From Hydractinia symbiolongicarpus (Eukaryota > Cnidaria > Hydrozoa > Anthoathecata > Hydractiniidae), in assembly GCF_029227915.1 (NCBI RefSeq), contig NC_079877.1, forward strand, positions 26,499,851 through 26,563,850: a stretch of DNA of 64,000 nt. The letters are read 5' to 3'. Position numbers and translations under genes: made by a program. The notes beneath the pieces were generated by a model. The model saw only the letters and a list, made by a program, of their open reading frames with translations. It did not search any database and was not told where the DNA came from. Numbering within the stretch: the stretch's first letter is position 1; each line of letters starts with the position of its first letter. Shown here one piece after another: positions 1 through 64,000 of the stretch.

Positions 1-575
1 ACAAAAATATCATCAACATATCGTCTATAATAGATCGGCTTAAATTCAGACGGACAATTTTCAAGCCAAATGTTTTCATAATGACACATAAAAATATTGG
101 CCAGTGTAGGCCCTAACGGAGACCCCATAGCCACACCGTCAATTTGCTTATAATATACGCCGTTGAAAACAAAAATAGACTCGGTAGTCGCTAGAGTAAG
201 AAGATGTTTCAAATCTTTCTTAGGAATACCATCTATACAATTAGATTCTATCTCATTGATAATAATATCAATCGTTTCATGTAATGGAATATTCGGAAAA
301 AGTGAATTAACATCAAAACTAGCCATATAACAGTTAGGATTCTGCTGAACAATTTCAGATGCAAAACTGAAGGAGTCTTTCACGGTATAGTCATTGATAG
401 TGAGACTTACAAGCTTAGGTACAAGAAACTTTGCGAGCTTGTACGTGGGAGTACCAATAGCAGAAAGAATAGGACGAAACTTAGGTACGCCATTAACACA
501 AGGTTTATGTACCTTGGCTTGACCATGCAAAACACCAGGATTGGACCCACATAGCTCTATTTTCTTCCTATTATA
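1..575 (-). pseudogene. Penelope-like element reverse transcriptase (partial, runs off window start)
   Basis: Read on the minus strand from about 575 down to 1, one frame is open for some 190 codons with no usable start. It shows the classic order of a Penelope-like reverse transcriptase: a PGVLHGQAKVHKP block, then FRPILSAIGTPTYKLAKFL, then ASFDVNSLFPNIP, then DGVAMGSPLGPTLANIFM, and the catalytic RRYVDDIFV box next to position 1. These motifs are characteristic of PLE polymerases, whose relatives are telomerases and which usually carry a GIY-YIG endonuclease after the RT; that part would lie left of position 1. A TAA stop at about 575-577 closes the frame upstream, so the copy is 5'-truncated or spliced. 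Family call is firm; activity is unknown. Confidence 0.88.
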
Positions 576-599
576 TCTTGTTTAGTATTTTATCTCTAA

Positions 600-720
600 C
601 TTGTAAATAAAATTTAGAAACAGTGTGAACATGCCAACCTGGGCGTTGGCGAAAGCTTGCTGAAAGATATATTTGGATATGTCGTAGATTTTGTCGTTCT
701 TATTTTTTAATATTTTAAAT
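600..720. repeat. Dispersed repeat, copy 1 (partner at 53960-54060)
   Basis: The stretch around tgtgaacatgccaacc and ggcgttggcgaaagcttgct recurs, diverged, at 53983-54050 in the same orientation (tgtgaacatgcggacc ... gagttggcgaaagctta). Copy 1 lies directly upstream of the Penelope-like RT, so it may be the 5' part of that element family. The family is inferred from position only. Confidence 0.6.
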
Positions 721-1892
721 GCTTCATTTTGTCTTCACTCAGGTTTAATCAATGGCATTGCCTCACAAAAATACAAATTAGATTAACATCGAAGACAAAA
801 AATAATGTCTCCAGGAATGTTTTATAAAGAGAGCATGGAAATTGTGGTTATGCTTAGGTTGTATATAAGGTATAAATTAAACAACATAGATTATAACCAT
901 CCCCTTCCTCGAAAATTTAGCTTTCCAAAGGGGATGTTTGTTTTTAGAAATTCCAAAAAAAAGTCTAATTTGTTTATTAGCTATTTATACATTATGTAAT
1001 TACAAAGACTAACTTCAATGATATTTTTAAAGTTGGTGAGGATATTGCAGTGTACTTTCAAGTTTAGGGCCAAAGAACTTGGGAAACGAGGGGAAATAAC
1101 TGACGTTCTCTCCTAAGAACAACCCAAGACCAAAATGGGACTAATTTTTGTAAACTGGTTCAATCCATTCTGTAGCCAGTGTGCTGAGCTGGCTACAGAA
1201 AAGACAATCAGTAAAGTATACAGAGTTGCATCAATTATAGTTTCTTGTAGAGATCTGTTGCAACAAACTGTTATATAACAGAGATTTTGCCATTTCTAAA
1301 ATGTGGGTCATGCAATATACCATAAAAGTTGATATACTGGTTATTAAGGGGTATCAGGTTTAACAGTCAATGTCTTTTTTGTTTCTTGTTCTTGCTTTGT
1401 TGGACCTATGTACTGCTAAGGTCATCTGTCGTCCATTACAAGCTTTTCTAAGAATTAAATCATTAGTTTTATTTCTGATTTTAAATTATTAAAAACACAA
1501 TTGATAAAAAATTAAGTAAGAAGACGCTCAAAGGTTATACAAAACTTAAAATCTTATAAACAATATTTAATTTATTTCACAAAAACGACCCATTAAATAT
1601 GCTTGAGAAGAAGGTATTGGAAGTCAAAGATATGGTACGCCAAGCCTCCAATGTCTGGAGTCTACTCTTTAAATCATCCCTTTTTTAATACTTTAATTTT
1701 TCATAATTTTGATGATTAAGCACCATGTATGCATTGACATACTAATATTGTTTGGGATAAGCTATTTTTTCTGCAATGACTTTTTGTTCTTTATGGGCAT
1801 AAGTTAAAGTTGTATTGAGCGTTTGTACTTTTTATATAATTCCCATAGGTTTAAATTTTCAGAACTGGCAATTTTGGGTATCTTTTCATTAC
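721..1892. other. AT-rich spacer, nothing recognised
   Basis: No ORF with recognisable protein content, no tRNA-like or structured RNA signal seen. A 64-codon ORF at 805-999 has no family resemblance. Confidence 0.5.
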
Positions 1893-3145
1893 TTAGGCGA
1901 CTCCAACTTAATTAGTTGCTCTACGGGCGAAGTCGACAGTAGCTTACGGTCCGTCGGTCGGTGAAATAAAAATAATTTTATTGAGAATGTAATTGTCAAA
2001 ACAACAAAAAAATAATTTATAAAAAATAAAAACGGAGAAGGGTGCTACAACAAGCATATTTTTCTATGTATTTTCGCATCATGTACGCAGTTAATATTTT
2101 TCGTTGCGAAGGAAAAATAATAATAACTTGGTTACTATAAAAAATGTTTGGATAAATTTGTTCTCTTGTTTTAAATTATTAAAATAACTAGCTGTCAAGG
2201 TAAAAAAATTAAATTACTTGCATGCTCAAAAACTTGTTTTTAAAAGTTATGCAGCAAGAATATTTCTCTTGTGCTGTTTCGAAAGTTATACAGAATATAC
2301 TTGTGTTGTTTTGAAAGTTATACAGCAAGTTATATTTGCGCTGTTTCGAAATTTACACAGCAAATGTTAGTGTTCTTTTAATGTTTTTTGTGCAATCTAA
2401 ATTTAAGTGCAGTCTCTTTTTACAGACTATAGTTTAGTTGACAATATTTAAAGTATTACGCAGCATTAAAATTATTCATTTAAAATTTATAATGGAGGAG
2501 GGTGTTACGACAAGCGTATTCTACCTTGTTTTTATTATTTTTCCAGAATAATATCGTCTAAAAGTCTTGCATTAGCGCAATTCAAGCATATATAAATAGC
2601 ATAACGAAGGAGGGTGTTATGACATTAATAATCTGTCTTGTTTTACAATTGTATTATAACTGTTTTAGCAAAAGGCAATATTAGCCAATTTTTGTTATAA
2701 ATCACATAAAAATTTAAACTTTTGTTTAACCACATAACTATTTTTGTGATTACAAAATTAGTGCATCACGCATTTTATTTTAATCGCAACAAATTACCAT
2801 GAACAAAAAATCAACTGCAAGAGGCCTTAACAAAAGTACCGTTATTAATTCACTTTGTTTAGTATAATTGTAGATTGACATTCAACCAACAAAATATGAC
2901 ATCATTGATTATCTTATTGAAGATATTATTTCGGTTTGTCTGTTCAGTATTCATATTACTGGGAAAGTTTATCATTTCTCGAACAGTTTAGTAGGCGACC
3001 TTTCGGGAGATCCTTCCCCCATTATTGGTATCTTCTTAAGCTCGTTTTATTTTTACAAGATGGGATAAGAAAATGTGTTTTCTTTTTTCAAAAAATTAGG
3101 GTCAGTTGGGTCCGTAGAACAACTAATTAAGTTGGAGTTGCCTTA
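1893..3145. mobile_element. Non-autonomous DNA transposon with inverted termini and TTAC target duplication
   Basis: The left end reads TTAGGCGACTCCAACTTAAT and the right end is its near-perfect reverse complement, ending GTTGGAGTTGCCTTA. The inverted homology runs about 33 bp each side with a few mismatches. Both ends are flanked by TTAC (1889-1892 and 3146-3149), read as a 4 bp target duplication. The 1253 bp interior encodes no transposase. It holds diverged internal repeats: a GGAGAAGGGTGCTACAACAA-type block at about 2033, 2493 and 2607, and a roughly 45 bp unit with gctgtttcgaaagttatac repeated at 2260-2370. Superfamily not assigned. It ends 60 bp before the first in-frame ATG of eIF2A, so it sits in that gene's 5' region. 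Confidence 0.75.
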
Positions 3146-3204
3146 TTACCTGTTTAGTTTTACCTTGCGTCTGTATGTATCACAACCCTTAAAAAACACT
3201 AAAT

Positions 3205-6200
3205 ATGATAAAAAAGCCCTTAAAAAGCAAACATTTGGAATATGTATGTGACAAAACATTTCAAAAAAGACTGCCTTTGTTGAAAGAAATCGAACTTAAT
3301 TTTCCCTATAGAAGTAGATGGCTCAACCAAACACAGGGTAAATTTATATCTATATTAATTTTTTTTTTCTACATTTTTAGCTCGTGGTTCATTGGGGATA
3401 AAATTACTGCAAGGCAAAAATGCATTTCAAGAAATTCATGATTTGTACAAGTAAACATCTCTTTTATTTTCAATAAGGATTTGAGTACTGTAATAATTAA
3501 AAAAATTGTATGTATTTTTTTATTTTTTTGGTTTAGTGACGAATCGACATCTTCTAAAATCATGCGGTTTAGTGATGATGGCGCATGCTTTGCATTTGTT
3601 AATGGAAGAGAGTATGCATTTTAAAACAGATAAAAATATATTTAAAATGTGATAATATTTTCTAAATGAGAATAATTGTTTGTTTTTTTAGGTTAAAAGT
3701 TCTGTCTATGGATACAGGAGAGGTGATATATTCTCTCGATAAACAAAAGACCACAGATATCGTCATATCACCAAAAAATACATATATTGCAACATGGGAG
3801 CCTTTTTTTACAACTCCTCAAAACCCACAGGGTTTCAATAACTATGAAATACACAACATAAAGACAAAATGTGTTAAAAAATCTATGATTCATAAAAATA
3901 GAAATACTTGGTGAGTATGTATACTTCATACTATAGAATATATGACATTTTTCTTTGAAAATATTGATAAAATTTAAGAAATATATTGATGAATTGACAG
4001 GCCTCTTGCTAAGAAGCATTTTGAGGGTATAAAACAAGGTATAAATTATTTTTTGATTTCCATTTAATTAATTTTTGATACTTTATGTTAATTTATGAAC
4101 ACACAAATCAACTTTAGGCTCCTAATCACTAATAATGGTCTTAGCTACAAATGAAGAAGCATCACAACAAAATGAAGGAGTATTGAAATAACATTTATGA
4201 AATTTCAGAATCAACATGTTTTAAACATTAGTATTTGTAACTTCACCAGAATTATTTATTGTCCATCATCAATATATTATTATTTTTTTCTAACTAGCAC
4301 AGATAAATTTTCTAGTTACCTATCTATATTATAATGCCTGTATACATCTGTGACACAAAATAGTACCACGAGTAGTGTTACGCTGCAATGCGATATAAAA
4401 AGGACTGGAGAACCCAAGGATTCATCTGCGGCCACTGACCAGTGTATTATCATGCATGTTTTTTTTTATTTTTGTTATCAGGGCACCAGTATGGAGTAAA
4501 GATGAGAAAATCTGTGGTAGATGTGTTAATAATGAAGTTCAATTTTATGAGGATGGAGAGTTTCGTAAGAAGTCATTTCTACTTCTTAATGCATAAGAAA
4601 AAGATAATATTTCTTATTAGTAATAAACTTCTGCTGCTTGTTATTTGTATTTGTTTGTATAAAAACAATGGTCTGAAACTCAGGCCTGTAAATTTGTGGA
4701 GTCTGAGGTAACGATCCATCGTTACTGTGATTTAAAGCTGACTGAAACGATCAAAACGTTTTGTCGTTTCCGCGAAGTAGACCTTGTGGAAATGATACAT
4801 AACGATTAGCTTTAAACCTATAAATAAGTGGAGAACCATTTCATAATGGCCCTAATTAGTGACAAGACCTACTCCATAGTAGTAAAATATTATAATATAA
4901 ATATAGATTATAACATGAAATTATTATAATTTGAAATATTGTCTAAGGGAAATGATTCATCGTTACCGTCTTTATTGATTCGCGGAAACAAAACGAACAT
5001 TTCCACCAAATTTCCAGGCATGGAACTGTTAAATATCCCTCGCTAACTTGTAAACCTGAGCAACTTTCCGTTAAAAAGTCACTTCCATCAAACCATTCAC
5101 TAATGCCACCTACACTTTAAATACTAAAATGACAATGTTTTTCAGAAAAACTATCCTGAGGATATAGAAACAATTGCAATATTTGCATTCACTTTATATT
5201 AGAAAAAATGTTGCAGTTGAATTAGGGAGGAATTGATTGGCTGTGATTAGTAAATCTCCTCTGATGCAAGCTATATTTTAGGACTCATTTTTTGCACACT
5301 CATTTTTACGCATTTGTGTCACGCAAAACATTTTGCACGAATATGAATAGCTACATGCAAAAAATATACTTGTTTTAAGAAGAAAACAATACACCTGTAC
5401 CTAAACACGTCTAAAACTTTTTTCATTATTCTTTAGAGAAAGCTGCAAGAAAACTTTATCTTCAAGGAGTCAGTGGATGTGCGATAGCACCATGTTTGTC
5501 GCCATATATGATAGCTGTTTACATCATGGGTAAAAAGGTTAGTTTACAAATCGTAATTCTTATTTTTTTTTTGGGTTTGTTCTAAAATATCAAAATCTTC
5601 TTGTGAAAAATTGCACTACATCAACACATCAACTTTTTAACTCTGCAGGGATCACCATCATCAGTCAGATTGTTTCAATATCCAAATCTTGGAGATGGTC
5701 AAGCAATAACAAATAGAAGTTTTTTTAAGGCTGACAAGGTAGACATGATTTGGAATAAAAAAGGTAAGTACAGCACACTGTTTTTTTTATAAAACCTGCA
5801 TTAAAGTAGATTTAAAAAAATCTTAAGTAGACCTTTACCCCTTGTTGACCATTATAAAATTTGTTAGAAAAACAGATGAAATCAATCATTTCAGAAAATT
5901 GAATAACAAATACTTATTTAACTTAAAACTGATTTAGTATTAACGGGTTGCTCTCATAATGTTGACTTTTTAATTTGAAAAGGCAGTGAAATGAGTTTTC
6001 AGTTCGTCCTGCAAACTGATTTGCTCTCATTTATAAATACTCTTATTATATTTTCCATAAAAAACGTTGCAACTGAGAGGGTTGAAGTACAAGTGCATTT
6101 TTAACATAAGTAAAGCTAACCTTCACTATGGTCTTGTTCAATTAGCAAATCTTCATAAAAAATCCTTTTTACTCAAATTTATCATGTTTTTAAATTTTTG

Positions 6201-9200
6201 ATTGCTGGAATCTTCAATATCAAAACAGATTTGAAGTGGTACTGGGAAATAAACCTTTTTAGTTTACTTATTGATAAAGATTTAATTTGAAAACAAGGAA
6301 ATTCTTGCAAAGTTGCTACGCATGGTAGATCTTTTAGATTTTTTCTGCACTCAATCTTAATTAATACAGGTTATTACTGGTTTGGAAATTAATTAACATC
6401 TTTTAATTGTGAGATTATTTGTTTAGGAAATGCATTATTAATTCTTGTAAGTGCTGAAGTCGACACAACAGGCTCATCTTATTATGGTGAACAAACACTT
6501 CATTTGATGACCACCAATGGAAACAGCAATATAGTGCAATTTGGTAAGACCACTGATCATTGAATTGTAGAGGAGTTGTCATCGCCACATTAGTTATAAA
6601 TCAGTTGGTATGGAAGCCCCATTTTTTGTTTCGAATCTCTCGCAGATGGTTTATTTGGAAAATTTATCTTTAGAAAAGAAAGGTCCAATATATTCTGTGG
6701 ATTGGAATCCAAACTCTTCACAATTTTGTGTTGTATATGGTTGTATCCTTTCGCATTTTTAGCTGATCTATATATCATGTTTCTTTGTTTAGAAATATTA
6801 TTATACGTTATTACCCTTAATATAGAGCTATAGTTATGCCAGCTAAAGCAACTCTTTTTAATTTAAAATCCGAATCAGTTTTTGATTTCGGAACTGGTCC
6901 AAGAAATATTTGTAAATACAATCAACATGGGAATATTTTATGTTTGGCGGGATTTGGGAATCTACCTGGAATTATGGAGATGTGGAATGTAGACGGCAAA
7001 AAACTGATTGGTAAGCCACAAGCACGAGATACTACTTTCTTTCAGTGGTGTACGGATGGTCAACACCTTGTTACTGCTACCTGTGCACCAAGGCTGCGAG
7101 TGTCCAATGGGTAGGAGGCTTTTCTTATTTGTACAGAAACCACCTGTAGTTTTCGGGACTTTTTTTAAAAAAATTTTTATGTAGTGGAAATGCATATTTT
7201 ATGCCATTGAAATGATGAAGTTGTAGATCGTGCCTTTACGTTTATCTTAAGGTACAAAATATGGCATTATTCTGGTAAAGTAATACACAGCTTTGATGTT
7301 CCCAAAAATACCGAATTATGGGAGGTAAGTTTTTTTTTCTAATTTAAATACTAAATGTTTGCCTAACTGTCCTTCATTCTGAAGGAATAAAAATTTATAT
7401 ACGTAAAACATGTAAAAATTAAATAATGATAATGAATGAATGGCTTACCCACATAATGATCTGAAAATCGGAAAAACTCATGGAATTTGAAAGGGTTTAC
7501 CTTGCCATAGAACAGCGTTTGTTTATTAAAAATTTAAAGCCTCTTGTAATTAAAAAGAAGCAACAAATGATAAAGCACATGGAATTTGATTTTTTGCACT
7601 AACAAATACTGGAAGGTTCTACAATTTTACCATATTTTTATGTTCGGAAAATTAGCACCGAAAAAAGAATTTCTTAATTACCATATTTTCTTTTCTTTTT
7701 AAAGTAAAAGTGTATCTGTAATGTTGTTTGGTGGTAGTCAAATATGGAGAAACATGTCCTGGATTGTGCTGTAATTTATGTTTCAAATTTTTGAAAATTT
7801 TTGAAAGGGTTTACCTTGCCATAGAACAGCGTTTGTTTATTAAAAATTTAAAGCCTCTTGTAATTAAAAAGAAGCAACAAATGATAAAGCACATGGAATT
7901 TGATTTTTTGCACTAACAAATACTGGAAGGTTCTACAATTTTACCATATTTTTATGTTCGGAAAATTAGCACCGAAAAAAGAATTTCTTATTTACCATAT
8001 TTTCTTTTCTTTTTAAAGTAAAAGTGTATCTGTAATGTTGTTTGGTGGTAGTCAAATATGGAGAAACATGTCCTGGATTGTGCTGTAATTTATGTTTCAA
8101 ATTTTGACGGTCTTAATTGGCAATTTCATTAAGGTTTTTTAGACCGGTTGGCTTTAAAGAGGTAAGATTAAGAGTGTCATATAGGAGACCTTGAAGAAAT
8201 GGTTTGTTTATGAAAAACTCTGTGACCTGATTTCAAGTTCCCTTCCCTCCTACAAACATGCTTAATGAACGCGCATATTTTTTTCTTTAGACGATATGGC
8301 AAACAGTCCCAGATGGAACTTTTCCAGTACCTCGCATCGTAGCATCTGTTGCCACACAAGAAGGTAGACTTTTACTGAAATATAAACTGTCTATTTTGAA
8401 TTATCGAAGTAACTTTAAAGGGTATATTGTTATCTTTTGTAGTGAAAAAAGAAGCGTACCGCCCTCCTTCAGCAAGAGGGACAGCAGTGAAAAAGATAGT
8501 TATTGTAAGTTCAAATGATGCTTTACCTAAATTAAAAAACGATACCCTACAAAGGCTTAAAAGTCTGGGACACTATTTGAGAAATAATAATAATACTTTA
8601 AGAGCATAGGATTTTAAGAGTTTTGGATTTTTCATGTCTTACCCATAACTGCTAAACACTGTTCACTTACTTAGCGACATTTCAGATGGAATGTGGCAAA
8701 AGGCCTCTCAAAATCAACAATTTTAGCATGATTCTTCAAGAGTTTACTCGATAAAAATTTTTTGTCTAGTAACCAGAAGAAACTCATAGGCTTCGATTCT
8801 AGAAAACGTTTTTACTTTCTCAATGACTTTAATAGTGAATAAATATCCAATAAAAGATCTATGGAATCTATCAGTCAGTCAGTCGCGAATTTTAATGACG
8901 GAAAATTTTCTTACATTCCTTTATTCACGAAGGTTTAAGCTTCGCACATCGCTATATCTTCGAATTCGCCAAGTAATATTACAAAAAGCGAAAGTTTATG
9001 TCATGTTGATTTTAGCATGAAAATGAACTTCCAGAAAATCAACGCAACCAAGAAAACATGTCTGCTGCAGCTTTAAAAAATAAAAAGAAACGAGAAGCGA
9101 AAGCAAAATCAAAGAAAGAAGTAAGTTTGATCATTGAAAAAAATATTTTATGATGTAGATTCAAAAATTATTGTACGGGCCAATTATGAAGCGGTATTGC

Positions 9201-11072
9201 CCGTCGTTAAAAAAATGGTAGCTTAAAATGTAAACAAGCACAAAAAACAACAGTATTTTTCTACTATAAAACAGAATTCATTAAAACTGGTGGAAACTAG
9301 ATGAAAAATTTGGCAGAATCGAAAAAGTTTTTTCCCGCAAAATGCCACAATGTTGCGGTTTTGATAAAACGTTTTGTGTGTTATTACCGACGTCCGAATT
9401 TTATTTTAACATTGATTTAGATTGAAGCAGCAAGTAGTAGCAACTCAGCCAATGCAAGTTTATCAGATGTTGTCACTACTGGTGATCCAGAGAAAGATAA
9501 GAAGATAAAAAACTTAAGAAAGGTATGGGTGATCATTTTAATAGCCTTTTTTACTTTAAAATTTACGCCACCTTTAGTATAAAAAATAAAATTTACACCT
9601 GTGTTTAATCGTCTGTGGTCCCAAGGAGAAATAAAATTTTACGGAGTGTTTTGCAAAAGTTAAAGTATATGATATTTGAAAGCCTGAACAATGATGTTTT
9701 CCCCTCCGAGTCAGAAGAGTTAGGAAATTATCTGTAAATTTTTCGATTTTTTTATAAATTTTTCGTCGCCATATTGATTTTTCCTTTTTATAGCATTTTT
9801 TTTTTAATTATATTTTGAATGATATGGGGTGTGTATTTGAAGGCGAATTTAATTAAAAAGTTCTGTCGTCTGACATTGCACTCAGAAGGCATCCGCCCAT
9901 AATTTGTTCCGTTGTCGACAAAAAATTGCCAAACATGATGGTAACGTTATCAGCACACGTCATTCTTGCTCAAAGTTGATTCAAGAACTTATAATAAAAG
10001 AAGCATGCTGATCATTGTGGCCACATCAAAATATTCTTCTTAATATTTCATTACCTTTTTGAACCAAAAATTTGAAATGAAAACAGCGGACAATTTCCAT
10101 GTTTACCTTCTACGCCCCACTTTAACTTATTATAACAATAACGCCATTTTCTAAGGCGTTGTCAATGTTTTTGGCCTAATTTTTTTAATAGCCCGTCAAT
10201 GCGATTTATACCCGATATATAACACTGAAGGGTTATAAATAGAAAATAAGGGCCATAACTCATTCTTAACTTTATTTATTTATTCTAACGCATTTAAATG
10301 TGAAAAAAAGACAATGCAGTGTCGGGCACGAATAACATTTACAATCGCTAACTTTTTGTACACGTCCTCAGAAAAAGCGCACACTACAATTTTACTTTTT
10401 GGATGAGTTTTAGTACAGGGTACCAAATTTACCTTATTTGTACGAATTTTCGATCTTTTTCGATCTATCTTTTCGTTAAATACAAAAATTAGAAATTAGA
10501 GAAAGTTTTACGCAAACTGATTGGGGAAAAGAGTTTTTAACGCATCCATATTTTGTTTATTAGTGTAGAAATTTTGAACTGGCGCGAAAATTAATACGCG
10601 CAAAAAGGATTTTTTAAGTGCGCGAAAATTAATGCGAGAGAAAAATAGTACAAATAAGTTATTAACGCATTTGCTCTGCCCGTCCTGATTGACTGTTCCT
10701 GTTTGATTGCCAACCTATTTTAAACGAGTAGTAGTTAATATGAACACTGTAATTTTGATTAGTATCGAGTTTATTTATTTTTTAGAAACTGAAACAAATA
10801 GAAGATTTAAAAGCCAAACAAAGCGAAGGAAGAATACTCGAAAAAAATCAGGTAACAAAAATATATATCTTGTTTTAGCGCCTTCTCACGTAACTTTAGT
10901 AGCCTGTTAATATGCATTATGGATAAAATTAAGTGTGTTTAACATGAAGTATGACTTTTTGACTTATGAAAACAAATTGTAAAATTGTTCTTCTACATTG
11001 TTCTAGCTTGACAAGCTGACAACAGAAAAAGATTTATTGAAAGAATTAAAAGATTTACAAATATCAAGCTGA
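3205..11072 (+). CDS. EIF2A: Eukaryotic translation initiation factor 2A, about 17 exons
   Basis: eIF2A binds initiator Met-tRNA to the 40S subunit without GTP and supports non-canonical start sites. Exons with GT/AG borders and matching phases: 3205-3337 (uncertain), 3381-3450, 3537-3611, 3692-3910, 4482-4564, 5437-5537, 5649-5763, 6427-6543, 6674-6742, 6834-7110, 7252-7324, 8291-8363, 8443-8504, 9016-9120, 9421-9522, 10786-10851, 11007-11072. The sum is 1806 bp, 601 residues; the human protein has 585. Landmark peptides of the propeller are SPKNTYIATWEP, SSYYGEQTLH, VYGFMPAKATLFNL, FDFGTGPRN, LAGFGNLPGIMEMWNVDG and TATCAPRLRVSNGYKIWHY. The C-terminus is lysine-rich and coiled-coil (LKNKKKREAKAKSKKE; DPEKDKKIKNLRKKLKQIE). 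The donor at 6743 was chosen because it restores YGFMPAK. The start is doubtful: the human-like ATG at 3318 (MAQPNT) is one base out of frame with exon 2, while the ATG at 3205 is in frame. Confidence 0.95.
7489..8105. repeat. Recent 314 bp tandem duplication inside an eIF2A intron
   Basis: The unit beginning gaaagggtttaccttgcc occurs at 7489 and again at 7803, so the period is 314 bp. The second copy runs to about 8105 and differs from the first at only a few positions (for example cttaattacc against cttatttacc). Both copies lie in the intron between exons 7252-7324 and 8291-8363 and alter no splice site seen here. Confidence 0.93.
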
Positions 11073-11094
11073 TATCATACACAATCTTCACACG

Positions 11095-11100
11095 AATAAA
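11095..11100 (+). promoter_or_regulatory. Likely polyadenylation signal of eIF2A
   Basis: AATAAA lies 23 bp after the eIF2A stop codon, which would give a very short 3' UTR. Confidence 0.5.
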
Positions 11101-11284
11101 CGCACGATTACACGATTTTTTATCGTTAGAATTCTATCTTGTATATGATTGCGCATAAATATCTTTTTATGTATACATAGCTTGTTTATTACGTCTTGCC
11201 ACATAGAAACAGAAATGTGTAAAGATTTTTTACTCGTTTGGTTTATAAACGTATTTCAGATTTTGCCCACACGCTAAAGTAGTA

Positions 11285-11505
11285 AGTCCGCCCTGGAAAG
11301 ACAGTGTCACCTGGGATGGCGGGGAACAATTCCGAGAAGACAAAGTGTCACCCTGAAAAGGCGGTGAGACACTCCGAGAGACAGTGTCATTTTGGAAGGG
11401 TGGGAGCCACTCCTGGAAGACAGACGGCGGGGACCCACTCTGGTAAGACGAAGTGCCACTCTGGATGGGGTAGGTGCCACTCTGGGAATACAAAGTGCAA
11501 GGTAC
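11285..11505. repeat. Degenerate GC-rich minisatellite, about 40 bp period
   Basis: Five to six diverged units built on gaagacaaagtgtcaccct and gggtgggagccactcctgg, with spacing varying from about 32 to 43 bp. ORFs on both strands here (11230-11511 and 11304-11612) only translate the repeat. Its GC content contrasts with the AT-rich surroundings. Confidence 0.75.
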
Positions 11506-11887
11506 TGACAAAATTTGCTAAGAAAAACGGACTGTTGCTATCATGCAACGGAGCGCATTTTTATTTCCGCGGCATAACGGGAACGTACACAGAGTTACCA
11601 GTAATTCTCTAATTGCAAAAGGTTATCAGTAACTCGCTTAGATTTCAAATCGCTATTGGCAAATTTGCTCAGATTGTAAAGTGTTACTGGTATAAGTATG
11701 TATGTTAACTCGCTCAGCTTATGAGGCAGTTATTGAAACCCAGAGAAATAGAGGTATTCGTTTAAAACTTTAAAAAACCAGCAAACGTTGTTTCAGTGTA
11801 TACCCTGTTATCATGAAAGTAATTGTAGTGTATGTACAAAATTACAAAAAATTCAAATAATAAATTATGAAAAAATAGCTGTATGAC
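11506..11887. other. Spacer between the converging 3' ends of eIF2A and Flattop
   Basis: Contains loose reiterations of gttaccagtaa / actcgcttaga-like words at 11590-11740 and no coding signal. Confidence 0.4.
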
Positions 11888-12404
11888 TTATTCTGTGATC
11901 GCTTCACAGCTTGCTTCTGATGGCGACCTAATTTTCTCCGGCGTTCGAGCTGATTGTTGGGGCCTATATTCACGGTTGGACTGTTCTCGTGACGCTGGCT
12001 TCTCTTCACACATTTTATCGTTCTGTTGTGAATTCCTCATAAAGGCTTTTTGCGATGAAGTTAGAGTTTTTTGAAAATGTTTTGTTCTCCTACAATCCAT
12101 GTGATCATCCCATGTTCCTTTAAAATTTCCCCATGGCGATTCGGATGAGCGAGCCACACCAGGAAGTAAATGTCCTCTATCGTTACTTATTGGACGTGTG
12201 AAACCTTCCTTTGGAGATGGATGCTTTAAAAAAGCAAAAATCAAAAAAAATAAATTAATTACCATGGACCAAGAATTGATTAAATGAGCAGTTATTATTC
12301 TTTGAAATAAGTTTTGCGTGATGGGTATGGAGTGGTCTTACCTCTTTGTAACGATTGGGTACTTCATAGTTTTGAAGACGATTTGCAGCAAATGCATTCT
12401 CGTA
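11888..12404 (-). CDS. CFAP126: Flattop homologue (cilia and flagella associated protein 126), 5' exon missing
   Basis: Flattop is a microtubule-associated protein of ciliary axonemes, acting in basal body positioning and planar polarity in vertebrates. Two exons are visible on the minus strand. Exon 12404-12342 encodes YENAFAANRLQNYEVPNRY plus KE, with acceptor tttag and donor gtaaga. Exon 12223-11888 begins HPSPKEGFTRPI and carries the family signature NDRGHLLPGVARS followed by PWGNFKGTWDDH, then a low-complexity polar tail to a stop. The phases match (0 to 0). Vertebrate Flattop starts with a short exon of about 9 residues ending just before the YE..F motif. That exon must lie above 12410 and I could not identify it. 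The ATG at 12265 is inside the intron and is not the start. Confidence 0.9.
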
Positions 12405-14196
12405 CTAAAGCAAAAGAAAGATATATAAATATAATATATATAAACGTGTATACGTTCACAAATAAACTTTGAATTGTATGTTTTCGTGATGGCGGTGAAT
12501 TAGAAAACTCGTTACAGAGTAGGGAATTGAAGGCGACTTAACAAGAAATGCTTTTAACTGACTGGATGGCAAATACATTTTCTGCGGTCAAATGCTGTGA
12601 GCGTTTATTGATCGGTTACTTGCTACTCGTTTGTAACCACGCAATCAATTCCGGAAAAAAACTGCTTTTTGAATGGTTTAACAAAAAATGTTTAAAGGTC
12701 TCATGTAAGCTAGATAAAAACGGTAATATTCTGTCGAATCAATTGTTTGTTTTTAATAATGGCAAATATTTTTAGTACTATTACATATTGGGTCCTTGAT
12801 TGGAATTGTTCCATCTTATCTCCTTCTGCTGTCAACTGATCAGTGTCCTTTTAAAGGAGGAATATCTAACGATATATCGGTAAATTATCAGCAATATCAA
12901 ACCCTCTGTCAGCCACAACATTGTCACTATTTTTCAGTTTTCAAGTACGCCTATTTTTTGTGACGGTTTCTTATCGCTTACTCTACCTGCCATACCGTGG
13001 AAGCGAAAGTAAAACTTCAATTTGGTGAAATACATTTTTGTTGAAAATAGTGCTTTCAAGTATTATGGTGCTTATATTCTGACTAGATTTGGGATTGTGA
13101 TACCATTGTTGATGGTGTCTCGAAATAAAATTCGGTGTCTTTTAATACTTTACGAGTTGTTGGATATTCGAAAAATTGTTTTGCTATGTATTTTCCTAAT
13201 TCTGGTTTGGAAACAGCAAAGACGTTTTTGGTGAAGAAAGTTTATCCAAGTCATGAAGATCTTTGTTACCTAACTTATGTTATGTATTTTCTACACAAGG
13301 ACGAGCATTCGTAATCTTTTATTCAACATTACACCGATTCGTTCGCATTTTTTCTGGATATTTAGTATAAAATTTAATTCAGACATTGAATGTAAGCAAA
13401 ACAATGTGGTTACTATTTGATAATCAATAACAACTGTATCCATTCGCAATTTTTTTTTTCGAACTTTACACGATTTTCGAGGTTCAATTCACAATCTTTT
13501 ACAATCTTTCCTTCCTGGTTTAGATTTTACACTGGTTTCAAAGTTATATTAAATATCACCACTACTCAAGAGATTGTGGTCCATTCCAGTGACGTAACTT
13601 GTGCAGAAAGGAATTTTGTTATTGTCATATTCTATTAATCTTCCTATAGTTTGGAAAAAATTAAAGAGAATACCAGGCTTTCTAGCAAATAACAGGCCTA
13701 GATAAACTTATACCTGCCTTAAGGGAAGAAAGTTTGCGCAGGAAAAAACTGCAGATTAAAGATTGCGAATTCATGGTAGAAAAAATCATAAATTGCGGAA
13801 CTAAAGATTGCGAATTGGTGATGCATTCACGAAACTGTGGAATTAAAGATTGCGAATCTATACGTAAACATCAACTGAATCTACAAAAACCAGCACGCAA
13901 TACGAGAAATTATTAGTTAAACGGAAATAGCGTATAATACTAGCGTATATTTCTTTACTAGCGTATATTCCCACATTCGAAACATTGCCATTTATTGGGT
14001 TGTAGAAAAGACGCCATCTAGCAACAAAAATTCAAAAGTATGTTCAATAGTTTGCCGTGTAATAGCAATAGTTGAAAATACGTTGCTCTTCCGACAATTT
14101 CCTAGGGTATGGACGCATAAGCCAGGTCTTCAAATGAAAAGGGATAGAATCTATATTACTATGTTATATGGTGCCTGAAATATTTATAGAATCATG
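12405..14196. other. Region upstream of Flattop with short repeated words
   Basis: Should contain the first Flattop exon and promoter, neither resolved. At 13734-13860 the word taaagattgcgaat occurs three times (spacing about 47 and 41 bp). Inverted relatives such as attcgcaat and acaatctttt occur at 13310-13505, which hints at a decayed inverted-repeat element. At 13930-13970 the word actagcgtatatt is repeated. Confidence 0.35.
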
Positions 14197-14706
14197 TAGT
14201 GAGGGCTGCTATGTTCTGATATAAAGCTTCGTGTGCACATGTGTGTTAAAAGTGATTTTTTGATTTAAAGTTGTTCCTTAGGTCCCAAATTACCAAAAAA
14301 ATATGGGTGGCAAAATTTTTTATCCCATCGGACCAAATTAGATGACATCATCACTTTTACAGTCAGCAAAAAAATAATTTTACATTTATATGTCATATTA
14401 TATATCGTTGGAAAGAGGAGATCGAGTGGATCAAAAAAAATGTAAGAACCATGTCTTCAAAACGTAACGTTCGAAAGATATTACTATTCAAACTTTGTAC
14501 AAATTACAGACCGGTAATTTACTGACCCAGCACAAAAATGACTATAACCTGCTCAATAGCGAAGTTTTTTTGTTGAATTTTAGTATGGTATTGGGTCACC
14601 CTAATGTCTTTCTGTTTGATCAAAATTTATTGTTCAAATCACTTCAAGGGATAATTTACAGACCAGTAATTTACAGACCAAAGCACGTGTTTAGTTGTTT
14701 ACTTTA
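14197..14706 (+). repeat. Left terminal inverted repeat of the Academ-like element
   Basis: Reverse complement of about 17332-17838. It includes the blocks ttaggtcccaaattacc and gaaagaggagatcgagtgg, which recur inverted at the right end. The same 70-codon ORF is read from both arms (14495-14707 and 17550-17329), which confirms how similar they are. Confidence 0.9.
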
Positions 14707-14960
14707 GTTTTGAAAAGCAAGTAGCGAATTTCACTTAGACATTTTGTATGTATTAGTATCAGTATAATAACAAGTTTTGTTTTATAATTGTTCGATTTCA
14801 TAGACATAGACATAGAATTCGAATTTTCTATTTCTAGAAAACATTCTATTGTTCAATTTCATAGCTAGACTGTTTAATTTCGAAGTGTTAGTGAAGTGTA
14901 ATGTGAAGTTTATAGTATAGACATACATGCATAATAATAAAATGAATAGACCGAATTAAA

Positions 14961-17255
14961 ATGGATGTTAACTGTGTAAAAACAATAAATGTGCTGGATT
15001 TTGGGAAATGTATAGTGTGTCAGAAAGATACATCAAAAAAGGTACCGCCTTACTTAAACATTTTTTCCCATTCCTGTTCTGAGTTCTGAGAGTTTTGAGA
15101 GAAAGATTTTTGTTTGATACTTTGACCAAGATGTCGTATTTTGTTTAGAATGTTGGCAACCCAAAAGAGCAGTATTTGAAAAAGTTATTATCATGTCTGG
15201 AGGAAAGAGTTAGTTGTGGTGATTCGAAGTATCTAGATTGTTGGGAAAAACTGAAGTCATATGATATTGTACAGCTTGTTGAAGGAAAGTCTTCATACCA
15301 TTCTGATTGTTACAAAATGGCCACAAATAAAACAGAGATAGACAGGTTAAAGAAACGGCCAGTATCAAAAGAGTCTTCGGACAGTTTTAGCCCATCATTT
15401 GTTGTATCTGTGAAACAAAATGAAAAAAAAACATTGCGCTCAAGTGGAATTATGTTTCAAAACACCTTTGCATTATTTGTCAAGAAAGGGGAGGAAAGAT
15501 ATATAAAGTTATGTCTAAGACGGCAGCAACAAAGATGCTGGAGAGTTTCGAAGCTTATAGCAAATAAATCATTTTTCATCCGTATGAACAATATTCCTAA
15601 CGCTGATGCTATAGCAAATGATGCCCAATATCATTTAGCATGTTGGGTGAAGGTTCCGAGAGAGGCTTTAGCATTACATCAAGACATATCACAGCTACAA
15701 AATATGGAAGATACAGACCGCGCACTTGCAGATGTTGAAATAATTAACATAATCAAACATTTATTGGGGGAATCACACGACAACGTAATAAGTATGAACG
15801 ATGTTAACTATACATACAACAACTTAATGGGAAACTCCGAAAGCAACCAAATCAATTACAAGCGATATTTAAAGCACTTGTTAACAGAAAATATTGAGGA
15901 CATAGTGTTTTCAAGACCTCCATCAAGAACAGAATCAGAAAGAATTTGTACAACCCAGACGCAATCAAAAGCAATCGAGTTGAACTTTCAAAACCCCGTA
16001 GATGATGTCGCTACAATATTCGAGTGCGCAAAACTAGTTAATTTTTTAGGATTTCGCATTAGCTTTTACATAACGTGTACTACAAATTTCAAGAGGATGT
16101 GATGAAATACGATTGGTATTTGATCGCTATATAGAAAACTCCTTGAAAGCACGGACAAGAAAGCATCGTACATCTGGTAATGAAGTTCGATACAAAGTAT
16201 CAGACAACACCAATATTTCATCCATTAGTCTCAAGCAATTTCTTTCCCACATTGATACAAAGCAAGCTTTAACCATCTACCTGGCAAAGAAAGTGATGGA
16301 GGCTCTTTCATCATTGCATATTCGGTATATAGTGACTTATGATACTAAAATGGAATCAAATTTTGTTGATTGCAGAATACACGACCACGAAGAAGCTGAC
16401 ACAGCACTTATATATAATGCTATGGATGTTGCACAACAATCTCCTTTCACCAGTTGTATTGTTTACTCTCCGGATACTGACGTGTTTCTACTGCTAATTT
16501 ACTACTATGAGATGTTACCAATAAATACCATTTTTAGAACAGGGCGAGGTTCTACTCTACGTGATATTGATATTCGTAATTGCTTTGAACCCCTTGGTGC
16601 AGTACACGCGAAAGCTATTCTTGGTTTTCATACGTTCACAGGGTGTGACCAAACTGGGCGTTTCAACAAGAAATCGAAGTCTGCTTGGCTGAAGATTCTT
16701 TTACAGGCAGATAATGAGGTGGTTCTGGCATTATCGACACTTGGAAGTACTGTCGAACTTCCTAATCTGGAAACACTGGAAAGCTTAGAACGTTTCGTGA
16801 TTTCAATGTATAAGGGGAATAAATGTCCTGCAGACGTGGTATCATTATCTCAATTGCGTTGGCATTTATTCTCCAAATTCCAGTGTGATGCTGATATGTT
16901 GCCACCAACATTAGCTGCATTGAAGTACAAAATATTCAGGTGTCACTTCATTTCAATGGTTTTACGAAGCTCGCATATCCTCATTCAACAACTTCCGAAT
17001 GCAGTCAATTATGGTTGGGATACAGATGAAGTCGGTAACTTATCCCCCATAATGACTGATGAACTTCCTGCACCGTTGGCACTCATCGAGTTAAGTTCTT
17101 GTAATTGCAAAACAAGTTGCATATCCAACCGATGTAAATGCCGTAAAAATGGTTCTTTGTGCACTGACATGTGTAAATGTACGACGTGTCAAAACAGTGG
17201 TGGCGCAAGCGATGAATCCGAGTCAGATGAATATAGTTCTAGTGATGATGAGTGA
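14961..17255 (+). pseudogene. Academ-like transposase, internally deleted
   Basis: Exon 1 is 14961-15041 (MDVNCVKTINVLDFGKCIVC start, CxxC pair). Exon 2 starts at 15149 after tttgtttag and is in frame through 16102, with a second Cys/His pair (SSYHSDCYKM). After a stop the frame resumes at 16113-17255. There the protein shows HEEADTALIYNAMDVA, the acidic strand VYSPDTDVFLLL and the loop FTGCDQTGRFNKKSKSAWL. These look like the acidic residues and helix-hairpin of XPG/FEN/PIN nucleases. The C-terminus is a Cys cluster (CNCKTSC ... CKCRKNG ... CKCTTC) followed by an acidic tail. Relatives of this family are about 1000 residues or more; here the two halves total about 720, so several hundred residues are missing at the 16040-16115 junction. 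The copy is therefore probably non-autonomous. Confidence 0.8.
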
Positions 17256-17331
17256 ATGAAACATTGTACAAGCATTGCTGAAGTTGTTTTTTGTCATTAT
17301 TTTCAGCAATTTTTTTAACTTTGTGAAATTA

Positions 17332-17838
17332 CCAGAAAGAAAGTAAACAACTAAACACGTGCTTTGGTCTGTAAATTACTGGTCTGTAAATTATCTCTTG
17401 AGGTGATTTGAACAATAAATTTTGATCAAACAGAAAGACATTAGGGTGACCCAATACCATACTAAAATTCAACAAAAAAACTTCGCTATTGAGCAGGTTA
17501 TAGTCATTTTTGTGCTGGGTCAGTAAATTACCGGTCTGTAATTTGTACAAAGTTTGAATAGTAATATCTTTCGAACGTTACGTTTTGAAGACATGGTTCT
17601 TACATTTTTTTTGATCCACTCGATCTCCTCTTTCCAACGATATATAATATGACATATAAATGTGAAATTTTTTTTTTGCTGACTGTAAAAGTGATGACGT
17701 CATCTAATTTGGTCCCATGGGACAAAAAATTTTGCCACCTATATTTTTTTGGTAATTTGGGACCTAAGGAACAACTTTAAATCAAAAAATCACTTTTAAC
17801 ACACATGTGCACACGAAATTACATAGTGGCCCTCACTA
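17332..17838 (-). repeat. Right terminal inverted repeat of the Academ-like element
   Basis: Inverted copy of 14197-14706; see that entry. Confidence 0.9.
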
Positions 17839-17841
17839 ATG

Positions 17842-18092
17842 CACGCAAATCACCATTTCCGAATTTTCTAAAATTCCACTATCGTTGTTGCTTCCGTACT
17901 GTTCCAAATCAAAAAACAGAGAAGCAATAACGAGAATCAAAAATAGCCAGAAGTATGATGCTATAAAAACCTAGTTTAGTTATAGTTTTCACTCAAACAA
18001 GGACATCCAATTCGAATGTGCTTTCTGTCTAGATCCAAGGTAAAGAGGATAATTCCATGTCTTTTTGAATTCATTTGCTATTATCAACTAAC
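17842..18092. other. Spacer, nothing recognised
   Basis: AT-rich, no supported feature. Confidence 0.3.
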
Positions 18093-18307
18093 CAGTTTTA
18101 GATTTTGATGCGGATGTATTACTCCTTCAGGAAATTGTATATAGCAGCACATGTTTCTAAAATTGCCACTAACTGTACTTCTCCATGCGTAATGAAAAGA
18201 CGCTCTTAAGCACTGATTGACTTTTGCATCTGAGTATCCTGCTTTTGTAATTAGGACCCAACTAAAGTAAAAAATGCTCCAAGCTTTCTGGTGACATGCG
18301 CGAGAAC
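18093..18307 (-). CDS. Orphan exon-like ORF of unknown function
   Basis: On the minus strand a 215 bp open segment lies between a good acceptor (catcgcag at 18308-18315) and a possible donor (gttagt at 18092-18087). It reads GSRACHQKAWSIFYFSW ... ITKAGYSDAKVNQCLRASF ... YAWRSTVSG ... MCCYIQFPEGVIHPHQ. The composition (Trp, Cys, mixed hydrophobic and polar) looks like real globular protein rather than translated AT-rich noise. I do not recognise the family and found no partner exons. It may be an exon of an unresolved gene or a relic of a mobile element. Confidence 0.35.
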
Positions 18308-20877
18308 CTGCGATGAAATAGACGAATGAAAATTTATTTCGCATTATAGGTGGCAAAAGATATGACACAATATTCAACTAAATAGATATGTATAGTTTGT
18401 TTTAGATTATGCCGCGAACCTTAAACCTTTTCTTTCTTTTCTATTTCACGTCTTCTTCTCCTCCTACTCAAAAACATCACCGCTAAATAAACAAACTACA
18501 TCTTCTTCGTCCATTTCTTCGAAGAGCAATTTTATAACTTCTTAAACTTCAGTGAGAATATTACCACAAAATGCAGAGTACGAGCGACGCTCGCAAACGC
18601 TCAAATAAATGGTCTTCAACGCTATTACACCACAAGTGAAACTGGTACCTTGAAGAATTAATTTTCGCTGGCTTTAATTTCGCGAATTTCGTTACTTTTT
18701 TCTAATATCGCGAAAATAATAACTCGCTAATCGCGAAATTCTCGAATATTACTTCCCATGCAATTTGGACCTTTTTTTTCTTTTTAAAAAAGGATTTGCA
18801 CAAAAAAAAAATTCTAATTTATCTAGATCTACATATACTATATTCTATGATAATTTCAACTTCAGAAGTCTATTTTATGTCTCCTCTACATAAAAGCCGT
18901 TATGAAAAACGGTATAATTTGCGAAAAAAATATCATCGCAAAATTTGCAAGTTTAATTCTCGCGAACTGTGCAAAGAATATATTTTTTATACATATTTCC
19001 AAAAAATTACTCGCGAAAATTAATAAGGCTTAGTTTTTGCACCTCCTTAATATAGCGGAATAATTTCAGCACATTTAAGAACGCACTTAGTCATTTAAGA
19101 TACATTCCTCCAGATGAGATTTATAGTGCTTTTGCAATCCCTCTAAAATTACTATTGTTCACAATCACTTCCACACCACTTTTTTTTCTTGGGATTTGCA
19201 ATTGCAATGCTTTCACATTTTTTCGCTTGTCTGTCTTGTTTTGTAGTGCTGTCTGTGTAAGTTGTGTGTTTTGTATTGTCCATGTCAGCCACTGTCATAC
19301 TTCGAGCTCTGCTAACTTTGGCAGTTTCCGGGGTTTTCTAGGGCATAATTTTTAATTAATAATGTATTTATCTCCTTGTAAACTGAAATATATGTTTATT
19401 TCATTTATTCATTCATTCATTCATTCTCTGCAGTTGTTCCGTAGAATTGGTATCCCATCCGGACCTGCAGCAACTTGAAGTGATAATTCACTGAGAGCTT
19501 TCACAATCATTCCGCCAGTTCAAGATCCCAAGATCCGGTCCAATAATATTTCATATTTTGTTGATCTCTGTCTCCATTTGTAAAAACAGAGAAGTGTTTT
19601 AACTCACCCTTGCATTATATATAAAACAAAGTTTGAGCAAAATTTGAGAAAGTCGACAATGTGATCATTCTAAAAATCTGTTAATTTGGCATGGAATAAG
19701 CCAATTGAAATTTACTGTACTTTAACAACGGATTAGGAAATCACACCTAAGTTTGAATTTATTATTCCTGCTAAAGTGATGACTTTAACTCTTTGAAACT
19801 TTCCAAATATGTTCAAAACATATATATACACTCCCTAGAATTTTAATTCAGGGGTGTTAAGAAAGCTGAGATGTATGCAAAAATGCATTGTTTTGACAAT
19901 TTTTAAGCCATTGGTGGTACCATTAAAACAGGGAATATTGATATTGATCTCATCTTGCTCACATAGTATATATCAATCATATAAACAAAGTTTAGGGGAA
20001 ATCTAAGGGGGTCGACACACATGGGAGTGTTTGTTTTACACAATAAAAAGCCCTGTAACATCATCATTTATATGGAGCTTTCCTGCTTCACAGTTGATGT
20101 GTAATGCTTATGTTCGCTTTATTTCAGGCCTAGGAGATACACAGTTCTGCATGTTTTGTAATATATAAATGTGATGGTGCAAAAGCATTGCCAGAAAGCT
20201 GCCATTATCAACTCTGCCTAGGTCTAAAATAGTACTACCGGCTAGCAAAACTTTAGAATAAATCCTTTCATCTGGACTCCAAAAAACTACTAGTTTTGAT
20301 CCGCAGTCAAACTAGAAGAGGTCTTTTTATTGACTACACTGTTAGGTAGCTAGTTATATAGCTAGCTAGTTATATAGCTAGCTAGTTATATAGCTAGCAT
20401 AGCCACACTGTGAAAAAAAATAAAAATATTTTTAAATTACCTGGTTGGCGCTATAATGAGTTGACATTGCCCAAAACCTGCTTTAAAAGTAGACTAGACA
20501 AGGGTAAGAAAATGAAAAGTATGCAGTTTTAAAAGCACAACTGAGTGTTCTGCGATGTTTGTTTATTTAATTTTCGAAGCCTTGACAACATTATAGCTAA
20601 AGAGCAAAGTAGACATTTCTTGATTCAATTAATGTTTTCAACATGGTAGCTTAACAGTAGCGCATCCAGTTGTTCTTTCGAATGGTAATTATTTACTAAC
20701 TACATCTTTACAAATTCAGTCGTAGCTAATACAACATTTTCCATCTAGGCGAGCCAACTAATAGCTAGCTGTTTACCTAGCCAACTAACTAAAGACGCAC
20801 AAATGGATCTTTCGATACTTAAAATACTATAAACACTTTGTAAAATGAAATAATTTTTGTCTCCTTCTTCTTTCCCT
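18308..20877. other. Non-coding stretch with small repeats
   Basis: Contains AT-rich sequence with recurring cgcgaaaattaat-type words (18670-18750, 19010-19025) and a run of tcattcattcattcattc at about 19407-19424. At about 20350-20395 there is a 20 bp unit (agctagttatatagctagct type) repeated about three times. No gene recognised. Confidence 0.4.
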
Positions 20878-21413
20878 TTAGCTTAAACTTCGTTATTTTG
20901 TGCCTCAAAATGTCCTTATCCTAGTCTACTATGCCATTTTTCATTCCCACCTGCAATATTGTAATCAAATTTAGGGTCAACCAAACAGTCGTGATGTTAA
21001 TCGTATTGCTGTTTTACAAACATTTTCTATCAGACTAATGACTTTTGAATCTCAAAGATCATCATCTAGTATCATCTATGGCAATCTGAAAATCCTCAAA
21101 TTCAATGATATTGTCCAGTGTCAGAACATTCTGTTTTTGCATAAGCTCTTTCATGATAAAATACCTGCTACTATCCAGAATACTTTTGCGGTTGACTTCA
21201 ACCATGCCTGCCAGAGCACTCATACAGCAGAAAAGGCTGGCTTGATCAATCTTCTTACTGTCAACACCGGTTGTTTTTTGTAAAAATTCTATTAGATTTA
21301 ACACCATTAAATCCTGGAATAAGATGCTGACATCAATGTCTAAAAGATTTATTTCCATAGATTACTTTGGTCTTGAAAGTGATCTAAAGAATTATTTTAT
21401 TGCCCCTTATTAA
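20878..21413 (+). pseudogene. CR1/L2-like LINE reverse transcriptase, C-terminal relic
   Basis: The plus-strand frame reads LRYFVPQNVLILVYYAIFHS then HLQYCNQ, a stop where Trp is expected, then GQPNSRDVNRIAVLQTFSIR and so on through IPATIQN. After a frame change near 21270 it ends with SIRFNTIKSWNKML ... LKNYFIAPY and a stop at 21411. This is the typical end of a CR1/L2-type polymerase (SHLxYCxxxWG and a closing Trp-Asn block). There is at least one stop and one frameshift, so it is a dead fragment. 21414-21660 is probably its 3' UTR. Confidence 0.75.
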
Positions 21414-21739
21414 TTTGTAACAAATTTTTCATTTGTTCTCACACGTTCATTTATCTTGATAAACCAGATATCTGATAATTATATATATATGCTCGTGCCG
21501 TTTTGTGTGTCCTGTGCCGTCTATTGTACTCGTCCAGGGGTGTCCTTATCCTCGTCCCAGCTTCTGCTATTAGGTAAGGTCTCCCTTCAAAAATAGTTTT
21601 TTTTTCTCTTCATATTACCAATTTATTTCATTATTTAAAATGACAGCTATTTTTGATTAATAAAATTATCTTATCTTTTCTTTGTATATATTTTTATGCA
21701 TCTTTCCCATCTTAGCAAAAATATTAAGAAGAGGAAAGT

Positions 21740-21845
<106 letters not shown>

Positions 21846-21849
21846 TTTA

Positions 21850-23165
21850 AAGTGGCTAGCCCAGAAAATCACAAAAACCTATAGTTAGTGGATTGTTTCC
21901 ACTGGGGGCCACTAGAACAAAAAAGAAACAAAAAATGATAAACCTTAGACTGCCTCAGCTCAATCAAACATAGTAACATTTATAATCTGTGAAAATTGAA
22001 AAGAAAAAGAATAAAAAACAAAAATTAAAAAATTAAAAAGTGATCTCCATAAGAATTTGCCAAATACATTAGAGATGGAAGTCTTAAACGAAAGCAGACT
22101 TCCATCACAGGTCACTTGGTCTGGAAGATTATTCCACACTTTTGCAGCTCTAAATGGGAAGGCTTTTTTGCCAAATTCCGTGTTGACCAAGGGAAGTGTG
22201 AACCTGTTTTTTGAAGCTCCTCTTGTTTGATGATTATGACAGTTTTTTGTCAAAAGGAATTTTGAGCGCATGTAATCAGGAGCAATGTGATTCATGGCTT
22301 TGAAAACTAATATGGCATCGTTTTGATGAGTAAATTATTCATTGAATATTCCCTCTCTTTCCCAAGAAAGGTACGGACACATTTTAATCGTTTTTCTAGT
22401 TTTCCCAATCTACCTTGGGTGGCACAAGCCCATGCAGAGGAGCAGTAGTTGAAATATGGCATGACAAGTGCATTAATTAAAAGGTTTTTTGTGTGAGGTG
22501 TTAAACAGGATGCAATGGTTCTAATTTTAGAATATTTAATTAGTATTTTTCTATTTATGTCATTAATGTGCTTTTCCCATTGCATTTTTTGATCAAATGT
22601 TACCCCAAGATATTTAACTTTTTCGCTCCTCTTCAAAGGAATACCCATATAGTTGATAGTTTTGTTCTCAACTTTTTTTAACTGGCTGTGGTTGCCGAAA
22701 AAGATTGTTTCAGTTTTGTCCGTATTAATAGTCATTTTGTTATTATTCAGCCAGAGGTCGACTTGCGAAAGTTCTAACTCGACCTGGGAGACAAGGGTAT
22801 CCAAGTTTTTATGAGACGAAATAATTATTGTATCATCCGCATATAGATGGTGGTAGTTTGAGTTGATGACAGATTTTAAGTCATCAATATACAAAAGAAA
22901 GAGCAGGGGCCCCAACACAGATCCCTGCGGCACCCCAAAAGCGTCTTCATGAAGCAGATCTGATCCTGTGTCGTTTACAAGAGTCAGCTGCATTCGGTCC
23001 GTTAAGTAGGACTCGAACCAGTCAAAGGCAGCATCTGTGATGCCAAAACACCATAGTTTTTTTAACAAAATTTTATGATCAACAGTGTCAAAAGCTTTTT
23101 TAAGGTCAATGAGCACAGCACAAACAAAGTTATGTTGGTTGAGCTCAGTAAGAATAAAATCATTT
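21850..23165 (-). pseudogene. CR1-like LINE, 5'-truncated, reverse transcriptase with one frameshift
   Basis: On the minus strand an RT begins mid-domain at about 23165 (FILTELNQHNFVCAVLIDLK) and continues KAFDTVDHKILLKKL, FGVPQGSVLGPLLFLLYIDD, HHLYADDTIIIS with the catalytic YADD, and KVKYLGVTFDQKMQW. Near 22315 a one-base shift turns the expected TDAILVFKAMNHIAPDYM into a stop. After the shift the frame continues 22295-21960 with the usual C-terminal block FPFRAAKVWNNLPDQV. Upstream of 23165 homology ends abruptly, as in 5'-truncated target-primed insertions. The 3' end runs to the (AAT)n tract. Nearly intact otherwise, so relatively young. Confidence 0.88.
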
Positions 23166-23459
23166 TATTTTACTCAACAAGACTAGCTAGCTAAATGTTT
23201 TTTATTTTTGGATCCAGGTTAAACATGCTTACTATTTTCAACAAAAATGACACTAAATTCAGTACACAGTCAGGGATAACTGCAATTTAGGCTATGATAG
23301 TCTAATTAGTCTGCGATAGCCTATTTGGGCAATTTATTTCTCTTATTAGGCTTTTGTGCTGCCCATCGCTGTTCTGTTGCATAGTTGCAACGATTTTATA
23401 TATAAAAACATTCTATAGAACCTCCTTTTAATAGACAACATATATTTTTCTTTATTATT

Positions 23460-23870
23460 TGTGCTGTCAGAAGATATAGCGTTTATCAAGTAATGAAAAT
23501 TATTGAAAGAGTGATTGATAAGTTACTTAGAGAAAGAATTGATATAGATAAGATGCAATTTGGTTTTGATTCCAGGGCATGGCACTACAGATGCATTATT
23601 TTTACTCATACAGTTTCAGGAAAAGTATTTAGGAAAGAGAAAGAATCTCTATTTTGCCTTTGTAGATTTAGAGAAAGCTTTTCATAGAGTACCACGTAAA
23701 GTTATTTGGTGGGCTATGAGAAAGTTACGTGTGGAAGAGTGGCTAGTTACGATGGTACAGTCTATGTACAGCAATGCTAGAAGTTGTGTCGGGATTAATG
23801 ATTCACTTGTGATGAATTTAGTGTAAATGTTGGTGTACATCAGGGTTCCAAGTGATTACGTAATGCTTGA
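23460..23870 (+). pseudogene. LINE RT fragment, copy A of the PHD-finger LINE family
   Basis: The plus strand reads VMKIIERVIDKLLRERIDID then MQFGF, a frame change, PGHGTTDALFLLIQFQEKYL then GKRKNLYFAFVDLEKAFHRV, PRKVIWWAMRKLRVEEWLV and finally VNVGVHQGS. It breaks off at about 23855, before the catalytic YADD. Same family as 24775-25860 and 29455-30476. Confidence 0.8.
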
Positions 23871-24774
23871 TGCGCGCACATTTGAAGTTAAATATGTAAA
23901 CAAACTGAGCAGACATGGAGCAAAACGGTGAAAACAAAAAATATGCAATAAAACCGTGGGGGAAATTTAGATTTCAACATTTAATCACAATGTGTTTAAC
24001 CATGCTGTACTGGCACAATTTTATTTTAACATTCACACAAATAAAACATGTATTCAAAGCTTGGCTTCTTTCGCGAACCGCTCCAAGCACAGCATATCTG
24101 TGCAATCTTTGTTGTCACTTTTATGCTTGTTTTCAGAAACGGAGTATATACGCAAAGTAGACATCAAATATATGCTTTGAGAAAGCGATCTTTTTACTAT
24201 AATTTCAACCATAACATGTGCCTTTAGCGAAACATAAACCCACGTGAATTGAACATTCAGTCCTTTTCCATTTTTCCAAGGAGTATTGGCTAATCGAGCA
24301 TCCTATAACACAGCAGTTAGTCAATCTCCTTCTTTTTTTGCTGTGCTAGCCATATTTTTCACAACACTAATGTTTTAGTTACCTCCATTTTTGAGCAAGC
24401 AACTTTTCGGGATAGCATTACGTAATGTTATATGACGCGCATGCAGGAAAAACACGGCACTATGATTGAGTTTATAGGAAAAGAAAAAAGTAGAGCTAGC
24501 TATAGACCTTTTTAAATGTTTACATTTTCCGCGGTAAGCCCTTCTGGCTCTAACAACTGCATGGGAGACAGAGAGATTTGGAAGCTTGCTGCAGAAAGGT
24601 AATATCTTTCGCCTAGAGACTTGATAACGAGGTTGCAAGCCATGTGTGCAGATCTATCTATTATCCTCCTCCATTTTTTCAAGTGTTCCCTTTTCAAGTG
24701 TCCACACCTTTTACCTCAATTGACAAGATTCTGCTAGTCAAAAAAAGAAGTATAAATATTTGAACTTTTTCCAG
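23871..24774. other. Spacer between LINE fragments, nothing recognised
   Basis: No supported gene. Short ORFs at 23915, 24375 and 24512 show no family resemblance. Confidence 0.35.
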
Positions 24775-25860
24775 CAGAACCTTTTCTGCAAGTAACATCT
24801 CTTCCATCATCCCCATCAGTACACATCCCTACTGAGCCACTGTTGTATATACATTGTTAAAGCGGGAAATGCTTCATTGTTTACAATCTAACCTTTGCAA
24901 GGCTTGCAAACAAATTGGATGAAAGCTCTTAACCTTCCTCTAAATACTACTGCACTTCTTATGTACCCAATGCTTACAAGTGTGACAAAAAATTCAGGTG
25001 TTACCAACCTCCTTCCTGCAAACCCCATAAGGCTATTTTCTAACTACAAGTTTACACTTGGCTTCAATGCTATTAATCATGGCTTTAGACTTCACTGCAT
25101 TTAATCTGAACCCTTTTTCTTCTAGTCCTTTTTTCCTATTCTCAAACTTTTTAAATAATTCTTCCAAAACTCTGCCAAATCATTTGCATAAAATAACTCC
25201 TATGGTCAACCTGTTCTGAACTCTTTAGACACTGTTTCTAAGACTAAAATAAAGGGACTAAGTACAGAACCTGAATGTACACCAATATTTACACTTAATT
25301 CATCATTAAGTGAATTTTTAATCCTGTCACAGCGTTAAGCGTTGCTGTACATAGACTTGTACACCTTAAATAGCCACTCATCCACCCCTAATTTTCTTAT
25401 TGCCCACTGAATTACTTTATGTGACACTATATAAAAGCTTTCTCTAAATCTACAAAGGCAAAATAATGATTCTTTCCTCTCCCTAAATACTTTCCTAAAG
25501 CTGTCTGAGTAAAAATATTGCATTTGTAGTGCCAGGCGCTGGAAGAAAAACCAAATTTCCTTCCTAATTCTTACCTAAGTTATCAAACACTCTTTCAAAA
25601 ACATTCATTACTCAACCAACTTCAAACCCTCTATAGTTATATACTTTTTCTAATGCATCAACCTTGCCCTTGAAAGAATTTACTATTATACTCGACTGCT
25701 TAACTCCAGTATATCCAGTTACTTTTACCATCTCTGCATTAACACCTGATACTCCTGCAGCCCTGTCAATTTCCATTTTCCTAATAGCTACTACTAATTC
25801 TTTCTTAATGTGCATAGCTGGCCCTTGTACAATATCATCAAAAAACAAAACAAATATGAG
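24775..25860 (-). pseudogene. LINE RT fragment, copy B, heavily decayed
   Basis: Minus-strand pieces in several frames give IVQGPAMHIKKELVVAIRKM, AAGVSGVNAEMVKVTGYTGV, VNSFKGKVDALEKVYNYRGF, then VIQWAIRKLGVDEWLFKV and SGSVLSPFILVLETVS. A YADD relic (YANDLA) and the region matching the PHD-like finger of copy C follow, down to about 24775. Stops and frameshifts are frequent. It covers more of the N-terminal side than copies A and C. Confidence 0.78.
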
Positions 25861-28731
25861 CCATTATTACGGAGGAGACAAATTAATAAAAAATAAGCAA
25901 AATGCCCTAGGAATGAGATTGAAGGGAATCAAATAGACTTACTTTGTGTATAAATTCAGGGAACTTTTGAACTTGTTGCAGAAGTGATAGCACAGAAAAC
26001 TGAAGCACGAGTGAAGACATGTTTGATTTTTGCTCTTGATTTTAATTTTTAAGCAAAATGAACGCACCCTTTTGGCTTTTTCTATGACAATTTAAAATGT
26101 TTTAAATGCCAGTTTCATTTCACCTCATATTTCCGGGAATTAATTTTGCTGCCTCTCCTTTTTTCTGCAAAGCACAAATTAAAATTTCATTGTAATATAT
26201 TTTACTTCACATAAAATTAAATAAATATATATATGTGAAGATTTAAATAATTTATTGAATCAAAAAAAGAAGTGGGCCTGACTGACTCCATGTTTAATAA
26301 TTAAATTTTTAGAAGACTTCTCTTAAATGGTGACAAATTGGGATCTGTGAGATAGATAAGATGTAAATTAATTTCGCATTACCTCTTCCACATAGAGTGA
26401 GACCTTGTTTATGTATGGAATGATCTACCTTGTCAAGTCTTGCTCTAAAATCAAATTAGGCATAAAAATAGACAGTTATTTTTCTTGAAGAAATGATGAC
26501 AGGCCAAAAGTAAGTTTTTTTCCAATATTTTATTGATATTTGAGAGCAATAAATTAGGTATCCAGAAGTAAGAGAGGTTTTATTTCGATCAAGTATTTAT
26601 AGAACGTTATTTTTGCTTTTTATATTATTATATTCACTTAGTGAGTAGTACAAAAATTTTTTTCAAGAGATCGGATTCATCATCATTGTAAAACTCAATG
26701 CTCTTAATTTCCTTGTACAGGTTTACTGGTATGAGCAAACAAGTGTCATTTTGGCAAAAAAAATATGTTAATCAATTAACCTTTATAATATCTATGCATT
26801 GATAAAGTTTGAATGCACATCCCTTAACAGGTCTAAAATTACTGATGAAAGAAATGTCTAAATTTAATATTACTGAAATATGACCTCATAATTCATGCAG
26901 CATAATTAAATCTTAAACTTTTTAAATGTGAATATCTTGAGAACGAAAAGAGCTTTTTAAAAAATTTAAAAGCTCTATAATATATGTCCAATATCATTTT
27001 ATACCTCGGGTTCTCCTTAACGTTCTTCCTGATAAAACACAAACTTTATGGAACACAAGAACATAAAGCTATGCACATATTATTACACCCCATTGGGGAT
27101 TATCAGAGAAAAAGATGCAGTGTGCGACCTATCGATAAATATGTCGCCTGACTGGACCTTTTTAACACAAATTGAAAAGGTGTTAAGAAAGGAAAAAAAT
27201 TATCTTTACAGATTCTACACACTTTAAAAACCAGACATAAAGTGGCTATGCTAATAACAAATAAATACCTAGAAAAATTGGCCATATCCAATGTATTAGA
27301 ACAGCTACAATGCTCATTCCTACGAAAAGTAAAAAATACAAATGGAATGAACTACTGGGAAATTTTAGAAAAATTTATGTTCTCTCTTTAAAGAAGAAGA
27401 GAGGGTTTCATAACTATATAGATGTGAAAAATAGTCAGAAATTTGTACCAAATGTCAATGAAAAACTGAAGTACAAAGATCATCCTCGACTTGATATAGA
27501 AGAGGTATCCTTACTTCCAACAGATGATATACATCTATTGATGAAAAAGGTCACTACAATTGGTGTAAAACTATTCAAAATTATGCCTATCCATATAGGG
27601 GATACAAAAAATGTCACACAACTGAAAAATTCAAAAACATTCTTGACATTCTAAAGCTACCTGCTATTTACATACATATTTTTACCAAATTAATATATTG
27701 TTTTCTACATGTTCAGCTTGTTCAACAAGGAACAGAACTTTGTACAATTGTAATCAAGATTGTTGATTATCCAAATTCATTTATAATCTTTTGTTGGAAT
27801 TAAATATTTTGTTAAAATACGCATAGTATCATTCACTAAACTATAAAATTTTGTAGTTGCTTCATATAGCATTTGTCATTGTTACTGCCAGTTGGAGAAA
27901 AATAATGTTTTTTGAAAAATGAGGAGAGAATTATTTTTTATATTTTTAATGTGAAAAAGTAGAATGGACAAAGCAAGAAGTCTAATAGCTATCCCCCCCC
28001 TCATTTAGAAAATATCTGTAAAGTTAGTTACGTTTTCACTAAATTAACTGAAACATCAATATATATACGAATTAATCTTGAGAAATAAAAACTACATTGT
28101 TAATAGATGAAACTGGTATACAGCTATCTACCAGACGTCTAAAGTTATTTTAAAATATCTACAACAGCTTTCAAAAAAATAAATATGCCATTGAGGATTG
28201 TATACCAATATATCAATACCCTAATTTTTATTAGTTTTTTAGAAATCATGAAATGAGGTCTTTTAATGTGTTATTGTTAATAAAAATTGTGTTTATTGTT
28301 TATATATAAAAAATTAGAGATAAGTAAACGCTGTTATAACCAATTGGCATATTCTTTTATAATCAAAGAGAAATTAATTAACTTTAATTTAATGGTAGTT
28401 TTATTTTTAATTTACAAAATATGTACAAAAGGTCATCCTTAGGACAATTAAAATAAAATAGAAAGAGATAATAAAAATATCTTTTGATAGTTTAGGTTCA
28501 CTATTCAGAGAAATAGTTGTTGTAAAAAACAAACAACACTTTAAGACAGTGTTTTATATGTTTTTTTTTGTGTGTTTAAAAATAAACAGATATCATAAAA
28601 ACAAGATATGCACTATTTTGCATGGCATATTTCCTAGTGCATACGTTAAAGTTTATGCAAGTTTTCAATTCAACTTTTTAAGTAAGGTAATATCATTTTA
28701 TTTCAGTATATACATTATAAACATAGAAAAA
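25861..28731. other. AT-rich intergenic region upstream of the ANKS3-like gene
   Basis: Contains one copy of a dispersed repeat at about 26756-26850, matched at 52985-53060. An ORF at 27310-27654 (114 codons, Lys-rich) has no recognised family. An acceptor-like tatttcag at 28699-28706, 26 bp before the ANKS3 start codon, may be a 5' UTR exon border or a trans-splice acceptor. Confidence 0.4.
26756..26850. repeat. Dispersed repeat, copy 1 (partner 52985-53060)
   Basis: The block ttataatatctatgcattga plus flanks (tatgttaatcaatt before, cccttaacaggtct after) recurs in the same orientation at 52985-53060. Element class unknown. Confidence 0.7.
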
Positions 28732-31700
28732 ATGGCTCCACCACTGGAAGATATTTTTGAAACATCAAGTTTTGCTTCCTTAATTGAACGAGAAGAGAGA
28801 GAAGAAATTATTCATTTGGATCTTCACACTGCGTCTCTCATTGGAGATTATGATTGTGTCCGCGGTAAGAATTTTATTTACAGCTTTTGACCACAATTCA
28901 AATTCTTGTACTGTATTGAAAGATGTATTGCACTGCAACAATGTACTGAGTTTCGATAACTTTAGTATACTCTTCACCACACATATACTAATTTAGAGCT
29001 AAAGAAGGGCTTGTTAATCTGCAGGGACGAGCCTTCCCTTAATAGATGCTAAAATGTCTTTGTACAGTAGTAACTTGCTAGAATGACTATTTTAAAAATA
29101 AGTACTTTGCTCATTATATGCCAAACTTTAAGGTAGCTACATTTTTCTGACTTCAAAGTGACAACATATTCATTAACCAACTTTATTTGTTGTTAAGCTT
29201 TGTCATGAAAATATCTCACCCCCTCTGCCTTGGCATTAATATTTTTTATATAGCTTGATATAGATTTATTTTCATGTATTAGATACTTTATAAAAATTTT
29301 CAAACTTGAATTACACAAAAATTCTTTTTAGAAAGAATTAATATGAAATGTGTTACTAATACTTTTCAGAGTTTACCAATCAATAATGTCAAAAATAAAA
29401 GCTTGGTTTTTGTGAATTTTCAACAAAAAGGGAACGAGGGTGTCAATAAAGCATACGTATGCATATTATACATTATTGTATGCATATTATACATTATTGT
29501 ATGCAGATGATTTGGTTCTCATAGCAGAGTTGATGGAAGAATTAGTTGAAAAGTTTGAGAAGTGGAAGAAAGGACTAGAAGAGAAAGGGCTAAAGGTAAA
29601 CACAGCAAAGTCTAAAGTCATGATTAGTAGCATTGCAGCCAAGTGTGACCTTGTAGTTAGAAAGTGGCCTTGTGAAGTTTGCAGGAAAGGGGTTGGTAGT
29701 AACTCAATTTTTTGTCAGACTTGCAAGCATTGGGTACATAAGAAGTGCAGTAGTATTAGTGGAAGGTTAAGAGCTGACATTCAGTTTGTATGCAAGCGTT
29801 GCAAAGGTGAGATTATGGAGAATGAAGTATGTCCAGCTTTAATGATGTACAACAGTGGCTCGTAGGAGATAGTTGAGAACTTCTGTTACTTAGGTGATAT
29901 GTTGGGCAGTGAAGGGGGTGTTGGAAGAAGTGTTACTTGCAGGATAGGTTCTGCTTGGAAAAAGTTCAGAGAGTTACTTCCTTTGTTGACTAGCAGAGTC
30001 CTTTCAATGGAGGTAAAAGGTAGGTTGTATGAGGCCTGTGTAAGAAGTGTTTGTTGTACGGTAGTGAGACATGGGCAGTGAAGCAGGAAGATCTTGACCG
30101 TTTAGAAAGGAATGATATGAGAATGGTTAGGTAAATGTGTAACGCCAGTCTGAGAGACAGAAAAAGTTCAGATGAGCTAAGAAGCAGGCTAAGTCTCCGT
30201 AGAATTAAAGATGTTATCCAGATAAGAAGATTGAATTGGCTGGGGCACTTGGAAAGAATGGAGGAGGATAATTGGGTAAGAAAGTGTAGAGACTTGATAG
30301 TTCCTGGGGCAAAGCCCAGAGGCAGACTGAGAAAGACTTGGCAGGAGGTTATAAGGACAGACTTGATACAGAGGAAGTTGAGTTTAGATCTAACACAGTC
30401 TAGATCAGATTGGAAGAGGGTCATTAATATACCCCGTCCAACCCATGCTAGCATGGAAAACGGACGTTAACCCTATTCGGTCCGGGGTTTTTCGAACATA
30501 CTATGAACGGGGGGGGGGGAGGGGGGGGGGCGGATTCCGCCCCCCCCCTCAATAACTTTTCATAGGGTTGTTCAAATTGAATCAAACTTGGCACACTTAT
30601 ATTACGTCATAAAAGGAACAAAATGGCGCCAATAAACTTTTGCTTGCGTCAGCACATTTTCTGTGACGTCATCAGAAGCTTGAAAATTGTTAAAAATGCC
30701 ACTATCTGCTTGAAATATAATTACTTTTGTTCTAGAGCGAATTTTTACATTCTGTTTGAAGTTTCTGAAAGCTAAATAAAAGTTATTTAACATATCTTCC
30801 GGTCTTTACATGGATCGGATAAAAAATTGCCAAAAATTGCCCGAAAATCCGTTTTTTTCCTATTTTCGGGTAAAATCCGACAAAATCGGGAAATCGGGTT
30901 AGTCACGTGTTCAAATTATTCCAAATGATTCTTCTTGATGAAACAAAGTTGTGTTGCAAGTTTCAAGTTCTAAGGATAATCCTAACAGGATTTATTATAT
31001 TTTCCCCATTATAAGGATTTCATAGAGATTTTTAGGGATAGTTTCGAGTAATGGCCAATATCAAAGCCTCTGAAAAGTATGGGACCTAAAAAATTAGCAT
31101 GCAGGTGTCTAATAGATAAATGTTAAAACTCAGTAAGTATCATAGCCATATAACAAAGCAATCAGGAGTTATTAAAAAAAAACCGTCAGGGGGGCGGAAT
31201 TATTTCAAAAATAACATGAAACTTCACAGGTCTAGATTCTATAGGTATAGTTCCTAATTTTTAGTTTCAATGAGTATTTTTCTAATGTAGGGTTTATAGA
31301 AAGGAAATCCAATTTGAATCATTTGAATCGTGGCGGTTGGACAGCACTTATGTACGCAGCTTATGTTGGACGAGATAATATACTTAATCTTCTGTTAGAA
31401 GCTGGTGCTAAAATAAATATACAATCTAAAAAAGATGGTTGTACCGCATTAATGCTGGCATCTTACTGTGCAAGTGAATCAATAATGTACTTTCTGTTGC
31501 AGGTATGATTGTTTTAAAACATAAAAATATAACAACAAGTAATAAAAAAAATATTAAAAAAATGTGTATTGATAAAATCACTATTAAAATTCCCATGTGT
31601 CATTATAGTTTTGTTTTCTCCACAAGACAATTACAAAAATCAGACATTCTTTTAGCACGGTGCTTCCATCAATTCACGAGATGTCAACGGTATGACCAGT

Positions 31701-34700
31701 CTGTTTCATGCTGTAAAGCAAGGTCACCAAAGTGCTGTCAAATTACTTGCTTCAAATGGTGCTGACCTTGACACATGGTAAGCTAAATCAAGCCTATCAA
31801 TAAGAAAATAACACCTGAGCAATAAACCACTCGCCCAATGTTACAATAATTTAGACCGGGTATTACAAAATCTTTTTTATCTATTTCTCTTATCTTTTTT
31901 CATATATTTTAGTTATTTTTTTTCTTTAAATAAAAAAGATCACATTAATTTTCATGTGAGATGAATTGATATTGCTCAGCCAGACAAACATTTTGTGGAA
32001 TTGGGGGAGCAATTAAGGGCACAGTTAGTTTTTCATTTCTCAGAATTGGGCGAGTCTTTGCATGAACAAGGGCTATGTAGCTCTCCCTTTTTTGATAGAC
32101 CTGCTAAATACTACAGTTAAATAATTCAGCACACACACGTTGGTATTAATACACTAAAAATTTATTGTGCGATCAATAATAATTATTAATTTAACATTTT
32201 CTTTGTTTAGTCACGCAGTGACAGGAAGTACACCTCTAATGGAAGCAGCCATTGCTGGACATGAAGTGATATTCAGCATTTTGTTGCATCACGTAAGGAG
32301 TCTATATATACTTTACTTGCTTTGTCTGTTTTGGTTTGTTTGACCTTGGCTACTTTTCATCTCAGGGAGCAGATATTTCCAAAAGAACAAAGAAAGGAGA
32401 AACTATTCGCAGTCTGGCTGTGCGGTATGGTAATCAAGCCATAGTCACTTTAATAGACAAAGTTACAAGAAGCACACAAATTCCATTACGTGAAGAACCA
32501 AGTAAGAAAGTCTTCTCTGTAATAATAGCCATATATCCGGTTCAAAGTGGTAGCCAAGTTAATACTCTGGTAACCAAATTGCTACTCTGTGAAAAAGATG
32601 CACACAAAAGTAATGTTGTTGATGGGCTGGCAAGACATTTCAAGGATTTTAACTGAATTTTAGTGGTAACAACCAAGCTAGCATGGAGAACATAAGACAA
32701 GTTGTTGTGGTAAAGAGTCCTCAGACCTCCAAAATCAAATTTTAGACAATTTTTTTTCTGTAAATTTAAGTTCTTTAAAATCTCCTCAGAATCTATTAGA
32801 GGAATTTAATGTTAAAGCATTTGTGTTACGATTAAAAGTAGACTCTTGGCTTTGGTGAATGCAATGCCTAGGCCTTGGAAAAATACATTTTTAGCCATCG
32901 TCCACATTTAGTGCATTTCTATTTCGTGTATTCTTACACTTCAAGCTATTTTGCTCACAAACAAACAAAAATATTGTTAAAGATTGAAACACAATTTTGT
33001 TTTTTAGAATTGGGTAGTGGCGAAGCTTTGTATGATTCCGGGTCTTCTGACTCAAGAGAATCAAATATCAATGAAGGTCCAAGTGCTATCTCAAACATGT
33101 TTATCAACCGAGGGTGAGTACTATACAAGCTAACTTTGTTCAATTGTTTGTATATAATTATATATTTACTCTTATTTTTTGTAGCATGCCACAAGGTGAG
33201 AAACCGATAGCTGCATTGTGTCCAGACTTCAACAATCTGATGGCTCCACGCAATACTGCTCCTGCAAGCAACGAATATTCAACAGGTATGTTTTGTGACT
33301 TAACCAAATGGTTTGTTGGGTAAAGAAAATTCAGCAAATCCAGAAAATCTTGCACGTTCTTTTATTGTATTTTCTGATATTTCGTACAAGCTTAAGTAAT
33401 ATAACTTTGGGCAGGAAAAAATTTGTAGTGAGTCTTGTGACATTTAACTATTTTGGTTGTCGCTTTTCTTTGTTCAAAAGCATTAAATCATATTTGTTTT
33501 GTACGATTTTAACTTGTTTAGGATCTGATCCAGTTAATCTCCAGGTAATGTTATTATTTTTTTCTTTTCTTTTTTGAACAGACTAACATGTTTAAGCTGC
33601 TGCACTAGCATGGTCGAATGTATAGATAATAACATCTGTAAAAAATGTTAATAGATGATCATATATTTTGTATTTTTTAGATGTCTGGCGTTTCTACAAC
33701 TGGTGTTGAGAAAGGTAGGAGTCATTTTTACATTGTTTTTAATGTGTAATAATAACACTTCATTTGGATTTTTTAGATTTTTTTTTAAATTTTTATTTTA
33801 TTTCTTATTTTTTTATTTCAGATTCTTCAGAAATGGCAACGGAAAGGTTAGTCCTTAACATCTTATTGTATATCAGCCCATTTCCAATGCATGTGTGTTT
33901 TCTTGTTAAGCTGATCGTCTTATAACGCTTATGTGTTGATCAGGGATATTCCTGAAAAGAAAATTTTGTAAAACTCATGTATCAGTCAGTGCTTTACACA
34001 GAAACTTGCATAAGATGTTTCCGAGAAGAAGAGGCAAAATATGCTCTTATCTTTTACTGATACATTAAGTGTTTACTACATGAACTATTCATAGATATGA
34101 TCTGATACCAACGATTCCTTTTTAGTAATATCTTCTGTTGTTGTCAACTTCTGTTGTCGTGTTTAGTCAGAAGGATGTTGACAAAGTCATTATTTTCTCT
34201 GCTGCAAATATGATTATAATCGTCAACTTTGTTTTTCTCTCTGCTTACATGTACATATGATTTGATTTTCATCAAAAACTTAAGATAGTGTAAACGAAGT
34301 TTAAAGTAAAGCCAGATGCATTCAACGTGTGATATTCTGTCTCAATAGATATTCTCAGAAGAAAGTTAGCAGAATAGCAAGCGAATTACCGAAAAACGTT
34401 TTCACGACGCAACGTTCATTAGATTTCCTTCCGCCGCCAGAATCGTTGAAAGAACTGCTTGAAGAGTTCAAACTGGAGTCTTATATACCAAGATTTGAAC
34501 AGCAGGGAATCGATCTAACTGCTTTCCTCGAGCTTACTGATGTAGACCTAAAAGATATGGGTGTGGAGTACGTTGATGAGTTATTTGTTTATTTGTTTTC
34601 TCACTTTTTGTTTACTTTAACTAACTGCTTCGTTGTTTACTCGTGAAGGTAATGTCAGACGGGGTTCTTTTTTTTTTAGGAAACTTGGTCCTCGAAAAAA

Positions 34701-37700
34701 ACTTATAATCGCCATAAAAAGTTGCAAGGAGAGATTGAAGTCAACTCAACGTAATAACAGTGTAAGAAATTGGTTATTCGCTGTAACAATTACTACCAAT
34801 CTTGCACTCAAAACGCAATTAAAAGTTTGAAAGCAAGTCAGGTCGTCTAATACTATTCTAAAATGTAAGAGTGTGAGTGTTTTACCATTATGTTTTTCTG
34901 ATTTAGTTCGTAGTATTTTTATCAGGACCGGTGCTGGTCACCGAACCTCAACTTTTCCTTTCCACGGAACATGCGGCATAGCCTTCCCTCCATTGCGTTT
35001 AGCGTAGAGTGTCTATTAAGTAAGAGCTATAAATACACCAGTAGTCGGCTCAAAACACATTCTGTGATTAAGAAGATCCGAAAACTATGATAAGAAGATC
35101 AAAGAATTAAGATTAAGAAGATCCAAGAAAGAATTAGTCTGTCTGCCCCATCACTTTTTCTAATTCAGTAATTTTGACGTTGGTTGGTTTCTTGACGTTG
35201 GAAAAATTAAATTTCACGTTAGCAATTTTTATTTTGTTTTGCGATTGTGAGAGCTCCCACACGAGCAGTAGTTAAATGTCATAAGAAAATACGAGCTTTT
35301 GTAGGTTTAAGTTACATTTAATTTAAAACCAACGTCAGAAGAAAAATGCCGATGTTAATCATGAATTTTTGCTGGCACAGCATGACGTGAAATAGAAGTC
35401 CTGTTAAATATATTCCCACTGTGTCTGGTTCTCACTGATTGACCCGATATTTGTTTCCGTTTTTTGATTCGTGCTGTGAGCAAGTGACGCATACAGAGCA
35501 TGTTTGCATTAAATTTATTTGAAATTTTAGAAACTGCGAATACTTTCCAGTGTATTTTTGATATTGGGATTTTCAGTGTTGATTTCTACGGTAACGTGAC
35601 TTTGCTTTTGACCAGGTACATAAATTGCTGAAAAATGCTTAAAAATAATAGAAAAGTTGCTTAACAGTTGCTTGGAAGAAGATAAAACAGTTTAAAATAT
35701 TTTTTAAACCACTGCGAAATTTAAATTTAAACCCAAGTTTTTTATCGATGTTAAATCTTCACCCCACGCAGCAAGCAATTTTTGGTTTCAAAGCAGTGAA
35801 TTTCCAGATAAATTCGGATACAAATAAAACTTTATTTTAAAACGTGACTATATTTTTAAAGAACGAAATCTAAAACTAACATGTGCGAGAATATAAATAC
35901 ATAACAAGAGCAGCTAGAGGACTGGGGAAGATATAAACAAATATGGTAACCACATCCTCCCCCCTAGCTGCCTAAATATCTTATATATAACAAATACGTG
36001 ATAAACTATAAAAGTGTCAACAAATGTATAACATAATGTCTTTATGTTTCTTATTTAAATGTTCGTTATGATATCATTTTCGTCAATGAATGTGATATTT
36101 ACTTTTTCTTTCTTTTCAGCTTCGTCTTTCGCTAATTCAACAGGATAAAGTTTGTTTATCGGTCTTCTTATTGTATGTGTGTTTCCATTGAGAACATATC
36201 TAACGACAGCTCCCCGTTTCTTGCCGTCACGTGATGGTACGAACTCTTCAACGACTCCCATTTTCCAATTTTGTCTCGGTTGCTTTGCTTCCTCAATTAA
36301 AACAACATCGTTGATTCGAATAGAAGTTTCACCACGTGATTTGCCAACTCTGTGATATTCGCGTAACTCTGTCAAATATTCGCATTTCCATCGATTCCAA
36401 TAGTGGTTTATGATACGTTGCAAATGATCATAACGTTGACACAAATCTTTTTCATTTTCATCGCTATCAATATGTGAGGCTTCCAAATTAATTTTTCTCC
36501 CAAATAATAAATGGTTAGGTGTTAATGGTTGCTCACCTATGTTTTCATACAAAAATGTCAGCGGTCTGTTATTAATAACTGCTTGAATTTCAGCTAGAAC
36601 AGTCAGTAGTTCTTCATACGATAATCTGGTATTGTGTAAAGTCTTCTTTAAACAACGTTTAACGGATCTTACAAGTCTTTCGAACATCCCTCCCCACCAA
36701 GGAGCGGCTTCTAAATTAAAATGCCATTTAATTCCTCGATTTGACGAAAATCGTTGCGTATCTTCGGCAATGAATTGACTACCATTATCAGAAATAATTT
36801 CAGAGGGAATACCTCGTTCACTGAAAAATCGGCGAAGACTACGAATACAACCTGAAGACGAAGCATCAGGAACTAAATCCAAATGTAAAGCTCTGGTACT
36901 GGTACAAGTAAATAAGAACACCCAAGCTTTATACATACTTCCACCATGATAAACATTTCGAACATATAAAGGTCCGGCATAGTCGAGACCAGTATGTTTA
37001 AACGGATGATGATTGGATAGTCGTGATTTCGGTAATGCTGGTGAAACAGGATACGCATAAGATTTCCCTTCATAATAACGACATAAATAGCACTGTCGGA
37101 TTAACTGCTTTATGTAATTTCGTGCTTTTGGAATCCAAAATTTCGATCTGATGGCATTAAGTGTTTCTTTCAAACCATTATGCAAAACTTGAACATGATA
37201 ATGCAAAATGACTAGCCTAGTTAAAGGGTTTTTTTTCGGTAAAAATATCGGAAACTTAGTATCAAAGTCTAAAGGAGCGTTTTCTAAGCGTCCCTTACAA
37301 CGAATAATACCATCAATATTTTGAAATCGTAAATCTTTTTGTAACTGCTTGTAACTCGGAAGTTGAATTATATCTTTTTGCGCATATTTAATCCACAGTT
37401 TTTTTGCATGCAACTGCTCGTCCTTTGTAACAAATGTATGTAAAACCAATTCTTCCTTACGACGCTTTTTTCTGAGGTTTCCAACAAATCGTAAAACCAA
37501 TGCGGTAATTCGCAATAAACGTGTGTAATTAGAATATCGTGCAATGTTCATAAAATTTAAATCAATTTCTTCTTCGGTGCTCTCCTCTGATTCGTCGTTA
37601 CCAACAATTAAACAAGTCGAATCATCAACCTTGAAATTACTGAAATTAAAACTCGAAGCTGAGATGTTAGTGTCGCGCAAGAAATCAGGTCCTGAAAACC

Positions 37701-40700
37701 ATAAGTTATTGTTCACCAACTCAGATACCAAACAACCTCTCGACAAAATATCCGCAGGATTTGCCTTTGACTCCACATGAAACCAACTGTCCGGTGAAAC
37801 TAAATCACGAATGATACCAACTCGCCGTTCGACAACCACCTCATACTTCTTATTAACATTTTTAATCCAATATAAAACAATAGACGAATCAATCCAACAC
37901 CGTGTCACAGAAATATCATAAACCAAACTCAACTCATCACGAACATACTTCACCAGCTTCGCTAACATCACTGCACCATACAGCTCCAATCGAGGTATCG
38001 TGACCGGTTTAATTGGCGCGATTCTCGACTTAGACGTCACTAACTTCGTAAAAAAACTACCATCAGCATGTTCGAACCTCAAATAAACACACGCACCGTA
38101 ACCTTTCAAAGAAGCATCAGAAAAACCATGCAATTGTACATCAACAATATTCCCGCCATCGTAACATCGTGGTACATTCAAATGTGAAAAACTTTTAAAA
38201 TCATTGTACGTAACTCGCCACTCGTCCAAAACCTGTCCACTCAACTCGATGTCCCAACCAATTTTACCTACACAGGTTTTTTGAAACAATGTTTTTAATC
38301 GCATAACAATAGGGTTAATAAGACCAAGAGGGTCATAAATGGAAGCGGTAAATTTAATCAATTGTCGTTTTGTCGGTATGTCCTTCGCTAACGATAAAAT
38401 GTCGTCGAATGTGAATAAGAGCGAATCTTTCTTTTTATCCCACAAAACACCAAGAACTTTGGTAACATGTCCGGTATGAGCAACATGGGGTTTGGTAACT
38501 AATTGTTCCAACTCTTCGGAATTCGAATGAAATTTATGCAGATTGAAATTTGCTTCAGCGAGACGTTGTTTACATTTCTGGTAAAAATCATGTGCTGCAT
38601 TAACAGTAGCGCCACCGGAAGTTAGATCATCAACGTGAAGTGAACTCAATAACTTCTGTACAAACAAAGGATCAACATGATTAAACGATTCAGCATGCTT
38701 AATAAGAGTGGCACTAAGGAGGAATGGTGACGAACTTACACCAAACAATACTCTACTCAATCTATAAATACCAATTTCTGCAGTTTCAATGTTTTGTTCT
38801 GATAAATTATGTAAATCTTTAAACCAAATAAAACGAACAAAATCACGATCGGTTGGATGTAAACTAATTTGTAAAAATGCCTTCTCGATATCAGCAATGA
38901 AGGCTACTTTGTGAGATCGAAAGCGCAATAAAACGTTATATAAAGGCTCCGTTAAAGATGGTCCAGCATACAAACAATCATTTAATGAAGACAGTCCCAC
39001 CGATTTTGAACTTGCATCGAATACCATGCGTACTTTGGTGCTTGGTTTATCATCACGAATGACTGGTCGGTGTGGTAAATAGTGAACTTGTCTTTTGGTA
39101 CAATCGTCGTTGGTAACTCTTTCAATGATACCTTGTTCAAGCTGTTCTTTGAGGATACTGTTATAATTACGCAATAATTCGGGATTATTTTTCAATTTAT
39201 GCCTCAATGATTCAAGTCTCTTTGAAGAAACACAATAATTATCAGGGAGCACATCGTGATCATCCTTAAAAGGCAGCCGCACCTCGTAACGTTTAGTCTG
39301 CGCGCTGAATTTAACATTTTCACAAAAATTTTCAACAGCTGGTTGTTCCTCGATACCAGCGTTTTCGAAGGACCAAAACTTTTCCAACTGATTATCCAAC
39401 TTATCTTCGACAAACTCAGCCCCAATCTTCAATACGTTTGCTACCAAGACTGCACTTCTACTACCTTCACTCGACCCTATGCGTCCACTTACAATGTATC
39501 CGACCTTTGAATTTAAAGCAACTGGCCCATCCTCACCCCGAACTATACCACCATCAAAAAATTTCCAATAATTATCAGCACCCAACAAGACATCCACCTT
39601 CAAATCTCTATTATTACAGTTACTGTCAGCTAAACGTAAGTCTTTCAAGTGTTTATACTTCAAACAATCGTTAAAATTCTGTCCTGTTAAAGGATGACAA
39701 ATATTTTTCACATAACAATCAACGTTGATTTTATCTCCATCTAAACCGATCACTGAAAACTGCACCCTATCTAAAGTTTCTTTGAACGAATGTTTACCAA
39801 AAATACGGATGCAAATCTCACGCTTACCAACAACCTTTAATTGCAATTTTTCACATAACTCGGGCGATATGTAACTTAATTGGGAACAGTTATCGAACAA
39901 AATTCTCGTGTTCTCAATTTTTGAAGGATCAGTAGTATTAACAACTTTAACTTTAGCGGTTTGCAACATAACGGAACTCGGAATGTCGAGCGAATTTGAA
40001 CTTGTAACCAACGAAGTGGCACCAGCAACATTTTCTGGTTTTTCTTGTTCGGTTCCATCCTTATCTCTACGACCTTGGTCAACGTCCCTTTTCTTATCAC
40101 AAATAGCAACATGGTGTCTACCCGAACACTTTAAACAACTAATCTTAGAATAACAAGACTTGGCTAAATGTCCACCTTTCAAACAAACAAAACATCTCTT
40201 CTTGTCACGTAACACGTTTTTCCTTGCGTCGAAATTAGTGATTATTCGGCATTGCTGTGATTTATGCGATTTGTCACAAAATATGCATCTATAATTATTC
40301 TGATTATTCTGATGATTGCGATAATTATGCTGATTGTTCTGATACTGATTGTGCGGAAGATCACGGTTCGATTGATGTGAATAGTGAACTGGTAATGCCG
40401 ATGATGAAAACGGGTTGTTATCGTGTGGCTGTTGTAAAGAATATGCAGATTTCTCACGAACTTCGATCTCCGATTTTAACGCTCTTAAAACTAACTTCAT
40501 ATCCCAGCAATCTTTGTCGTTAAATTGACGACTAATAATTAAATTAAGCTCTTCTGGAAGTTTCGACATAAGTACCGGTATTAATAGCGGACCATAATTT
40601 TCAGACGTGACATCTAAATTTTCCAGACTTCTCACTTGTGTCTCAACGTTGTCAAATACATTACGCAATGTTTCTATGTTAGTTAAGTTATTCGCCTGTT

Positions 40701-43700
40701 CAAGTTTCAGTAATTTTTTCATATGTGCTGAAATAAGTAACTGTTTATTATTATATCTCTCTTTCAGTAAATCAACGACGGTTTTATAATTTTCATTGCT
40801 AAGTCTAAACCCAGCGATACAACTTGCAGCGGGACCTTCTACTAGATTTTTTAAATAGGTCATTTTTTGAACGTCGGAAATATCGTCATTAGTGTGTACG
40901 GCACATTCAAAGCTATCCCAGAAAGTCGACCAGTTTTCCGGATGCCCATCAAAGGGCTGTAAATGTAAGCGAGGCAATTTTATTAGTTTACTGTGGCTGA
41001 AAGTGCTTCCTGCTTCTGAAAAATCCTTTTTGGCTGATCGTTTTTCTAAAAATGATTCAAACAGACGAAGTTTATCCTTTAACATCATCATTTCCTCCGT
41101 ACTAGAATCTTCTTCCTTGTCGATATCATCCTGCTCTGTCAAGCAATCCATAATCGACTCGTTTAGTTCAGCAACTTTCGCTATTTTTTCCATCAAAGTA
41201 TCACGGATCGACTCAATTTGACGAACATCTGCAACATTATCGGTATATGACGAAATAATTGTCTCTCCCCTTGTAATTAATTTGTTTGCAGTTCTAACAA
41301 CAGACTTTCTAACTTTGTTGTACTTCGCGAAATCACCCATTTTTAAAATCAAAACAACACCAAACTTTAAACCAAACCAATAAAAATAAGACAACTAAAA
41401 ACCACTAAATAAAACCATAGATACATAAGCAAAGTATCTCTCCGAGGGCTCCAATGAATTTCCAGATAAATTCGGATACAAATAAAACTTTATTTTAAAA
41501 CGTGACTATATTTTTAAAGAACGAAATCTAAAACTAACATGTGCGAGAATATAAATACATAATAAGAGCAGCTAGAGGACTGGGGAAGATATAAACAAAT
41601 ATGGTAACCACAAGCAGGACATGATATATGTTTCCTGAATGTATATAAGCGATTTTCTTAGGCGTTGCTTCTTATTTGGTACGGCGTACTTTTGCTTGTA
41701 TTTTGATATTGGCAAATTTCAGTAGAGTTTCTTATAAACCGGTTGCTTGTGCTGGAATATTTATAATGTCCAAGAGCTATCCAGTTGAGTTTTCAATAAG
41801 TGAAGCACCGAAGCTATATAACTTGATGGATTGCAATGCGAGAGGTAAGAAGGTATTTAATAAGGTTAACCCTGGAACTCTTGGAAGAGTCGTAAAATTT
41901 TGTGCTAAACGAGCACCCTGTGTAGTAAGAATCATGTGTTGGTAAGGATAAAGAAACCCACAGGATTACGCCCATCGCTACTCGCGGCTACCATTTTGGC
42001 TCACAGGCAAACGGACGTACAGTGAGCATTGCAGAAACCTTTTAACCCTAAACCTGTATTTCTTTTTAAGTGTTTCTGCTTATTATTTTGTTTCTTCAGT
42101 TACAGACAGAGCCTGCACAAACTGATCAACTCCAGTTACAGATACAGCAACTAAATGCACAACTTCACGAGGTGCGTGCTAAGAACAGTTATAATGGTTG
42201 TTTTCTTTGTTCTACTTTTGACAATTATTGGTGACGATTACTCTCTTGTCTTTCACATAATACAGTACACTCCGGTTATTCGAAGCTCTACAGGGGATAG
42301 AAATTTAATTCGAATAACTGAATTTTCGAATAAGTGAATCCTTTATAACAAGCGAAAGCTCTCGGAACTAATTTAATAGTCTGCTGGGCGTATTTTGGAG
42401 ATATTACCGCGATATTAAAAGTAAAAAAATCCAAGCCATGCTTTGTTTATGTTCAGTTAAAACGTTTGTGGAACACATTGCCGGGCCATCGCATTGTAAC
42501 ACCAATCTTTTTATTTTTAGGCTGTTGCGTACATTAAACAGCAAAACTCTCAACTTCTGCAAGCTCAGCAATACAGAACTGACGTCAGCAATTATTTTCA
42601 AGCAGAAGAACATCGTATGAGACAGATAGCATATTGCACGAATGATTTCGGAAAGATATGTAAGGAAGCATCTGGACAAATGAGAAAACTCAAGTACGCT
42701 ATTTTGTTTGTAGTAATATGTGATTTTTGTTTACTAACGCTGATACACGATTCAATTAATCAATATTGATTTCATAAAATCATAGTCAATCGATATAGAA
42801 AAGGTTGTGGAGCTGGGGATAAGATCCCCTAGGTTCGCAAACAAAAATAGCCATTTTTAGTCAAAACATAATAAAAACCAAATCCTTATGTGTTTCATTT
42901 TGTCTAATCAAACGGTTTTAACTTAGCAGACACGGTAAGGGCAGGGAAAGCAGAAAACTGTAAGGCAAAATAGAAGAGGATCCAGCAAGCAAGGTAGGCA
43001 GGGCAAGAAAGGCAACAATACCAACATTATTTTCTTGAAAATTAATTTATAAGAAATCTTAAACTGAAGTGGAATTTTTATTTTGTTCTGATTAGTGAGG
43101 ACATAACCTTGTTCTTATTTATAGAATGTTTGTCTTTGATTCTCTAAATTTAAAATCATATCGACACTTGACAGGTGATACACGTGAATATGTTCGAAAA
43201 AATGTAATCAGAGAGTGAAGATTCCAAAACAAGCGCTATTTGTGTGAAAAAAATGGATAATAAGTAATCATAGGGTTTTGACAAATTTTCCTAATTAGAA
43301 TTTCTACTCGATGTATAAACTGAGAGTCTTCAACGTTTATATTTGCTTATTTTCGCGCCATTTGGTTCTCAATGCACTATGGAAATTTTTTTTTAAATAA
43401 GCTAGAGTTTCTAGAGTTTCTTTTATAAGAATATACTCTATAAGAATATTTGAGATGAAATCAAACAAAAAGTTAAGAATATCCGAAGAATATGCTCATC
43501 TTGAAATTGCGTGAATCCTATTCTTTGTTAACTCGTATAAACTTATATCCAATTACTGATGTAAAATATCTTTTCTCACGTTTTATTTGACTTTCAGATA
43601 GAAAACTATATTTTGTATGGAAGCTATTCTATACAAAATCTAGTTGTCTGTCTGTCAGTTAAATTAGGGTGTTCAAACAACCTGGTGATTTTTACATCAG

Positions 43701-44132
43701 TTTGGATTCTCAGATCTTTTTATCTTAACCGCGCTAAAAATATGTGAAGAATATGCAGAACGATTTTTGCCCAGAAATTAAGAATATTCATGTTGAAACT
43801 AAAAAAAAAAACACTGTATTACCTTTAAGGCAATCTTCTAAATGTAAAAAAGTTGAACTTTAATAGCCGAAAACATCGTCATTTCTTCTATATGTTTCTT
43901 TTCCAGGGAGTACAACAATCAAGTGAGCTTGTTACTGCATAAACTAAAAGAACGTTCCGATTACACGATACTAGCGCAAGAGTTAGGTATTGACGCGTCG
44001 CTATATGACGTGATGGAAAAAGTAAAATGTGATATTGAGACGACGACAGGCCGTCTGGATTTGACGTACAAGCAGGTGGAGAACACGTTAAGACTTGCGC
44101 AAATGAATCAGACACAACTCCTTAATACTTGA
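28732..44132 (+). CDS. ANKS3: ANKS3-like ankyrin repeat and SAM domain protein, 15 exons
   Basis: Exons: 28732-28864, 31291-31502, 31656-31777, 32211-32292, 32366-32501, 33008-33113, 33185-33285, 33522-33544, 33681-33714, 33822-33846, 34349-34567, 34680-34761, 42100-42171, 42521-42693, 43907-44132. All borders are GT/AG and phases chain; the total is 1746 bp, 581 residues. The N-terminus (LDLHTASLIGDYDCVR) leads into ankyrin repeats over about residues 30-225: GGWTALMYAAYVGRDNI, CTALMLASYCASESI, MTSLFHAVKQGHQSAV, STPLMEAAIAGHEVI. A linker (NEGPSAISNMF) follows, then a SAM domain at about 355-415 (LKELLEEFKLESYIPRFEQQ ... DVDLKDMGVEKLGPRKKLI) and a coiled-coil tail. Vertebrate ANKS3 has the same order and binds ANKS6 and NEK-family partners in cilia. 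An intact antisense BEL/Pao element fills most of the intron 34762-42099. Without BICC1-type KH domains or an ANKS6-type length, ANKS3 is the best fit. Confidence 0.93.
29455..30476 (+). pseudogene. LINE 3' half, copy C, with embedded PHD-like finger, in ANKS3 intron 1
   Basis: Begins just before the catalytic LLYADDLVLIAELMEELVEK, continues GLKVNTAKSKVMISS, then a Cys/His finger: CEVCRKGV ... CQTCKHWVHKKC ... CKRCKG. This spacing is C4HC3/PHD-like. After a stop at 29862 the protein resumes FCYLGDMLGSEGGVGRSVTC, shifts frame, and ends with LRRIKDVIQIRRLNWLGHLE ... PRPTHASMENGR and a stop at 30470. The 5' edge carries a 21 bp tandem duplication (tatgcatattatacattattg twice), so the sequence before YADD repeats AYYTLLY. 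It lies in the same orientation as ANKS3. Confidence 0.85.
30474..31220. repeat. Repeat with long G-run/C-run hairpin in ANKS3 intron 1
   Basis: A G-run of about 9 plus 10 bases broken by one A (about 30510-30530) is followed by cggattccg and a C-run of 9, so the two runs can fold into a hairpin at about 30510-30550. The following AT-rich tail includes gacgtcatcagaagcttg and the word tcgggaaatcgggttagtc. Near 31183-31198 a shorter gtcaggggggcggaat echoes the G-run. Boundaries are a guess; the left edge abuts the LINE 3' end. Confidence 0.5.
35797..35954 (-). repeat. 3' LTR of the BEL/Pao element
   Basis: 158 bp partner of 41455-41612, preceded on the element strand by a purine tract. Confidence 0.96.
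35955..35965 (-). promoter_or_regulatory. Polypurine tract of the BEL/Pao element
   Basis: AGGGGGGAGGA on the element strand, immediately upstream of the 3' LTR; the usual plus-strand primer position. Confidence 0.85.
36055..41394 (-). CDS. BEL/Pao gag-pol polyprotein, 1779 residues, intact
   Basis: One uninterrupted frame. Approximate residue positions: DUF1759-type gag region 138-290 (LPRLHLQPFDGHPENW); zinc knuckles 369-435 (CIFCDKSHKSQQC; CFVCLKGGHLAKSC; CLKCSGRHHVAIC); aspartic protease of the DUF1758 type near 499 (ILFDNCSQLSYI, with Asn-Cys-Ser after the catalytic Asp instead of the common Ser-Gly-Ser); Pao reverse transcriptase about 785-960 with SLHVDDLTSGG as catalytic box near 921; RNase H about 1088-1200 (HGFSDASLKGYG; IPRLELYGAVMLAK; CWIDSS); integrase with an HHCC finger at 1399-1438 and a D,D-35-E core (LDYAGPLYV; ISDNGSQF; WWGGMFERL); and a DUF5641-type C-terminus to about 1755. 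The order is the standard BEL/Pao layout. The ATG at 41394 may be preceded in use by the in-frame Met 18 (MGDFAKYNKVRKS). Confidence 0.96.
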   Translation of the reverse strand: MSYFYWFGLKFGVVLILKMGDFAKYNKVRKSVVRTANKLITRGETIISSYTDNVADVRQIESIRDTLMEKIAKVAELNESIMDCLTEQDDIDKEEDSSTEEMMMLKDKLRLFESFLEKRSAKKDFSEAGSTFSHSKLIKLPRLHLQPFDGHPENWSTFWDSFECAVHTNDDISDVQKMTYLKNLVEGPAASCIAGFRLSNENYKTVVDLLKERYNNKQLLISAHMKKLLKLEQANNLTNIETLRNVFDNVETQVRSLENLDVTSENYGPLLIPVLMSKLPEELNLIISRQFNDKDCWDMKLVLRALKSEIEVREKSAYSLQQPHDNNPFSSSALPVHYSHQSNRDLPHNQYQNNQHNYRNHQNNQNNYRCIFCDKSHKSQQCRIITNFDARKNVLRDKKRCFVCLKGGHLAKSCYSKISCLKCSGRHHVAICDKKRDVDQGRRDKDGTEQEKPENVAGATSLVTSSNSLDIPSSVMLQTAKVKVVNTTDPSKIENTRILFDNCSQLSYISPELCEKLQLKVVGKREICIRIFGKHSFKETLDRVQFSVIGLDGDKINVDCYVKNICHPLTGQNFNDCLKYKHLKDLRLADSNCNNRDLKVDVLLGADNYWKFFDGGIVRGEDGPVALNSKVGYIVSGRIGSSEGSRSAVLVANVLKIGAEFVEDKLDNQLEKFWSFENAGIEEQPAVENFCENVKFSAQTKRYEVRLPFKDDHDVLPDNYCVSSKRLESLRHKLKNNPELLRNYNSILKEQLEQGIIERVTNDDCTKRQVHYLPHRPVIRDDKPSTKVRMVFDASSKSVGLSSLNDCLYAGPSLTEPLYNVLLRFRSHKVAFIADIEKAFLQISLHPTDRDFVRFIWFKDLHNLSEQNIETAEIGIYRLSRVLFGVSSSPFLLSATLIKHAESFNHVDPLFVQKLLSSLHVDDLTSGGATVNAAHDFYQKCKQRLAEANFNLHKFHSNSEELEQLVTKPHVAHTGHVTKVLGVLWDKKKDSLLFTFDDILSLAKDIPTKRQLIKFTASIYDPLGLINPIVMRLKTLFQKTCVGKIGWDIELSGQVLDEWRVTYNDFKSFSHLNVPRCYDGGNIVDVQLHGFSDASLKGYGACVYLRFEHADGSFFTKLVTSKSRIAPIKPVTIPRLELYGAVMLAKLVKYVRDELSLVYDISVTRCWIDSSIVLYWIKNVNKKYEVVVERRVGIIRDLVSPDSWFHVESKANPADILSRGCLVSELVNNNLWFSGPDFLRDTNISASSFNFSNFKVDDSTCLIVGNDESEESTEEEIDLNFMNIARYSNYTRLLRITALVLRFVGNLRKKRRKEELVLHTFVTKDEQLHAKKLWIKYAQKDIIQLPSYKQLQKDLRFQNIDGIIRCKGRLENAPLDFDTKFPIFLPKKNPLTRLVILHYHVQVLHNGLKETLNAIRSKFWIPKARNYIKQLIRQCYLCRYYEGKSYAYPVSPALPKSRLSNHHPFKHTGLDYAGPLYVRNVYHGGSMYKAWVFLFTCTSTRALHLDLVPDASSSGCIRSLRRFFSERGIPSEIISDNGSQFIAEDTQRFSSNRGIKWHFNLEAAPWWGGMFERLVRSVKRCLKKTLHNTRLSYEELLTVLAEIQAVINNRPLTFLYENIGEQPLTPNHLLFGRKINLEASHIDSDENEKDLCQRYDHLQRIINHYWNRWKCEYLTELREYHRVGKSRGETSIRINDVVLIEEAKQPRQNWKMGVVEEFVPSRDGKKRGAVVRYVLNGNTHTIRRPINKLYPVELAKDEAEKKEKVNITFIDENDIITNI
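41436..41453 (-). promoter_or_regulatory. Probable primer binding site of the BEL/Pao element
   Basis: TGGAGCCCTCGGAGAGAT starts one base after the 5' LTR on the element strand; TGG is the expected complement of a tRNA CCA end. The tRNA was not identified. Confidence 0.6.
41455..41612 (-). repeat. 5' LTR of the BEL/Pao element
   Basis: Read on the minus strand it begins TGTGGTTACCATATTTG and ends CTGGAAATTCA. One base differs from the 3' LTR. Confidence 0.96.
41618..42099. other. ANKS3 intron remainder
   Basis: An 89-codon ORF (41676-41945) has no recognised family and crosses no exon-like borders. Nothing else supported. Confidence 0.3.
42265..42345. repeat. Short pogo/Tigger-like MITE remnant
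   Basis: Words ggttattcgaagctctaca, aattcgaataactgaa and ttcgaataagtgaatcc resemble the ends of pogo/Tigger-type elements (compare cataactcgaa repeats at 63670-63880). It sits inside an ANKS3 intron. Boundaries unclear. Confidence 0.4.
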
Positions 44133-44861
44133 TCATTAACTACCCTTATGACGTTAAATGCATTTATGTTTTTTTTTGAATTTTATAGTTTTCTTTTCGG
44201 TTATTTTAATATTCATTTTTACTGTTTTCTTTTTTATATTCATTTTTTTTATCTTTTTTATTTAATTTTTATACTTGTACATTTATAAGGGTATTTTGTC
44301 TTGTTATTTCTCTCTTTTTTGTATAAAAACAAATGATTCATCATATTTCTTGTTCCAGTTGGCACATTATCCGGGAATTTTACCATCTTAATGTTATAAT
44401 AATTATGTAATGTATTTATTAAACGGTTTATTTGAGATTTACGCTTACCCACGATGTCTTAATTTATACGTTATTATCTCTTTGCTCACTCGTCTGGTTG
44501 CTTTTGGTACGGAGTTTCTGAATAGCGGTCAATGAAATCATATTCAAATGAAGAATCAGAAAAATACTTTTAAGTCTTGTGAAGTCTTCAACTTCATTCC
44601 GAGGACTTCTTAAAATTTCTATTGTTTAGGAGCTCTGAGATTACGAGTTTTAGTGTTGGTACGATGCTTCAGGATCCGTATTTGCAATGACTCTGAAATT
44701 TGTGGTATAAAGTTGTTTTTATTGTTATCACCATCGTGATGTGCAGTCTAAATTTTTTGTTTTAGTTATTTATGCTATTATTGAAATTTTTTGGAAGTTT
44801 TCAGAATTAGAATTAGACAAAAGTGATAAACTTATATATTATGTTAGTGAATCTTTCAGAC
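44133..44861. other. ANKS3 3' flank
   Basis: T-rich 3' UTR and flank; no clear AATAAA close to the stop and no further gene. Confidence 0.35.
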
Positions 44862-45068
44862 GTCTCATAATGGCGGTCATTGACGTCTCATAATGGCAGA
44901 CAATGCTGTCTCATAATGGCGGACACTCACTTCGCATAATGGTGGGCAATGTCGCCTTAAATTGAGAGACACTGACGTCTCACAATGGTGGACAATGTTG
45001 TCTCATAATGGAGGACACTGACTTCTCACAATGGAGGACACTGACGTCTCATAATGACAAACACTGCA
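44862..45068. repeat. Minisatellite, 23 bp unit, nine copies
   Basis: Unit consensus is close to gtctcataatgg followed by mggacactgac, nine consecutive 23 bp copies without length change. Most differences are substitutions. Alternate units favour gacaatg and gacactg, which suggests a 46 bp higher-order unit in part of the array. Confidence 0.92.
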
Positions 45069-45620
45069 CAAACCAAAGGAATCCTGACTAGACAGTCCTA
45101 CTTGTAGGTCAATTTTTTCTTAACACGCGCGTATTCCGCGTTTTATAAACGAAACTGTTAACGAAACGTTCACACTTTAATCACACTGTAAAGCATGTAG
45201 ACTAAAAACCAGAATTCAATACGGAAGCATCGAGCAAAATGGTACACAATCAAAGCTGATCTACAGATAGACAGTTAAAGTAAAATTCAAAGCCTCGGTG
45301 GAAGACAAAATCTTACATTTTGAAAAAGAGCTACGATGCAAGTACTTTGGACTTGCTAATACGCTATCACAAAGTAATGAAGGTCATTTTTTTTGCATGA
45401 TTTTATCATCCCTTGATTAAGTTCTGTGTTTAAATTTGTAAGTGTAACTTCTATAGCAAAACATCATTTATCACAATATAATACCTCTAAAAAAGGGGAG
45501 GGGTGGCGGCTACTATGGTGGTTGCAAGTGACAACACTATATTTATGTGGATAAAGAGCGATAAAACATGTTGGGTATAAGCTGATACAATAAGGAGGAT
45601 GTGATGTACGTTTTGAACCT

Positions 45621-45704
45621 CGTCCCCTGGACCTCTTGTCGCTTTTTTCGTCCCCTGGAACCCTTGTCGCTTTTTTCGTCCACTGGACCCCTTGTCTCTT
45701 TTTT
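45621..45704. repeat. 28 bp tandem repeat, three copies
   Basis: The unit cgtcccctggacctcttgtc plus gctttttt starts at 45621, 45649 and 45677. It lies just past the 3' end of the secreted-protein gene at 45815. The minus-strand ORF across it (45813-45487) is a translated repeat. Confidence 0.85.
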
Positions 45705-45814
45705 CGTCACCAATATAAAAAAGCGAAAAGGGTTCTTGGGGACGACGTTGGAGTTTATAAAACACGGTTAAAATAAACTGCGTATTGTTAACTTTTGTAA
45801 TCAATAATGTCACG

Positions 45815-46528
45815 CTAATAATAACAATGAGTCATGTTGTAAACTGTAGTCCCTGGACGATTTATTGCACTCTCGATTCCACTATTTCTTCTGGTACGTC
45901 CTGCAAAATATTTAAAAACAGGACCAGATTTATCTTCATCACATTGCAAGCAATCGTTTAATCGACCATCAGGAAGATTATTGGGAGTACCAAGAATCCA
46001 AGCTTTCATACACACTATAAAACATTCTCTTCTTGTGTTGTGAATATTCGCTTCCCATATGTCGACGCAACTGGATGTAAAACCAAGCCCGTACAGACAT
46101 CTGCGAATTAGGAATCCAACCATTCGAGCTCCACATGCACGGACGGGTTTTGTCAAGTTTTTTTCCAGGTACACTGCTAAGTCCTGCAGATCTGAACACG
46201 CTCCACATCTGCCTTGGTGTGTTACAATGTACCCTGCTTCGACTGCTGATCTGTTGCTTGGAAAGTCCCGCAAGTCGTATAAATCTTTGGCAGGCGTTAC
46301 ATAACGGAGAGCGCACACACTTGTTTCGTCTTTCAGGTAGTCTTTGATAACTTTCATCGACTTTTTAGTTTGGTTCTTGTATGGATCGTTCTTAAATGAT
46401 GGCCACGGGTTTACCACATTTTTCTCCTTAAACGCTTTAATAGCTTCTTTCTTGTCACACGGCCATTTCACAGCAAGAAAAGAACTTGCCATGCAAGCTG
46501 CAATGAGAATATTCAGGAGCACATGCAT
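45815..46528 (-). CDS. Secreted Cys-rich protein of unknown function, 237 residues
   Basis: An intronless ORF with a clear signal peptide (MHVLLNILIAACMASSFLA, cleavage likely near residue 20), so the product should be secreted. The mature part is rich in Cys, with a conserved-looking core QGRCGACSDLQDLAVYLEKN, then VRACGARMV, an SSCVDIWEANIHNTRREC block and a C-terminal CLQCDEDKSGPVFKYFAGRT followed by RRNSGIESAI. The pattern recalls uncharacterised secreted proteins of algae and marine invertebrates with the same CGACSxLQDLAVY and RTRRNSGI motifs; this is from memory of the pattern, not a search. Function unknown. Two potential N-glycosylation sites (KNLT, YNMT). It shares strand with the muramidase gene 390 bp upstream, and both products are secreted. 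Confidence 0.8.
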   Translation of the reverse strand: MHVLLNILIAACMASSFLAVKWPCDKKEAIKAFKEKNVVNPWPSFKNDPYKNQTKKSMKVIKDYLKDETSVCALRYVTPAKDLYDLRDFPSNRSAVEAGYIVTHQGRCGACSDLQDLAVYLEKNLTKPVRACGARMVGFLIRRCLYGLGFTSSCVDIWEANIHNTRRECFIVCMKAWILGTPNNLPDGRLNDCLQCDEDKSGPVFKYFAGRTRRNSGIESAINRPGTTVYNMTHCYY

Positions 46529-46761
46529 GTCTGTTCTACGTTCAGAATGAGTTTAAAATGTGTTTATTACTTTAAATAATTGCTCATGACTGCGACGACA
46601 CACCTGCACAGGTGAGCAAACTAACAATCCTGTGTGACCCAAACTCGTTCCCAGGATCTATTAATCTTTTTTCAGTCCGTAAGTCCTAGTGAAAATGTAG
46701 ATATGTTTCTATTGCAATATCACTTTCTAACCAATAAGCCAACCTAAGACCATTCTCGTCC

Positions 46762-46801
46762 CCAGAGCTCTTTGAGATACACGTATCTCAAACAGCTCTG
46801 A
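46762..46801. other. Near-perfect palindrome, 18 bp stem
   Basis: tttgagatac - ac - gtatctcaaa forms a perfect 10 bp stem at 46771-46792. With one C:C mismatch, the flanking cagagct / agctctg extends it to about 18 pairs. It lies between the two minus-strand secreted-protein genes. It could be a short MITE or an RNA hairpin. Confidence 0.7.
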
Positions 46802-46852
46802 GAACAAAAACTACCTAAGACAAACAGTAACTGGGCAAAAAATTTAAATGAA

Positions 46853-46862
46853 TTTATTTATT
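46853..46862 (-). promoter_or_regulatory. Polyadenylation signals of the muramidase gene
   Basis: Two overlapping AATAAA on the minus strand about 60 bp after the stop codon. Confidence 0.55.
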
Positions 46863-46919
46863 TATCATTCAAGACAAAAGTACATGTGTGCTTTAGCATG
46901 CGAGAAAAATGATTTTGTT

Positions 46920-49056
46920 TTAGTTACAAGTATAATTGTTAATGTAAGAATCCCTTTCATCCGCTCGTTGAAGCCAACCTGCTATAAACCGCTGGTATTC
47001 AGGATTGCGTCGAGTAATTCTTATGTAGAAATCACGATGCAGTTGGTTTAAACGCCGCGCATAACCTTTGATATCATTCCCAGGTGAACCAAGCTCAGAC
47101 ATGAAAGTCTTTACACGTCCTGGACCAGAGTTTAACGAAATGTCCCCACAAACGAAAAATGCTGGATCAGCAAGTTTATCACAAACACTGAGATAATTTT
47201 TAATGTACAACTTTTCGACGCCTTTCTTGAATGAAGAAGGATTTCTATCGTAACAATATTTTACAAAGAGTGCAGGGTAGCTTGTATAACCTCCACAATT
47301 GTCAAAAAGGTATCTGTTGTTCCATCCAACGCCTGGTGTTACGCCCATGCAAGTATATCCAAGTCTCCCCTCAAAATAATTACCTGTGTAAAAAAAAACG
47401 TATTGACAAAATTGAAGTCACTCATGTCTGTTGAAATATGTAAAAAAGCTACACTAATGGTAATAATTTTTTGCGGGTACTTAATTTCGCGCTTTTTACG
47501 CGGATGTAGACCAAATTTGCGAAAATGCCAATAACGCCATTAATTTGTAATAGCACGTATGGAAAACGCTTACAAGTTAAAATCATAAAAGGTCGTTAAA
47601 AGTGTACTTGTACGACTGTTTTCTAAGAAAATTCCACCCTTTAAAAATGTATTGTATCATATTTACGTCATTTGCAAAAATTAATTCCTGCGTTTTGTTA
47701 AACAAACATACGTGAACATGAGATATTTAATTTTTTTAATTCGCGAGAATATACACCCACAAAAATTTACACCAAAGATAGACGCATTTCAATATCGCCC
47801 AAGAGCGTCTTTTTCGCTTTCTGATATGTCGCTAGCACGCCAGCACGAAATAGAGAGAAGAAAAGAAGCTCTCAGGACGAGAACACAAAATACCTTATCG
47901 GGGAAAAAGTAGGGGGGAAATTTCGACGGGTTAAAATTTAGTCAGGGAAATATTAAGTCACTTTTGATAAATAAGTCACTTTTCCCCGACTAAATTTTTA
48001 AATAAGTCACTTTTCCCCGACTAATTTTTGATATTTCTGTAGATAACTTCACAATGGAATTTGAATCATTTTTTTTTATTTGTCTATGTTTTTCATACAA
48101 AAACAACTACGAGAATAAGTTAAATGTTGTTTCTTTTGTTTCTATTATGTTTTTATGTCCCTGATCGTTTTTTGTAATCATCCTTGTAATTTATTAAGGT
48201 GGTAACAATGAGAAAAAAGTTTAGGGTGTAAAAAAATCAGGTAAAGATAAAAATTATCGGGGGAAATTTTGGTCGGGGAAAAATTAACTCACTTGCAAAA
48301 AATTTAGTCACTTTTCCTCGAGGTTTTTTCACAGATAAGGTATCTCCCGTCTTTTCCTCGAGGTTTTTTCACAGATAAGGTATCTCCCGTTTACCATCTT
48401 ACACATTTTACTTAAGTTTGGCGAATCCATAAATGGGAGCAATAGTTAAAGTAAGGGTGATAGAAAAAAACGAGTCCTTTATGTACTTTTCTCAAAATAG
48501 AGATACCTGAGTCTTCCCGCCAATTTTGACATTTTCCTTCGAATTTAAACATTTTTTGCAAAGCATGACTGTACTTTTCTGGACAGTTGCTATTTTGTAC
48601 ACAGCACCTAAAAAAGACATTTTAATTACAATAACAACAACAACTACCACAACGACAACGACAACAACAACAGCAACAATAACAACAACAAAATAACAAC
48701 AACAACATTTGTAGGTTCTGATTCTAAAATCAGATTATCGAGAGATGAAATAACCAAACATACAATACACCAGCGGCTTGTGTAGGACAAAGTCCACTCG
48801 AATACAATCCATCACAAGCGTGATTTTTCCATTGACAACGTCCACTTTTATATTCGCATGGGTCTTCGTTATACGGCACACAGCACTTGACATTATAAGC
48901 TTGCGTTGGGCAGAGACCACTTTTTTGACTGCCAGATGGACATGCTGACGTCAGCAGGCACTCTCCTTTTGCGTTCAAACAAGCAGGTTCGTTGTATAAA
49001 CATTGAACGAATGTTATACTCAGCAATACAACGGCAATAATAACAGGAGCGTCCAT
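46920..49056 (-). CDS. Secreted GH108-like muramidase (lysozyme) with two N-terminal Cys-rich modules, 3 exons
   Basis: Exons 49056-48764, 48607-48507 and 47383-46920 join in frame (858 bp, 285 residues). The donor GTATGT at 48763 gives the natural junction AAGVLCCV. A signal peptide (MDAPVIIAVVLLSITFVQC) is followed by two repeats of one module: CLNAKGECLLTSACPSG ... LCPTQAYNVKCC and CEYKSGRCQWKNHACDG ... LCPTQAAGVLCC. Similar modules precede lysozyme or NlpC/P60 domains in fungi. The catalytic part starts ALQKMFKFEGKCQNWRED, where the Glu of FEG matches the catalytic Glu of the EGGY motif in glycoside hydrolase family 108. It continues GYTCMGVTPGVGWNNR, DISLNSGPGRVKTFMSELG and FIAGWLQRADERD, like the GWxxR end of GH108 with its peptidoglycan-binding part. 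Expected role: cleavage of peptidoglycan outside the cell, in defence or digestion. GH108 is mainly bacterial and phage, so transfer is likely though old, given the introns. Confidence 0.82.
47890..48390. repeat. Intronic repeat block with taagtcacttttccccgac words and a 40 bp exact duplication
   Basis: Within intron 2 of the muramidase gene, aagtcacttttccccgacta occurs twice (about 47974 and 48005) with variants before and after. 48311-48350 is repeated exactly as 48351-48390 (cttttcctcgaggttttttc and the next 20 bases). The outer parts agaacacaaaataccttat (47879) and ataaggtatctcccgt (48335) are loosely inverted, suggesting a MITE. Confidence 0.55.
48632..48711. repeat. (CAA)n-type simple repeat
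   Basis: Impure CAA/ACA run in intron 1 of the muramidase gene. Confidence 0.85.
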
Positions 49057-51435
49057 CTCTGTTTGTGTGTTTTTGCTTTGTTATTTTTCTGTGTTGTCAG
49101 TTGAAGTTTGTTCAACGTAAGAACCTTTTCAAAAGCTTTAAAACTACCTAACTTCCTCTATTATCGGTTGTTAATAGAAATTTGTATCCTAAGGACATAC
49201 TTATTAGCAATTAAAGTTATAATAACCCATCACAATTATCTTATAGAAATATTGTTACGCCTTTCACTTTCAACCTATCCGCTAATAATTTGTAAATATT
49301 TACATTAAGAACAATCGTATTTACGTGATATTTAAGGGCCGTCATATTTATACTAAGAAAGATGAAAACATCCAACCTTTTTCCCAAGACTTCTTAGGCC
49401 TTTTATATTTGGACAGCTTGAAAACGTCCAAATATGATAAGTCTAACAAGTCCTGGGGATGAGGTCGAAAAACAGCGTTATCGTCAAACATTGTGTGAAA
49501 GTATCACCAAAAAATAAAATTTTTCTACAAAATTACGTGTCCGTTCTACGAACATGCTGGCCAGGCAAGCCCACACTTACTATGCCGTATGCTGTAGGGA
49601 TTCATTTTAATGCGTGTAACTGTGAATTGACCATGGATAACGTCAACATAATTGCATCAAAGTTTTGATCATTAACATATAAAATGAATGTTTAATCTCT
49701 ATAGATAGATAAATGAACTGAAAACATCTATAAAAAAGACGAATATCGATCCAGGGCACTAGTTATTAAATTGTAATGATATGAGCATTTAAATGATTGT
49801 TTTTCGTACGTCTAGTCTGAATGTACATTTACTATTTTACTGTTTCGAAGTGTTTTATCATTTTTACCTTTTATCTTGGTGATGATATGAATATATCAAA
49901 ATATAACGCAAAAAGATTTTTTATATTCAAGGAGGTTTAAAGAGAGATGACCTCCTTGCTATACTTAAAAATGTCCTGGTAAGGAGGGGGAGTGAATATA
50001 AGTCTAATTTGTTTTTAGGCTTTTTGACAAGTGGAGCACACCACGCGCGTTAAGGGCGGGACAGAAATTTCTGAAAATTAATTTTTTTATTTCTTCCCTA
50101 TTTCATATGTTCTCAGCTTAAAAAGTAAAATTTGGCTCATTTCTATATTCTCATATTTTTTCTTAACAGCATTTTACGGTGGGTATTTTGTGTAAATTTT
50201 AAAAAGTGGTGAGATGCATGTCTGAGTGTTGTAAGATGTTGGTATTGGTGATATAATCATTAACTTTATATATGTTCGTTACCAGGTGTTTTTGAGATGT
50301 TGCTAAAGAGATATAGAAGTCCTAGAGATAAAATAAAGACCAGATTAGAAAAAGACATCAATTCTGGGAAATTGACGAAATTTCTGATCCCAGTGACATC
50401 AATATATTATGAATACATTGTTGGACTTTTATATTTTGCTAAGAGGTCAAACTTTGCAAAAGTGTTTAAATGTTCCAGAAAAAGTTGATTATGAGTCCTG
50501 GGGAGTGGATGACATTCTCGTTAATTTGTTATGAGAAAAGATGGCTTTTATGTCCTGTAAGCTGCAATGTCTAGTAAGAAACAATAAATAAACTAGAACT
50601 GAAATCTCCTTCAAAACTAACAGGATGTAATAAATTTGTTACACAGTGGGAGGTACCGAAATCTCCTTACACAGACGAATACATTATCTCTCGTATTTTC
50701 AGTTTAAATACACCAGTAAAAGCTTCAATTCAGTTGATAATTCGTTTGCATTTTGACGTATTATAAGTTCTTGAATGTGGTTTTGCTCAGGACGCATGAT
50801 CACCTGTTAAAAATAAAAAATAAGGACATGCCATGACAAAGATTCACCGTGTGGCCTTCGAAAACCTTTATTTTGCATTTACTTTGTTCCCGATTCGTTT
50901 GTAATTTTCCTGTAAAATTTATTTAGAGTTATTTGAGGCTAGTTTTTAGGGTGTTTTCTTCCGCTGAACACAATTTTCTGTAAAATGGATTTCGATGAAG
51001 GGAACTACAACTCTAAAATAATACCTGTATTATACGCGCGAGAAAGTCATGCCACATATATTTATATCGACTTGGTTGCAGCGGGCGAATTCTCGTGAAA
51101 TTTAGATGTCGGGCGAACCCGTGAATTTTTGAAAGAGCTAAGTACTACTTAAAAAAATATTAGAATGGTTAAGATCGCTCATGCAGTAATAAGTAAAAAA
51201 AATAACGATATATTTTGTGATTAATAATTTTCTGTTGTGTATAAGTCAAATTATTTTAGTCACAATTAAAAGACCAAATATAAAATTTATGTACCCACAT
51301 TCAAGACAATTTAAACCCATTGTTTCTTCCCACGTTATATCGTTGTCGGTTCTTTAGTTTCCATCCTACGAACTGTTCTTTCATAGTTACAAAGTAAACA
51401 AATAAATAAATAATCTATAAAATTTCTTCTCCAAT
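49057..51435. other. Muramidase promoter side and intergenic DNA
   Basis: No further exons recognised. 49925-49970 contains an inverted pair, aaggaggt against acctcctt. ORFs at 49108, 49459 and 50297 lack family resemblance. Confidence 0.35.
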
Positions 51436-51654
51436 TTATTGAAAAAACAAAACGTTAACTGCCATTGCCAGACAGCATGCCGCCACCCACGGACTCTTTC
51501 GTTCGCCAATTCTTGCACATTTCCAAAAAATTCCGGGCAAACCAGTTTTATGTCGATCTAGTAAACTTGGCATCACTGCATGGATGTAGGTGCATGTGCA
51601 AATCAATAGCAAGATAACAGTGAGGAGACTTTGAAAATTAAATATTGCACTCAT
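51436..51654 (-). CDS. Possible small secreted or membrane peptide, 72 residues
   Basis: An ATG-started ORF with a strong N-terminal hydrophobic segment ([17 protein letters not shown]) ending in a plausible signal peptidase site. A short basic mature part ([20 protein letters not shown]) and a second hydrophobic stretch at the C-terminus ([16 protein letters not shown]) follow. AATAAA overlaps the stop codon on this strand. It could be a small secreted peptide precursor, a tail-anchored protein, or chance. Family not recognised. Confidence 0.35.
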
Positions 51655-53959
51655 TTTTGTAGTGTTTTCTAAATGAAATGTAAGTGTATGTTCAAACTAA
51701 CAAATCGTGATTATCACAAATGTTCACACAAAACCCTATAAGAAACGAGTTGAATGAACAAGGCAATAGATATCTTGCCTCGTATAACCCTAACCCTAAA
51801 CAAAGTTGATATGATTGCAATGAACTGTATGTAAAAAGTAACCAGTAACACAAAAGTTTGTTTTTGTTCAAAATTAAGATTTTTGTTTTGTTTTCTGAAA
51901 GAAAACATTTTAGAAAAACAAAAAACGGTTATTAGAAAGTGTAAGGCAACAACAAAAGAGAGAGTACAAAAAATACTACTATATCGATGTAATATATATG
52001 GAAATCAAAGAGAATCCATATGGATTGTTCACATCCTGTATTGAGAAAATGAACTAAAACTGCTTTTTGAAAAGCAGTTTTATAATATTTATAAATATTA
52101 GAATATTTTTTTTTTAAAAAAGATAAATAAATCGTCAATAACAAGTTCTTTATACTTTGAAATATACTGATATAAAAAATGATTGAAAAAAATGTTTAAT
52201 TTAGCCATTGGTGAAAAAAAAGGCCTTAAAGTGAAATTATTTTAGCGGACGTAGGATTTTATTTACCCTACTAAAGTAACCATCAAATAGTATGTCATGC
52301 CATGGGTTAAGGGGATTTGTTAAGACACACTGAAGATTTGATGTTGGGGGTTGGCAACAATAGAACTTGTCATGCTTTGCTGTATTTGTCACAAAGGAAA
52401 TCTTTTTAAAAAAGCGAAAATAGTTTTCAGACAACAGGAAAAATGATTCCTTTGTGGAGAATTTGATAAAAGAATTGTGACAGCTTCAGTTACCATAGTA
52501 CCATAGTCTTCATTGTCTTGAAACAAAAACAGATGTTATGAGAAGGGATTAAAAATAATGTACATGCAATGTGTTGTGTGACAAATAAAACATGGTTCCC
52601 AATTATTTCCAACTAATTTTTTACGTATATTTAACGAGAATTTAGAAGGGTTTTAGCTGTATTTTACAAGATTTTTTCGATTCGCAGGAAAAACACATAA
52701 AATATCTAAATAGTTGAGCAAGAAAGACAAATCAATATTTTGAATATTTCACACAACTGAAATCCATTATAATAAGGTTGAGTTCAGTAAAGTGACAGAA
52801 GCGCGATAGAATTGACAAAGCATGAATAATTCTTGGAACACAGTGCAGGAGAGTGTGTTGTTCCTTTAAAAGCTGTTAAATAATGGGGGAAATTTTTTAC
52901 AACAGTAATAGTCACTTCCTAAACTAAGTTGGAGATCTCAAATTAAGAGGCCTAGGACGAGCAAACGAGTGTGATTTTGTTAAAAAAAATTATGTTAATC
53001 AATTCACCTTTATAATATCTATGCATTGATTGAATGCATATCCCTTAAGAGGTCTGAAATTATTGAGGACAAAAAATATCAAAATTTGCTATTACTTAAA
53101 GGTTACCTCCCGCGAAAAATAAAGTTAATCGCATATGAAAGAGCTTGAAAAGTTGTCTAGGAATTTAAATATATTATTGATGTCAGTCTACATGCATTGA
53201 CATCTACATGCATTGACATCGTCCTGTAAGATCTACGCAGTTAACAAATAAAACATGCTTTTTTAGCTACACAAAAGAAAAATGAATACAATACAGACAG
53301 ATACTGTTTCCATATTATTATAAAAGATGGCCAGCAGCTAGTTAGCTACCAGTATTCTTGGAAAAGGGTTAACATGCTTAAAATTTACTGATTATTTTCA
53401 ATAAAAATAACCAAAAAATTTAATTCAGCATCATAATTCATAGAAACAAGCTACTTCTAAGTTAACACATTATGTACAACTACCACTATGTAGTTAGTAG
53501 CAAAACATTTAATGATTTTTAAAGAGATATATTCACAAAAATCAACTGTAGTGAAAATACACTCAAATTGTTATAAAATTTTTAAAACTTTAAATTACAA
53601 GTCCTGTTTTAATAATTATAGCTCTGGACTTGTTTTAAGTGTAGTGGCTGCAACGCCACTTATTATGGCAAAACAAAACACCATTTTAAAGGTATTTCTG
53701 CACTTATAGGTGAATGCGTTAAACTTGGTCCTCATGCAAGTGCCATTTTCAAACATTTCATGTTTTGTAATCACTTTCCAGCATCGTTTCACAACGGAAG
53801 AGTCTAATGATTTTTAAACTTACTCTGATGGAGACTTTTTTAATTGAGTGTGACCGTACTATTTTGAATAACACGGTAAAGTCTAGCTATGCCTTTAGAA
53901 TTATCATAATAGTTCTATTTTCTTTTATATATTTTTTATTTATCCGTAACATGAAAACA
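51655..53959. other. Repeat-bearing intergenic DNA
   Basis: Holds copy 2 of a dispersed repeat (52985-53060, partner at 26756) and no recognisable gene. Confidence 0.4.
52985..53060. repeat. Dispersed repeat, copy 2 (partner 26756-26850)
   Basis: Shares ttataatatctatgcattga and flanks with 26756-26850, same orientation. Confidence 0.7.
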
Positions 53960-54060
53960 TTTTTAGAATTAGTGTGAACATGCGGACCTTGGAGTTGGCG
54001 AAAGCTTACTGGAATACTAGATATATTTTGGATATATGTCATGGATTTTATCGTTATTTC
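53960..54060. repeat. Dispersed repeat, copy 2 (partner 600-720)
   Basis: Diverged copy of the sequence next to the Penelope-like RT at 600-720; no RT follows here. Confidence 0.6.
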
Positions 54061-54063
54061 TTA

Positions 54064-54436
54064 GGGGCGTTCAAAAAAATTTTTGGGCTCTGTTAGCAGG
54101 ATATCGGAGCTAAGATTCAGACCCCTTCCTCCCCTTTTTTAACGAATTTCCGTCCGTGAAATACACACATTTGAATAAGTCTTGGAAGGCTCAGGGGGCG
54201 TATTTTGTAGATAAAAGTTATCAGAATTAATAACACGTGCAATCATGCTCGCGAACAATGAAGAATTTTCAGGCCAAGAACAAATTTTTAAAATTTTTTA
54301 GTCCTTACAGATTTTTTCTCAAACTTTAAAATTTTTTAGTCCTTAAAGATTTTTTCTCAAACTTTAAACTCCCTCCCCCCCCCCCTTAGCGGCGATATCC
54401 TGCTAACAGGGCCCAAAAAAATTTTTCGCAGGCCCC
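54064..54436. mobile_element. MITE, about 370 bp, with about 50 bp inverted ends
   Basis: The left end GGGGCGTTCAAAAAAATTTT then ggctctgttagcaggatatc is mirrored by the right end gatatcctgctaacagggcc then CAAAAAAATTTTTCGCAGGC. Outside lie TTA (left) and TTTA (right), perhaps a 3 bp duplication. The interior has an internal repeat (aaattttttagtccttacag twice, about 54290 and 54325) and no coding capacity. Confidence 0.75.
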
Positions 54437-54729
54437 TTTATACCTAGCTAGCTATGGTGTTCAAAACTTCCTATCTTATATAATTTTTACTGACAAATCC
54501 AAATACACCACTCATTAGTCTGATCCTATGTACGCATACCTTGTAATTAACCTAAAATCTATAGAGCTAGCTAATCAGATATAAAAATGCAAATGGAGTT
54601 AAATAGGCAGAGTGCGATGATATGACAGGCAGAACGTGATGACGTCCCACACTAACAGCTTTCATTATGAACTCATGTAGCAATATCTTGAAAATAATTC
54701 TGCATCTTCCACGATGGTTCTCTTTTTAA

Positions 54730-55430
54730 AGGGAAACAAGAAGCCCTGGGGGCTCTAAGAATTTCCGCGCGCTACCAAATTATTTGATGAAAACCTGCTA
54801 ATTCGTTGTGTTATTGTGCCAAACATTCGAAGGGGTTTGGTGCATGAACCTCTGAAGATAAAGCACACCAGTGACATTATATCTTACAACAAACGCAAAC
54901 AAAACGAAACGTGTCATAGTAAACTCACATTTTAAAAGAAATTGCTAACAAAAAATACAGCCTATCATTCATGGTTGAAAGTCTTGCGATTGAAACGTTT
55001 ATGGTCTTAAACGGCATTAGTTGACAAAAAATCAAAATTTTGATGTGACCATCATTTTCAGCATACTTTTTTTATTAACTGTGTCAATTTTTGTCGAAAA
55101 TAAAGCAGTTTTAATTTTTAGATAAATTTTGACCTGAAATGACATTTAGGTGACAAAAAATCAAACTTTTGTACCATCAACATTTTCAGCATACTTTATT
55201 TGTGCCAAATTTTGTCGAAAACAAATACCAATTTTGGCCTGAAGCGTCAATACTGGACTTCCCAGTAGTTAAGGAGCTTGGGTACAAAGCTTACATCTGT
55301 GACAGACCAACGTGAAATCCCAGGGTCGATTTTTTCTCAAAAAATGCTCCGAAAGAAAAAAACGACGGTTTTAAAGAATTTCCTACGCCTTCGGGCGCGG
55401 AAATTCAACTAAGGTCAAAAAAAAATGTTG
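54730..55430 (+). repeat. Left inverted arm of the TTAA element
   Basis: Inverted partner of about 57130-57945. Shared blocks include ccaaacattcgaag, ctgaagataaagcac and cgaaacgtgtcatagtaaac. Confidence 0.88.
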
Positions 55431-55599
55431 TTAAAAAAAATTAAGAACGTTGTATAACATCTAAATAAACCATTGAAAAAAAATTAACTCTTAATTTTCA
55501 TTATTTAGGCTGTTTTAGCCCATTAAAGTTCTAAGGTTTTCTTAAATTAACCGTGTACTCCATTCACGGTTCCTCGTGAACCATACAGAATTATGACGT

Positions 55600-56430
55600 A
55601 TGAGCCGCGAGACTCAAAATCACTTAGACATGGATAGCAGCGAAGAAAGTAGTTGTGCTAGTGAACATAGCGAAGTATATAGTTCTGAAACAGATGAAAG
55701 TATTTGCAAAGGGTGTTATGATAACGAACCTGAATATACTGAAAGTCAGTTGAAAAACATTTGTTCATCAAAAACTGCGAATGATATTTCAGACGACGAC
55801 GAAGATGAGGATTTAGACTCAAGCAGGTTAGAAAACTTACATTGGTGTAAGTGTAAAAAATGTGATATACACGAGTTAATGACTGTTGAAGAATGCAAGT
55901 GTTGTTTGGAGTTTACAACTTTACTGGGAGAAAAGCTGGAAGAGAATACATGTATTACCTTGCATAAAGATTTTAATATTCTTTGTTTAAATCGCACCGT
56001 ATTAGAGACAGCAAGCATTAGACATCGCAGATATCAAAATAATTTCAAGGATATAAAATCTTTTCAAAACAAGTAAGCTTATTATTCTACCTTTCAAAAC
56101 AAATATAAAATATTACTTCATATGCGAAAAAAAAATGCGTTCTTTATCTACATAAAAGTTCGTTTACTGAATGTGAGTCAAAGAATATTTAAAAATATAT
56201 ATACAACATTTTGTAAGGCCTAGGTTCCACAACAACAAAACATATTATATTCTTTTTAGATAACTACGCTTTCAGCATACAGACAATATACAGCTTGGGT
56301 GCATTACTATGAAACACTGGGAAAAGGATGTGGAGTTGTTATACCGGCATGCGTTGTGAAAAAAATTCGTGAAAGTTTCCCAGAAAAAGATGGAAAATAT
56401 ACAGAAAATATACAAGCCAAATTTCCTTGT
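55600..56430 (+). CDS. P2X7 'ballast' zinc-domain protein encoded inside a transposon
   Basis: Exon 1 (55600-56072, donor gtaagc) opens with an acidic, Ser-rich tail (DMDSSEESSCASEHSEVYSS; DDDEDEDLDSS). The domain then begins: HWCKCKKCDI, TVEECKCCLEF, NTCITLHKDFNILCLNRTVL. Further open sequence from about 56260 gives AYRQYTAWVHYYETLGKG, GVVIPACVVKKIRESFPEKD then GKYTENI. This order (WCxCxxC, CxCC, CIT, YRxY, PxCxxxxIRxxFPxxxGxY) is the cytoplasmic ballast domain of the P2X7 receptor, a zinc- and guanine-nucleotide-binding module. No P2X channel part is present. Joining 56072 to the acceptor at 56259 is out of frame by my count, so an indel or an unseen splice site is involved. After YTENI the frame runs on into antisense of the decayed transposase. 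Domain identity is firm; expression unknown. Confidence 0.82.
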
Positions 56431-56459
56431 TCTTATAAAAAAAAGTGTATAACAAACAA

Positions 56460-56836
56460 ATCAAATCTACTTAGAAAATCGTTTTACTTTTTTATTTTTT
56501 TCAAGTATACTCAATTTTTCTGGACGATCTGTATACGCAATATTCCTTGGAGTGTCAAATCTGCCTTCCATATTTTCTACTTTCTTGTAGATGTTTTGGC
56601 CATCTAGTTTTCGTTGCACTACCTCCATAAGCAACTTTTCAATAAAATCATGAGATTTTGCTTCCATGACTGGCTTCGCAATCCACTCCTTTGAATTTAC
56701 TTGATAAATATCGCCATCTCTTCTCGCCCAAAGCGCCGCAACCACTTCTCTCCTTAGTAATAACAGCCTGCTTTCTGTCTACGTTACAGTTGTGATCGAG
56801 AATAGCTAAATTTATCCGCGAGGCCATCACGTTCAA
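56460..56836 (-). pseudogene. Decayed C-terminus of a transposase-like protein, convergent with the ballast gene
   Basis: On the minus strand 56836-56648 reads MASRINLAILDHNCNVDRKQ then AVITKE. A shifted frame, 56745-56467, reads NSKEWIAKPVMEAKSHDFIE then KLLMEVVQRKLDG. The LAxLDHNxNxxRxQA and WxxKPxxExKxxDF pattern recalls the C-terminal region of transposon-encoded proteins common in cnidarian genomes (from memory, not searched). Only about 300 bp separate it from the right arm, so the N-terminal catalytic part is gone. The element copy is thus non-autonomous. Confidence 0.5.
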
Positions 56837-57129
56837 TTCAAATTCAAATTCAAAAGAGTAGTAAAGACAAAATGTACAATTATAGTTAAGAAGTAAAATT
56901 CATCTTTTATGTCTTCATACATCAAATCAGGCGAACCTTATGGTATGGTTTCACTTACTCACTCGCGGATCATACGTCATTGCTCTCCATCGTAGAGTTT
57001 TTTTATGTACTCTAACGGAGATGTAAATAATAACCTTTTTACACTAAAATCCTCATAAAAATACATTTTTTTTGAAAAAAAATTTAAGGTATCTTTTTTA
57101 AACAGTATAATAAACGTTTTTATGAAAAA

Positions 57130-57945
57130 AAAATTTTTGACCTTAGTTTCCCTTTAAGGAGGAAATTCTTTAAAACCGTTGTTTTTTTCTTTCGGGGCAT
57201 TTTTTGAGAAAAAAATCGACCCTGGGATTTCACGTTCATCTGAGAGGAGGATAGTATTGGTATCTGACTAACTAACTATCCCTGTCCCAAATGGTCAATT
57301 GCAACGCCACAGATTTAAACTTCGTACCCAAGCTCCCTAAGTACGGGGAAGTCATCTAAATAACGTTTCAGGCCAAAATTTGGCACAGTTAACAAAAAAT
57401 TTTGATTTTTGTCACCTAAATGTCATTTTAGGCCAAAATTGGTCCAAAAATTAAAACTACTTCATTTTTAAAAAAAATTGGCAAAGTTAACAAAAAAAGT
57501 ATGCTGAACATAATGGTGACATCAAAATTTTGATTTTTGTCACCTAAATGCCATTTTAGGCCGGAATTGGTCCAAAAATTAAAACTACTTTATTTTCGAC
57601 AAAAATCGGCACAGTTAATAAAAAAAGTATGCTGAAAATGATGGGTACATCAAAATTTTGATTTTTTGTCAACTAAATGCCGTTTAAGACCATAAACCTT
57701 TCAATCGCAAGACTTTCAACCATAAATGATAGGCTGTATTTTTTGTTAGCAATTTCTTTTAAAACGTGAGTTTATTATGACACGTTTCGTTTTGTTTGCG
57801 TTTGTTTGTGCTTTATCTTCAGAGCTTCATGCACCAAAACTCTTCGAATGTTTGGCATGATAACAGAACAAATTAGCAGGTTGTCATCAAATATTTTGGT
57901 AGCGAGCGGAAATTCTTAGAGCCCCCAGGGCTTCTTGTTACTTTT
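57130..57945 (-). repeat. Right inverted arm of the TTAA element
   Basis: Carries about 2.5 tandem copies of a roughly 120 bp unit (tttgtcacctaaatgccatt ... aaaaaaagtatgctgaa), more than the left arm. Confidence 0.88.
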
Positions 57946-58024
57946 TTAATCAACCTAAATATTGATTTAACAGTTCCATAAATGAATAAATGAATTTTCT
58001 AATCACTAATTCATCAAGTTTTGA

Positions 58025-58790
58025 TTACGGCCAGTGCGATGTCTGTAGCAAATGTCAGCGTAGCATCAAATTTTTTGGCTTTTGTGCGTCTCGAACACAA
58101 AGCAAGCTGGATCGCAAAAGAGCGAGGTTTAGTCGTGCTCTTATACAGCGGATGTTGGTGCTCCTGGGTTGCTTCCTCTTTTCTGCCAAAAGATCAGCTA
58201 CATTAAAAAAAATTGCTGCACTCGCGACTTATGCCTCCAAAGCACGAAAAAACTTGGTTTTTTTTCTTGTTGTAGCAGTCTTTTTTCTCATTCTTTTTTG
58301 TGCACAGCTTAAGTGGCATTTGGCTAATAGGTTGAAAACTGTTATATTACAAAACGCTGTTTTTTCCCTTTGTCCAGAAACCTTTTGCTGTTACGTCAGT
58401 GGGGGCGTCACTGGATATGATAGCAGTTAAATTGTTGGACGTTCACCAGAAGGCAGTGTCAAAATTGGTTCAATGGCGACGCTGGTTCAAATTTCATCTA
58501 AACTTTTGGCAGTGATGTTGCGAATCGCATTGTGTCTTTGAATGAGAAAACCACCCTTCGCACAAGATAGTAAATGTTGAAGGTCGTTGCTACTTTCACA
58601 AGGACAATGGACTGGTAACCGTTGAAACGGAATGTTGTGACGAATGTACAAGCTGTCCCAGAAGGACTGTTTATTCAAGAAAAATCCAAATTCTTTTAGA
58701 GGTAGAGCCGCTAACCATACTGAAGATTCTGGTTCCGTTGCTGCCTCAATGCCCTTTAACTTCAAGGGATCGAGCATCTTGGTCTTCAGC
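58025..58790 (-). pseudogene. Decayed mobile-element polymerase C-terminus
   Basis: On the minus strand 58777-58487 reads VWLAALPLKEFGFFLNKQSF, then VHCPCESSNDLQHLLSCAKG and GFLIQRHNAIRNITAKSL. Further down, broken by stops, come VAIEPILTLPSGE and ADLLAEKRKQPRSTN followed by RARLNLALLRSSLL. These match a recurrent mobile-element protein whose C-terminal half has the pattern ALP..E.G..L.K..F, C.CG..H.LSC..GG...RHN..RD, VEP.L..L.GE and LLRS. At least three stops, so dead. The plus-strand ORF 57990-58430 is its antisense shadow. Confidence 0.6.
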
Positions 58791-58799
58791 TCCCCTAGT

Positions 58800-61700
58800 T
58801 TATTTTTATGAAATCTTTTTTACGTGGTTTTTATTTCAAACTTGTTTTTTCTGATTTCATTTTTCGTTGCGTTGCGTTAGTCAATTTCTTGAGTTTTGAT
58901 GTTTTCGATAGATTTGCTGGCCCTCGAGGCTCTTGGGAATTACGGCTTTCAGTCAAATCGTCTTACCAGCATCCTTATTTCTCGAATCACCATGATAAAA
59001 AAGAACCGATGCATTTAATAATTGCCGCCGTAGTGTTTATAGAATTTCTGTGTTTTTAATATTTGTACTTAATTTGACATTTATTTTTATTTACCGTTAT
59101 TTTTCACAAATAAACAAGAATATAAGAAAGGAAAATTGTGCTAGATTCCTGGTTAGCTACAATGGATAATTTTTCATATGATATTGCTTCATTACGAAGA
59201 TCCAGGATATTACAACCAGCAATAGAAGTATAAAATGCAATCAAAACCTACGTGAACTTAATGGAAGGCTTGTTACCATGGCGAATAATGTGCACAGCAG
59301 AGGAGAGATATTACAGAGTGGTTGCACATGTTAGCAAAAGTGTATCTTTCGTTAAAATATTTAATAAGACCCGGTGTATACTAAAGTTTAAACTTTATAT
59401 TATTTTTTTGTCCCGTGTGTTATTACTGAAATAAGTTGTGGGGAAAATATTCATTTACGTCATTATAAATAAGTTGTGTAACCGAAATATGCCGATTAAA
59501 AACTGGGCTTCTTGTCTTCCTATTTCTCCTTGAGGGGGCAGTTGAGAAGTAGAAGGTGTATGCGGATGGCTTTCAATATGTGGTATTGTTGGGTACACAA
59601 TAAACACGGATGTGGGAAGCATAAATACAGCAGGAGTTGTTGAAACAAAAATTTAAAAACTATGCTATTAATCCCATGTTTCGTGAATAGCCTTCTGTAA
59701 TCCGATAACTTACAGTCGTTAGCTGTTACATGGTTGTTAGAAGCTTCTTCCTCGTCATTTGAAGCTGCCAATGATACGACAGAGGCAGTGTCATCGATTT
59801 TATCATCATCATCTACACGGTTGTGCCATCATCAGCTGTTGTTTTTTTATTTGCTTCAGTCGCGTACCTTGTGTTATCTCCTTACACCACAAAAACGATG
59901 AAACAAGCATAAAGCAGATGCAGCAATGAAACAAGAACATTTTTTGACATTTTTGCTTCAATGTTTGCTTTATGTTTCATGCTAGCTGCATTTTTTTTTA
60001 TTCTTCCACAGTAGCTTGTGTCTGCATTTGCATTATAGGCGTGACACAAGCTATAAAAGTGAAGTTTTGGAAGAGATGTGATAGGGGTCATTGTAGCTCA
60101 GTTACTGTAACTGTCCCAATCTTGGTGATTACAGCAAAGAAAACAGTCTGAAAATATGACAATTTTGTCAATGTTTTGCCTTAATGGGGCAAAATGATTC
60201 CCACCAAGAAATATTTTAAAATTAATTTTCTCGTCGTAACTTATTTCAGCAGTATATGATCATTTGTCTGTTTGGTTGCTGTGGTTCCCTGTAAGCAATT
60301 TGGGAGGTATGTTCAAATAGACTTTTTGATATTGTAGTTCTGTTGAGTTAAACTTTGAAAAGCTGGTCAGGAAGAGGTGTAGGATCATATGCTGCCGATA
60401 AACAGTTGTTGCTGTTTAAATTTCTTCGATGACGTGTCTAGCTTTGGGAAATGGACCCAACTGTGGTGCCAGGCGGTCCCTAGTTACCCTTGCAGGTGAA
60501 AATGTAAGTTTTTTAAAATTTGGGTTGTTACATCCGAGATCTTAATAAAATCTGTCGTATTTTTCTTTTCTTTCTTCTTCGACCCAATTTTTTAAAGGAC
60601 TGCCGTTATTGCCACCAGCGGTTTTCAGGAAAAACTTCCACAAGAAATGAATAATGAAATTCTGTTTTTTCTTTTTCACGATTTGATTTTTCGAATTAAG
60701 CTAGAAGATATTTTGTTGCGTGATTTTTTTTTTACATATATTGGCCAAGCCCTGTTAAAATTAATCCCTCAAATTTAATCCAGCTTCAATTAATCCTGTT
60801 ATACGTAAGGTAAAAAGTAATACAGCAAAAAGCATGCGTCACATTTTTCAGATCTTCTTTTAAGCCTGCTGCATTTTTCATTGGCATTTGTGCACACACC
60901 TTAATTTATGTTTCTAATGTATCTAGACATATTTTTAGTCATGTGTAAAAAGCTTGAATTTAGTGTTTTGTAAAATGGAGCAAGATTTCTTTTCAAATGG
61001 AAAATAATGTTGCCACTTTAATTTTTGATTCAGTGAATGCCTCACTCTTTTGCATGCTTGCATAAAACAAGATGATCTGGGGAGTTGTGTTATGATTCAA
61101 CTTGCGAGAAACGAAAACATTGTGCAATTCAGTCCAAAATTCAACGAACGTAGTGGTCTGGTTAATAACTTTCGAAGATTTTGGCTAGTTTCAGCCCGAG
61201 AAGAAACGTGCATTATCAAGACTTAAACTTTTTAAAACAAACGATATATATTTCTACTTATTTCAAGAGATGTTAATAGAATATATGTCCAACAATGTAT
61301 TTATAATATAAGAAAACTCATGTTACGTAAGCACAACGCATTATTTCTCTTCTAGAGAATGCTGTTCCCAACTCTACAACCTTTCATAAAACATCACAAT
61401 CACATAAAATATCACAAACAAATTAAAAATTGTAAGCATAAAGTCATTGGTTAAGTTTTACGCACAATTTTCAATGTGTTTTTTAAATCATTTAAACTGT
61501 TCTGCCTAATCTTAGGACACTGCCCAATCTGGACATAAAAATTGGACATAAAAATGCCCAGTCTTAAGACTGGCCGGCCAGTTTAAAGACTAGGCAAGGC
61601 GTAACAAGATTGGGCAGGGGACCATGTTAGACCCTTCTTTAGACGCCTTTAAAATTTTAAAGAAGGGATGTGCCACACAAGCTGTGTTGTTTGCTCAAGA

Positions 61701-63180
61701 CTCAACAACCATTCTCAGACACATTAAAACATCATATTTGGGATATATGATAAACAAAAAACGAAAAACAAAAAACTGTTTAATTGACCAAGCCAGTTTT
61801 TGGGCATAGTAAAAATCCTAGCTAGCTAGCTAGCTATAGCTAGCACGTATTATACATTTGGCATTTATATGCAGTTCGTAGTGACTAATTTTTTTTAAAA
61901 AAGGTTTATATATAAAGAATCAGATAAATCGTTAGCTGTTAACTTCATTTTGAATGAGAAGTTTAGCTAGCTAGCTAAGTAGCGATAGTCAGCCACATAT
62001 GGTTGAATAGTTTCAATATTTTTTATACACATTCTTATATAAATTGTATAATTTTTTTGCCTTTTGATTTGCCAAGAAAAGTTTCAATTTAGAGTTCCTT
62101 TTAAGACATACAGTCTAAAATTGTTACTGTTATCTTTGTTTTCCACAATTGTTCTAAGATTAGATCTCTATAGATTGGGTAGTCCAGTCTTAAAGGTTGC
62201 CTCCGACGTTATAACAAGTTCATCTTAACCGAAAGAAACCGTTAAAACATTATAGAAAAAAGTATTATTTAAGGATTTACTTGCAAAATAAAAGCATAAA
62301 CACGATTTACTTATTCCATGTTTTTATAAAACCTTGTGCTTCGACCGCCATTATTGCAGCATTAAAAACACGCTTCAAAATCTTGAAAAAAACATCAGGA
62401 TACCTCCTAACGTCACAAGAGCCAAAACCACACCGTCTTGCAGCATGAAAACGACGAAGCGAGATTTCTTTATGAAATTAATTATTAAGAAGTTGTTCCG
62501 CTATCACAATTCTAATTAGCTTTAAAAATATTTTCTTTTTCATATTGTAAACATGTTTTTTGATTGGGTGTCCCTACTCTCCAGTGGAGGATTCGAAGTA
62601 TCGTATGTAGAGAAAGGATGTTGTGTGGGTGAAGGGATGACCTAAGAAACAAGGACGACACACAGGCCTTGTTTCTTATACCGCTTTCTGCTCGGGTAGT
62701 GAAATTGATCCGTGATAGAATCAGAACAACCCGACCTGGCGTAAGCGGTCGGTCATTTTAAAGGGTCTTTTTATAACGAAAGGGCTACATCTATATATTT
62801 CTTTATCGATTTGTTTGTTGGCCATGCTTAACAGATTTGGTTAGTGATTGATAACAAACCACGAGAGATTATTAGCGAGGTGAAAAAGGAAAGGGAAAAA
62901 ATGTGCTGTCTTGTTGCTAAAGAAGACTAAGTCACGTGATTTTATGGGCAAATATAATTGGTAGGTGAAAGGCACCTGTAATTGCCGTCCGGGAAGAAAA
63001 CGAGCTTTCATTACCCCTGCCCTAGAGAGGAAATTTTTAAAAACTCAATTAAATACTCACGAATGACATAATTTTGTTTTACTTTTTTTATGTAATTTGT
63101 TCATGTTATTTTTTAATTTTTTTAATTTTTTTAATTAAGTTAAAAAACATTTTTTGCATCATGGAAAACCCATGTTAACT
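58800..63180. other. 4.4 kb with no recognised gene
   Basis: AT-rich DNA with short ORFs only. Noted items: repeated agctagctagc at 61820-61850 and 61963-61980; an inverted pair actgcccaatct / agattgggcag bounding about 61519-61618; and the self-complementary cagtcttaagactgg at 61560-61574. No exon-like segment resembles a known family. Confidence 0.4.
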
Positions 63181-63580
63181 CATTTTCAGGAACTACACGC
63201 CCTTCCATATATCCTGTGTACCCCGTCCGGCTCTGGTTAAGCATCACGAATTTTTGTCACTGCACATGACGGGATGACCCTTCGCACAGATTTGCCAAGT
63301 CTGTTGTGAACCCACCACGTGAACTGTCGGTAAGCAGCATAGCAATATGTTCTAAAAGAAAAATGTTAACCTTAAATATCAAATTTATGTTCTTATAACC
63401 CATATTTCTATAAACAGCGTGTTTTGACTAGAACAACATCTACTTACTTATTGGGAACGTCATTTCTTGGAGGAAGATATGACGATTCTCTTTCATACAT
63501 TCCAACCAAAGCAGTCCAGAGATTTCCTTTCCTTAAAACAATCGGCTTGAAATCTTCGTGATTGACTATACAGTTTATTT
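63180..63580 (-). pseudogene. Second P2X7-ballast-domain gene, decayed
   Basis: Two minus-strand exons join in frame: 63580-63448 (NCIVNHEDFKPIVLRKGNLW then TALVGMYERESSYLPPRNDV) with donor gtaagt, and from 63351 after ttcttttag ([20 protein letters not shown] then [17 protein letters not shown]). The CI..H..F, AYRQF..WV, IPSCAV.KIR signature is the ballast domain again. A TAA at 63239-63237 replaces the expected aromatic codon after RDA. A one-base shift then separates PEPDG from YTGYMEGRVVPENELTW, so the C-terminus is broken twice. The upstream part, with the WCxC cluster, is absent before the pogo-like terminus at 63670. Sequence divergence from the 55600 copy shows a different subfamily. 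Confidence 0.85.
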
Positions 63581-63669
63581 CTAAAGAATATATTTTTAAT
63601 AACTTAATAATCAGCATATAATGTTTCGTATATCCCGCTAAAAAGTACACACCTTGTAGGTTATATATA

Positions 63670-64000
63670 CAGTAGAGTCTCCATAACTCGAACCTCTATA
63701 ACTCGAATCTCTCCTTAACTCGAACAAATTCGTTGGCACCGTGAAAATTTCCTAATAAACTCTTATAAAAAAACCTCTACAACTCGAACCTCCATAACTC
63801 GAATCTTCCCTTAACTCGAACAAATTTTTTTGTCCCTTGGAGATTTTTCTCTCCATAACTCGAATTTTCTGACATCATAATCAAAATTCGAACAGTTTTC
63901 CTGATAAATTGGGTCTAAAAATCTTGTTAATACGTGTTTTGCAGGCCTTATTATTAATTCGAATGATTAATGATGCGTCATCCAAACCTTTCGAACGTCT
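63670..64000. mobile_element. pogo/Tigger-like DNA transposon terminus, cut by window end
   Basis: Starts CAGTAGAGTCTCCATAACTC after a TA. It continues with a repeated unit (cctccataactcgaatctyc / ccttaactcgaacaaatt) at 63686, 63777 and 63847, roughly 70-90 bp apart. CAG termini, TA targets and ACTCGAA words are typical of pogo/Tigger-type elements. No ORF is within the visible part. Confidence 0.65.

Follow-up and report, generated by a model that had tools for sequence, protein, structure and literature searches.

Introduction

Passages of Kojima and Bao (2022, PMC9587614) identify the ballast domain as KolX, a protein of the Kol0 lineage of Kolobok transposons, and trace P2X7 to a fusion between KolX and a P2X4-like gene. 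The same source reports part of a KolX-like protein in a few piggyBac families, gives 5′-RR as the start of Kolobok termini, and describes KolobokP, in which long terminal direct repeats accompany a His-Me nuclease. The link between the ballast domain and TTAA-class transposons is thus already known, having been published in 2022. Passages of Rump et al. (2020, PMC7016195) describe the ballast domain across animals, and no word beginning with "transpos" occurs in the main text of that paper. Besides PMC9587614, the literature, as far as its accessible portions go, connects KolX or P2X7 with Kolobok in single mentions in a review, and a literature search for P2RX7_C by that name together with transposition returned no paper.

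Here we describe a ballast-domain locus in a 64,000-nucleotide stretch of the Hydractinia symbiolongicarpus genome (hereafter, the window). We put at roughly 95% the probability that the ballast protein is KolX, an accessory gene product of a Kol0-type Kolobok cut-and-paste transposon, and that a short, non-autonomous form derived from this transposon lies in the window, nested in a palindromic repeat.

Results

Layout of the locus

The locus consists of an inner TTAA transposon of 1.75 kb (55407–57157), which bears the ballast gene and is nested within inverted arms of 0.7 kb. Its parts are given below with reference to L042, a full-length relative elsewhere in the genome; the splice sites of KolX in the window were inferred from the sequence, without a transcript.

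54730–55406, + strand: left arm of the outer (host) palindromic element, starting AGGGAAACAAGAAGCCC and adjoining a TTAA at 54726–54729
55407–57157, + strand: inner Kolobok-type element with the ballast gene, non-autonomous; left boundary from 29 copies, right boundary from 17
55407–55421, + strand: left terminal inverted repeat, truncated (AACTAAGGTCAAAAA)
55600–56072, + strand: exon 1 of the ballast gene (KolX), running from the frame's first ATG up to a GT donor
56073–56259, + strand: KolX intron of 187 bp, GT...AG, with stop codons between the two open frames
56260–56403, + strand: KolX exon 2 (AYRQYTAW, VIPACVVKKIRESFP); in the window copy its frame does not continue that of exon 1
56467–56845, − strand: C-terminal remnant of a Kolobok transposase in a broken frame; its DNA matches the last part of the 618-aa L042 frame at 98.9%
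56845–56856, no strand: junction left by an internal deletion; about 2.4 kb of L042 (1245–3669) is absent
57134–57153, − strand: right terminal inverted repeat (AGGGAAACTAAGGTCAAAAA on the − strand)
57158–57945, − strand: right arm of the outer element, followed by TTAA at 57946–57949; its final bases are unlike the left end

Elsewhere in the window, a BEL/Pao retrotransposon on the − strand (36055–41394) encodes 1779 aa in a single open frame, with peptidase A17 and integrase domains and a reverse transcriptase match slightly under the cut-off, and a 285-aa reverse transcriptase fragment lies on the − strand at 22307–23164. Two overlapping open frames occupy 15149–17255 on the + strand, the second ending in a cysteine-rich motif that weakly resembles Tesmin CXC, below the cut-off; in locus L001, the ballast ORF is preceded upstream by a stretch of similar appearance, also rich in cysteines.

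Boundaries of the inner element

A search of the window's own 481-Mb assembly with positions 55597–56660 gave 53 matches (40 of 95 candidates scored), after which 30 loci were fetched, one of them (L009) being the window itself. In all 29 other copies the match to the window begins exactly at 55407, the right ends fall within a few bases of 57157, and no match among the fetched loci enters the arms. L010, on contig C13, is 99.66% identical to the window over 55407–57157, has TTAA on both sides and lacks the arms. The ends of the family read TTAA-AGGGAAACTAAGGTC...GACCTTAGTTTCCCT-TTAA: left ends are TTAAAGGGA (TTAA-AGGGA) in 28 of the 29 fetched copies, L036 being the exception, and right ends are CCCTTTAA in 16 of the 17 copies with that end in view, the exception being L031. 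When AGGGAAACTAAGG ends are told apart by 15 nt of flank, 52 of 53 are preceded by TTAA, and 38 matches to the right end of the family occur in the genome.

Identity to the window is 95–99.7% in the main pieces of 26 of the 29 inner copies and 88–93% in L036, L037 and L038, with two further genome matches to 55597–56660 at 74 and 79%. Flanks differ between copies apart from L017/L018, L037/L038 and L028/L029/L032, whose common flanks make them look like segmental duplicates rather than separate insertions. The only empty-site test made, with the joined flanks of L029, found no empty site among the fetched loci. In L041, a tandem array of units of about 203 bp (1–5492) adjoins the KolX part (5488–6619) of a Kolobok copy whose right end is out of view.

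The window copy keeps its right TTAA (57154–57157), and its left end lacks TTAAAGGGA, so that the insertion is not clean; 9 bp of the left end would have been lost at or after insertion.

The outer palindrome

The original prediction took the whole 3.2-kb unit, from TTAA to TTAA, as one transposon with the ballast gene as its cargo or a working part. Inverted arms of about 0.7–0.8 kb are indeed present and 88% identical (584 of 664 gap-free aligned positions), and the structure is symmetric, with a TTAA at 54726–54729 and another at 57946–57949 and a left outer end that starts AGGGAAAC, as the inner element does. These arms, however, do not bound the ballast unit. They are absent from all 29 other fetched ballast copies, whose boundaries at 55407 and about 57157 are sharp, and they differ from one another at 12% of aligned positions, against the 95–99.7% identity of most inner copies. 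We therefore regard an arm-bounded transposon as extremely improbable, and the arms as ends of the ballast element are ruled out.

Since the ballast unit recurs elsewhere without the arms, it is nested in them, and because every other copy starts at 55407 and L010 has no arms, this comparison of copies assigns the arms to another element, which would have received the Kolobok insertion at a TTAA within its palindromic repeat. The palindrome is probably older than the insertion, because its arms differ by 12% and yet 26 of 29 inner copies are so similar to the window. A hairpin, CGCC-TTCG-GGCG, flanked by GAATTTCC and GGAAATTC at 55385–55406, adjoins the left junction and may mark where the outer palindrome was originally centred.

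The left end of the outer element reads TTAA-AGGGAAAC, the first eight bases being those of the inner family, and TTAA is found at the other end too, as would be expected of an old non-autonomous Kolobok-type element that later received a second Kolobok. We give this an even chance, because the right outer end (AAAAGTAAC) does not match the left, TTAA is common (692 occurrences in the 64-kb window), and neither arm found a second copy at E up to 1e-3 among the 72 other fetched loci, some of them mutually overlapping.

A full-length relative and further families

L042 (C8:2413500–2419300, the place of L011) is a full-length relative of 4,177 bp, counting both TTAA, with 24 identical bases at its ends (TTAA plus 20). 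In the parts common to L042 and the window, identity is 98.9% and 99.0%. The two end regions of L042 each match a separate part of the window element, and a self-comparison restricted to opposite strands recovers just the 24-bp inverted ends. One strand carries a two-exon ballast gene and the other a THAP frame and an open transposase frame of 618 aa, in tail-to-tail order. Both genes lie between the same 24-bp ends; among the 71 of 418 candidates scored, L042 alone spans all 618 residues. The THAP domain reaches 2.8e-13 in Pfam, scored on the L040 copy, and the THAP and DDE frames of L042 would be spliced into one protein.

Read by eye, the 618-aa frame contains GDGR, TDRN, DPWH, a Cys/His finger and HTGSLE in that order, in keeping with the Kolobok signature as given in the relevant passages of PMC9587614. 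As protein, the transposase remnant of the window matches the distant L005 transposase weakly (E 0.061), and it is therefore identified by its DNA match to L042. The window copy could have been mobilised in trans by an L042-like transposase.

The same tail-to-tail order recurs in a second family, represented by L006 and by L005, of which L044 is a longer stretch. L044 has ends TTAA-AGGAGTGG and shares with L042, again by eye, GDGR, TDR, DPWH/DIWH, the Cys/His finger and HTGxLE; transposases of the two families are about 34% identical. On the L005 transposase, Pfam found no transposase domain above cut-off, a weak MULE match (E 0.13) and no match to the piggyBac transposase domain. In L001–L004, a third and more diverged family, tblastn places ballast and transposase in the same tail-to-tail order.

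Genome-scale pairing of ballast domain and transposase

Among 465 candidate ballast matches in the 481-Mb genome, 150 were scored, and 54 of these have a transposase found by either of two queries within 3 kb, in convergent (tail-to-tail) orientation in 53 cases. In 300 trials of random placement, on contigs truncated at their last listed hit, the number of pairs within 3 kb averaged 0.34 and never exceeded 4, its highest value. The count drew on all 107 rows of the first transposase query and 28 of the 83 rows of the second, the other 55, by inspection, overlapping or adjoining rows already used. Counted from the transposase side, 53 of 98 clusters have a ballast match within 3 kb and 45 do not. 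The figure of 54 is a low count, because the diverged L001–L004 transposase was missed by the first transposase query and was found beside the ballast ORF by tblastn.

These results support the view that the ballast domain in this genome is often part of a TTAA-class transposon, beside a transposase. That part of the original prediction stands, with L042 as a full element, although the idea had already been published. The abundance of the domain in the genome can fairly be inferred to stem from transposition.

Of the 150 scored ballast matches, 96 have no listed transposase as close as 3 kb, which would suit the alternative that the domain is otherwise a cellular gene family, one member of which was captured by chance by a mobile element. 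We consider this very unlikely: two families whose transposases are only about 34% identical, and a third besides, show the same tail-to-tail arrangement, transposase queries miss diverged families such as L001–L004, and KolX in Kol0 has previously been reported in the passages of PMC9587614 on which we draw.

State of the KolX gene

The ballast motifs of the window fall in two open frames, 55597–56076 and 56260–56607. WCKCKKC, CKCC and CITLH belong to exon 1, and against Pfam P2RX7_C (cut-off 23.5) the downstream piece reaches 32.9 bits, the upstream piece falling short of the cut-off with 15.6 bits. The domain is above cut-off on L006, L001 and exon 2 of the window; solved P2X7 chains give a match at 1e-9 with the ballast ORF of L006, and Pfam found no P2X channel domain on the two ballast-motif frames of the window.

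An ORF with the complete ballast order had been described here. The motifs are present, but in two pieces separated by a GT...AG intron, and the spliced window copy meets a stop at the exon junction after 158 aa; a single continuous ballast ORF is ruled out, the two exons lying in different frames. The 3′ end of exon 2 is also gone, through a deletion of about 102 bp at 56404/56414 that the window copy has in common with L010, L011 and L012. Splicing keeps the reading frame in L011, L014, L015, L021 and L024 (..SFQNKQLRFSAYRQYTAW.., K being replaced by R in L024), and no stop interrupts it up to and including SFPE. Thus 5 of 30 loci carry a spliced KolX frame that is open; 26 of the 30 were scored, no acceptor having been found in two and no donor in two.

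At 63222–63600 on the − strand lies a second ballast-domain fragment with a stop, in which, judged by eye, the intron sits before AYRQ, at the same place as in KolX of 55600–56403 and apparently in the same phase.

Many family copies retain the KolX half without most of the transposase, in a sample biased by its KolX query. Such copies suggest that KolX might act apart from the transposase, with short KolX-bearing derivatives serving as mobile helpers or regulators. The low number of open KolX frames and the loss of the KolX C-terminal part in one sub-group of copies weaken this idea, which we hold to be quite unlikely, and maintenance of KolX by selection in the short copies is unsupported, given an open frame in 5 of 30. 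On our preferred reading of KolX as an accessory gene of the transposon, its putative role would be to serve transposition.

Discussion

This survey provides an independent genome-scale check of the published claim that the P2X7 ballast domain is a transposon protein. Tail-to-tail order in 53 of 54 paired loci, together with a full-length element whose transposase frame is open, makes it possible to test what KolX does in transposition. The nesting of one element in another is a caution that long inverted arms are not to be taken as transposon ends without other copies.

The closest described system is Kolobok Kol0, which, in the passages of PMC9587614 available to us, has a TTAA target, AG...CT ends, a DDE transposase that has DxxH and a finger preceding its last E, and a second gene with the P2X7 ballast domain. 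The family found here fits a Kol0-type Kolobok, as judged from its sequence. It shows the TTAA target site duplication, of which the window copy retains the right TTAA only, and termini of the form 5′-RR / YY-3′ (AGGGAAAC...GTTTCCCT). The transposase signature can be read by eye in L042 and L044, the window copy having a C-terminal remnant only, and a second gene corresponding by sequence to KolX runs convergently with the transposase. Compared with Kol0, the window copy is shortened by deletion and its KolX is broken, and KolX of its family has two exons.

With the ballast domain of P2X7 and Nanor, as described in passages of PMC7016195, the window family has in common conserved cysteines, the C-terminal motif and the 1e-9 match of L006; unlike these, it lacks the channel part, is transposon-encoded and has an intron before AYRQ. 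PiggyBac shares the TTAA target, whereas AG...CT ends and the Kolobok transposase signature characterise the elements here. KolobokP is likewise a Kolobok transposon and has long terminal direct repeats; the long arms at this locus run in inverted orientation and are part of another element.
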